A stretch of 36,659 bases of DNA, from positions 1-36,659 of the IMG/VR virus record IMGVR_UViG_3300030107_004138; one strand, given 5' to 3'. The position numbers were made by a program, and so were the translations under genes. A model generated the notes under the pieces. The model did no database searches and was not told where the DNA came from. It saw only the letters and a list, made by a program, of their open reading frames with translations. Positions 1 through 36,659 of this stretch are shown here, one piece after another (within the stretch, counting starts at the first letter, position 1; the number at the start of each line of letters is the position of its first letter). Origin of the DNA: a virus.

Positions 1-1156
1 TTGTAAATTCGTGTACTATTCCAGATTTTACATAATTATCAGCAGAGCCATAACCGAATCCAAGACCAATAGAGTCTCCAGTTGGGTCAAGGTCTGCATT
101 ACCACCTCTAATTAATAATTGTAAATCCTCATTTGATGAACCACCTGTACTGTAAATATCTACGATGTCTAATTTTTTTAGCGGTGAGGTTGTGCCTACT
201 CCAATTTTTTGGTCATCATCCATAACTAACGCTGTTACCTCTCCATTGCTTGCGTGTTTTGTCACAAAATGAAGTTCAGTAGCATACGCTCCACCAGCAC
301 CAGCTTTCGCCTGTATTCTTGCAAGAGCATTATCGTGTCTTCTATCAAATGTTATCTCAGAATCCCCTGCTGCTCCACTATCTTGGTGAATTAAAATTTT
401 ATTATTCACCATTAATTGAACATCAGTTGTATTACCAGCAGTTCCGATTTGCAAAGAACCATTTGAAAGAAGTTTCATTCTTTCTGTAGAACCGTGATTG
501 TAAAAAACAATTGTATCTGCCGCCCCAGATTCATCTCCTCCATTTGTTTGGATAGATAAAGCACCATCTGAATATCCTATTGCCGCATAATTAGAATCGT
601 CACTATCAGTAAGTTTTAATGTTGGATGTGCTCCAGATATATCTGCTAAATCACCATTAACTGTAAGTGTGCCTGGAAATACAGCGTCCATATCAGAATT
701 AAAAGTCACCCTATTCCCACTACTTAAATCACCAGCACCAGTATTTATGACAAAGTTATCTGAATCTGAATTATCAATTCCCATCATGTATCTTTTTGTA
801 CCAGTTAATAAGAATTGTGCAACTGCATCGCCAGTACCATCTTGTTCTATCAGTAATCCATTTGTTGTGTCAGTAGTAGTATTATCTACTTTTATATGCA
901 AAGGTGTAGTAGGCGTGACTCCTATCCCAACTTGTGTATTCGATGTATTTACAATAAAGACATCTCCACCATCTGAGTCTTTTCTGACTAAGAGTGCTTC
1001 TGTATTATTAACATCTATTATTGATGTGCCTTGTAAAACTTCATTTGTTGTTATTGCAGTACTACCAGTTACTGTTAAATCAGCATCTATTGTTAAATTA
1101 CCAGTTACAGTACCACCAGAAGCAATATGTTCGTCAGTTGTAGTTATAAAACCCAT
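1..1156 (-). CDS. Tail-fibre-like virion protein (partial, C-terminus off the left edge)
   Basis: The reverse strand reads open without a stop from an ATG at 1156 to the window edge, about 385 codons, so the C-terminus is missing. The protein is rich in Gly, Thr, Asp and Asn. It contains short beta-repeat motifs such as VGIGVTPTTPLHIKVD (about residue 80) and IGVGTTSPLKKLDI (about residue 330), plus IRGGNADLDPTGDS. Repeats of the form 'VGIGTTSP..L.I' are typical of phage tail fibres and spikes that precede an intramolecular chaperone domain. Whether such a domain follows cannot be seen. It is the last visible gene of the leftward morphogenesis operon and lies 10 bases after the upstream gene's stop. 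A tail-fibre or receptor-binding role is inferred from composition and position. Confidence 0.6.
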   Translation of the reverse strand, partial: MGFITTTDEHIASGGTVTGNLTIDADLTVTGSTAITTNEVLQGTSIIDVNNTEALLVRKDSDGGDVFIVNTSNTQVGIGVTPTTPLHIKVDNTTTDTTNGLLIEQDGTGDAVAQFLLTGTKRYMMGIDNSDSDNFVINTGAGDLSSGNRVTFNSDMDAVFPGTLTVNGDLADISGAHPTLKLTDSDDSNYAAIGYSDGALSIQTNGGDESGAADTIVFYNHGSTERMKLLSNGSLQIGTAGNTTDVQLMVNNKILIHQDSGAAGDSEITFDRRHDNALARIQAKAGAGGAYATELHFVTKHASNGEVTALVMDDDQKIGVGTTSPLKKLDIVDIYSTGGSSNEDLQLLIRGGNADLDPTGDSIGLGFGYGSADNYVKSGIVHEFT

Positions 1157-1165
1157 TATGTTCTC

Positions 1166-1501
1166 CTATGCCAAAATGGTTCTAATATTTGCATCTGAAC
1201 CACCTTTTCTTTCAAGAATTAAATATACTTCATCTCCTAATCCATTAGGCACTAATAGTGAGTAAATAGTATCTCCACCTTTTAAATAAAGATCTTTGTT
1301 AGTATCTATATCTGAATCTGTACCAGTTGTATTAAATGTAAAATAAAAATCATTGTCTGACTGTAAATGAACTTTGTGATAACCTGTAACATTAACTGCA
1401 ATTCCATCACTATCTGCTACTGTTACTGATTGTACTTGCCAGTCTGCAGCTGTATCTACATTTAAGGATTCGTGAGCTCGATGTCTCTGAAGGTTTGCCA
1501 T
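1166..1501 (-). CDS. Small virion-associated protein, unknown function
   Basis: This gene encodes 111 aa, starting at ATG 1501 behind a strong Shine-Dalgarno site (AAAGGAG, about 6 bases upstream). The sequence looks like a compact all-beta domain: alternating hydrophobic strands (WQVQSVTVADSDGIAVNVTG, HKVHLQSDNDFYFTFNT) and an aromatic, acidic centre. There is no signal peptide, membrane segment or catalytic motif. It sits between the neck-type protein and the fibre-like protein in the late operon, so an accessory virion role such as a fibre adaptor or decoration is plausible. I do not recognise the family. Confidence 0.55.
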   Translation of the reverse strand: MANLQRHRAHESLNVDTAADWQVQSVTVADSDGIAVNVTGYHKVHLQSDNDFYFTFNTTGTDSDIDTNKDLYLKGGDTIYSLLVPNGLGDEVYLILERKGGSDANIRTILA

Positions 1502-1580
1502 TTTATCTCCTTTATTTGTTTAGTTCAGCTTGCGAGGCGAGATGCTCCTTATCTGAATCTAGTATTAATTTACAATTATT

Positions 1581-2276
1581 TTATCGTATCATGCCAAAAC
1601 TTTGTACTCTAAACGGGCCTCTTTGTTTACCAGCATGAAATTTTTCTGTTATTGCTCTAAATTCTTTCATAAAATATTCTTTTAATTCTATTTCACCAGC
1701 ATCTTCTGCATATTTAGCTTTTACATAATAAACTAATGCAGTACATAGATAGTCAGGTAAATCAACAGTGTCATCCTCATCATTAAGAACATCTACATTA
1801 TAATACACATCTATAGTTTCTTCAAATGACTTTTGAACAGTTGCACTGCCACTATACTTAGTATAAAGAGTTATATATCCTGCTCCAGCTGCTTTAACTT
1901 TATGTAAGCCATTGAACTTCCCAGCTTTCCTTAATACTATATAACTTCCATCACTTAGACTTTCAGGGGAAGCAGAATAGTCATTGTCGCCCTGGTCTAT
2001 AATTTTTAATAATCCACCAAGAGAAACATAGGTATCTATTTCGGTATTTACATCTTCTGTTTCATTGATAAAATAATCAGGACTATGTACATATTGTATT
2101 TCTAATCCATCTGCTATACTTTCTTTAGGACTTTTCCATAATAAGCGTCCTGCAACTGCAAGATCATTTAATCCAGGTTGTGATAATGTTTGACCACTTG
2201 AAAAAACAAGGTCTTTTTGAACTAAGGAAAGTTTATTTCCTTTTAGATAATATGCATATTCTTTACTAGACGCCAT
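1581..2276 (-). CDS. Neck / head-tail connector-like protein, C-terminal part
   Basis: The likely start is the ATG at 2276 (protein starts MASSKEYAYY, 231 aa), because AAGGAAGG lies six bases upstream. The alternative ATG at 2282 touches that SD. The sequence has an N-terminal YAYYLKGNKLSLVQ segment and LLWKSPKESIADGLEIQYVHSPDY. It ends in a helical region, DYLCTALVYYVKAKYAEDAGEIELKEYFMKEFRAI. Phage connector (gp4/gp11-type) proteins commonly end with helices of the 'ALVYYVKAKLAE..G....EYF.KEF' type. It overlaps the preceding 93-aa gene by 11 bases in the +1 frame, and the two may together form one connector polypeptide. A neck role is inferred; no experiment or alignment supports it here. 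Confidence 0.5.
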   Translation of the reverse strand: MASSKEYAYYLKGNKLSLVQKDLVFSSGQTLSQPGLNDLAVAGRLLWKSPKESIADGLEIQYVHSPDYFINETEDVNTEIDTYVSLGGLLKIIDQGDNDYSASPESLSDGSYIVLRKAGKFNGLHKVKAAGAGYITLYTKYSGSATVQKSFEETIDVYYNVDVLNDEDDTVDLPDYLCTALVYYVKAKYAEDAGEIELKEYFMKEFRAITEKFHAGKQRGPFRVQSFGMIR

Positions 2277-2547
2277 CTGCATCCTTCCTTAATGGTTCAC
2301 CAATCATCCTGGGAATAGACCTGTATTCATCATCTACGTTAAGATGATTTTTACATCGAATATCTAATACCTTTAACATATCTGTTGGAAACTCATAAAA
2401 CCTTTGATCCTTAGTAATATCTATTCTTTCAGTATTAATATGAGTTTCAGATATCATATTGATTTCTCTAAGACCATCTTTGATATATGCAAGAGTTCTC
2501 CCAGTTTCAGAAGAACCCACTCTTTCCATTATTTCAAGTACTGTCAT
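2266..2547 (-). CDS. Connector-like protein, N-terminal part
   Basis: This gene encodes 93 aa (MTVLEIMERVGSS...). The start at 2547 shares its A with the TAA stop of the upstream gene (TAATG), which points to translational coupling. It carries an N-terminal helix (TLAYIKDGLREINMISET), then beta-type segments ERIDITKDQRFYEFPTDMLKVLDIRCK and YRSIPRMIGEPLR. The pattern 'I.I..d..FYeLP.dm.kvl.v..k...yr.Ip' is frequent near the N-terminus of phage head-tail connector or neck proteins. It looks short for a complete connector and runs into the 231-aa gene in the +1 frame. It is therefore either half of a split gene or an independently translated small subunit. Confidence 0.5.
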   Translation of the reverse strand: MTVLEIMERVGSSETGRTLAYIKDGLREINMISETHINTERIDITKDQRFYEFPTDMLKVLDIRCKNHLNVDDEYRSIPRMIGEPLRKDADGV

Positions 2548-3008
2548 TATGATTGATCTCCACATAAAAGATGTATGTTACATCTAGTTGTATTACCACT
2601 GGACTTTACTTTAATATTTCCTCCATCAAGACCATTTAAAGGCATAATAAAAAAATCATTTACACCAATTAATTTTACAAGTTCAGTATCCCCACTTTCA
2701 AAAGTAAAAATAGCATCTGGAGTACCTGTACTACGTTCAATATCTATAATTGCCATCAAAAAATCAGAAACAACCTGTGCATTAAATATAGTACTATGTT
2801 CGATACTTACAAGACTAGTAGTAGTGGAATATGATTCTTTAAATTTTACATCGGTACTTGTAGTACTCATTGTTTTTCTAATCGTACTTCCAAAAGTTCT
2901 GTCTATTCTACTTGCAAGTATTTCAGCAACATCACTCCCATCTGCAGCTGTTATAGCTTCAATAGGAGTGACCATGCCAGAATATTCAATGTCAAAGTTT
3001 GTAGCCAT
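2547..3008 (-). CDS. Virion-module protein, unknown function (153 aa)
   Basis: This gene encodes 153 aa, starting at ATG 3008 through a TAATG overlap with the preceding gene's stop. It is Ser/Thr/Ile-rich and mostly beta-patterned (VSIEHSTIFNAQVVSDFLMAIIDIE, FTFESGDTELVKLIGVNDFFIMPL, GNIKVKSSGNTTRCNIHLLCG). No membrane segment or enzymatic motif is visible. Coupling to its neighbours in the late operon, and its size, suit a small structural or head-completion protein. I do not recognise the family, so the role is inference from position. Confidence 0.5.
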   Translation of the reverse strand: MATNFDIEYSGMVTPIEAITAADGSDVAEILASRIDRTFGSTIRKTMSTTSTDVKFKESYSTTTSLVSIEHSTIFNAQVVSDFLMAIIDIERSTGTPDAIFTFESGDTELVKLIGVNDFFIMPLNGLDGGNIKVKSSGNTTRCNIHLLCGDQS

Positions 3009-3481
3009 TAATCTACCATTGCTTTAACTTCTACATATACAGCTTCACTAGCTGATGTGATCATGTCAAAATCATCTAAATTGTCTATATTTGATCCAAA
3101 TGGAGCCGTTAAAACTATAGATTGATCTGGGTATAACGATATAAATCCATTTGCAGCTGCACCGCCAACTCCTATCATTACTTTTGTTGTTGCTGTACTT
3201 GCAGTTGTTTTAGCAGCATCTTGATACCCGCTATGTTTAATCCATAATAATAATGGACTTGCTAAGCTTTCCATAGCAGTTTCACCACTTGCTGCTGCCA
3301 CACTACTTTCATCAGTCCATGTTTGAGCGTCATCAGAATCTAGTTCAAAATCACTTGAGCTTCCTAATCCAGTTGCCAATGATTCATTAGTAGCTACATC
3401 TGAAAGAGGAGCATCATTTGAAGCTGCATGTCTATGATAAACTGTTGCACTCGTTCCAACTTTTAATCTTGTTGATGCCAT
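3008..3481 (-). CDS. Virion-module protein, unknown function (157 aa)
   Basis: This gene encodes 157 aa with a start at 3481 preceded by AAAGGAA. It is rich in Ala, Ser, Thr and Asp. It begins MASTRLKVGTSATVYHRHAASNDA and has a long low-complexity acidic stretch (ELDSDDAQTWTDESSVAAA). The beta-patterned C-terminal half includes TTKVMIGVGGAAANGFISLYPDQSIVL. Composition and position, directly after the 1283-aa structural protein and coupled to the next gene by TAATG, suit a decoration, tail-completion or fibre-associated protein. There is no recognised domain. Confidence 0.5.
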   Translation of the reverse strand: MASTRLKVGTSATVYHRHAASNDAPLSDVATNESLATGLGSSSDFELDSDDAQTWTDESSVAAASGETAMESLASPLLLWIKHSGYQDAAKTTASTATTKVMIGVGGAAANGFISLYPDQSIVLTAPFGSNIDNLDDFDMITSASEAVYVEVKAMVD

Positions 3482-3492
3482 GTTTTATTCCT

Positions 3493-6400
3493 TTATTTTT
3501 GTGCAGCCTGTGCTGCCATTTGCATTCCAATCATTTGCGAGTTGTTCTGAACATACGTTTGTACTTCAGCAACAGCCCATTGATAATATTTATTAGCTTC
3601 AGCTTCATAAAGCTGAGCCTTCTGTGAATTTAAAGTAGTTTTTTGAGTTTCTGAAACAACTTCTGCTTGATATTTTTGTAAATCTGCAGTATAAAGAGCT
3701 ACTTTGTTCTGATATTCTTGAAATTCTTTTGTTAATGTATTAGTATAATCTTGAACTTCTTTATTTACATCAGCTTGGTAAGCTTGTAATTGATTTGCAT
3801 ATTTTTGCAATTTAGAAGAATACTCTTGAGCGTCTTTAGTTTGTTGATTAGTAGCTTCTTGTATTTTTTCTTGTAACTCATTTTGAAAAACTGTTTGTTC
3901 TTTATTAAACTCATTTAATTCATTTTGAATATCAGCTTGAAATGTTTGTATTTTACTTTGATAATCAGTTTGATATTTTAAGAAATTTTGATTCCATTCT
4001 TCTGCTGTCCATTTCTGTACTGCACTAGCTACTTGCATTTGATATGATTGTAATTCAGCAGAATACTTTTGAATTTTAACATTATTATCTGCAATTATAT
4101 CTTCCATTTGCTTAGTCGCATTTTCTATAGCCAATGCTTGATCTTGTGCTTTATTAAACTTTTCTATATCTGTTGCAAGTGAAGCTTCTTGCTGAGCGTC
4201 CTGAGCATCTAATTGAGCCTGTGTTATTACTTTTTGCAAATCCGATTGATGCTTGGCTAATTCTGCTTGGATATTTGCTTGATAAATAGCATTCTCTTTA
4301 TTGAACTCGTTCAACTCGTTTTGAATATCTAATTGATATTGTTGAAGAGTATCTGATTCTGTTTTAGACCAAGCTTCCATAACTATTGCTATTTCAGCTT
4401 GATATCTTGCCACTTTTTGGGAATACTCTTGAACTTGAGATTGAACTTCTGCTTGATAAGAAGTTAGTTCAGAATTGTATTTTTGAATTTTATTATTATT
4501 ATCTGCTATAACATCTTCTATTTGTTTTGCAGCATTTGCAAGTCCTAGAGCCTGATCTTGAGCTTTATTAAATTTTGCAATATCTACAGCTAAAGCAGCT
4601 TCCTGTTGTGCATCTTGTGCGTCTAGCTGTGCTTGAGTTAGTACTTTCTGTAAATCTGACTGATGTTTTGCTAATTCAGCTTGTACATTAGCCTGATACC
4701 TCACATTTTCTTTATTAAATTCATTCAATTCATTCTGCAAATCTGCTTGTATAGTAGCTATTTGTTTTTGGATATCAGAATCAAAAGCTTTTATTTCATT
4801 ACCGTACTTACCTAATTTATTTTGATTGTCCTGTATAGTACTTTGCATTGATTGACTAGCAGCTTCAAGATTTGCATTATAGGATTGTATATCTTTTTGA
4901 ATTTGATTTGAATATACTTGAGCTTCAGCTTGGTATTTTGCTATTGCTACATTATTATTTTCAATTGCGTCTCTAGCTTGTTCTTTGTTATTTGTTAAAG
5001 CAATTTTATTTGCTTCTGTAGCGTCTGTTAAAGCTTTTTGCAAATCTGTTTGCATAATAGCTTCTTGTCTTTGATAGTCAATTTGATTAGCAGTTAGATT
5101 AGCTTGGTATTTTTTAATTCTATCATTTTGAGTTTCTACCCATGCAGTATAAGCAGTACCAACCTCTAATTGATATCTAGCCATTTTATTACTATACTGT
5201 GAAATTTCTTTTTGGATATCTGCTTGGTATCTTGATAAGTCAGCTTCGTATTTTTGAAGAGTTAATCTATAATCCTGCATTAACGCTTCTAATGTTTTTG
5301 CAGCATTTTGAATATTTACATTAGTAGATAATTGCATTTTTTGTATTGCAGCTTGAGTAGATTGAACCATCTTTGTAGTAGCTGCCTGAGTAGAATTATT
5401 CATTTTAGAAACAGAAGCTTGAGTATCATTTGCAGCATTCGCTACTGAAGCTTGAATCAAAGTTTGCATAGCAGCATTTTTAGAAGAAACATCATTTGAT
5501 GCGTTAGCTATAGAAGCTTGTACTTGAAGTTTTGCATTTTCTATATCAGCTTGCATATCAGCACTATTACTTTGAATTTCGGCTTGAAAAGCGTCTATAT
5601 ATGCTCTTATTTTCTGTATTTGAGCATTCGCTAATTCTACATCTTCTTCATCTTCTATCAAATGCCCTAAGGTTGACCACCACTGATCTACTTCACCTTG
5701 ATCTCCAAGCACATCTATTGTATCTTCATCATCAAGTTGAGAAATATCCGTTAATTCGTTACCATCTCCATTTACAGTCGGTTTAGTATAAGAAGCTGAT
5801 TTTACAGCAGCTGCATCAGTAGGTGCTTCTGCTATAGATGTTCCAGATGCATCAGTAGGACTTGTTGTAATCCCATCTACTGCACCAGCTATAGAATCTT
5901 GAGCTGCTGAAACTGCGTCACCAACAGTAGTGCCTATATAACTTATTGCTGGATCTATAGGAAGTGCTGGAGGAACAGCAGTTATAGTAAAATCACCTGG
6001 ATCATTGTCTCCAAATGGATTACCATCTTCACTTGTATTAAAAAAATCTTCAAATGATGTGAAATCATCTAATGTTGGTGCAGTAAAAACTGGATGAGAA
6101 AAAGAACTCACAGACGTTTGATTAGCATCGCTATAATTTACGGTTGTTAATGAAACTGTCGAAGGCTCTACAGCCAAGCTATTTAATCCTGGGTCAGTAA
6201 ATGATACAGTTGATAAAGAAGGAACTGAAGGAGCTACGGCAGCAATAGCTGTACTGGGTTTAGTATATGTTGGTACATCTCCAGATATATCAGCTTTATT
6301 TACACTTGAAACAGTAATAGGAATTATAGTTCCAACTCCAGATACATCATCATTAGTAACATCTGCATATGAAACAGTTGTTAACGATGGAACAGATGGT

Positions 6401-7344
6401 GGAATAACTACTACTGAAAATATCCCAGGGTCGCTATCTCCAAATGAATTTGTCGAACCATCAAAAAATGTGTCAAATGAAACCCTTGTTGTAATTGTTG
6501 GCTTAGTATAAGTAGGTGTATTTCCGCTAATATCTGCTTTATTAACAGAAGCAACAGTTATCGCACCAATAGAAGAAGCACTAGCATCTGCATTAATTGC
6601 ATCTGTATAATTAACAGTTGATATACTTGGTACAATAGGAGAAACTGGAAGATCCAATGAACCAACAGAACCAAGAGTCGGTACAGATATATTGGGTTTA
6701 GTATATGCAGGTGCACTAGCACTTATTGAAATTGCCCCTGTGTCAAAAGACGGATCACTTGGAGCAGTAGGAACAACAGCATTTATGGATAAATCGCTAC
6801 CAAAATCAGGAGATGCTGGTGCTATTGGAACACTCACATCACTCCAGTCTGGCATTGTGTCACTTGATAATTTTGTAAATTCTTTAGCACAGGCATGAAA
6901 AATAACAGCATTTCTTAAATCAGAATCATCATCTAGCTGAGAAAAGTCAATATATTCTACATGAGCTGTTACGCTATCTGTAGGAGCTGGTTTAACTTGT
7001 ACTTTATTATTAGCATCTTTCCAATATTTAGGATATTTTGACGTAGCAAGTTTTAAACTTCCTGAATCACCTATAAAAGCCCTATCTTCTATCGGAACTT
7101 CATATGCAACATAATCACCTCTTCTTACAGATATAATATTGTCTGTTCCTACTGGAAGTGTTATTGCTGTAGGGCTTGCATCGCCACCATGCGTACCTGC
7201 TGTTGTTTCAGTTGAAGCCCATTTTAATAAATTCTTTGGAACGCTTGATACAATAAATTTTTGTGCAGAAACAATAAACTGGTCGTCAGCGTCCGAAACT
7301 CCAGTTATGTTTTCTATATCTAATTCTATACTTGTTGTTGCCAT
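3493..7344 (-). CDS. Giant repetitive structural protein: connector-like N-terminus, Pro/Thr repeats and long coiled coil
   Basis: This gene encodes 1283 aa in three visible regions. Residues 1-160 resemble the N-terminal domain of neck/connector-type proteins (PVGTDNIISVRRGDYVAYEV, then YPKYWKDANNKVQVKPAPTD, then a helix ending HACAKEFTKL). Residues about 170-560 are Pro/Ser/Thr-rich with internal repeats: VNKADISG..PTYTKP twice, and F(G/F)D.DPG.F twice. Residues about 590-1283 are a Gln/Asn/Ala-rich helical coiled coil full of 'YQAE/QADIQ' units. It includes a block of about 135 aa repeated at residues 869 and 1007 and partly at 1139. No start SD is obvious; a G/C hairpin lies just upstream. 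It could be a long fibre, a tape-measure-like or an internal core protein; a connector-anchored fibre fits best. The role is inference. Confidence 0.6.
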   Translation of the reverse strand: MATTSIELDIENITGVSDADDQFIVSAQKFIVSSVPKNLLKWASTETTAGTHGGDASPTAITLPVGTDNIISVRRGDYVAYEVPIEDRAFIGDSGSLKLATSKYPKYWKDANNKVQVKPAPTDSVTAHVEYIDFSQLDDDSDLRNAVIFHACAKEFTKLSSDTMPDWSDVSVPIAPASPDFGSDLSINAVVPTAPSDPSFDTGAISISASAPAYTKPNISVPTLGSVGSLDLPVSPIVPSISTVNYTDAINADASASSIGAITVASVNKADISGNTPTYTKPTITTRVSFDTFFDGSTNSFGDSDPGIFSVVVIPPSVPSLTTVSYADVTNDDVSGVGTIIPITVSSVNKADISGDVPTYTKPSTAIAAVAPSVPSLSTVSFTDPGLNSLAVEPSTVSLTTVNYSDANQTSVSSFSHPVFTAPTLDDFTSFEDFFNTSEDGNPFGDNDPGDFTITAVPPALPIDPAISYIGTTVGDAVSAAQDSIAGAVDGITTSPTDASGTSIAEAPTDAAAVKSASYTKPTVNGDGNELTDISQLDDEDTIDVLGDQGEVDQWWSTLGHLIEDEEDVELANAQIQKIRAYIDAFQAEIQSNSADMQADIENAKLQVQASIANASNDVSSKNAAMQTLIQASVANAANDTQASVSKMNNSTQAATTKMVQSTQAAIQKMQLSTNVNIQNAAKTLEALMQDYRLTLQKYEADLSRYQADIQKEISQYSNKMARYQLEVGTAYTAWVETQNDRIKKYQANLTANQIDYQRQEAIMQTDLQKALTDATEANKIALTNNKEQARDAIENNNVAIAKYQAEAQVYSNQIQKDIQSYNANLEAASQSMQSTIQDNQNKLGKYGNEIKAFDSDIQKQIATIQADLQNELNEFNKENVRYQANVQAELAKHQSDLQKVLTQAQLDAQDAQQEAALAVDIAKFNKAQDQALGLANAAKQIEDVIADNNNKIQKYNSELTSYQAEVQSQVQEYSQKVARYQAEIAIVMEAWSKTESDTLQQYQLDIQNELNEFNKENAIYQANIQAELAKHQSDLQKVITQAQLDAQDAQQEASLATDIEKFNKAQDQALAIENATKQMEDIIADNNVKIQKYSAELQSYQMQVASAVQKWTAEEWNQNFLKYQTDYQSKIQTFQADIQNELNEFNKEQTVFQNELQEKIQEATNQQTKDAQEYSSKLQKYANQLQAYQADVNKEVQDYTNTLTKEFQEYQNKVALYTADLQKYQAEVVSETQKTTLNSQKAQLYEAEANKYYQWAVAEVQTYVQNNSQMIGMQMAAQAAQK
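3790..4740 (-). repeat. Tandem repeats of about 130-138 codons in the giant coiled-coil gene
   Basis: In the protein read from the minus strand, the segment beginning QNELNEFNKEN starts at residue 869 (about position 4740) and again at residue 1007 (about 4326). A shortened copy starts at residue 1139 (about 3930). Copies one and two share AELAKHQSDLQKV, TQAQLDAQDAQQEA and FNKAQDQAL almost word for word. Their DNA differs mostly at synonymous positions (for example AATTCATTTAATTCATT against AACTCGTTCAACTCGTT). This suggests old duplication kept by protein-level selection rather than a recent copy. The period (138 then 132 residues) suits a modular length-setting coiled coil. Confidence 0.8.
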
Positions 7345-7357
7345 ATTTTTTATAGAA

Positions 7358-7377
7358 GGGGGGAAATGAATCCCCCC
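7358..7377 (-). promoter_or_regulatory. G/C-run hairpin in front of the 1283-aa gene
   Basis: GGGGGGA (7358-7364) and TCCCCCC (7371-7377) form a perfect 7-bp stem with a 6-base loop. It sits between the stop of the decoration-like gene (7400) and the start of the giant gene (7344). On the transcribed minus strand the hairpin ends about 13 bases before the ATG, and no other SD is visible there. No U-run follows, so a classical terminator is unlikely. An RNA-processing or translation-control element is possible. Confidence 0.5.
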
Positions 7378-7399
7378 TCCATTTGTTTAGTTAGCTTGA

Positions 7400-7915
7400 T
7401 TAAACAAGTTCGACACTAACAGCATCTATTCTTACTTCATTATCAGCGTGAGCCACACTCCAATCAACATTAAGAGCTACAGCTAAAGTACCTGTAGTAT
7501 CTTTAGATGTTAGACTTGTAGCAGCTGTAACAGAAGTGCCACCATTGGCATCTGTTCTTACTTCAGAAATAGCTGTCATCGCACCAGAACTACCCGTTGC
7601 AGTTACATGAACATCAGCCCAAGCGTAGACAATATCATCATCAGCTACGTCTAGTGCTGCTCCTGACGCAATAGCAGTACCACCAAAATTAAGAACTGGT
7701 GTTAGTGTATCTGTACTATTGGTATCAATAACTGTACAAAATACCTTGATCCTTACAATATCTCCTACTTCCAACTTATTAGCTGGAATCATATAAGAGA
7801 AAAGATCTGCAGCATCTGTAGAGTTTTCATGTTCACGACCTGTACCTGCTTCAGAGAATAACTTCTCGCCAACTCTATTGTCGAACGAATTTTGTCCGTA
7901 CATCGGATTAGCCAT
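7400..7915 (-). CDS. Head decoration-like / minor virion protein
   Basis: This gene encodes 171 aa with the start at 7915 after GGGGG. It begins MANPMYGQNSFDNRVGEKLF. The rest is a beta-rich Thr/Ala/Asp domain (IVRIKVFCTVIDTNSTDTL, VYAWADVHVTATGSSG, TLAVALNVDWSVAHADNEVRIDAVSVELV) with the look of a jelly-roll or immunoglobulin-like fold. It lies 12 bases downstream of the major capsid gene, where capsid decoration or stabilisation proteins commonly sit. There is no enzymatic motif. The decoration role comes from position and beta-rich composition only. Confidence 0.5.
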   Translation of the reverse strand: MANPMYGQNSFDNRVGEKLFSEAGTGREHENSTDAADLFSYMIPANKLEVGDIVRIKVFCTVIDTNSTDTLTPVLNFGGTAIASGAALDVADDDIVYAWADVHVTATGSSGAMTAISEVRTDANGGTSVTAATSLTSKDTTGTLAVALNVDWSVAHADNEVRIDAVSVELV

Positions 7916-7926
7916 ATTCTACCCCC

Positions 7927-9540
7927 TTATGTCCAGATAGCATGGGATTCGGCCATTGACCATTCCATGCCAGCTTCGGTTAAGATCTGATCTACCCTAC
8001 GGTCAACACCTGAATTTTCAAGTGTTTGTACACCGACATAGATAGATGTATCACGATTTAGTCCATTACCAACAAGAGGTCTGTAGGCACAATGTTTCAT
8101 ATTAATACCTAACATCTTAACATTGGTTCCATCCAAATGCACATTACGTGCAACATTCATGTCACCATAAACTGTTGAGATAGTTGTAATATCAACACCA
8201 AACACTTTTTTACGACCTGTTAAACTCATGTCGGCCCTTGCTAGTGAATTTTCACCATTAGCACTTGGATTTGCAGCCTGAAAAGCCTGAACAGAACCAA
8301 GGTTATTGGCAAAATATCCACTTAGTTTATGCAACCAGTTGTATACATCTGTAGAACAGAAGAATACTGTTGCTCCACTATTGTTGTAGCGAGGATCAAG
8401 AAGATTTGATAGATCATCTAAGAAACCATCTTGAGACTTTGTTTGAGTATCCAAGCTAAAAGTATTACCATAGCTTGTAATGTAATCAACAGCACCTTGA
8501 GTGTATTGAATACTATCGCCATCTGTATACTGAGATCCAAATAGCAATGATGTTTCAATATCCCATTTGTGTTCGATCAACTTCTCACGCCATACACGTG
8601 CCCACTCACTAGATTCGAACTTCAATACTGTGGCACGAGCCGTATTGGTCATTGCCATTGAAGTTTTCCAGATCTGAGTAAGCCCATGATTGGATTGATA
8701 AGGTTGGTCGATCCAGGTTTCTGGAAAACCAGAACCTTCAGCATGTGCTGAACCAACTACATATGTTCTTGCTCTTTCGAGAAGAGATCCAATTGATTGA
8801 TCCGCTACTACTTCATCACCAGCTGCTCCACCAGGGCCGAAGTTATTATTGTAATAACCTGCGAATCCAACATAGCTGGAATCTGGTGCTTTTACAACTT
8901 TACACTCAACTACTGTAGGATATTTACTATCCTTTGCAGAGCCTTCGTATGAAGATGCATCAACTGATGATATCCTTGCAAGAATGTAACTTGCTCCCCA
9001 TGACGTAGTTGCAGAAGCACCATCTGTCATAGTTGGGATTTTGATTAATTGACCTGGTAAGAAGAACTTTGGTGTAGTCCCACTTGCTCCAACATCAACT
9101 TTATTTGATGTGTTACCATACACATTCTGTACGTTACCTTGATACTTATAATCACCTGCCATATATAGCTTTAAAGTATCACCAACTGCTACAGAAGTTC
9201 CAGTACCGCCATCATTATATGCTTCTATTGTAGAATCTGCAAATTCATCTGCACCATCATTTTGCACATATCCCATAACATAAGCATAACGTTTATTAAA
9301 CGAAGGACGTTTCTCTGTATACTTGAATTGAGGATCGTCTGTCGGTTTTTTTGCAGCCTGACTCAGAAATCTGAAAAACGGATCCTGAGGAATTGAAAGC
9401 TCAGATACTCTACTACCAAAATTATACTTTCTTCTGATATCACCAGTAGAAAGATTGGTACTTGTACCTGGGCCTCTTCCATCAAAGTCCGCTACAGTTA
9501 AGTCTGTGTTAGGCGTTATGACTGACACAAAATCAGACAT
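7927..9540 (-). CDS. Major capsid protein
   Basis: This gene encodes 537 aa, starting at 9540 behind AGGAG. The N-terminal part contains IRRKYNFGSRVSELSIPQDPFFRFLS and KPTDDPQFKYTEKRPSFNKRYAYV, a pattern I associate with major capsid proteins of marine and environmental tailed phages. The middle holds a beta-rich insertion (about residues 110-220). The C-terminal half contains LIEHKWDIETSLLFGSQY and TVFFCSTDVYNWLHKLSGYF. It ends in a beta/alpha region, RKKVFGVDITTISTVYGDM. Its place after the scaffold-like gene and the portal, with a decoration-like gene downstream, fits the canonical portal-scaffold-capsid order. An HK97-type fold is expected for the family but is not demonstrated here. Confidence 0.85.
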   Translation of the reverse strand: MSDFVSVITPNTDLTVADFDGRGPGTSTNLSTGDIRRKYNFGSRVSELSIPQDPFFRFLSQAAKKPTDDPQFKYTEKRPSFNKRYAYVMGYVQNDGADEFADSTIEAYNDGGTGTSVAVGDTLKLYMAGDYKYQGNVQNVYGNTSNKVDVGASGTTPKFFLPGQLIKIPTMTDGASATTSWGASYILARISSVDASSYEGSAKDSKYPTVVECKVVKAPDSSYVGFAGYYNNNFGPGGAAGDEVVADQSIGSLLERARTYVVGSAHAEGSGFPETWIDQPYQSNHGLTQIWKTSMAMTNTARATVLKFESSEWARVWREKLIEHKWDIETSLLFGSQYTDGDSIQYTQGAVDYITSYGNTFSLDTQTKSQDGFLDDLSNLLDPRYNNSGATVFFCSTDVYNWLHKLSGYFANNLGSVQAFQAANPSANGENSLARADMSLTGRKKVFGVDITTISTVYGDMNVARNVHLDGTNVKMLGINMKHCAYRPLVGNGLNRDTSIYVGVQTLENSGVDRRVDQILTEAGMEWSMAESHAIWT

Positions 9541-9584
9541 GTTTAACTCCTATTGTTTGCGTTCAGACAGACTATAAATTTTAT

Positions 9585-10487
9585 CTATCCAAACAGGTTG
9601 TCTAACTCACTGTCTGTACCCAATAAAGCATTGAAGACGGAATCGTCTGCAGACTTTTCTTGTGTACGACTGTTTGCTCCGCTGACTGTAGATGGCATGT
9701 TTCTAACATTTTTCATTTGGTTTAACATATCTTTTTTAGTTGCTTCTGCTACGTTACCAGCTACTTTCTGTTTATTTTTTAAATAGTTGATATCATCAAG
9801 AGTAAGTGTATGTGATTTTGCCCAACTGACTAAATCAGAGTATTCATCGTCAGACATGCCAGATTCCTTGCGGAATTTAGCTTCATCTTGTTTTCTCTTT
9901 GTTTCAGCCATTTGTTTAGACGCATTTGCTTTTTCTTGTTGTAGCATGCTACCTACTCTTTGTTGGACAATTCTATCTACATGAGCATTCATAACTTTTG
10001 CACTATCTGAATTGGGATCAGACATTGCATCTTGTTCACTGTAAATAAAATCCTCATCCAAACCTAGAGAAGATTGTATACTCTTCGATGGTTTCCCACC
10101 TGTAACCAAATAATCTCGGACATGCTCTACTAGCCCGCTATCATTTTTCATTGCCTCAAGAACAGGAACAAAAGCTTCGACACTTTTATACTGCTCAGCG
10201 AGCTTAACGGCTTCACGACTGCTATCAGCATATCGCTTTTTATAAGGGTTGCCGTCATCATCCCAGTCCACTGTTTTGGAGCCAACATTACTTTCAGTGC
10301 GAGTTACCTGTTTAGGGTCGCTTGGTTGTTGTTGGGTTGCCTCAGTGCTTTCTTGTATTCCCCCGTTCACCTCTTGATCGAGAGCTTCAAAGAAGGATTC
10401 TTCAGAAGAGCCAAATACATGTTGTTCCGCTTGCTGTTGAGCTGCGTCTTCAACTTCTGTAGTTGGGTTACTTACTGATTCATTCAT
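9585..10487 (-). CDS. Capsid scaffolding / assembly protein
   Basis: This gene encodes 300 aa, hydrophilic and helix-rich, with a start at 10487 after AAGAGG. The N-terminal 70 residues are Gln/Glu-rich and disordered. The centre has helices (SREAVKLAEQYKSVEAFVPVLEAM, VMNAHVDRIVQQRVGSMLQQEKANASKQMAE). The C-terminal tail is charged and ends DSELDNLFG. Acidic N-terminus, central coiled coil and short C-terminal helix is the usual architecture of phage scaffolding proteins. Its position between portal and major capsid genes is where scaffolds lie. No Ser-His protease motif is seen. Confidence 0.75.
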   Translation of the reverse strand: MNESVSNPTTEVEDAAQQQAEQHVFGSSEESFFEALDQEVNGGIQESTEATQQQPSDPKQVTRTESNVGSKTVDWDDDGNPYKKRYADSSREAVKLAEQYKSVEAFVPVLEAMKNDSGLVEHVRDYLVTGGKPSKSIQSSLGLDEDFIYSEQDAMSDPNSDSAKVMNAHVDRIVQQRVGSMLQQEKANASKQMAETKRKQDEAKFRKESGMSDDEYSDLVSWAKSHTLTLDDINYLKNKQKVAGNVAEATKKDMLNQMKNVRNMPSTVSGANSRTQEKSADDSVFNALLGTDSELDNLFG

Positions 10488-10522
10488 AATTAACCTCTTT
10501 TTAGTTATACTATTGAATTATT

Positions 10523-12823
10523 TTACGAATTATTTTTATTACCCTGCAACTGGTTTCGAGCTTTTTGTATTTCCATCGCCATCTCTTTCTTTTTTACATC
10601 AGCTTCATTACCCATTACATTCTGTAAGAGCTTTTGCTCTGCTTCAGTTTGTCTATAAGAATCTTTAGTCTCACCTTTAATTTCTTCTTTTTGTTTATTT
10701 ATTTCCATTTCAGCTTGCATGACTTTACCTTTAATTCCAGCTTGAACAAGTTGTCTTTCAAGAGTTTCAATAGTTCCTTCTTTATCCTTAAGAGCTTCTT
10801 GCATTTGCTGAAGTTGTCCTTGTAGCTGAGAATAAACACTTTTTCTCTTGGCGATAAGATCTTTCCGTTTTATATCTGTTTCAGCTAACACAGCTAAATC
10901 ATCTACAACACCAAGTTGCAATAGTTCTTTTAGTTCAGCTAAATATGCCCACCTATTAACAGGTAATGTAGATCCTGAAACAACACGAACATCAAATTTA
11001 GCAGAAGAAAAGTCCATAGACTTGCCGATAGCTTCTCCCATATCATTAAACATTGGAATATTTATTTCTACTTCTCTATCTTCTTGTAACGCAGAAGGTT
11101 GAACAATCCTAAATCGTTTATTTGCAGTATAGATAGACTGTGAATATTGCATAACAACTTCACCTAATTGTTTTAATGCTGGTTCTATAGAATTTTTCAT
11201 CCATTGTTTTACTCGTCTTGTCCCATATTCATCTAAAGCTAACATACCACGAAATGTTTCATGTTGTTGTTGTGTATCACCCTGCATAGAAGAATAAATA
11301 CCAGCAAGATATTCCATATCTGCTTTTCCTTCTTGAACAACAGTAAAAAAAGCATTTGAAAGAGGGGCGGGCATAACAGGAGTAGGTCTTTCTGTTCCTG
11401 GTCTTACTGGTAATAACGCACCTGGGGCAGAAGAATACTTTTCCCACATTTCTGCATCAATACTTCCTTCTTCAAACATCCATCGCAAACTACTTCCTAA
11501 TGATGCATTATGAACCATTATTTGATGCGATTTATTTATTTCCTTTTGTTTTCCAATTAATGGACTTACAGCAGAAATAGGATAAGGAGTTCCTGTCCAT
11601 TTGTAATGAAATGGAACTATTGGATATTCAGTAATATTTTCTGGTAAAATATATTCATACAATAGAGTGTCGCCAGCTAAACAACATTGCTTTATCCTTG
11701 TACCATAAAACTTTACAGCATCTACAAGGTTTACAGCAAAAGTTTTGTCTTTTAAAAGAACTTTATATTCTTTTTCAGAGATAATTTTATTTTCTATTTT
11801 AGATTGAGCTGCTTGCAATTCACTCATATATTCTTGTTCAGCAACTTGTAATTGTTGATTCATCATGTCCTGAGCTTTTTGCATTTCAAGTTCATAGCGT
11901 TCAGGTATCATCTTGCCTTCAGCTACAGCTTGTTCCATTTGTTGTTGCTGTTCAAGTAATTCAACTTCCATTTCTGATCGCATTTCTTTCATTCTTACTT
12001 GCACTTGTTGCTGTATAGCTTCTAGTTCTTCAGGAGATGGAGGTATACGATAAAATATATTCATGTATGCAACTTTTATTTTTTCATATACTTCAAAAAA
12101 CTCTATTAATGGCTCTTGTTCTCCTTCAGCAGTTATACCAATATCATCCATTGAATCATCATCATAAAGAAAAGTTCTTTGATCTCCTGTTCCCATAGGC
12201 CTTCTTGTATAGGAAAAATTAGTTTGTTCGTCACTACTTGCTTTTTCTATTTTTCGTTTATGGTCAGGAAATAATTTTATTAAATGACTTTTGGGAAGGA
12301 CTTTTCTTATCATAATATAAGAAGCATCCCTAAACATAATGTCTCTAGATTTTTGATCAACATAAATATCAAATGGTTCTGGCTGACTTATCTTAACTTC
12401 ACCCATTCCATTGTCAGCGTCTTTATCAATTTCTACCATTAAATAACCTAAGCTTTTTGTAATAGAATCGTTTACAGCATTTGAATACAATGTATCTCCA
12501 TCAGACTTGCCCCAAATATAATCTGCGATATCGCTAAATACTGCAGCTACGGCAGAATCGCTACCTTCTACTCCAATAGCTTGCCATCTTGGGTTATTAG
12601 CAGTAGCATAGTAATTTAACATTTCTACCACAGGCAATATCCTGTTAATAGTAAAGGTGGGCATACCTTGTTCACGAAGAGAAGCCAGTTCTGTTTCTTT
12701 TAATTGTTCATCGTGTGCAAAGTCATATCCTTCTTGATTGACATTTTGCCATTGTTCTCTTATAAAATTATTACTGTAATGAAACAGTTGCCGAACCATA
12801 TCAGCTTTTTTCTTTTTAGCCAT
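10523..12823 (-). CDS. Portal protein (P22-like)
   Basis: This gene encodes 766 aa and starts at 12823 by TAATG overlap with the upstream gene. Features of large P22-type portals are visible: an N-terminal region with YSNNFIREQWQNVN and FTINRILPVVEMLNYYATANNPRW; the central QPEPFDIYVDQKSRD; FHYKWTGTPYPISAVSPLIGKQKEINKSHQIM; and PALKQLGEVVMQYSQSIYTANKRFRIV. A Gln/Glu-rich coiled-coil insertion lies at about residues 270-350. The C-terminal 150 residues are another coiled coil (QLQGQLQQMQEAL...), suiting the helical barrel of P22-like portals. It follows terminase and precedes scaffold and capsid genes. The dodecameric DNA-entry vertex role is family knowledge. Confidence 0.88.
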   Translation of the reverse strand: MAKKKKADMVRQLFHYSNNFIREQWQNVNQEGYDFAHDEQLKETELASLREQGMPTFTINRILPVVEMLNYYATANNPRWQAIGVEGSDSAVAAVFSDIADYIWGKSDGDTLYSNAVNDSITKSLGYLMVEIDKDADNGMGEVKISQPEPFDIYVDQKSRDIMFRDASYIMIRKVLPKSHLIKLFPDHKRKIEKASSDEQTNFSYTRRPMGTGDQRTFLYDDDSMDDIGITAEGEQEPLIEFFEVYEKIKVAYMNIFYRIPPSPEELEAIQQQVQVRMKEMRSEMEVELLEQQQQMEQAVAEGKMIPERYELEMQKAQDMMNQQLQVAEQEYMSELQAAQSKIENKIISEKEYKVLLKDKTFAVNLVDAVKFYGTRIKQCCLAGDTLLYEYILPENITEYPIVPFHYKWTGTPYPISAVSPLIGKQKEINKSHQIMVHNASLGSSLRWMFEEGSIDAEMWEKYSSAPGALLPVRPGTERPTPVMPAPLSNAFFTVVQEGKADMEYLAGIYSSMQGDTQQQHETFRGMLALDEYGTRRVKQWMKNSIEPALKQLGEVVMQYSQSIYTANKRFRIVQPSALQEDREVEINIPMFNDMGEAIGKSMDFSSAKFDVRVVSGSTLPVNRWAYLAELKELLQLGVVDDLAVLAETDIKRKDLIAKRKSVYSQLQGQLQQMQEALKDKEGTIETLERQLVQAGIKGKVMQAEMEINKQKEEIKGETKDSYRQTEAEQKLLQNVMGNEADVKKKEMAMEIQKARNQLQGNKNNS

Positions 12824-13452
12824 TATTTATATCCTCTATATGTAGCTTTTCCTTTTATAACTGGAGTGTTCATTTCAAACAAAGGTGATCCCAGTCTTCT
12901 TAATAAATTTGTGGGTGTTAATATTGGTTCATGTCGATCTACTGAAACATTCCATTTATCTTCAAAATTCCCTTCTTCGTCAAAATAGACATCTCCTAAT
13001 AATTCTTCTTTACCTTTTAGCATTAGTTTATAATTACGATCTGGATTATAAGCATATATATCTTTTGCCACTGCTTGTGTAAATGCAAGATCTAATCTAT
13101 CTTGAAATCCTTTGCCAAATTTTGTTTCAGGGTTCGGAGTAAATTCATTAACTCCAGTTTTTTCTAACGGACTTTCTTCAGGACTGTAAAGAACCTTATC
13201 AGACAATTTTTCCCAGGATTTGTCAACCCAAGCATCCCAAAGTTTTTTATCAGTTAATACTTTTTCACTATACATTTCCTTTGGTACTCTTACATTAGTA
13301 CTATATTCGTACCTAGGTTCGATACCTAAAAGCCTTGAAGTAAGTTCAGACTCACCAGGAACATATGTTTTTGTAAAACCTGGCAAACTTACATTTTCAT
13401 ATATCCATTCTGCAGCTTCAGGGTATTTTGCTTTTTTTATAGGTTCAGCCAT
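12823..13452 (-). CDS. Unknown protein between terminase and portal
   Basis: The likely start is ATG 13452 (MAEPIKKAKYPEAAEW, 209 aa), because that ATG overlaps the terminase stop as TAATG. A start five codons upstream, inside the terminase frame, has no such arrangement. The protein is hydrophilic and Tyr/Lys/Glu-rich, with segments PEAAEWIYENVSLPGFTKTY, WDAWVDKSWEKLSDKVLYSP and DYVFDEEGNF-like acidic loops. There is no membrane segment or catalytic motif. It ends in TAATG overlap with the portal gene, so it is tightly coupled to packaging and portal genes. A packaging-accessory or portal-associated role is a guess from position. Confidence 0.55.
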   Translation of the reverse strand: MAEPIKKAKYPEAAEWIYENVSLPGFTKTYVPGESELTSRLLGIEPRYEYSTNVRVPKEMYSEKVLTDKKLWDAWVDKSWEKLSDKVLYSPEESPLEKTGVNEFTPNPETKFGKGFQDRLDLAFTQAVAKDIYAYNPDRNYKLMLKGKEELLGDVYFDEEGNFEDKWNVSVDRHEPILTPTNLLRRLGSPLFEMNTPVIKGKATYRGYK

Positions 13453-15008
13453 TATGCGATTACCCAATCTCGTACTTTTGGTTTTCGTTTATACCAATTA
13501 CCATCTTTATTCTGCTTAGAGTTCATAGGTGGATGTGCATATTTACACGCATATGCTAATGCATCAATAGTATCATCATGTGCCATACGAGGGCCAAAGG
13601 TTATTATTTCTCTATGTAGATCGTACATTTCTTTTTTTAGATGTATTTGTCCTACTGCAAATCTTTGTGCCAATACTTCTTGTATCCTATCACGTTTACT
13701 CATTCTATTTCCAGGTAATTCAGGTTTCCATCCGATACTAAAATCATTTCTTCTACGCATTTCTGACTGTAATGCCTGGAATATTGGCTTACTCATACTA
13801 GTATCTTCTACTGTAAACAATGAAGGATGAAAAGAATGAGCATAATCAAACATATAATCTACAATACCTTTTCTATCTTCTCCTAGAATAGACACCACAG
13901 GAATAGATCTTTTTCTAATATAATCTAAAACATAGATATTATTTTCTGGAGTAACAGCCACTACAAGCAGTACAGAGAAATCACTATCTCTTCTTGCACT
14001 ATCGGTGGCAGGGTCAACCCCACAGAACACGTTGCAGGGTTGAGTGTCCTGCCCATTAGGCGTAATGAAGGATAGCCCTGTTTCCTCATCATGGGTAAAG
14101 CTCCCATCCCAATGCTTAATATGATCTCTAGTAAAGATAGCGTCATCAGCACTCTGTACTTCCATCATATATTCTTGATAAAACTTTTGAGGCTGACCTG
14201 AATCAGCATAAAATTTCTTTTTACGTTCCATTTCTTTATGACCAAACCAAGAAGGCCAAAGAGGAGTACTATCATCCATTATAGCTTTATACGTAATTAC
14301 TTTCCAGCTAAATTGCTCTTTTTCTTTTTTGGCTTTATCGTGTCCAACAAGAATGTTTTGAATAAATGAATCAAAGTGAACAGGCGTTCCGTTAATTCTG
14401 AGCCTACCATCGGCAGGTTCAAGTGCAGGGAATACAACTGCTGTAACCAGATTCGAAATTTTTGCTCTGGATTCGGGGGTGATAGTATTATTTTCATCTT
14501 CAAAGTCATCCAAGACAATAAGATCATACCTTTTATGCAGCTTAGCACCGCCACGAATCCCCGATAGATTAGATTTGGATATGAGTTTACACCCGTTTGA
14601 TAGTTCGATATCATCTTCAGTCCATTTTCTCCCTTTTAAATCCCCAAAATAATACTTGACTTTATCATTATACTCTATATGGTACTTGATATAGTCAAGA
14701 TTTGGTACTGAGATTTTTGATGAAGCTGCAACCCAGCCATAGAACAGCGGATCCGTTGCAAAACAGAAATCATGCATAATATTGCACTTGGTTAATACTG
14801 TTTTACCATGACCTCTAGGTAGGATAATAGCTAATTGCCTATAATTCTTGTCCATTAACGCATCTGTTACTTCATAATGAAAGAATGGAGTTTCAGAACG
14901 CATGAAATCTTCTGGAAGAAATAATTTTCCAAAAGCTATTAGGTCTTTTTTAGCTAATTCTAGCTGTTCTTCGGCTTTTGATACAACTTTTTTATTAATA
15001 TTTGCCAT
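13452..15008 (-). CDS. terL: Terminase large subunit (DNA-packaging ATPase-nuclease)
   Basis: This gene encodes 518 aa. The ATPase domain has a Walker A-like motif, LPRGHGKT (Lys69, Thr70), and a Walker B, LIVLDDFEDE (Asp167/Asp168). It also has the coupling-type segment RLRINGTPVHFDSF (about residues 202-215). The RNase H-like nuclease domain shows CGVDPATDSARRDSDFSVL (Asp332), FTVEDTSMSK (Glu401/Asp402) and MAHDDTIDALAYACKY (Asp478/Asp479, Asp482), the acidic residues expected for metal binding. Length is normal for TerL. Its start at 15008 has only a weak SD (AAGGT). It packages DNA through the portal encoded two genes downstream, with the small subunit upstream. Confidence 0.93.
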   Translation of the reverse strand: MANINKKVVSKAEEQLELAKKDLIAFGKLFLPEDFMRSETPFFHYEVTDALMDKNYRQLAIILPRGHGKTVLTKCNIMHDFCFATDPLFYGWVAASSKISVPNLDYIKYHIEYNDKVKYYFGDLKGRKWTEDDIELSNGCKLISKSNLSGIRGGAKLHKRYDLIVLDDFEDENNTITPESRAKISNLVTAVVFPALEPADGRLRINGTPVHFDSFIQNILVGHDKAKKEKEQFSWKVITYKAIMDDSTPLWPSWFGHKEMERKKKFYADSGQPQKFYQEYMMEVQSADDAIFTRDHIKHWDGSFTHDEETGLSFITPNGQDTQPCNVFCGVDPATDSARRDSDFSVLLVVAVTPENNIYVLDYIRKRSIPVVSILGEDRKGIVDYMFDYAHSFHPSLFTVEDTSMSKPIFQALQSEMRRRNDFSIGWKPELPGNRMSKRDRIQEVLAQRFAVGQIHLKKEMYDLHREIITFGPRMAHDDTIDALAYACKYAHPPMNSKQNKDGNWYKRKPKVRDWVIA

Positions 15009-15053
15009 TTATTGTACCTTATTATACAAATAATAGCAATTATAAGGCAAAAA

Positions 15054-15206
15054 CTATAACTTATCGAATTTTTCTTCTATTTTTTTGAATTGTTTTATTA
15101 AAAACCACCTCATCAGGTAATGATATGCTAATAATAGTACAGCTAAATACACTACTATAAACACATCAAAGCCGTTCTGAGACAATGATTGCAGCCAATA
15201 TTTCAT
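15054..15206 (-). CDS. Micro membrane protein (50 aa), holin-like by shape
   Basis: This small gene reads MKYWLQSLSQNGFDVFIVVY and continues through LAVLLLAYHYLMRWF to a charged tail, IKQFKKIEEKFDKL. One membrane helix spans about residues 14-35, with a basic/acidic cytoplasmic-type C-terminus. The ATG at 15206 overlaps the terminase small subunit stop as ATGA and is preceded by AAAGGAG, so it is likely translated. Small membrane peptides near terminase genes are sometimes holins or Rz-type lysis components. Nothing here proves lysis. Confidence 0.7.
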   Translation of the reverse strand: MKYWLQSLSQNGFDVFIVVYLAVLLLAYHYLMRWFLIKQFKKIEEKFDKL

Positions 15207-15934
15207 ACCTCTAACTCCTTTGGACGTTCAACAGCTTCTATCTGATCATCAGTGAAGCCTTGAAATAACGCTCCCGTTACTTGTGTTACCTTTGTACTGG
15301 ACTTATCTTCCAGGTCAAGGATATCAGAAAGTTTAAATAATGCCTTTAAACGGACATCTGGCTTTTCGCTAGTATCCGCTTCTGCCTTTATTCTATCCAA
15401 AATATACTTTGGACTAATTCCTAATTCCTTTACAATAGGCTCTAATTCTTTTTTCATAGCTTTTATTACCCTTTCTGTTTTAATAAGATTAGCAGATTTT
15501 GTATTTGCATAGTGAGGATTATTGGTGGGGAATGCCTTGAGATACGATTGCTGTGCTGTGAGTCCAGAGGAAAGGTATTGAACAAACAATACCTCGTTTT
15601 TTGAGAGCGTAGTTCGGGAGTGGACTCTCTCGTCAGCAGATAATTCCCCACCAAATGAGTATATATTCCTTCTTTTCGATGTATCCATCTTGGTACGTGG
15701 AAGGCACACAAAGGTTCCCGTGCAAGTTCCTATATATTTACGGATACGGTTTTTACCCTTATCACGTATCATAGTACCTGCTCGTAGAACTTGTACAACA
15801 CATCCATCATCAGCTAATACCCAGTCTCCAACTTCTCCTGAACGCCAACGCTCTCTTACTTTTATATCAGATGGGACTTCATCCATAGATTCAAATACTG
15901 TATGATTAATTTTATTTACTTTATAATGTCTCAT
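15203..15934 (-). CDS. terS: Terminase small subunit with an extra N-terminal beta domain
   Basis: This gene encodes 243 aa. Residues about 110-243 look like a phage terminase small subunit. They start with a helix-turn-helix (TLSKNEVLFVQYLSSGLTAQQSYLKAFP, then NTKSANLIKTERVIKAMKKE). A helical oligomerisation region follows (LGISPKYILDRIKAEADTSEKPDVRLKALFKLSDIL). Residues 1-100 are unusual for the family: a short beta-rich unit with GEVGDWVLADDGCVVQVLR and KYIGTCTGTFVCLP, reminiscent of an SH3-like barrel. The gene lies directly before the TM peptide and TerL. A GC hairpin overlaps its only SD-like sequence (GGGGG). TerS recognises packaging sites in known systems; the added domain may alter DNA or partner binding. 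Confidence 0.75.
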   Translation of the reverse strand: MRHYKVNKINHTVFESMDEVPSDIKVRERWRSGEVGDWVLADDGCVVQVLRAGTMIRDKGKNRIRKYIGTCTGTFVCLPRTKMDTSKRRNIYSFGGELSADERVHSRTTLSKNEVLFVQYLSSGLTAQQSYLKAFPTNNPHYANTKSANLIKTERVIKAMKKELEPIVKELGISPKYILDRIKAEADTSEKPDVRLKALFKLSDILDLEDKSSTKVTQVTGALFQGFTDDQIEAVERPKELEV

Positions 15935-15940
15935 AATATA

Positions 15941-15956
15941 GCCCCCGTCAGGGGGC
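15941..15956 (-). promoter_or_regulatory. Hairpin covering the terminase small-subunit ribosome binding site
   Basis: GCCCCC (15941-15946), loop GTCA and GGGGGC (15951-15956) form a perfect 6-bp GC stem. On the minus-strand mRNA the 3' arm reads GGGGGC and lies about 6 bases before the ATG at 15934. It is also the only SD-like sequence there, so folding would mask it. It lies between the 68-aa gene and terS. Without a U-run it is not a normal terminator. Confidence 0.5.
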
Positions 15957-15963
15957 GTAGTGG

Positions 15964-16170
15964 TTAAGCAAGCCCTATAATATTATAATTCTTCCTTATT
16001 AGCATATCCAAAAAATCTTTAAAACCATCTTCTTCTGCTGCTACAGCTGCTGCTTCAATGTTTGGATCTGGTATCTCAATTTGTTTTTCAATATTATATT
16101 GCTCTTCTTTAATAAACTCTACCTCTTCTAATTGCTCATTAATACCTATAGTCAATTTATATATCTTCAT
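15964..16170 (-). CDS. Small acidic protein, first gene of the leftward operon
   Basis: The likely product is 68 aa from ATG 16170 (MKIYKLTIGINEQLEEVEF...). A longer form starting at 16194 adds a hydrophobic octapeptide and is less convincing. Neither has a clear SD, so translation may be weak. The sequence has an N-terminal beta/alpha look (KIYKLTIG, then EVEFIKEEQ), an acidic middle and an Ala-rich segment (EAAAVAAEEDGFKDFLDMLI). It is the promoter-proximal gene of the late operon. I do not recognise it. It could be a small regulator or simply an accessory protein. Confidence 0.4.
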   Translation of the reverse strand: MKIYKLTIGINEQLEEVEFIKEEQYNIEKQIEIPDPNIEAAAVAAEEDGFKDFLDMLIRKNYNIIGLA

Positions 16171-16587
16171 ACTGTAAAATAAGCATACTAACACTTAATA
16201 GATAGACTTTTCCCCTGAGGTTTAAGCATTTAACTGAAAATTTCACCCTAAGCCAGTCATTTCTCCCTTACTCAAGACTTATATTTCAGCAGTTTTTAGT
16301 AGTATCGGGGACAATTCGATTAAACTATGTTGAAAAATCTATAACCCGACTTCTGAGCCTCATAGTAGAACTATTGCAAGGGTACTAAAAGGCTGATATT
16401 CTACGAATCTACTGGGGCAAATATAGAAAAAATATTAGAAATACAAAAAGGTTTAAAAATTGTGGCATTTTAGTGCTTGGTGTTTTATATACACCCACCC
16501 CACTATCGTGGGATTTTCACTAACGTGATTACGTTATTTTTCATTTTGAATTATTTAATTACTTTTTGAATAATAAGGAGGCTTAAC
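16171..16587. promoter_or_regulatory. Divergent control region between leftward late and rightward early genes
   Basis: About 400 bases without a convincing gene, between operons that point away from each other, so promoters for both are expected here. Visible elements: a hairpin CCCAC-TATC-GTGGG followed by ATTTTC (16499-16518); a second hairpin AACGT-GATT-ACGTT followed by ATTTTTC (16522-16542), both terminator-like on the plus strand; and a weak sigma70-like pair, TTGTGG with 17-base spacing to TTTTAT, near 16460-16490. The early gene start is preceded by TAAGGAGG. No clear leftward -35/-10 pair was found. Phage-specific promoters or a virion polymerase could recognise other sequences here. 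Confidence 0.45.
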
Positions 16588-16938
16588 ATGGGTGCACGTA
16601 TAAGTAAATCTCGAAGAAACAGAGATACTTGGTATGATGCTGATTCACTGCACGGAATAGGTCAACACTTAGATACCATGTCAACTAAGTTGATGGTAAG
16701 TCAAACTGCTGCTATGCTGTCTGAAGTAGATCCTGAAGACGGACTACAGTTAGCTGGTACTATACTAAGTGCTGCAAGACCACAAGGTGGTAAAGAGGTG
16801 ATGATTAACGCTGCCATGATAATACCTAAAGGACAACAGGATGCAATTGAAGTCGCTGATCCAGATATGCAAAAGATATTGATGGATGGTGGTGGTACAT
16901 TTGTGTCTGAAGTCCAGGTAGTACGCAAGGTGCGGTAG
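16588..16938 (+). CDS. First early gene, unknown function (116 aa)
   Basis: This gene encodes 116 aa with a very strong SD (AAGGAGG, 7 bases before the ATG), so it is probably highly expressed. The N-terminus is basic (MGARISKSRRNRDTWY). A helical region follows (GIGQHLDTMSTKLMVSQTAAMLSEV, LQLAGTILSAARP), then a beta-like C-terminus, GGTFVSEVQVVRKVR. There is no membrane segment or cysteine. It lies first behind the divergent control region and is followed by a G/C hairpin, so it may be a separate early transcript. I do not recognise the family. Its position resembles that of host-takeover or early regulatory proteins, which is inference. Confidence 0.55.
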   Translation: MGARISKSRRNRDTWYDADSLHGIGQHLDTMSTKLMVSQTAAMLSEVDPEDGLQLAGTILSAARPQGGKEVMINAAMIIPKGQQDAIEVADPDMQKILMDGGGTFVSEVQVVRKVR

Positions 16939-16969
16939 TTATACTAACTTAAGGGAGAGACAACCCTGA

Positions 16970-16993
16970 GGGGGAGATAGCAATATTTCCCCC
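16970..16993 (+). terminator. G/C hairpin after the first early gene; surrounding gap 16939-17276
   Basis: GGGGGA (16970-16975) pairs with TCCCCC (16988-16993) around a 12-base loop, about 30 bases after the stop of the 116-aa gene. It is followed by an A/T tract (TATATATATATATTATAA) rather than a clean U-run, so termination is possible but not certain. The rest of the gap has short hairpins (for example GTGG-AGAGA-CCAC near 17081, and AGTGG-ACTGA-CCACT near 17115) and no credible gene before 17277. Confidence 0.35.
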
Positions 16994-17276
16994 AATATAC
17001 CTACTGTATTATATATATATATTATAAACTCCTACCAAACTTGTGGTGAAGATCACGTTAAATAAACTAAATGTATAGATAGTGGAGAGACCACGTGATA
17101 AAAACAGAAGACAAAGTGGACTGAGCCACTATAAAATCCAGTAATGAGTATAAAATGGAGGGGCATGTGATATGATCTAACCAATCACCATTCTAGTTGG
17201 TTACTAGGATGATTCAAGCAGGCTATTTATAGTTAGTGTGAGAATACATGCCTCATAATATTAAAAAGGAGTAATT

Positions 17277-17357
17277 ATGAATGAAATCATAATCATTGTA
17301 GTATTCATCACAGTATTGTTAGCAAGTTCTTATTACTTATTAACATACTGGGATTAA
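17277..17357 (+). CDS. 26-aa hydrophobic membrane peptide
   Basis: A short open frame encodes MNEIIIIVVFITVLLASSYY followed by LLTYWD and a stop. It is preceded by AAAAAGGAG five bases before the ATG, a strong SD that argues for real translation. The whole peptide is one membrane helix with a short acidic N-terminus, five bases upstream of the tRNA gene. Tiny early phage membrane peptides may alter the host envelope or form toxin-like pores. No function can be assigned. Confidence 0.5.
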   Translation: MNEIIIIVVFITVLLASSYYLLTYWD

Positions 17358-17362
17358 AACTT

Positions 17363-17434
17363 AGCGGGGCGGAGAAGTGGTAACTCATTTGGCTCATAAC
17401 CAAAAGATAGCAGGTTCGATTCCTGCCCCCGCAA
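17363..17434 (+). tRNA. tRNA-Met (CAT anticodon), initiator-like
   Basis: A complete cloverleaf is visible. The acceptor is GCGGGG/CCCCGC (17364-17369 with 17427-17432), with an unpaired A1 (17363) and A72 (17433). The D arm follows, then anticodon stem TTTGG/CCAAA with loop CTCATAA (anticodon CAT at 17395-17397). The T arm is GCAGG-TTCGATT-CCTGC (17410-17426). CCA is not encoded. The 5' part, GCGGGG-N-G-GAG, and the mismatched 1-72 pair match bacterial tRNA-fMet rather than elongator tRNA-Met. The anticodon stem has TGG/CCA instead of the usual GGG/CCC, so initiator activity is likely but not certain. Confidence 0.88.
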
Positions 17435-17445
17435 CAAGACTGCGT

Positions 17446-17833
17446 AGAGAGAATGTATTGGTGTCATGAACCATCGTTGTATTTCTCTCTCACCCCTTTA
17501 GGTCAGTAGAAAGTCCAACCTACACTACAGCTATTGACCTATTCTGGGGGAATATAAGTATCGAGTCCTCCGAGACCTTACATAAGAACATATTTTTATT
17601 CCCCCTAAAATTTCAAGGTAATATTTAGCTAAAGAACATATTGAATTGATTATTTTATTCAGAATATTAATCAATTTTTAGCTAATGATAAGCAGGAAGG
17701 AGGTCAGGGGTATAAGAACCATTGTAATTGCAAGAGGTTGCCTTGACCTTCCCTGCTATATATTTGCTGGTAACACCTTACATTGAACTCCGCATTTCCT
17801 GTTCTTGTAAGTTGCTCCTCCTTGTTGCCAGCA
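17446..17833 (+). ncRNA. Highly structured RNA: five consecutive stem-loops after the tRNA
   Basis: This 425-base gap (17435-17859) is full of inverted repeats. AGAGAGAA 17446-17453 pairs with 17483-17490. TAGGTCAGTAG 17499-17509 pairs with CTATTGACCTA 17531-17541 (one G-U). GGGGGAATA 17546-17554 pairs with TATTCCCCC 17597-17605. ATTGATTA 17645-17652 pairs with TAATCAAT 17668-17675, nested in TTAGCTAA copies at 17625 and 17678. AGCAGG and AGGTCA (17691-17706) pair with TGACCT and CCTGCT (17744-17757). TGCTGGTAAC 17765-17774 pairs with GTTGCCAGCA 17824-17833. No open frame with an SD is present. It could be one or several noncoding RNAs, or processing/stability structures for the downstream mRNA. 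Confidence 0.6.
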
Positions 17834-17859
17834 TAACATTTTAAAAAAAGGAGAAACAA

Positions 17860-18465
17860 ATGAGCGAGCAAAGAATATACACAGGATTATTTTTATTTGA
17901 TCCTTTCATTGATCAATCAGATCGTATGGTAGCTGCATTGAGTAGATATCATATTACGTATGATCATTTCCCTGGAGAACCACAATTCCCTCAAGATGTT
18001 GCGGAAAATGACTGGGCTTACATTGAAGAACTTGGTGTTTATGATGATGGTGAAGTATGTGCTTCTTTAGTACATATTAAAAAACATGGTGAAGAAACAT
18101 ATCTACGTGTTCAATATGATCGTACTAATTATGCTGGTAGACCATTAAGACTTCCACTCCATATTACTTGGCAAACTGCTGAAGGTATAAAACCTGTAGA
18201 AGCTGGTAAGAGATTATATAATATGCTACATAATGATACAAATTTAGAATATTATATGCCTCTCAACAGAATGCGTAATAAAATAGATGGAGATGTAAAT
18301 GTTCTAAGAAATATGATGGAAGCAAATGATTTAGATTACAACAGTAGTGATGATTATAATGTATATGCTATGAGAATGAAAGAAATAGGCTCTATGATGA
18401 AACCTATGGGAGTATGGAAAACATTTACTAGCAACCATGATGTAATGTCTGACGAAGAAGAATAA
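17860..18465 (+). CDS. 2H phosphoesterase-like protein (two HxT motifs)
   Basis: This gene encodes 201 aa with SD AAAAGGAG before ATG 17860. It has the hallmarks of the 2H (LigT-like) phosphoesterase fold. An N-terminal strand (RIYTGLFLFD) leads to the first motif, SRYHITYDHFPGEP (His31-x-Thr33). Strands VCASLVHIKKH and EETYLRVQYDR follow, then the second motif, LPLHITWQTAEG (His101-x-Thr103), and a helix. The two HxT motifs form the active site in this superfamily, whose members cleave 2',3'-cyclic phosphates or oligonucleotides. Phage members include RNA-repair enzymes and the anti-CBASS protein Acb1. The acidic C-terminal 60 residues have no recognised domain. It opens the ubiquitin-like cassette. 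The substrate is unknown. Confidence 0.6.
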   Translation: MSEQRIYTGLFLFDPFIDQSDRMVAALSRYHITYDHFPGEPQFPQDVAENDWAYIEELGVYDDGEVCASLVHIKKHGEETYLRVQYDRTNYAGRPLRLPLHITWQTAEGIKPVEAGKRLYNMLHNDTNLEYYMPLNRMRNKIDGDVNVLRNMMEANDLDYNSSDDYNVYAMRMKEIGSMMKPMGVWKTFTSNHDVMSDEEE

Positions 18466-18469
18466 AATT

Positions 18470-18610
18470 TGGGAGTGTAACCAGCACTTAAAATTGGACT
18501 TAATATGTAGGTGAAACTCCTGCACGCTAATCCCCGAACTGAGCTGCTTAAGTTTGGTGTTAAGGATACTTGCCGAGCGGTCAATGGCAACTTTTCATTA
18601 ATATTAACAA
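18470..18610 (+). promoter_or_regulatory. Structured leader before the ubiquitin-like gene
   Basis: A 157-base gap holds three clear hairpins: TGTAGG/CCTGCA (18506-18511 with 18519-18524), CTTAA/TTAAG (18547-18551 with 18560-18564) and TTGCC/GGCAA (18570-18574 with 18586-18590). The SD of the next gene, TAGGAGG, follows at about 18612. A regulatory leader is suggested by the pattern shared with other early genes. It matches no riboswitch I recognise. Confidence 0.4.
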
Positions 18611-18622
18611 CTAGGAGGTATT

Positions 18623-18832
18623 ATGCCGAACATATGGTTATGTAATAATGCAGCCCGCTTCGAAGAAACTGACGTTGATTCAACAACTGTTGGTGAGTTA
18701 AGAGAAGAGTTAGGTCTTCCCACTGAAGCGATTAACGTGGATCGTGTTGTAGCTGCTGATGATCATCAAATATCTGATGGTGTTCATGTAGCTGCTGTTA
18801 AGACAAACAAGAAAGGCGGTAAAAAAGCTTGA
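18623..18832 (+). CDS. Ubiquitin-like / ThiS-MoaD-type beta-grasp protein with C-terminal Gly-Gly
   Basis: This gene encodes 69 aa behind TAGGAGG. The order fits a beta-grasp fold: strand pair NIWLCNNAARFEETDVDS, helix TTVGELREELGLP, then strands INVDRVVAADDHQ and DGVHVAAVKTNKKGG. The protein ends KKGGKKA, so a di-glycine (residues 65-66) is followed by three extra residues. Ubiquitin-like modifiers commonly carry such tails, which a JAB or DUB peptidase trims to expose GG for E1 activation. A JAB peptidase and an E1-like enzyme are encoded in the same operon. ThiS-like sulphur carriage is the main alternative, but those proteins normally end exactly at GG. Identification rests on pattern and context. 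Confidence 0.55.
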   Translation: MPNIWLCNNAARFEETDVDSTTVGELREELGLPTEAINVDRVVAADDHQISDGVHVAAVKTNKKGGKKA

Positions 18833-18880
18833 TATGTTTTCTTAATGAAGATTTATCGGTTCATGGTTAATAAAAACCAC

Positions 18881-18960
18881 AATAACCCCTATAAAGAGCC
18901 TGTTTAAACCAGAGAGCAATGCTATCGTGTGTTTTATATAACAGGTTCTTTCGGGTTATT
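18881..18960 (+). promoter_or_regulatory. 20-bp interrupted hairpin before the nuclease gene
   Basis: AATAACCC (18881-18888) pairs perfectly with GGGTTATT (18953-18960). Just inside, AAAGAGCCTGTT (18893-18904) pairs with AACAGGTTCTTT (18940-18951) with one G-U pair. The helix ends three bases before the SD (TTTGGAGG) of the gene at 18974. With this stability in A+T-rich DNA it must form in the mRNA. It may control translation or mark an RNase cleavage or partial termination site. Confidence 0.6.
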
Positions 18961-18973
18961 ATTTGGAGGAATT

Positions 18974-19444
18974 ATGAAAAAACAAAGATATAAAAAAACA
19001 AGTACTTTATCTGTTGGCACTATGGTGCAAGGAATGATAGGTGAAAACACTGTAGCTAATCTTTTATTAAAGAATGGTTATATAGTTTCAAGACCTGAAG
19101 TAGATCTTGGTGTAGATATGGTAGTCTGTAAACCTAGAAAATGGGGTGATAGATTATTAGTTAAAAAATGGATATCAATTCAAGTAAAATATCATTCCAG
19201 AACAGCAGAAACTACTTATGGTCACGCATTAATGGTAAAAATAACACCAAATCATTGTGATTATATAGCAACACCTATAAATAATGATGAAGTAATATTT
19301 TTCCAACAAGCAGAAAGCATGAAAGGTAGAAGATATGCAAGAGATTTTGCCTTTCCTGATAGTAAAAAAATGAAATATTGGGAAAGAAACAATAATCAAA
19401 ACGTAAGAAGATGGGTTTCTGACCATTTACACTTACCAAAATAA
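18974..19444 (+). CDS. PD-(D/E)XK nuclease-like protein
   Basis: ATG 18974 is chosen because TTTGGAGG lies just upstream; a longer frame from 18929 has no SD and runs through the leader hairpin. The 156-aa product has a restriction-endonuclease-like core. Helix MIGENTVANLLLKNGYIVSRP carries Glu24, then DLGVDMVV carries Asp48, then ISIQVKYHSR gives the Q-x-K signature (Gln70, Lys72). The order E...D...QxK matches Holliday-resolvase-like and DUF4365-like nucleases, which are often DNA- or RNA-cleaving effectors. The C-terminal half is basic and aromatic. It lies between the ubiquitin-like gene and the candidate E2-like gene, so it could be a substrate, partner or cargo of that cassette. Confidence 0.6.
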   Translation: MKKQRYKKTSTLSVGTMVQGMIGENTVANLLLKNGYIVSRPEVDLGVDMVVCKPRKWGDRLLVKKWISIQVKYHSRTAETTYGHALMVKITPNHCDYIATPINNDEVIFFQQAESMKGRRYARDFAFPDSKKMKYWERNNNQNVRRWVSDHLHLPK

Positions 19445-19455
19445 AGGAGAGAACT

Positions 19456-20925
19456 ATGGAGTACCAAGAAGTTCAATGTTTTGTTGACAGTTTCAACATG
19501 GATCATATCCCAGTAGGGCCTCAAGCTGAACTAATAGAAAGAATACAGCATTTAAATACATTAGTTCCTACGCCTTTTAAAGATAGATCTGATAAAAGGT
19601 TTCCATTTGTAAAGTTTGACGTAACAAAAAAATTTGGCTGGAAACCTGGCACATATAAAAACGCCAAAATTGTAAAAGATTACCTTAATTGCGTATATGA
19701 AGGTGTACATAATTATGGAAATATTAAAAATGTATGGAGAAAAGAAGAAAACAATAGGTATGGTTATTATCATACAAGATTTAAGAAAGAATTGTTTCAA
19801 ATTGATGATATTCTTTATAATAAAAGATCAACAAATGCTATTTGGGTAGAAGATGATAATGAAATAGAAGAAATAAAGAATAAAGTTCGAACAGATATTT
19901 TTGACATGGTAAAAGAATATGTTTCTTATATGAAGAATATAATCAAAATACCTGTACAATTTCACACAATAAGAGGTATTTCTGAAGCAACAGAATTATT
20001 TAATACTATTGTACAAGATACGTGGAAATATGACTCTGCAGTTGCAAATATTGTATTAGTAATTGAAGGACAATATTCTCGCATTGTTGTGTTTCAACCA
20101 TTTATTGATCTACAAATGAATGTTTATAAAGTTGAAGAAACTTATCCAATATTTAAATATCCTGTTGGAAAAATAATTGGTTCAATTAACTTAACTCTAG
20201 ATAGTATGATTAGATCTTCTTTATCATTAAAAAGGAGTAGATGGGATGGTGGAATTGGTACAAAATATTGGTATAAACCATTAATAAATGGATTAAAGCA
20301 TCCATTTGTACAATATCCTGTAAGGCGACAGGGAAGAGTTGCTGAACATCCAGACAATTGGGAAATATTATTTAATAATCAAGGAAATCATTGCCAAGGT
20401 AACATAGATGAAATTAACGGAAGACTGAAATTAATAAATCTTGTTAAATGGTCTGAAAATTGTTATACATGGCTAACTACATTTAGAACAGGAGTAACTC
20501 ATCCATTAAATAGTGTCAGCATGGGATACTTTGGACATCCTACAAAGATAGATCCAAATGTAGACGATGATTATTTAGATATGTATGGAATAGATAGAGG
20601 TGCATGTTGGGATAGAATTGCACAATACAATTATGATGTACAAGATAGACAAAGTATCTGTAAACAATATTGTATTAAAGAAATACAAGAAAGTTGTGCT
20701 GGATTTACACGTGATGTTCGAGAAATAAAAGTAGCAAAACTTGTGCAAATTAAGAAAGAAGATTATGATCTCGTGGACAGAGAACATATCTCTTTACCAA
20801 TTATGCGGATTCCTGATGATGCAATAAATGATGATTATTTAATTCATGTAGATAATTCACAAGATTCTGACAACACAGCTGAAGATATGCTTCAATGGAT
20901 GAATAACTATCATATAAACAATTAA
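19456..20925 (+). CDS. Candidate E2-like protein of the ubiquitin-like cassette (489 aa)
   Basis: This gene encodes 489 aa with SD AAAGGAG. No family is recognised over the full length. The N-terminal 220 residues are mixed alpha/beta. Residues 280-345 carry an E2-like pattern: KHPFVQYP (His282-Pro283), AEHPDNWEILF, then NNQGNHCQGNI with Cys313, followed by W-containing helices and THPLNSVSMGYFGHP. Prokaryotic E2-like proteins often show 'HPhv...G.hC.Gn', in which the Cys carries the modifier. The rest of the C-terminal part is acidic, with several cysteines. Its place between the ubiquitin-like and JAB/E1 genes supports the E2 idea. Spacing between HP and Cys is longer than in classical E2s and the protein is about three times the usual size, so the call is tentative. 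Confidence 0.35.
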   Translation: MEYQEVQCFVDSFNMDHIPVGPQAELIERIQHLNTLVPTPFKDRSDKRFPFVKFDVTKKFGWKPGTYKNAKIVKDYLNCVYEGVHNYGNIKNVWRKEENNRYGYYHTRFKKELFQIDDILYNKRSTNAIWVEDDNEIEEIKNKVRTDIFDMVKEYVSYMKNIIKIPVQFHTIRGISEATELFNTIVQDTWKYDSAVANIVLVIEGQYSRIVVFQPFIDLQMNVYKVEETYPIFKYPVGKIIGSINLTLDSMIRSSLSLKRSRWDGGIGTKYWYKPLINGLKHPFVQYPVRRQGRVAEHPDNWEILFNNQGNHCQGNIDEINGRLKLINLVKWSENCYTWLTTFRTGVTHPLNSVSMGYFGHPTKIDPNVDDDYLDMYGIDRGACWDRIAQYNYDVQDRQSICKQYCIKEIQESCAGFTRDVREIKVAKLVQIKKEDYDLVDREHISLPIMRIPDDAINDDYLIHVDNSQDSDNTAEDMLQWMNNYHINN

Positions 20926-20940
20926 CAAAAAGGAGAAAAA

Positions 20941-21834
20941 ATGGAATTTCACATTTCACAAAAAGACTGGAAAAAGGTTATAGATTATGCCCAAGCATCT
21001 TATGATCAATTTTCAGCTGAAATTGGCGGATTTATGATTGCCAAAAAGAACAAAGATGGTGATTATGTTATATCTAATCCAGAAATACTAAAGCAAGAAG
21101 TTACTGGTGGAACAACTGAAATGGAAAAAGAAGCTGTAGCTGATTATTATGTTAAAGCATCTATGAAATATGGAAGTGATGTTCGATTTGTATGGTGGCA
21201 TTCACATGCTAATATGTCTGCTTTCTGGTCTGGGACAGATACAAATACAATGAAAGAATATAAAAGCGGTGACTGGTCAGCGTTTCTTGTGGTAAATATT
21301 CGTGGTGAATACAAATTCAGAGTATGTGTTTGGAACCCAATAGAAGCACATGAAGATATAGATCTAAATATTCTAGGAGCTAAAGCAAGAAAAGTTCCTA
21401 AGACTGTTACAGATTCCGTATCAAAATTATGTTCAAAGCCAACATATACTACACCTAAACGAGTTAATACCTGGACTAAGGAAGATGATAGACAAGTAAG
21501 TCTTTATAATAGTGGATTTGGATATGGTACATATTATGGAAATGGATATTATAAAACTACCATAGAAACAAAAGATGATGACATTATGTTAACATCTACT
21601 GTTGATCATGTAGACAATATATGTAGTTTATATACTGAAGGTATATTCACATATAAAGATTGGCTTTTAGATGTTAAAAAATGGAATAAAACACTTAAGA
21701 AAAAGGATAAAAGCTTTAATATTGTTGAAGTTACGGAGAATGAATTGCATGAAAAATGCGGTTATTATACTGGATATGATCCTATGGATTTAGTAAATTT
21801 GGAGGATAAGAATGAGCAGAATATCGAGGTTTGA
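20941..21834 (+). CDS. JAB/JAMM-family metallopeptidase (deubiquitinase-like)
   Basis: This gene encodes 297 aa with SD AAAGGAG. The N-terminal 140 residues form a JAB/MPN domain: Glu27 in SAEIGGFMIA, then WWHSHANMSAFWSGTD. That segment matches the zinc motif H-x-H-x7-S-x2-D exactly (His87, His89, Ser97, Asp100). These residues coordinate zinc and catalyse isopeptide or peptide cleavage in known members. The remaining 150 residues are Tyr/Gly/Lys/Asp-rich (SGFGYGTYYGNGYY) and have no known domain. The gene overlaps the E1-like gene by 23 bases, so the two are translationally coupled. A likely job is trimming the KKA tail from the ubiquitin-like protein or removing it from targets. Phage tail-assembly JAB proteins are an alternative, but this one is far from tail genes. 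Confidence 0.85.
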   Translation: MEFHISQKDWKKVIDYAQASYDQFSAEIGGFMIAKKNKDGDYVISNPEILKQEVTGGTTEMEKEAVADYYVKASMKYGSDVRFVWWHSHANMSAFWSGTDTNTMKEYKSGDWSAFLVVNIRGEYKFRVCVWNPIEAHEDIDLNILGAKARKVPKTVTDSVSKLCSKPTYTTPKRVNTWTKEDDRQVSLYNSGFGYGTYYGNGYYKTTIETKDDDIMLTSTVDHVDNICSLYTEGIFTYKDWLLDVKKWNKTLKKKDKSFNIVEVTENELHEKCGYYTGYDPMDLVNLEDKNEQNIEV

Positions 21835-22471
21835 GGGCATATTCAACAACTTTGATAATTTTCATTTTCATATACTGGGTTGCGGGGCTATTGGTAGTTC
21901 CGCAGCTACCCAGTTAGCTAGATCTGGTGCAGAGAAATTTACATTATATGACTATGATAAGATTTCTTTGGCTAACGTAGGAGTTAGTCAATATACTGTA
22001 TCTGATATAGGTAAATATAAGGTAGATGTGTTATCTGAATACTTATCTGTGATCTGTGATGACCCAATCGTCATTGAAATAAAAGAAAAGTTTATAGATA
22101 ATGCACAATATGTACCTCATGGAAATGATATTATTGTCTTAGGGTTTGATAATATGTCTAGTAGACTTCAAGCTGTGGAAATAGCTTGTAGTGTAAAGAA
22201 GTTAAAGCCTATAATACTTATAGACGGCAGAATGGGAGCACAAACATATCAACAATATGCTTTCAAGAAACCAACTCTTGATAAGTATAAAAAATGCTGG
22301 TATGATGACGAAGAAGGAAGTGAAGAGCCTTGTACAGCAAAAGCAACTAGTTATTGTAGTAATATGGCTGGTTCATTTATTACTAATTCTGTATCAAAGA
22401 TGGTTACAAGCCAACCATTTGAGAATGAAATAGTATTTCACTTTCCATCTATGTCGTTAATGGCTAAGTAA
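21812..22471 (+). CDS. E1/ThiF-like adenylating enzyme
   Basis: This gene encodes 219 aa with SD TTGGAGG, inside the end of the JAB gene. The Rossmann-like nucleotide motif is HILGCGAIGSSAATQLARSG (residues 20-39; Gly23-x-Gly25-x2-Gly28). The acidic strand is LYDYDKISLANVG (about 45-57), and GFDNMSSR (111-118) follows. The candidate catalytic cysteine is Cys174 in EPCTAKATSYC. In E1/MoeB/ThiF enzymes these parts bind ATP, adenylate the C-terminal Gly of the modifier and accept it as a thioester. The usual N-x-x-R-Q stretch reads NVGVSQ, so the Arg is missing. The protein is a minimal ThiF domain without a ubiquitin-fold domain. Confidence 0.8.
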   Translation: MSRISRFEGIFNNFDNFHFHILGCGAIGSSAATQLARSGAEKFTLYDYDKISLANVGVSQYTVSDIGKYKVDVLSEYLSVICDDPIVIEIKEKFIDNAQYVPHGNDIIVLGFDNMSSRLQAVEIACSVKKLKPIILIDGRMGAQTYQQYAFKKPTLDKYKKCWYDDEEGSEEPCTAKATSYCSNMAGSFITNSVSKMVTSQPFENEIVFHFPSMSLMAK

Positions 22472-22473
22472 CT

Positions 22474-22542
22474 AGAAAGGAAGTAATCGTCAGTTAAGCA
22501 TATGCGATTCAACTCCGTAAGCGAGCGATTGCTTCCTATTCT
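22474..22542 (+). promoter_or_regulatory. Leader hairpin before the 49-aa membrane gene
   Basis: GGAAGTAATCG (22479-22489) pairs with CGATTGCTTCC (22526-22536) over 11 positions with one U-G pair, extended by AGAA/TTCT outside. It lies between the E1-like stop and the SD (AAAAAGGAG) of the gene at 22559. It may separate expression of the conjugation cassette from the replication genes. Confidence 0.55.
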
Positions 22543-22558
22543 AAAAAAGGAGAAGAAT

Positions 22559-22708
22559 ATGGTTTATTTAGGAACAGTAGCTGAATGGATAATTGAATTT
22601 CTAATTCTCGGAACAGCTCTTCTTATATGGGCTATAGCTGCGTTTATAATAGCAATGCTAATAAGCCTAGCTATAGATTTTATTAACAATGTAATGAAGG
22701 AAATATAA
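22559..22708 (+). CDS. 49-aa membrane protein
   Basis: ATG 22559 (MVYLGTVAEWIIEFLILG...) is preceded by AAAAAGGAGAAGAAT, whereas a longer frame from 22502 runs through the hairpin and has no SD. One long hydrophobic segment, or two tight ones, spans about residues 8-40 (IIEFLILGTALLIWAIAAF, then IIAMLISLAI), ending in NNVMKEI. Its stop overlaps the start of the ATPase gene as TAATG, so the two are coupled. A membrane role next to a recombination ATPase is unexplained. Confidence 0.6.
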   Translation: MVYLGTVAEWIIEFLILGTALLIWAIAAFIIAMLISLAIDFINNVMKEI

Positions 22709-23454
22709 TGAAATGTTTAATGTTTGACCTTGAACGTGGATCACAAACACTTGGTGGCCCAGAGAGTATTCAAAAATTATTTGGATATCCTGTGTTGTCA
22801 CCTACTACATTTGATCAGTTCAAGAAAATTATATCCGATCTATATACTGTACAAAAAGCAGTACACAAAACAAAGATTGGTAATATTGAGATTGATCAAG
22901 AAGTTCTTGAAACAAAACCTCGAAATGGTACTGAAATTGATGCATTAGTACTTGATACATTTAGCGAATTATCAAAAAAGTATCAAAGAAGCCTTGTTGA
23001 CAAAACAGGTAAAATGAAAATGCAAGATTGGGGTAAGCTTAAGAATACTCTTGATATGTTATTGGAGTTTATTACAAGAATACCTGGTGTATTAGTAATG
23101 AATGTTCATAGCAAATTAAAAGATCTTGATGATGGTACAACAAAAGTATTGCCTTATATTGATGGTAGCACTAAAGAAGACATTAGTAAATGGTTTGATT
23201 TTGTATTTTATACAAGAACTATTGAGTCTCCAAGTGGTAAAACTGAATATATTTGGCAAACAAAACATACTGAAAAGTATGATCATGCTAAAGACAGAAC
23301 TAATTTACTAGATGCTGAAATACCCCAAGACTTTCAGCTAGTATTAGACGCTGTAAAAAAGAAGAAATTCACATCTGCTAAGATTCTCATCATAGGAAGT
23401 CCAGGATCTGGTAAAACGTGGAGTCTTAAAACCTTAATTAAGGAGAAGTCATAA
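22708..23454 (+). CDS. Sak4/AAA_24-like recombination ATPase, apparently circularly permuted
   Basis: This gene encodes 248 aa, starting by TAATG overlap. The elements of the RecA-like Sak4/AAA_24 fold are present in rotated order. The protein begins with the strand normally following the P-loop (MKCLMFDLERGSQTLGGPES). It continues with Walker B, IDALVLDTFSELSKKY (Asp83), DWGKLKNTLDML, the sensor strand VLVMNVHSK (His134) and WFDFVFYTRT. It ends with KILIIGSPGSGKTWSLKTLI, a textbook Walker A (Gly230-Lys236-Thr237) only 12 residues from the C-terminus. In ordinary members the Walker A is at the N-terminus. The next gene encodes an SSB-like protein, which suits single-strand annealing or recombination. 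Permutation is inferred from motif order. Confidence 0.7.
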   Translation: MKCLMFDLERGSQTLGGPESIQKLFGYPVLSPTTFDQFKKIISDLYTVQKAVHKTKIGNIEIDQEVLETKPRNGTEIDALVLDTFSELSKKYQRSLVDKTGKMKMQDWGKLKNTLDMLLEFITRIPGVLVMNVHSKLKDLDDGTTKVLPYIDGSTKEDISKWFDFVFYTRTIESPSGKTEYIWQTKHTEKYDHAKDRTNLLDAEIPQDFQLVLDAVKKKKFTSAKILIIGSPGSGKTWSLKTLIKEKS

Positions 23455-24011
23455 TGGCTATAAAAACAATGAGTGCTTCAACTGGTGGAGATTGGTCTAT
23501 TGGTTGGAAAATGGTAACTCTAAAAAATGCTAAATACGGAATGTATAATAATGATGTACGTTATGTTGATGCACATTTTGAAGAGTATCCTGAAACAATA
23601 AATCTACGCATGTATGAAGCTAAATCTAAAGATACTGGTGAAGAATTTGCAATAGCAAGACTATTTCGCTTAGCAAATGCTGGTATAATGGGTGAAGTTG
23701 TTGATTCAACAGGTAAAAAGAGTATTCAATATGATGATGATGCTACAAACCTGAATGGAAAACAAATACAAGTATTCTTCTATAAAAACGATGAAGGATA
23801 TTTTCGTGTATTAAATCGTACAGCTCCTGTAGAGCAAGATGGAGAAGTATTATCCTATACTGAAAAAGATGTTAATTACTGGAAAGCACAAGGTGAAAAG
23901 TATTATGAACAGTACAAGAAACCTGCTGATGATGATGGAATTACGACAATGGGTATAGATGAGATAAAGAATACTTTAACTCAAAACGATGATGATGAAC
24001 CTCCATTCTAA
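23454..24011 (+). CDS. Single-stranded-DNA-binding-like protein
   Basis: This gene encodes 185 aa and starts by TAATG overlap with the ATPase gene. The first 130 residues are beta-rich with aromatic and basic residues (WSIGWKMVTLKNAKYG, VRYVDAHFEEYPETINLRMYE, GKQIQVFFYKNDEGYFRVLNRT), suiting an OB-fold. The C-terminal 50 residues are acidic and flexible, ending NDDDEPPF. That ending resembles the DDDIPF tip by which bacterial SSBs recruit partners. Coupling to a Sak4-like ATPase and proximity to the primase-helicase support a replication/recombination SSB role. The fold itself is not proven here. Confidence 0.6.
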   Translation: MAIKTMSASTGGDWSIGWKMVTLKNAKYGMYNNDVRYVDAHFEEYPETINLRMYEAKSKDTGEEFAIARLFRLANAGIMGEVVDSTGKKSIQYDDDATNLNGKQIQVFFYKNDEGYFRVLNRTAPVEQDGEVLSYTEKDVNYWKAQGEKYYEQYKKPADDDGITTMGIDEIKNTLTQNDDDEPPF

Positions 24012-24020
24012 ATAATCTAA

Positions 24021-24086
24021 AGAGTACGTCAAAAAGGGCTTCCATCTCCTTTCCGCTGTTATAACAGTTTTTGGAAGCCCTACTCT
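24021..24086 (+). promoter_or_regulatory. Long hairpin between the SSB-like and 102-aa genes
   Basis: AGGGCTTCCA (24035-24044) pairs perfectly with TGGAAGCCCT (24072-24081), extended outside by AGAGT/ACTCT (24021-24025 with 24082-24086). The loop contains the palindrome CTGTTATAACAG. The SD (AAAGGAG) of the next gene begins immediately after the helix. No U-run follows. Translation control, or a processing site setting relative expression, is plausible. Confidence 0.6.
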
Positions 24087-24098
24087 AAAGGAGAAAAC

Positions 24099-24407
24099 AT
24101 GAAATATATAAAATGGTCAACTATTGACTTAGTTAAAACTCTCTTAAAAGAACATCATCACCTTAGAGATAGTGATAATAAACTTCTTGCTAATGTTTGG
24201 TTCTTAAAAGCTGAAAAAGTTGAAGAAGGAGCTATGGATTTTTTAAAATTGATAGCTGACGGGAAACTACCATCTTCAGAATCTATTAGACGGTGTCGTC
24301 AAAAATTACAAGAAGAGAATCCTGAACTGCGTGGAAAATTATGGGATAAAAGACATAAAATGCAAACACAGGTACAGGAAGAAATAAGGGAAATGGAAAA
24401 TGATTAA
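24099..24407 (+). CDS. Small helical protein upstream of primase-helicase
   Basis: This gene encodes 102 aa with SD AAAGGAG. It is predicted mostly helical: WSTIDLVKTLLKEHHHLRDSD, AMDFLKLIADGKLPSSESIRRCRQKLQEENPELRG, and a charged C-terminal helix rich in Gln/Glu. The segment 'LPSSESIRRCRQKLQE.NP.LRG..W..R' recurs in small phage proteins of unknown function near replication genes, and may be a helix-turn-helix. Its end overlaps the start of the primase-helicase by 8 bases, so the two are probably co-produced. A regulator or loader role is only a guess. Confidence 0.55.
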   Translation: MKYIKWSTIDLVKTLLKEHHHLRDSDNKLLANVWFLKAEKVEEGAMDFLKLIADGKLPSSESIRRCRQKLQEENPELRGKLWDKRHKMQTQVQEEIREMEND

Positions 24408-26139
24408 AGAATTTGCTTTATCATTATCAAATAGACATCATTTTCGTGAAAGCAATAAGATGTCTGAACTTGAAGGTACACCCCAAGATACTTTCATGTC
24501 TTTATGGGACTATGATGAATATGTAATAGAATATTATAATAAAAAGAAAAAGTTAGCTGGATTTGATGGTCTTATCTATATGCCTGATGAATTAATATTA
24601 GACGTAGATGGTAAAGATCTTGCTCAAGCTAAACATAAAACATTATTATTAATTGAATTATTATATAAGAAACAAATCCCATATCAAATATACTTTAGTG
24701 GTCGTGGATTTCATGTAAATATTCCTGCTTTAGCATTTAAATGGAAACCGTCAAAGAATTTACATTTGAATGTAAAAGAAAAATTAACAGCTGTAGGTAT
24801 ATATAAATATGCTGATCCAGCTGTAATTGATAAAACCAGAATTATAAGAATACCCAATACTCTTAATACTAAATCTGGAAAATGGAAAATACCACTAACT
24901 GAATCAGAGTTTAGAAGTTTCAATCTTAATTTCAAAAATCAACCACGAAGAAACTTTAAGTATAATGAAATGGTCTGTGAACCAGTCTTCGATGTGCTTG
25001 AAAGATCTGTGAAAAAACAAGAAACTAAAGTTGTGAAATCTGAGCTTGGAAGAGATCCAGACCCTACCCATTATACATGTATACAACTCATGTTAAAAGG
25101 TGTAAGTCAAGGAAGTAGACATATGACTGCTTTAAGACTTGGTTCTCATTTACGATGGAGATATCCTGAAAGTACAGTTCGTCTTATCATGGAAGATTGG
25201 AGACAACGTGTTGATAAACACAATGTCCCATTTACAAAAGAAGAACTAGATAAAATTATTACTTCTTGTTATACAGCAAATGAAAATAGCGGATATAACT
25301 ATGGATGTAATGATTCTATAAAAGACTCTCTCTGTCAACAAACTTGTTTTCTATATAAATCAAAGAAAAGTCAATCGGTTATGAATGCAACTGATATGGA
25401 AAATGTATTAATTGATTTCTATACTAGTAATATAAAACCTATAGACTTAAAAGATTTATATGAACAATCAAAAGGTTTTCCTATTTATCCTGGTGAAGTA
25501 GTGTTAATACAAGCACCACCTAAAAGTATGAAAACAATGTTACTCCTTAATTGGATAAATGCATTTAAAAAACATACATATATGATGGAACTTGAAATGT
25601 CTCCAAGGCAAATTATGTCAAGATTGATAATGATTGAAAAAGGTTGGGATGAAAAAGACATAGAAGTGCATTACTCAAGGAATAAAAATGGATTAGATGT
25701 GAATTTTGATTGGCTAAAGGTTGATTATAATTCATGTTATCCATATGAAATAGAAAAACGCATTCAAATGATGCCTAATAAGCCTGAAGTGCTTGTTGTT
25801 GATCATCTTGGTTTATTAAGAAGTAGGATGAAAGATAATAATATGAAGGTTGAAGAAGCATCTCAAGTATTAACTGAATTAGCTGTACAATACAACCTTA
25901 TAGTATTTGTAATAAGTGAGATAACTAAAAGTGCATTTCATGAAGGTATGAATATAGCATCCTCTAAAGGTTCATTTAGAGTAGCTTATAATGTAAATAA
26001 AGTGTTATCCTTACAACCTTTATTTGACGTAGGTGAAAAGAATCTTATAAAAGGATTAAAGCTTGAGAGTACTGCTAATCGTGAAAAAGAAACATTATAT
26101 GTTGATCTTTCACTAGATGGACTAAGGTTAGTAGGATGA
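24400..26139 (+). CDS. AEP-type primase fused to a RecA/DnaB-like helicase
   Basis: This gene encodes 579 aa. Residues 1-200 form an archaeo-eukaryotic primase-like (prim-pol) domain: metal-binding pair LILDVDGKD (Asp68, Asp70), IYFSGRGFHVNIP (Ser100...His105) and DKTRIIRIPNTLNTKSG (Arg147/Arg150). Residues 215-320 are a helical PriCT-like segment ending in four cysteines (290, 303, 312, 316), probably metal-binding. Residues 355-579 form a RecA-like ATPase with LIQAPPKSMKTMLLL as Walker A (Lys378, Thr379), MMELEMSPRQIMSRLI, Walker B VLVVDHLGLL (Asp468) and SSKGSFRVAYNVNKVL. Both Walker A glycines are replaced (Ala372, Met377). It would prime and unwind DNA. No replicative polymerase is visible in the window. 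Confidence 0.8.
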   Translation: MIKEFALSLSNRHHFRESNKMSELEGTPQDTFMSLWDYDEYVIEYYNKKKKLAGFDGLIYMPDELILDVDGKDLAQAKHKTLLLIELLYKKQIPYQIYFSGRGFHVNIPALAFKWKPSKNLHLNVKEKLTAVGIYKYADPAVIDKTRIIRIPNTLNTKSGKWKIPLTESEFRSFNLNFKNQPRRNFKYNEMVCEPVFDVLERSVKKQETKVVKSELGRDPDPTHYTCIQLMLKGVSQGSRHMTALRLGSHLRWRYPESTVRLIMEDWRQRVDKHNVPFTKEELDKIITSCYTANENSGYNYGCNDSIKDSLCQQTCFLYKSKKSQSVMNATDMENVLIDFYTSNIKPIDLKDLYEQSKGFPIYPGEVVLIQAPPKSMKTMLLLNWINAFKKHTYMMELEMSPRQIMSRLIMIEKGWDEKDIEVHYSRNKNGLDVNFDWLKVDYNSCYPYEIEKRIQMMPNKPEVLVVDHLGLLRSRMKDNNMKVEEASQVLTELAVQYNLIVFVISEITKSAFHEGMNIASSKGSFRVAYNVNKVLSLQPLFDVGEKNLIKGLKLESTANREKETLYVDLSLDGLRLVG

Positions 26140-26336
26140 TATCTATCATAACAACAAAAGATCTTTCATGTCAACATCCCGAAGAAGATATGGAATATCA
26201 ACCAAAAGAAGAAGATACTAATACTCCTGAATCACTCACATGTGGAGTTTGCGGAATGGATTTAGATCCAAACTTAAAAGCTCCAGATTGGGATGCATTA
26301 GCAAAAGAGGAAATCTATGAAACGGACAATGAATGA
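26136..26336 (+). CDS. Small zinc-finger-like protein
   Basis: This gene encodes 66 aa, starting by ATGA overlap with the primase-helicase stop. It has LSCQHPEED near residue 10 and LTCGVCGMDL near residue 35: a Cys-x-His plus a Cys-x2-Cys pair, enough to bind one zinc ion as a ribbon. The rest is acidic. Such minimal zinc proteins in phage replication operons are often unassigned. Its end overlaps the start of the Gp157-like gene by 20 bases. Confidence 0.5.
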   Translation: MISIITTKDLSCQHPEEDMEYQPKEEDTNTPESLTCGVCGMDLDPNLKAPDWDALAKEEIYETDNE

Positions 26337-26811
26337 AATAACCACAGATATTATGACTCAACAAATGAATATGGAAATGGCGTTAAATCCAGAAGAATTT
26401 AATGTTCAAATTCAAGAACTATTTGTTGAGCTATATGACAAAGAAGATGGTATATACTGGTTTTACCGTAATAATGAAAAAAGAATGGAAATGGTAGACG
26501 AGCATATAAATAAATGTAAATCAATAAAGAAAATGCTTCATAATAGCAATGAACGGGTTAAGCAGCTTGTTATCCAAACACACAGAGAATTAAAGACTAT
26601 GCCCAAAAATTCAGAATTTAATCCTCTAAAGATAAGAAAATCCTCTGGTGCAGTTGAAGTAATAGACGAAAATGACATACCCGATGAATACTGGGTAACA
26701 GTTCAAACCAAAAAGCTAGATAAAAAAAGAATACTAAGTGAATTGAAAGAAGGATCTGAAATACCTGGAGTTCGTCTTATTAAGAAGGATTTTATAGGAG
26801 GTTTTAGATAA
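26317..26811 (+). CDS. Gp157-like (Siphovirus Gp157 family) protein
   Basis: This gene encodes 164 aa with an SD-like GAGGAAA before ATG 26317. The N-terminal half is a helical coiled coil (MNMEMALNPEEFNVQIQELFVELYDKED, RMEMVDEHINKCKSIKKML). The C-terminal half carries the family's characteristic ending, IPDEYWVTVQTKKLDKKRILSELKEGSEIPGVRLIK, that is 'P.eyw......DKK.I...Lk.G..vpGv.l'. Members are common in phage early operons and have been linked loosely to phage resistance and recombination; their biochemical role is not settled. It lies between the primase-helicase and small genes leading to a resolvase. Confidence 0.7.
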   Translation: MKRTMNEITTDIMTQQMNMEMALNPEEFNVQIQELFVELYDKEDGIYWFYRNNEKRMEMVDEHINKCKSIKKMLHNSNERVKQLVIQTHRELKTMPKNSEFNPLKIRKSSGAVEVIDENDIPDEYWVTVQTKKLDKKRILSELKEGSEIPGVRLIKKDFIGGFR

Positions 26812-26993
26812 TGGCTAAGTCAATGAAAGTTCCAGTTTTAGTGTTTGAAAAGATCGAAGAAACTGAAGTATTGCTAGAAGGATTAGAACTTGTAACAACA
26901 AATGCAAATTGGCGGAAAAGAAAAATTGTAGAACAATTGAAAGAAGAGTTACAAGGTGCTAATTATTCAATGGCAATGACAAACAATAACTAA
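26811..26993 (+). CDS. Small unknown protein (60 aa)
   Basis: This gene encodes 60 aa and starts by TAATG overlap with the Gp157-like gene (TTTTAGATAATGG), with GGAGG ten bases upstream. It is alpha/beta in character (VPVLVFEKIEETEVLLEGLELV, then a basic NWRKRKIVEQLKEELQ helix). No motif is recognised. Its stop lies four bases before the first of two structured RNAs. It is probably expressed with the replication genes. Confidence 0.5.
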   Translation: MAKSMKVPVLVFEKIEETEVLLEGLELVTTNANWRKRKIVEQLKEELQGANYSMAMTNNN

Positions 26994-26996
26994 AAA

Positions 26997-27138
26997 ATTT
27001 GCCTTGCTTAGCTTTTTTTGTCCGAAGATTGGATTTTCCATAGGAAAAAAGAGTTAAAAATATAACTCTGTGATTTTTGGATGATAAATAAAGCATAAAT
27101 TTGTTGATGGTTGGCGTCATAACAAGAGCAAGGCAAAT
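26997..27138 (+). ncRNA. Multibranched structured RNA closed by a perfect 12-bp inverted repeat
   Basis: ATTTGCCTTGCT (26997-27008) pairs perfectly with AGCAAGGCAAAT (27127-27138). Inside lie three further hairpins: TTTTCC-ATA-GGAAAA (near 27035), AGAGTTA/TAACTCT (near 27050-27070) and an imperfect TTGTTGATG/CGTCATAACAA (near 27100-27126). This closed, three-armed shape is typical of structured noncoding RNAs or riboswitch-like elements. The stretch contains no credible gene. It matches no RNA family I recognise. Confidence 0.65.
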
Positions 27139-27145
27139 AACTTAT

Positions 27146-27237
27146 AAATGATGATAATCCTCGTAAATCGGGACTGTGTAAGTCGGACTTATAGTAGATT
27201 TAGGACTTCATCTATAGGAAAATATATATCATCATTT
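27146..27237 (+). ncRNA. Second multibranched RNA closed by a perfect 11-bp inverted repeat
   Basis: AAATGATGATA (27146-27156) pairs perfectly with TATCATCATTT (27227-27237). Internal hairpins are CCTCG/CGGG (near 27159-27172), TAAGT-CGG-ACTTA (near 27179-27192) and TAGAT/ATCTA (near 27196-27215). It starts eight bases after the first multibranched RNA and ends before the SD (AAGAGG) of the 61-aa gene at 27253. The same architecture twice in a row suggests a functional pair or one larger RNA. Confidence 0.6.
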
Positions 27238-27252
27238 TAAAAGAGGTACATT

Positions 27253-27438
27253 ATGACTAAATCGTATATCAAAAAAGTGTTTAAAGATAAAGATGTGCAA
27301 TTAGGTAAAGGTTCAATAGAAATGATTGAACATGAACTTCAAGTACAAATATCTTTAATGGCTAATAGATGCAAACATGGTAATTTAAAACGATTAACAC
27401 CTGAATTATTTTGGGTGGCAATGGGTAAATTACAATGA
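27253..27438 (+). CDS. Possible histone-fold protein (61 aa)
   Basis: This gene encodes 61 aa with SD AAGAGG. The pattern resembles a minimal histone fold: a short helix (YIKKVFKDK), a loop, a long central helix (KGSIEMIEHELQVQISLMAN), a loop with basic residues (RCKHGNLKRLTPE), and a third helix (LFWVAMGKLQ). 'KRLTPE' before helix three resembles the 'KTI..ED' of archaeal histones. If correct it could bind or bend phage DNA. A small helix-rich phage protein unrelated to histones is the alternative. Its end overlaps the MazG-like start by four bases. Confidence 0.35.
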   Translation: MTKSYIKKVFKDKDVQLGKGSIEMIEHELQVQISLMANRCKHGNLKRLTPELFWVAMGKLQ

Positions 27439-27623
27439 ACAAAGAAATAGTAAGACTAATAGAAGAACGCCTTGAAAAAGGTAAGCGTGAATATGCTGAT
27501 GAATTAGATCCCTGGGATGGAAGAGATTGGCCAAAAGAAGCCTTAGAAGAAGCGTTAGATCTTGCTATTTATATAATAGCTGAATTAATAAAAATAAAAG
27601 GAAGAGAAAATGGAAGAAGATAA
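27435..27623 (+). CDS. MazG-like nucleotide pyrophosphohydrolase (minimal)
   Basis: This gene encodes 62 aa with an ATGA overlap to the upstream gene. The sequence GKREYADELDPWDGRDWPKE followed by ALEEALDLAIYIIAEL resembles all-alpha NTP pyrophosphatases of the MazG/dUTPase-2 clan. In these the helix with E-x2-E-E-x3-D binds magnesium (here Glu in EALEEALD and the following Asp). The protein is shorter than full MazG domains and may act as a multimer. Phages use such enzymes to tune (d)NTP or ppGpp-like pools; the substrate here is unknown. Confidence 0.5.
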   Translation: MNKEIVRLIEERLEKGKREYADELDPWDGRDWPKEALEEALDLAIYIIAELIKIKGRENGRR

Positions 27624-27777
27624 TACATTCTTAAACTTTAAAAAGAAAAAAGTTGCAGAAGAGTTCCCAGTTAAGAAAAAAGCGGGAAAATTAAGTAAAA
27701 AAATCAACAGATTAGAACGTGAAATGGAATCTATTAACGCACAACTTAAGATTATAAAATCTAGGTTAGGGCTATGA
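27610..27777 (+). CDS. Small basic coiled-coil protein (55 aa)
   Basis: This short frame starts at ATG 27610 inside the end of the MazG-like gene, preceded by GGAAGAG. It reads MEEDNTFLNFKKKKVAEEF, then a Lys-rich linker and a heptad-like helix, KINRLEREMESINAQLKIIK, ending SRLGL. Its stop overlaps the next start (ATGA), which supports real, coupled translation. Its charge pattern suits a small coiled-coil dimer, possibly nucleic-acid-binding. There is no family match. Confidence 0.55.
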   Translation: MEEDNTFLNFKKKKVAEEFPVKKKAGKLSKKINRLEREMESINAQLKIIKSRLGL

Positions 27778-27992
27778 CTTGGAGTGAAATGCTTGGCGAT
27801 GTTCAAATGTATATGAATAGTTTTTATTTAGCATTAGAACAAATAGCCAATGCTAAGGATATAAAAGATCCTGAAATTCTAAGATCAATAGCAAAAAATG
27901 CTTTAGAAAGAGAACCAACAACAGCTGATCCATACAATACTGGTGATGAAATAGAATATAATTATGATAAAATAGGAGATAAAAATGACTGA
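27774..27992 (+). CDS. Small acidic protein, unknown (72 aa)
   Basis: This gene encodes 72 aa, starting by ATGA overlap with the 55-aa gene. The N-terminal half is helical (WSEMLGDVQMYMNSFYLALEQIANAKD, PEILRSIAKNALEREP). The C-terminal part is acidic and disordered (DPYNTGDEIEYNYDKIGDKND). There is no catalytic motif or cysteine. It is one of a string of overlapping small early genes and I do not recognise it. Confidence 0.5.
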   Translation: MTWSEMLGDVQMYMNSFYLALEQIANAKDIKDPEILRSIAKNALEREPTTADPYNTGDEIEYNYDKIGDKND

Positions 27993-28218
27993 TTTGTCAA
28001 CTTATGAATATGATAAAGCATATGTAAAGCAAACTGAAGAAATGGTGGGAAAATACGAAAAAAAAATAGATTTAATGCTTTCAGATGCAAAAATACTTGT
28101 TGATGCATTAAACAAAGCAAATGAAAATCTAAATAAAGCAGAAGAAAGAATAAAGTTAATAGCAAATACATATCATCTTACAGAAGCAGTAGGATATTTT
28201 AAGGAACCTATTAAATGA
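27985..28218 (+). CDS. Small coiled-coil protein, unknown (77 aa)
   Basis: This gene encodes 77 aa with SD TAGGAG seven bases before ATG 27985, overlapping the end of the preceding gene. It is nearly all helix, with heptads across YVKQTEEMVGKYEKKIDLM and a second block, LVDALNKANENLNKAEERI. Its stop overlaps the resolvase start (ATGA). It could be a partner of the downstream Hjc-like nuclease. No function can be assigned from sequence. Confidence 0.5.
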   Translation: MTDLSTYEYDKAYVKQTEEMVGKYEKKIDLMLSDAKILVDALNKANENLNKAEERIKLIANTYHLTEAVGYFKEPIK

Positions 28219-28535
28219 CACATCCTAGTAAAGTTAAAGGAAACACATTTGAAAGAGAATGCGTAAATAAAGCGAAAAATAAGGGTATAGAAGCTAAAAG
28301 AGCTTACGGGTCTAATGGAATGTCACTTGGACTAGAAGAAGAGGTTGACGCCCTTATTGGACAATATAAAGTACAATGCAAAAGAAGAAAGCGTATCGCA
28401 AAATGGATTAAGCCTCCTAATTGTTGTGATGTTGCATTAGTACGTGAAGATAGGGGAGAAGCCTATATCATTATGGAATACGATGAATGGCTAGACCTTA
28501 TTAAAAGAGCAGAACTATACCTAAAACTAGGATAG
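28215..28535 (+). CDS. Holliday-junction-resolvase-like (Hjc-type PD-(D/E)XK) nuclease
   Basis: This gene encodes 106 aa. Compact resolvase features are visible: SKVKGNTFERECVNKAKNKGI with Glu13, a Ser/Gly loop (YGSNGMSLGLEEE), EVDALIGQ with Asp45, and YKVQCKRRKRI giving Q-x-K (Gln54, Lys56). The C-terminal strand-helix is DVALVREDRGEAYIIMEYDEWLDLI. The order E...D...QxK and the size match Hjc/VRR-NUC-type enzymes that cut branched DNA, useful before packaging. It is the last early gene. Its stop overlaps by nine bases the stop of the convergent 958-aa gene, leaving no room for a separate terminator. Confidence 0.65.
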   Translation: MTHPSKVKGNTFERECVNKAKNKGIEAKRAYGSNGMSLGLEEEVDALIGQYKVQCKRRKRIAKWIKPPNCCDVALVREDRGEAYIIMEYDEWLDLIKRAELYLKLG

Positions 28536-31403
28536 TAATGTTAAAGCCTGGAGAGCAGCATCCGCATTTTGTGTGGGCTGCTTTCTCTTCGGGTATTTAT
28601 ACCTCATCCAATCTTGTTTAAATATAGGATGTAAGTTTCTTCCTACCCATTTTTTAGCTGAATCTCTTATATCTCGTATATCTTGGTCTGGAAATACGCC
28701 AGTTTCTAACCTCATCGCATCTATAAGACCACGTTCATAAAGAAGAGGCATACTATATGTCCAAGTCCTAGCCATTTGTGAGTTTATAAGTGAAAGTGCT
28801 TTATACTGTTTTACTCTATCATCTACAAAAGCAAGATCTTCTCTATAAACAGCATCTTTATCCATTTCTCTAAAATTCTTTACTTCAGCTAAAGATAAAA
28901 GAAATCCAACATTGGGCCCAAGAAAATAATAACCACCTTGTCCATATGTCTTTTTTTCCAACTTTTTTACAGCTTCAGGATCATCTCTGTCTGTAGCAAA
29001 CCATGAATATGCAGCATCTACTGTTTGTGCAACATCATTACTTAATACACTATCTGTCCTAATATTAGTAAGTGGTGCAAATATATTATTAATCATTCCT
29101 GTTACAATACCTAATCTCATCATAACAAACATTTCTTCACTTGTAAAATCACCTGCTTTCATTGATACTTTAGCTTTATTATACCAATCCATCATCATAT
29201 CTAGATTTGAAAATCTATAATGCATAAACTGACCAAGAACTGTTCCTGCTCTTCCTTTAAGACCTGGCCCACCTTGTAATGCTTTAGCTTTAGCCCATTT
29301 AGCATATTCATAATGAATATCCAAAACTGAGTTATATCCTATTTGACCTGCTTCATTAGCCATCCATTTTTGTATTTTTTCACTAGCACCTTCAGCCTTT
29401 ATATTTATTCCTGATTTATTAGCTATCCATTCAGGAGACATATTTTGAAGGTTTTTGTAAGCAATCGCAAATCCCATTCTAAATGTTCTTGACCTATTCC
29501 AGTCTTCAACAACTTTATGCATAAAAGCTGCTTTGTCAGATATTGAAGATGCTCCTCTAGCAATTATATCTGTAACGCCATCAGTAGACCTTACTATTTC
29601 ACCCTCAGCACTTACTTTTAAGCCTTTACCCGTAAAAAAAGATTCCTGCAATGCACCTTTAGATGCTGCAGATATATCACCCTTACCTTTAAATGCATCA
29701 AGGATAGTAGAGCTTGCTTCTTTACCGTCAAACCATAAAAGACCAAATCTTTTAGCTTGACTATTTGCAAGTTCAGCATTTTCTGTTCCACCAGCTTCAG
29801 TATAAAATCTTCTAGCATCTTTTAATCCCTTAAATCCCCACCTATTTAATTCATACACTCTTTGAGTTCCATTACGAAGAGCACTACGCATATTACCGCC
29901 TAATAACCTAAAATATGTTAATGCACTTATTGTTCTCATAATATTGTCACTAACTACAGTATCACCAGCATCAAGTTTTTGAACTGTATTATATACATCA
30001 GTAGCAACTCTTAAATGATGATCTAATGCTTCAGCAACTGTTTCGTTTTTTGCTATTTTAGCAGGAGCTAAATGTTCATTCATTAATGTATCAGTTGCAC
30101 GCTTAAAACTGTCTTTTACGTGTATTTTATAATTAAATAAAGAAACATCACCAACGTATTTGTTAAGAAACATAAATGGATCAAGACTATATTCGCTATC
30201 TACAGAAGACCTCGTTTTTACTCTATCTATAACACCTTCAAGATTAGTGACTTCTTCTCTAATATTTTTCATTAATTCAGGTAGCGTTTCTCCTTTAAGA
30301 GGTTCTTTTCTAAGAGCTCTTTCTATCTTCCCAAGTATTTTTGGAATGCCTAGTACATATTGTGGCATATATTGCCTATTCGAAACCATGTAATTATTGC
30401 CTTTTCTTACAGCATAATCACTACCTTCAGTAAATCCAAAAGTTTGCATTTGCTCATCGGCTTTAAAGTACTCAAGGTCTTTTATTGGTTGACCTTCTTT
30501 ATCAACAACTCTTTGAAATTCAATTTCTTTTATGCGGTTTTTAATATCTGCTAATATCTTATCCATACCTGGAATATTGCTATCTTTGTTAATAGATATT
30601 ACTTTTTGCAACCCTCTTATTAAGTTAATTGAAGTTGATTTTCTTATTTCATTCCATTCACGCTTCATATTATTTAATAAAGCTTCTTCTTTAGCACCAA
30701 ATCCATACTTGCTTCTAAGCTCTGGAATACCAGCACCTTGAAACACTTCTGATAATATTAAATTAGCTCTACCAGCACCTTTTGTTAGAAGGTTCATTTT
30801 TTTATGTCTTAATTCTTGATATAAACCTTGATTTATTGTTTTACCTGCTGATTTATTTGCAATAATTGGCTCTAGCTGTGCTTCTAATTTGCTATATTCT
30901 GTAGGAGGCCCACCTAATGCACCTGAAAACTTTTTAAAATTATGCAATATGTCGTTAATACGTTTGTTATTATCTACGTTTTCTCTTCTAAAAAACCCTG
31001 TTTCAGCTACTAATTCTTGTTGGTATTTATTAAGCTCTGGTAATCTCATTAAAATACGTCTTGGAAGTTTTAAATTTGCCATTATAGCTCCATCTTTTGT
31101 TCCAAGTATTCCATTAAACTCTTGAAGTCTTATTTCAAATTTTTTAACATCTTTTAAATTAGGTATTGCACCTTTTATTGGGTCTAGTGGCAAGCCAGTA
31201 GCTTCTTCATATATACGTTCAAATTGTTCAAATGTGTTGTACTGAGCATCTTTTATATTTTTATATCTTGCACCAATTTCCCAATCAGCAGCTATTTTAT
31301 TCATACGCTGATGTACTTTCTTTTTCTTTTCAGGAGAAATTCTTTCTCCTTTAGCTCTTTTTTTATTTAATACATGAGAAGCACAAGACAATATACTAGA
31401 CAT
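28527..31403 (-). CDS. Large internal-virion / ejection-type protein (958 aa)
   Basis: The start is ATG 31403 (MSSILSCASHVLNKKRAKGER), because GGAG lies six bases before it; a TTG 12 bases upstream overlaps that SD. The protein is mostly helical and basic. It has long amphipathic stretches (about residues 30-330), and a central part with YFRLLGGNMRSALRNGTQRVYELNR and ISDKAAFMHKVVEDWNRSRTF. The C-terminal part is Gly/aromatic (YGQGGYYFLGPNVGFLLSLAEV). Large proteins with such 'LG..R.al.n..Q' and C-terminal PLxRFG-like parts occur in phages as internal or ejected virion proteins. No catalytic motif is evident. It follows the 1711-aa gene in the same direction, which suggests co-packaging. Confidence 0.5.
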   Translation of the reverse strand: MSSILSCASHVLNKKRAKGERISPEKKKKVHQRMNKIAADWEIGARYKNIKDAQYNTFEQFERIYEEATGLPLDPIKGAIPNLKDVKKFEIRLQEFNGILGTKDGAIMANLKLPRRILMRLPELNKYQQELVAETGFFRRENVDNNKRINDILHNFKKFSGALGGPPTEYSKLEAQLEPIIANKSAGKTINQGLYQELRHKKMNLLTKGAGRANLILSEVFQGAGIPELRSKYGFGAKEEALLNNMKREWNEIRKSTSINLIRGLQKVISINKDSNIPGMDKILADIKNRIKEIEFQRVVDKEGQPIKDLEYFKADEQMQTFGFTEGSDYAVRKGNNYMVSNRQYMPQYVLGIPKILGKIERALRKEPLKGETLPELMKNIREEVTNLEGVIDRVKTRSSVDSEYSLDPFMFLNKYVGDVSLFNYKIHVKDSFKRATDTLMNEHLAPAKIAKNETVAEALDHHLRVATDVYNTVQKLDAGDTVVSDNIMRTISALTYFRLLGGNMRSALRNGTQRVYELNRWGFKGLKDARRFYTEAGGTENAELANSQAKRFGLLWFDGKEASSTILDAFKGKGDISAASKGALQESFFTGKGLKVSAEGEIVRSTDGVTDIIARGASSISDKAAFMHKVVEDWNRSRTFRMGFAIAYKNLQNMSPEWIANKSGINIKAEGASEKIQKWMANEAGQIGYNSVLDIHYEYAKWAKAKALQGGPGLKGRAGTVLGQFMHYRFSNLDMMMDWYNKAKVSMKAGDFTSEEMFVMMRLGIVTGMINNIFAPLTNIRTDSVLSNDVAQTVDAAYSWFATDRDDPEAVKKLEKKTYGQGGYYFLGPNVGFLLSLAEVKNFREMDKDAVYREDLAFVDDRVKQYKALSLINSQMARTWTYSMPLLYERGLIDAMRLETGVFPDQDIRDIRDSAKKWVGRNLHPIFKQDWMRYKYPKRKQPTQNADAALQALTLLS

Positions 31404-31505
31404 AACATACTCCAAGAAAGTTTGAAAAATTAATCGGCTGGGGGGTACGACTTTTAAAATTAAATTTCAAATTTTTATATATATAGATAAACATTTTCGT
31501 TATTT

Positions 31506-34500
31506 TTAATCTAGATTGAGGCATTTGAAAAGTTCTTCTACTCTACCCTTAGTTGATTCTTTTATTGTCCCACCTTGTCCCATATTTCTACCCCTATATG
31601 CATCCATAACACCAAAGTTTCTTACTTCTACATCACCAAATGTATTAGTTTTTCTATCAAAAACTTTCATCATAAATTGTTGGTCTACGGGAATCCCAGG
31701 TCTTTTTGCAGTACCTCTTTCCATTTCTTTTGATGCTCTATAAAGAGTAGCGGAATCAACAAGTTTTTTACCTGACATATAATCATACATAATTCCTGCA
31801 GCTCGCCTTTCTCTCGCACTACCATCTCTTAACAATTGGAATATTCCTTTGTTTAAGTATTGAGCATCAGTCATAAATCCATTTGGTAACTCTGTGGGTT
31901 CTGTAAAACCACCTTTTTCTACCTTTCTCATATCAACTTCAATACCAGTACGTTCTTGAACATAATGATTTCTTGACATGTTAATAAAGTCTCTGAGTAA
32001 TTCATTGGCACTTATTTTATCCAACCCGCCTTTTGCTTGGATACTTCCATTTGCAACTTGTGCTAAAGTATTGTACACAGTTTTTGCTAAATTATTTTCT
32101 ATATATTTTATTGAACCTATACTTGCTGTCCTAGAATGATTTCCAAATCTTATTGTTTCTATAGGAGATACAGTTTCATCAAAACGAGGTCTTAACATCC
32201 TAGCAAGTAATGCAAATTGCCTTATAGGATTATCAGCAAAATCTGGGCTTGCTAATTTATCAAGAACTAATGCAGTACGTCTAGCAGCATATTCACCTAA
32301 AGATGCTTGAGTGCGATCAGGTAGGTTTGAATAAGCATCAGCTATAGAAGCTTTTAATTTACCATATTCTGCATTGATAAATATTTGCTCACCTCCAGAT
32401 ATATAATCTATCCTCCCATCTTTGTGTACATATTTTACTTGACCGCCAAATGCTTTATAATCAGCTCGCAATCCCATTTGGATCTCACCTTCAACTATTT
32501 CATATCTATGACCATTTATTACCAGCTTATCTGAAGGACTTAAAAACTTTATATTAGACTTACCTGGAAGAACAACTTCTTTTGTTTCACCACTTTTATT
32601 TATAATTACTACAGGTTTATTTTTATAGTTTGTATATGCTCCTGCTTGTTTTACTTTTTTTCTTGCAGGATTACGATCATATGTATTTTCTGAATTACCT
32701 GGATCATAAGATAATCTCTCTTCAATAATTGATTTTAATTCTTCTGTTCTTATTTTTTTCTCTACTAATCTTTGATATTCTGCACTACTTTGTATATCAC
32801 CGCCTCTTCCTCCTAAGCTATTAAGATCTTCTAACCTTCTATTTATTCTTCTTAGATCCGCAGACATAAATTCAAGTTGAACAATATCACCAGATTTCAT
32901 TTGCATTTCTCTCATTGCTCTTTCAGCTATCCTATTCATCTGAAATTGATTTGCTAATTCTGGCTGTATGTTATTAGGAAGTGTCCAGTTATTTGGAACC
33001 CTACCTGAATCTATATACTCTAATATTCTATGAGTACTTGGCCTGCTTTCATCAAATGAATGAGTTTTATTAGCTATGCTATTTAATTCTTTCATTGCAA
33101 AATCAAATGGATTCTGAGATCTATCAAAGAAATTATTTGCAGATTCATACATACCTGAATTATCATATTCTCCTTTTATTACTTTATGATTTCTTCCGTG
33201 TTTAGGAAGAATAGAGAACATAAGGTTTTGTCTTGCACGTTGATAGTCTTGTAGGGTTGCTGACATATCTCTATTGGTTTCATCAACAGTAGTACCTTTA
33301 TTGTATCTTAAGTATTTATTTATAGGAGAAATAAGACCATAATATATATCATCCCGTACTTGTTTCATGCTTTCAGATTGATAGTTAATATTTTCTTTTA
33401 ATATTGAACCGTCTTTTAAATCACGAAGTTCAAACAATCCTTTATGTTCTACTCCTCCACGATTGAATCCAAAAAATAACTCTCTCATTAAAGCATCTGG
33501 ATTTTCTGTATAAAACTTAGGATTCTGTTTATACATATCTAAAAATAGTTTTACACTAGAAGATACCTCATCAACTGTATCAAAATATCTAAGCTTATCT
33601 ACATTTAATCTAACTTCCATCATTCTATGAGGGTCTTTTAAATGTCTCATTTGTATCAGTAAAGGTGACTCTCTATATATATTATGTAAGTATGTAAGGG
33701 TTTGATGCATCTTTACAAATCTACCTCTTGCAAGGTCAGTAGCATTCATTTCACCTTTATATTGTTGAGGGTCTCCTTCAAATGTAAATAGCTTTGGATC
33801 CGCCTTGCTAAATATTTGATCAGCTATTGCATTTAATCCTTTGATATCATTAACTGTTCTATATCCAGAAAGCCTTGCCGCTTCAGCCCATAATCTATTA
33901 GGAGCAGCAAGAAATGAGGATGATTTATCCATATCATAGTCAGCATCTTGTGGGTTAATAGCATCAGAGTGATTCATTCTACTACTATTACCTGCTAAAT
34001 CTCCATTATGAGTAATGATCCTACCATCTTTACCTTCAAATGCTTTCAATCTAGAGATAACAAGGTCACCTGCCTGGTTTCTTGGTTGTCTATTATTTAT
34101 AGAACCAATAGCCATTGTATTGTCAAACTGATAAAGTTCTGTCATCGCTTCACTATAAGTAGAACCACTTTTTACCCTTGCTAAGAAATCGTTTTCTTTT
34201 TTCTCTACTTGTTTAAATAAATTTCTATTTAATGCTTGTGCTTTTTTATTATCTGATTCTGAACCTTGGTATGATATCTTAGAATCATTATATATATCTC
34301 TTAGATTACCATCTTTATCTATACCTTTTCCTTCTACAATAAGATATTTTTCAGCACCACGCTTAACCATAAAAACATCTGCTGTTCTTTGTTGAAGTAT
34401 AGGTTGCTTAATAGCAGCATCTATATCCTTAACTTCTTTTCCAAAGTTTGAATACTTAACACGCTGTATAATAACACTTTGCACATCTGGTCTATCATTT

Positions 34501-36641
34501 CCACCACCCAACTTAAAAGGTTTTTCAGCAGAGTGTTTTGATTGTAAGAATTCACCATATAACTGTACAGATTTAGTTCCATCTGCCTCTGTTCTTACTA
34601 CAGAAGTTTTTAAACCACCCATGTCTGCTGTCATTACATCTAAAGAACCTTCTGGTACACGACCTGCAGCAATCATACCATTGTTCATAAAATAAGGTAT
34701 TATCTTTTCTTCTATTTTTGTTCTTTGCCAAGGTGATGTAAGTAAGCCATCATGTTTTAAGAAATGGTCTATCCCTGTATTTAACCAAGTCATATCTCCT
34801 GTTTCAGAAGAGTGGGCAAATAAATCTTTTGCAAGTCTTGTAGCATAATAAGGATCTACATAATTTTGAAAAGAATCATAGACATTTTTTAACTTAGCAT
34901 CAAGATTAATCCATTCCTTAATTCCTACATTATGATGCAAGTGAACACCTAAATTAGATCCAACTAAGGGATCGTGAGGTTGGCCTAGTGATTTTAAATT
35001 AATAGACTCAAATGGTATTTCACTTATATTGGTTTTGTCAAAAATAAGATTACCTTGCTTAGAAAGCCAGTCACTAACAGACCCAAAGTCTTTAGATAAA
35101 GCTTCAAAGTTTTCTATAGGCTTTAGTGATGCATGTACATTTCTACCACCATCTCTTATTGTAGATTCCATTGCTTTTACATCTGTATTATACCAGTCAC
35201 TTGTTTTATTGTTTCTAAATTCATTTATTTTATTAGAAGAATTAAATGTTATTGCATCTACGCCAAGCTGAGAAAGTAAAGCATCAAATTCAGGGTTGTA
35301 TTTAAATGCTGTTTTTGCATAAAATTCTTTTACCCTGCCATACTGTGACATGTCAGCCATATCTGTTTTAATATCTGTGTGAGATATAGTTGGTTTTATA
35401 CCTCCAACTTTAATGTCTTTAATACTCCCATCTGGATTGAAAGAAATCATATCAGGACTGATACCGCCCATCATTGCGAGATTAGCTACAAAAGCACGTT
35501 TAGATAAAAAGGTTTCACCATCTACTATTGACTTTGTTAGTTGTTCATAATTTTTAATATTTTCATTATAAGTTCTTTCATTGATAACCCCAGTGTTTTT
35601 CAATTCTGTTAGTTCAGCTTTTTTATGATCAATAGATGAAAATATATTAACTTTTTTACCTTCATGAACCATTTCATCAGCAACAGATAGAATTTTTAAC
35701 TTTGGAAATTTTGCTTTCTTGTCTTTCGGTAAAAATAGCCTAGCTTGATCTAATACATTTTTAAAGAAACCAGATTTATCTGAAACTGCAGCACCTTCTA
35801 AGAATGACCTTACTCTTGCAAGGTTTTCTTCATGGCCTACAAATCCATTTTTCATTTCACTTAACTTTAGATACTTCCATGTCTTTTTTCTTTCTTCTGG
35901 AGTAAGTTCAGCCCACTTTCTTATAAGAGAAGGTCTATCATTTATCAATCTTGTAAGTACTACTGCATCATGTATATCGTTATCTTTTAAATCAGAAGTT
36001 TTTTCATTAATCCTATCAACTAATTCTCTTATATTTGATGGAAATTGGTTTTGGTCTAATGATGCCTGAAGTTTTTCATAAAGATGACCACCTTCAATTC
36101 TATTTCCATTAGCATCTTCCCCTGATCTGCGAAAACCTGAAAGAAGATCTTGACCTATTCTATTATCACGACCTATTCTAACAAGCATTAATGTGCTTTC
36201 ATCAGCCGCTATAACTTTAAATCTTTGCTTACTTAAATCAATTGTTTCATTACCCTGTGCCCTAGCATGGTCTTCTACTTTCTTTTTATCACCTAAAAAT
36301 TCTCTAAAGCCATTTGCCATCTCAATAGGAATACCTTCACCAGATTCTATTTCTTTAATGATACGATCCATTTGCCTTCTTGAAGGTTTTGAAACATATT
36401 TACCATCTATGTAGAAACTATTGCTAAGTAATGATATCTCAGATGTGGCGTTTAAGGCTGAAATTACACCCTGTATGCCGTGTTTTTCTGTATAGCCTAC
36501 TTGTTTATCAGCTAGCTCTAAACGACCTGATCTATAGCTATATTGTTTAATAGGCATACTGCTAAAGTACGCAGTAGTAATAGAACTTATATCAGATAAT
36601 AATCTTTGATTAAATCTATTCCACCCACCTTCAGGTTCCAT
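31506..36641 (-). CDS. Giant virion protein, candidate virion RNA polymerase with DxDxD motif
   Basis: This gene encodes at least 1711 aa. ATG 36641 is a possible start (GAGGT nine bases upstream), but the frame stays open to the window edge, so the N-terminus may extend beyond it. Near the middle, QAGDLVISRLKAFEGKDGR is followed by NHSDAINPQDADYDMDKSSS. Asp901, Asp903 and Asp905 form D-Y-D-M-D, with Lys906 next. This resembles the crAss-like-phage virion RNA polymerase pattern 'v.Ri..f.......(Q)GADFDIDK', where the DxDxD in a double-psi barrel binds catalytic magnesium. The second barrel with its basic residues was not found. The remainder is a hydrophilic mixture without known domains. A large ejection protein without polymerase activity is the alternative. 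Confidence 0.45.
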   Translation of the reverse strand: MEPEGGWNRFNQRLLSDISSITTAYFSSMPIKQYSYRSGRLELADKQVGYTEKHGIQGVISALNATSEISLLSNSFYIDGKYVSKPSRRQMDRIIKEIESGEGIPIEMANGFREFLGDKKKVEDHARAQGNETIDLSKQRFKVIAADESTLMLVRIGRDNRIGQDLLSGFRRSGEDANGNRIEGGHLYEKLQASLDQNQFPSNIRELVDRINEKTSDLKDNDIHDAVVLTRLINDRPSLIRKWAELTPEERKKTWKYLKLSEMKNGFVGHEENLARVRSFLEGAAVSDKSGFFKNVLDQARLFLPKDKKAKFPKLKILSVADEMVHEGKKVNIFSSIDHKKAELTELKNTGVINERTYNENIKNYEQLTKSIVDGETFLSKRAFVANLAMMGGISPDMISFNPDGSIKDIKVGGIKPTISHTDIKTDMADMSQYGRVKEFYAKTAFKYNPEFDALLSQLGVDAITFNSSNKINEFRNNKTSDWYNTDVKAMESTIRDGGRNVHASLKPIENFEALSKDFGSVSDWLSKQGNLIFDKTNISEIPFESINLKSLGQPHDPLVGSNLGVHLHHNVGIKEWINLDAKLKNVYDSFQNYVDPYYATRLAKDLFAHSSETGDMTWLNTGIDHFLKHDGLLTSPWQRTKIEEKIIPYFMNNGMIAAGRVPEGSLDVMTADMGGLKTSVVRTEADGTKSVQLYGEFLQSKHSAEKPFKLGGGNDRPDVQSVIIQRVKYSNFGKEVKDIDAAIKQPILQQRTADVFMVKRGAEKYLIVEGKGIDKDGNLRDIYNDSKISYQGSESDNKKAQALNRNLFKQVEKKENDFLARVKSGSTYSEAMTELYQFDNTMAIGSINNRQPRNQAGDLVISRLKAFEGKDGRIITHNGDLAGNSSRMNHSDAINPQDADYDMDKSSSFLAAPNRLWAEAARLSGYRTVNDIKGLNAIADQIFSKADPKLFTFEGDPQQYKGEMNATDLARGRFVKMHQTLTYLHNIYRESPLLIQMRHLKDPHRMMEVRLNVDKLRYFDTVDEVSSSVKLFLDMYKQNPKFYTENPDALMRELFFGFNRGGVEHKGLFELRDLKDGSILKENINYQSESMKQVRDDIYYGLISPINKYLRYNKGTTVDETNRDMSATLQDYQRARQNLMFSILPKHGRNHKVIKGEYDNSGMYESANNFFDRSQNPFDFAMKELNSIANKTHSFDESRPSTHRILEYIDSGRVPNNWTLPNNIQPELANQFQMNRIAERAMREMQMKSGDIVQLEFMSADLRRINRRLEDLNSLGGRGGDIQSSAEYQRLVEKKIRTEELKSIIEERLSYDPGNSENTYDRNPARKKVKQAGAYTNYKNKPVVIINKSGETKEVVLPGKSNIKFLSPSDKLVINGHRYEIVEGEIQMGLRADYKAFGGQVKYVHKDGRIDYISGGEQIFINAEYGKLKASIADAYSNLPDRTQASLGEYAARRTALVLDKLASPDFADNPIRQFALLARMLRPRFDETVSPIETIRFGNHSRTASIGSIKYIENNLAKTVYNTLAQVANGSIQAKGGLDKISANELLRDFINMSRNHYVQERTGIEVDMRKVEKGGFTEPTELPNGFMTDAQYLNKGIFQLLRDGSARERRAAGIMYDYMSGKKLVDSATLYRASKEMERGTAKRPGIPVDQQFMMKVFDRKTNTFGDVEVRNFGVMDAYRGRNMGQGGTIKESTKGRVEELFKCLNLD

Positions 36642-36659
36642 GACTGCTTTACCTCTATG

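Follow-up and report, generated by a model that had tools for sequence, protein, structure and literature searches.

The Sak4 proteins (PHROG 124/2872, PF13479), represented by HK620 HkaL, Seuratvirus CAjan gp51 and the phage 52A protein (8rc5), are a known family that shares with the protein described here a RecA core with Walker A and Walker B motifs. HK620 Sak4 shows ATP-dependent DNA binding and annealing of SSB-coated DNA, is stimulated by the neighbouring SSB via an NDYPPF tail and does not act as a mediator for RecA in vitro (PMC5928155). Sak4 resembles RadB, a Rad51 paralogue, and ssb adjoins up to 80% of sak4 genes, a linkage that is not universal among canonical members (PMC5928155). 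The phage 52A protein forms filaments (PMC11846896). RecA, Rad51 and RadB likewise have the RecA fold, with a catalytic glutamate after beta-2 and a Walker B aspartate; they differ from the present protein in their canonical order and, for RecA and Rad51, in extra DNA-binding domains. P-loop NTPase cores are seldom permuted in nature; the textbook case is the circularly permuted GTPases. These proteins (RsgA/YjeQ, YqeH and RbgA/YlqF) provide a known precedent of a permuted P-loop NTPase core (PMC6912228, PMC2741578). However, they belong to TRAFAC, are cut elsewhere (G4-G5-G1-G2-G3), serve ribosome assembly and are not RecA-like.

The window, the whole 36,659-nucleotide stretch of DNA that was analysed, is part of a 59,189-base IMG/VR virus record; the minus strand carries terminase, portal and major head protein genes, and the plus strand a replication/recombination operon. 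Within this operon, the open reading frame at 22708-23454 (plus strand, 248 aa) encodes a circularly permuted Sak4/AAA_24 RecA-core ATPase; the permutation is shown, whilst ATPase activity is inferred. The reading frame is real, with an ATG at 22708 and TAATG overlaps with the genes on either side. Its product begins with MKCLMFDLERGS, carries Asp83 within ALVLDT and ends in AKILIIGSPGSGKTWSLKTLIKEKS, with GSPGSGKT at residues 230-237. A sequence-only reading had reported this N-terminal start, the Walker B Asp83 and the terminal P-loop, and had proposed that the normal family order was cut and rejoined. All of these claims held, the last through profile dot-plot comparisons that show a two-segment swap, and the structure prediction that it had asked for also favoured this reading. 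The protein passed the profile, motif and fold tests for the Sak4 family and failed that for the canonical motif order, in which the P-loop comes first. It further resembles Sak4 in its AKDR C-terminal region (Seuratvirus type), its adjacent SSB-like gene and the same operon logic, whereas its motif order is circularly permuted, its P-loop is C-terminal and no N-terminal segment precedes beta-1.

In Pfam, the whole protein matched AAA_24 (PF13479) at 53.6 bits against a cut-off of 27, and its profiles point to this family rather than to a GTPase. When the protein was split in two, residues 2-198 corresponded to AAA_24 profile positions 24-195 (46.1 bits), and scanning the last 43 residues separately placed residues 223-243 on positions 2-22. 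PHROG 124 (Sak4) was swapped too, the C-terminal fragment matching positions 34-63 and the remainder starting from position 67; both AAA_24 and PHROG 124 were matched by 45/45 permuted members. A profile of 11 canonical phage Sak4 proteins from annotated records matched each of the same 45 proteins twice in swapped order, with positions ~60-220 falling on residues 55-218 and positions 4-28 on residues 222-246, and the permuted profile run on canonical proteins gave the reciprocal swap. In profile comparison this small panel aligned with the core alone; the nearest canonical group found, the Seuratvirus/Bixiavirus type, for which 55 viral contigs were fetched, gave both segments. With hhalign, query 7-219 aligned to template 40-238 of the Seuratvirus-type Sak4 (prob 96.4, E 1e-9) and query 225-249 to template 15-39 (prob 94.7, E 6e-8), the two segments tiling the canonical protein with almost no gap or overlap. 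Residues 4-216 correspond to the part of canonical Sak4 after the P-loop, and the C-terminal 25 residues to the canonical P-loop segment. The P-loop is N-terminal in 43/46 canonical homologues, the remaining three lacking a motif match. The C-terminal fragments of 35 permuted proteins, scanned alone, all matched one of the two Sak4 PHROGs and in 34 cases the other; other P-loop families were matched in at most 18/35, indicating that the terminal P-loop is Sak4's own and was not borrowed.

The conserved residues can be followed along the permuted chain on the plus strand. The new N-terminus (22711-22743) is a strand equivalent to canonical beta-2 that aligns with canonical ILISAESG, which directly follows the P-loop helix; its DLExG motif holds D7, E9 and G11, all invariant in 45 permuted sequences. 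Aligning by family knowledge, we take Glu9 to be the counterpart of RecA Glu96, the catalytic carboxylate. The Walker B strand ALVLDT (22942-22959) aligns with canonical Walker B and contains an invariant Asp83. His134 (23107-23109), also invariant, lies where the following core strand ends and probably occupies the sensor position, an inference by analogy with RecA Gln194. The equally invariant AKDR motif (residues 194-197; 23287-23298) is also found near the C-terminus of canonical Seuratvirus-type Sak4, CAjan having AKDRSGRLDA. At the fusion junction (23332-23376), the canonical C-terminal helix (209-218) and a 5-residue linker take the place of the canonical termini. The canonical beta-1 strand, KILIIG, follows at what is now the C-terminal end (23377-23397; a strand in the AlphaFold2 model, template columns 15-39) and leads into the Walker A P-loop (23395-23418), where G230, P232, G233, G235, K236 and T237 are invariant, giving GxPGxGKT. 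Identity to the window protein falls as low as 53% in this 45-member alignment.

AlphaFold2, supplied with the same alignment, returned a single confident domain (pLDDT 91.8, pTM 0.89). The helix at 209-218 precedes the junction, and the C-terminus comprises a strand at 224-230 and a helix at 238-243, with pLDDT of 95-97 across about residues 181-240. Any strand in a monomer model has to find its pairing partner inside that monomer, and the model therefore predicts that the C-terminal P-loop completes the ATP site in cis. The best PDB fold match was the cryo-EM Sak4 structure 8rc5 (E 3e-3). The fold search is sequential and is thus unable to show the permutation itself, and the TM to 8rc5 was only 0.44-0.49. 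A PDB sequence search gave generic P-loops and a weak match to 8rc5, and nothing else. In BFVD the best match was A0A516LUR7 (248 aa, 46% identity over 244 aligned columns, TM 0.92), which is evidently permuted too, since it is collinear with the window protein over its full length; the matches after it were Sak4/RecA-like phage proteins.

The permuted order is not peculiar to one contig. We found 101 distinct relatives in IMG/VR, of which two are cut by contig ends; all 99 complete proteins, which diverge by up to ~47%, have the P-loop after the core. One of these (L207) was sorted as 'other' by the overlap rule of our script and proved to be swapped on inspection. Spacing between AKDR and GxPGxGKT is 36 residues in 45/45 aligned members. 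Comparison with four close relatives gave a dN/dS of ~0.07-0.09 over the whole gene, which indicates purifying selection. Permuted proteins fell on one branch of a tree of the shared region, with only moderate support (80/76); this is consistent with a single origin of the clade. Permuted Sak4 is found in a widespread family of uncultured, largely marine-looking phages. No match to the permuted protein was found among cultured phages and plasmids, none in a permuted-profile search of genome contigs, and our search for intermediates with a P-loop at both ends, or for a canonical Sak4 in the same operon, likewise found none. As a separate observation, the tails beyond GKT differ in length among the permuted proteins, from 7 to 77 residues. 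A similar tail, ENTND, follows the P-loop helix in several relatives (e.g. L035, L039, L045 and L047); it may be functional or may merely result from the overlap of this gene end with the start of the SSB gene.

The gene immediately downstream (23454-24011, plus strand) encodes an SSB-like protein; its start codon and the stop codon of the permuted gene share TAATG, and its product has an acidic C-terminal tail, DDDEPPF. It lay directly downstream of the permuted gene in all loci examined, and most of its relatives end in similar acidic tails of the IPF, LPF, PPF or PW type. No Pfam SSB match was obtained; four members weakly matched SSB PHROG 378 and three PHROG 743. The predicted structure (pLDDT 85) suggests an OB fold, matching PrgE (probability 1.00, E 1.8e-3, TM 0.36-0.46). 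PrgE is an OB-fold ssDNA-binding protein. A profile comparison of this family with the SSBs adjoining canonical Sak4 was not significant. The linkage of the two genes, already claimed in the sequence-only reading, held and supports an annealing or recombinase role, although the ATPase and annealing activities themselves are inferred. On the plus strand the operon continues with a primase-helicase (DnaB_C plus a primase part; 24400-26139), followed in the window by a Gp157/Mu Gam-like end-protection gene (26317-26811) and a RusA-like Holliday junction resolvase (28215-28535). The order JAB, ThiF, permuted gene, SSB-like gene, primase-helicase, Gam recurs among relatives, although some genes are lost or truncated.

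An ERF annealing protein (PF04404) fills the slot of the permuted gene in sister phages whose SSB and primase-helicase are the same. This protein holds the same position upstream of the SSB but belongs to another Pfam family and gave no P-loop match in our scan. Among 134 distinct loci, 98 carry the permuted gene, 35 carry ERF, none carries both and one is cut. The 98 to 35 ratio is biased, since many of the loci were retrieved through the permuted gene and others through the primase-helicase; mutual exclusion nevertheless holds throughout. That an annealing protein occupies the same slot, and never alongside the permuted gene, supports a role in single-strand annealing. Separately, a contig of a more distant relative, binned with a Neomarinimicrobiota genome (L236, 1527-2213), encodes a primase-helicase with 42% identity, the SSB-like gene and a protein that is ERF-like by eye without profile confirmation; the bin is possibly a hint of the host or possibly a binning error.

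We consider it likely that the protein is a natural circular permutation of Sak4 with an ATP site closed in cis and a Sak4-like annealing function; here the permutation, its conservation and invariant motifs, the operon and the exchange with ERF are shown, the cis folding is predicted, and ATPase and annealing are inferred. The canonical N- and C-termini are connected through a short linker, and the new chain ends arise between the P-loop helix and beta-2. In the predicted fold, the C-terminal strand and P-loop complete the core of their own chain in cis, so that Glu9, Asp83 and His134 again form part of a normal ATP site. Most probably the protein loads in an ATP-dependent manner on SSB-coated single-stranded DNA, as canonical Sak4 does, and would anneal complementary strands during phage replication and recombination, with help from the adjacent SSB through its acidic -PPF tail. 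Since the protein has retained the residues that form the ATP site, its partner SSB and its slot among the genes, ATP-dependent annealing with its own SSB is the most likely function by inference.

Other explanations can be weighed against this one. The C-terminal P-loop might be domain-swapped, completing the ATP site of a neighbouring protomer so that ATP binding would depend on assembly. ATP sites of the RecA/Rad51 fold lie at protomer interfaces, Sak4 forms filaments (PMC11846896), and a terminal P-loop segment is exchangeable in principle. However, the monomer model closes in cis, with pLDDT of 95-97 over about residues 181-240, and the linker is only ~5 residues long with its spacing fixed in 45/45 members, so we regard a swap as unlikely. 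A bolder version would make this the first natural circular permutation of a RecA-fold recombinase with its P-loop acting in trans, an ATP site formed only in the filament and variable tails (7-77 residues after GKT) lying beside that site and tuning it; this too seems improbable. It is similarly doubtful that the protein is a RadB-like regulator or mediator that keeps the fold and the ATP site and aids loading or replication without annealing. The resemblance of Sak4 to RadB (PMC5928155) and the location of the gene within a replication operon favour such a role, but the gene shares a slot with ERF annealing proteins, never together with them, and HK620 Sak4 was no RecA mediator in vitro (PMC5928155).

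A truncated Sak4 bearing an unrelated C-terminal P-loop as a separate mini-domain is very unlikely and is already contradicted. Generic P-loop families do match the last 40 residues weakly, but Sak4 PHROGs match the C-terminal fragments far more consistently (35/35 and 34/35) than other families do, the two segments together cover the canonical profile with hardly any gap or overlap, the model is one confident domain and there is no P-loop gene upstream. The sequence-only reading had named a separate mini-domain as a finding that would refute it; the P-loop instead lies within the single domain, at the constant 36-residue spacing. We also considered and ruled out a split gene whose P-loop would be encoded upstream, since the 68-aa ORF found there is a membrane-like peptide without a P-loop. 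Finally, the metagenomic origin of the record leaves room for an assembly or frameshift artefact, the other outcome named as a refutation. This did not occur: many independent contigs have the same order, with 99 complete proteins among the 101 distinct relatives all swapped, and the gene is under purifying selection. An artefact is therefore refuted and all but excluded.

The Sak4 family is known, whereas a circularly permuted recombinase core seems undescribed. We found no permuted Sak4, RecA or other recombinase ATPase in the open-access literature searched (subscription papers and preprints were outside its scope), whilst permuted GTPases were found; the earlier claim that the arrangement is undescribed is supported only within these limits. 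The permutation shows that a RecA core can be opened at the centre of its ATP site, where the P-loop helix would otherwise lead on to the catalytic-Glu strand, and that many phages have retained the resulting arrangement. It places free termini beside this site and is a natural experiment on which connections in the chain are important when filaments form in an ATP-coupled way. The family also supplies new candidate annealing proteins for recombineering. Annotation pipelines label the protein Sak4 or AAA domain, and its order goes unnoticed.

The surroundings of the operon yielded further observations. Directly upstream of the permuted gene lie two overlapping genes (20941-22471), one for a JAB-domain protein whose HxH...SxxD motif is complete (HSHANMSAFWSGTD) and one that is ThiF/E1-like. 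PADLOC JAB and E1-E2 models match this pair, which is also present in many relatives and in L232, an ERF-type sister phage. A subset of relatives conserves, upstream of the JAB gene, a 489-aa protein (19456-20925) that belongs to no family known in Pfam or PHROG. The window also contains very large ORFs at 28527-31415 (962 aa), 31506-36641 (1711 aa) and 3493-7344 on the minus strand (1283 aa). The latter two have no PHROG match, and the 1283-aa product contains long Gln-rich, repeat-like stretches.

Follow-up and report, generated by a model that had tools for sequence, protein, structure and literature searches.

A giant protein of an uncultured marine phage with a predicted single-chain two-barrel RNA polymerase in its C-terminal half

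Does the giant gene at the end of the analysed DNA encode an RNA polymerase that the virus carries into its host? The window, i.e., the whole stretch of 36,659 nt that was analysed, comes from the 59,189-bp (~59 kb) record of an uncultured marine bacteriophage. A first-pass annotation of its sequence had taken a DxDxD motif in this gene for the mark of a candidate virion RNA polymerase. Two-barrel RNA polymerases are known to be injected by crAss-like gut phages and by a few Thermus phages. Based on conservation, fold prediction and profile comparison, we consider it very probable that the C-terminal half of the giant protein is an RNA polymerase like those injected by crAss-like phages.

Extent of the Giant Gene and Its DxDxD Motif

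In the ORF reading of the window, the gene is a minus-strand ORF at 31506-36641 (1711 aa) that is open at the window end. Beyond that end, it crosses a short run of N and continues to 3087 aa (L001:1506-10769, minus strand). Relatives possess unbroken ORFs of 3071-3075 aa that are 69-87% identical to the window protein over the common part. The length of 1711 aa given in the first-pass annotation was therefore wrong, as the window cuts the gene: 31506-36659 holds the C-terminal 1.7 kaa of a giant protein that appears, from its continuation and its intact relatives, to measure about 3,080 aa, with an N-terminal half of ~1,400 residues, and the gene extends past the window to ~40769 of G000:C1. 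The run of N lies inside the gene just beyond the window end (~36659 onward; L001 ~6660) and represents a scaffold gap, the relatives being uninterrupted there.

The stretch QDADYDMDK, on which the polymerase proposal had been built, is present at residues 898-906 of the ORF, with VISRLKAFEGKDGR just before it and D901, D903, and D905 encoded at 33941-33927. It is part of the candidate catalytic loop NPQDADYDMDK (residues 896-906, 33924-33956, minus strand like the other features of the gene below), which aligned with DFDIDK of the crAss-like phage polymerase gp66 and with DNDGD of a second family, family II, and in which the three aspartates are the predicted metal ligands. Given the length of the intact relatives, these aspartates correspond to residues ~2277, ~2279, and ~2281 of the full protein. 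A bare DxDxD is weak evidence, as 41% (at 1711 aa) to 49% (at 3087 aa) of shuffled sequences contain one; it becomes significant because it is conserved, has invariant surroundings, and sits in a matching fold.

Conservation Across Viral Contigs

We scanned 2.9 million viral contigs in six frames for the pattern P-x-D-A-D-[FY]-D-x-D-K. The scan returned 42 viral stretches, 41 of which were located in giant ORFs with a common context consisting of R-x-P, GD/ND-x-V-I, G-x-x-S-x-M-N-x-x-D (with variants), and the loop. When the A and K were no longer required, two true members (PQDSDFDMDK) were added along with unrelated chance matches. A giant protein of this kind was present in 43 contigs. Identity of these proteins, designated family I, to the window protein was ~20-40%; full-length members measured 2935-3128 aa and carried the motif at 2155-2319, ~800 aa from the C-terminus.

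Since the pattern forces its own letters (the D, A, and K of the loop), the informative invariants are those outside it. Invariant or nearly so were R851, P853, V861, N890, D893, Q898, K416, K443, and K471. R851 and P853 form an R-x-P (34083-34091) whose R and P were found in 34/34 sequences, and gp66 likewise has an R-x-P ahead of its DxDxD. K416 (35394-35396) was kept in 30/30 sequences of family I alignment A4, and K443 (35313-35315) and K471 (35229-35231) in 32/32 each. This lysine trio was invariant in alignments A4 and A7 and in a profile of crAss-type polymerases, and resembles K1012/K1027/K1065 of gp66. K702 and K710 had also been considered as barrel-B lysines; they were dropped because they lie outside the conserved family columns, whereas K416, K443, and K471 are invariant.

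A looser loop pattern had zero matches in 257 Gb of cellular genomes, and no host or prophage copies were found in these genome contigs. Searches of Pfam, PHROG, and PDB sequences with the window protein and family I yielded no polymerase match; the best PDB-sequence match, the Wza polysaccharide export protein, was taken as chance, the common part being only QDADFDLDK. Neither family had a match in 50,697 phage records (INPHARED, tblastn/blastn). No description of the lineage or of the protein architecture was found in the open-licence literature. The enzyme class, single-chain two-barrel phage RNA polymerases, is already known; the lineage and the architecture are new to the literature searched.

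A Second Family at the Same Locus

The portal protein was 61-91% identical to that of the window in 14 of 20 family records, the remaining records being partial. Two records, G022 (58 kb) and G023 (62 kb), were reached by portal similarity, and their portal (92%), capsid (97-98%), and TerL (94%) are nearly identical to those of the window record. The family I giant-protein profile had no match in either. At the same locus, they encode a protein of 2981 and 2982 aa, respectively, whose one DxDxD reads DNDGD and lies at residue 2151 and 2152. Scanning for a motif of the DNDGD type led to family II, the full-length giants of which measure 2973-3043 aa.

The profiles of the two families aligned collinearly across 774 columns at an E of 1e-14, placing the DxDxD loop of one opposite that of the other. 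The real score was 118, whereas reversed or shuffled profiles reached at most 38. Identity between the families was ~15%, and the aspartates and the lysine trio were kept in both. The copies in G022 and G023 constitute an independent test, as they were reached via synteny, without the family I motif. The three aspartates that the first-pass annotation had proposed as catalytic were conserved in every aligned member of families I and II, these two motif-independent copies included.

The giant-polymerase region of G022 and G023 is a swapped or extremely diverged module: near-identical heads are combined with either the PQD[AS]D[FY]DxDK or the RDNDGDH type at one locus, which amounts to a natural experiment with near-identical heads and different polymerases. 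We tentatively suggest, with more doubt than confidence, that an exchangeable cassette comprises the giant polymerase together with its 960-aa neighbour and further genes of the putative ejection block. If this were true and early promoters switched along, marine phages would swap a whole entry-transcription specificity by recombination.

When G022 and G023 (L147-L152) were compared with the window record, the 960-aa neighbour was ~20% identical, and L1_331, L1_532, L1_315, and L1_479 were absent or weak.

Predicted Fold

We modelled residues 160-1160 of the window protein with AlphaFold2 (AF2) from a 34-sequence alignment. The resulting 1001-aa core model had a pLDDT of 81.3 and a pTM of 0.81. 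When it was compared to the PDB with VIA-align, all 50 of the matches listed were RNA polymerase chains, at Z-scores (9-10) that are moderate. The broadest of the listed matches was crAss gp66 (6vr4), with 610 residues over model positions 22-1001; QDE-1 aligned over 436 residues and maize RDR2 over 375. The barrel-A part matched the large subunits of Pol I/II/III and of archaeal, bacterial, and vaccinia polymerases (Z 9.1-9.8). Foldseek found nothing significant for the 1001-aa model in the PDB (best E 0.3). Among the BFVD viral models, it matched unnamed viral proteins, which are probably members of the giant-protein family (E 6e-24), and a crAss giant protein (E 1.9e-10).

The first-pass annotation had anticipated double-psi barrels around the motif, and the predicted models indeed match gp66, QDE-1, and RDR2 across the two barrel regions. 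By prediction only, the chain thus appears to hold two double-psi barrels, B before A. The candidate barrel-B region with its preceding helix (residues 371-476, SIVDGE...GIKPT...KTAFKYNP...DAITFNSSNK, 35214-35531) combines a crAss gp66 profile match with AF2 strands at model positions 240-317. The candidate barrel-A region (residues 660-914, with strands inserted, 33900-34664) is the part in which model positions 497-770 align with the largest-subunit barrel of Pol I/II/III and of archaeal and vaccinia RNA polymerases. Past barrel A, a long conserved helix (residues 958-989, 33675-33770; model 799-830) is a candidate bridge helix, assigned by position.

Family II was modelled with AF2 as well (pLDDT 73, pTM 0.67). 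This model matched QDE-1 (Z 11.5), gp66 (Z 11.2, 539 residues), RDR2 (Z 10.5), P23-45 gp96 (Z 8.4, 318 residues), and gp64-type chains (Z 8.0 and 7.6), with gp64 and gp62 among them. All of these named top matches are single-chain two-barrel polymerases.

Remote Sequence Similarity to gp66

We compared a profile of 11 crAss-type polymerases to the family I profile, with shuffled controls. The barrel-B region matched the gp66 family profile with E 4e-4 (1.7e-5 without inserts) and a score of 37.5; shuffles scored 18.2 at most. The core matched with E 1e-3 and 3e-4, above all shuffles. For barrel A, the R-x-P and DFDIDK of gp66 were in register, yet the score did not exceed block shuffles (6 of 60 reached it). 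The homology to gp66 is remote. Tblastn and a single-profile HMM found no sequence match between the giant protein and gp66, and the match between the family II and crAss profiles was not significant.

Proposed Role and Alternative Explanations

The polymerase part of the first-pass proposal was thus supported by the conserved aspartates and by the two-barrel fold match in which gp66 is broadest; the virion part is argued from the giant size, from the position by large minus-strand genes, and from the habit of gp66, P23-45 gp96, and the N4 virion RNA polymerase (vRNAP). We put at roughly 0.78 the probability that the giant protein is a virion (ejection) protein, with a single-chain two-barrel RNA polymerase as its C-terminal half, and that this polymerase is packaged, injected, and transcribes early genes.

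Under this reading, the chain would run from barrel B, with its three invariant lysines, through a connector to barrel A, whose DxDxD loop (D901/D903/D905) would hold the catalytic Mg2+ for RNA synthesis. The phage head would carry the polymerase and drive it into the cell along with the DNA, the N-terminal half of ~1,400 residues would act in packaging or ejection, and transcription of the earliest phage genes would not need the host RNA polymerase. For gp66 and P23-45 gp96, it has been shown that an injected RNA polymerase transcribes the first genes (PMC7886860, PMC10770324). The first-pass annotation had described the early promoters as unlike host sigma70 sites; neither a repeat scan nor a sigma70 scan of the early region gave a promoter candidate above chance. 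The number of sigma70-like sites there (65, with 66.4 expected) equals chance and is neutral for the early-promoter idea.

The best-surviving alternative, which we regard as unlikely, is an active single-chain two-barrel polymerase that is made during infection for middle or late genes, like P23-45 gp64 or YonO, and is not part of the virion. Non-virion single-chain polymerases of the same fold do exist (PMC10770324), and the family II model matches gp64 and gp62 as well as the virion enzymes. The known ones are compact, however, with gp64-type chains of ~590 residues against ~3,080 aa and a 1,400-aa N-terminal extension here. The giant gene moreover shares the minus strand with other large genes and, in the family contigs, adjoins that of the 962-aa protein, in an arrangement resembling virion blocks such as phi14:2 gp65-gp67.

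Considerably less probable is a polymerase relic that has lost catalysis and retains the two-barrel fold for a structural role within an ejection protein. Neither the fold nor the homology implies activity, and the loop has M where DxDGD usually has G; but gp66, a proven polymerase, has I at that position (DFDIDK). The aspartates, R-x-P, the lysine trio, and nearby polar residues are kept across family I despite its divergence, and the aspartates and lysine trio even across the ~15% identity to family II. The idea that DxDxD arose by chance in a structural protein (tape-measure or ejection) with no relation to polymerases is close to refuted: composition alone would give at least one in 41-49% of sequences and no database sequence matches, but the motif is conserved in 43 contigs, the collinear family II has its own DNDGD, and two fold predictions match two-barrel polymerases.

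If the favoured reading of an injected polymerase is right, this strategy appears to extend to a large lineage that lacks annotation, has head genes of the short-tailed-phage type, and has been recovered from metagenomic viral contigs alone. The enzyme class gains dozens of very divergent sequences in two families, and defined catalytic residues are now available to test.

Comparison with Known Systems

The closest counterpart is gp66 of phi14:2, likewise a single chain with barrel B followed by barrel A, R-x-P, a D-x-D-x-D-K loop, and three invariant lysines. Both are giant and lie within a block of large virion genes, putative ones in the window phage. Gp66 is shorter (2,180 aa), and the phages differ: that of the window has a ~59 kb record, an SU10-like capsid, and a P22-like portal, and its head proteins lack a clear match in phi14:2. 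P23-45 gp96 (PDB 8h2m), with the loop DFDGD, is also a polymerase within a giant protein, in its case a virion protein. In that phage, which is long-tailed, the polymerase forms the N-terminal part of a tape measure of 5,002 aa (PMC10770324), unlike here, where it occupies the C-terminal half in a phage with a short-tailed-type portal and capsid.

QDE-1 and the RDR RNA-interference polymerases share the single-chain two-barrel fold (Z 9.5-11.5), but they are cellular, without a virion link and without a sequence match. The N4 vRNAP is a T7-like single-subunit polymerase. It resembles the window protein in giant size and short-tailed phage type, and is itself ejected; it differs from the predicted two-barrel fold with DxDxD, which argues against an N4-like (T7-type) identity. 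No Pfam match to a T7-type polymerase domain was found in the window protein, and one of 34 members had a weak match to the N4 helical domain (E 0.058). The N4-type (schitovirus) enzyme measures ~3,500 aa (PMC12633501).

Phage Context and Additional Observations

The window portal had no crAss match by tblastn. When head profiles were compared to phi14:2 in a 12-protein search, the portal matched with E 0.007, and nothing significant was found for TerL and capsid. Judged by these sequences, the head proteins do not seem to place the phage among the crAss-like phages. Weak TerL matches suggested Zobellviridae, the annotated internal virion proteins of which are shorter (~1,400-1,500 aa).

A 962-aa protein of unknown function (28527-31415, minus strand) is encoded directly downstream of the giant gene in relatives; it was matched by tblastn in 28 family contigs, beside the giant gene. 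A 1283-aa protein (window 3493-7344) had a sub-threshold ApoLp-III match, and its copies in G022 and G023 have other lengths and are ~48-57% identical, next to the 97-98% identical capsids. A strong, terminator-like GC hairpin, GCCCCCTGACGGGGGC, is located at 15941-15956 (minus strand) upstream of the terminase small subunit gene, and a tRNA-Met gene (17363-17435) lies in the non-coding stretch separating the divergent gene blocks. A protein encoded at 20941-21834, close to an AAA_24/Sak4-like gene, has a Prok-JAB domain that barely exceeded the Pfam cut-off. A 1534-aa highly repetitive protein at L002:9055-13659 (minus strand), with many N-x-A-x-G-x repeats and a run of N inside, is probably a tail fibre.
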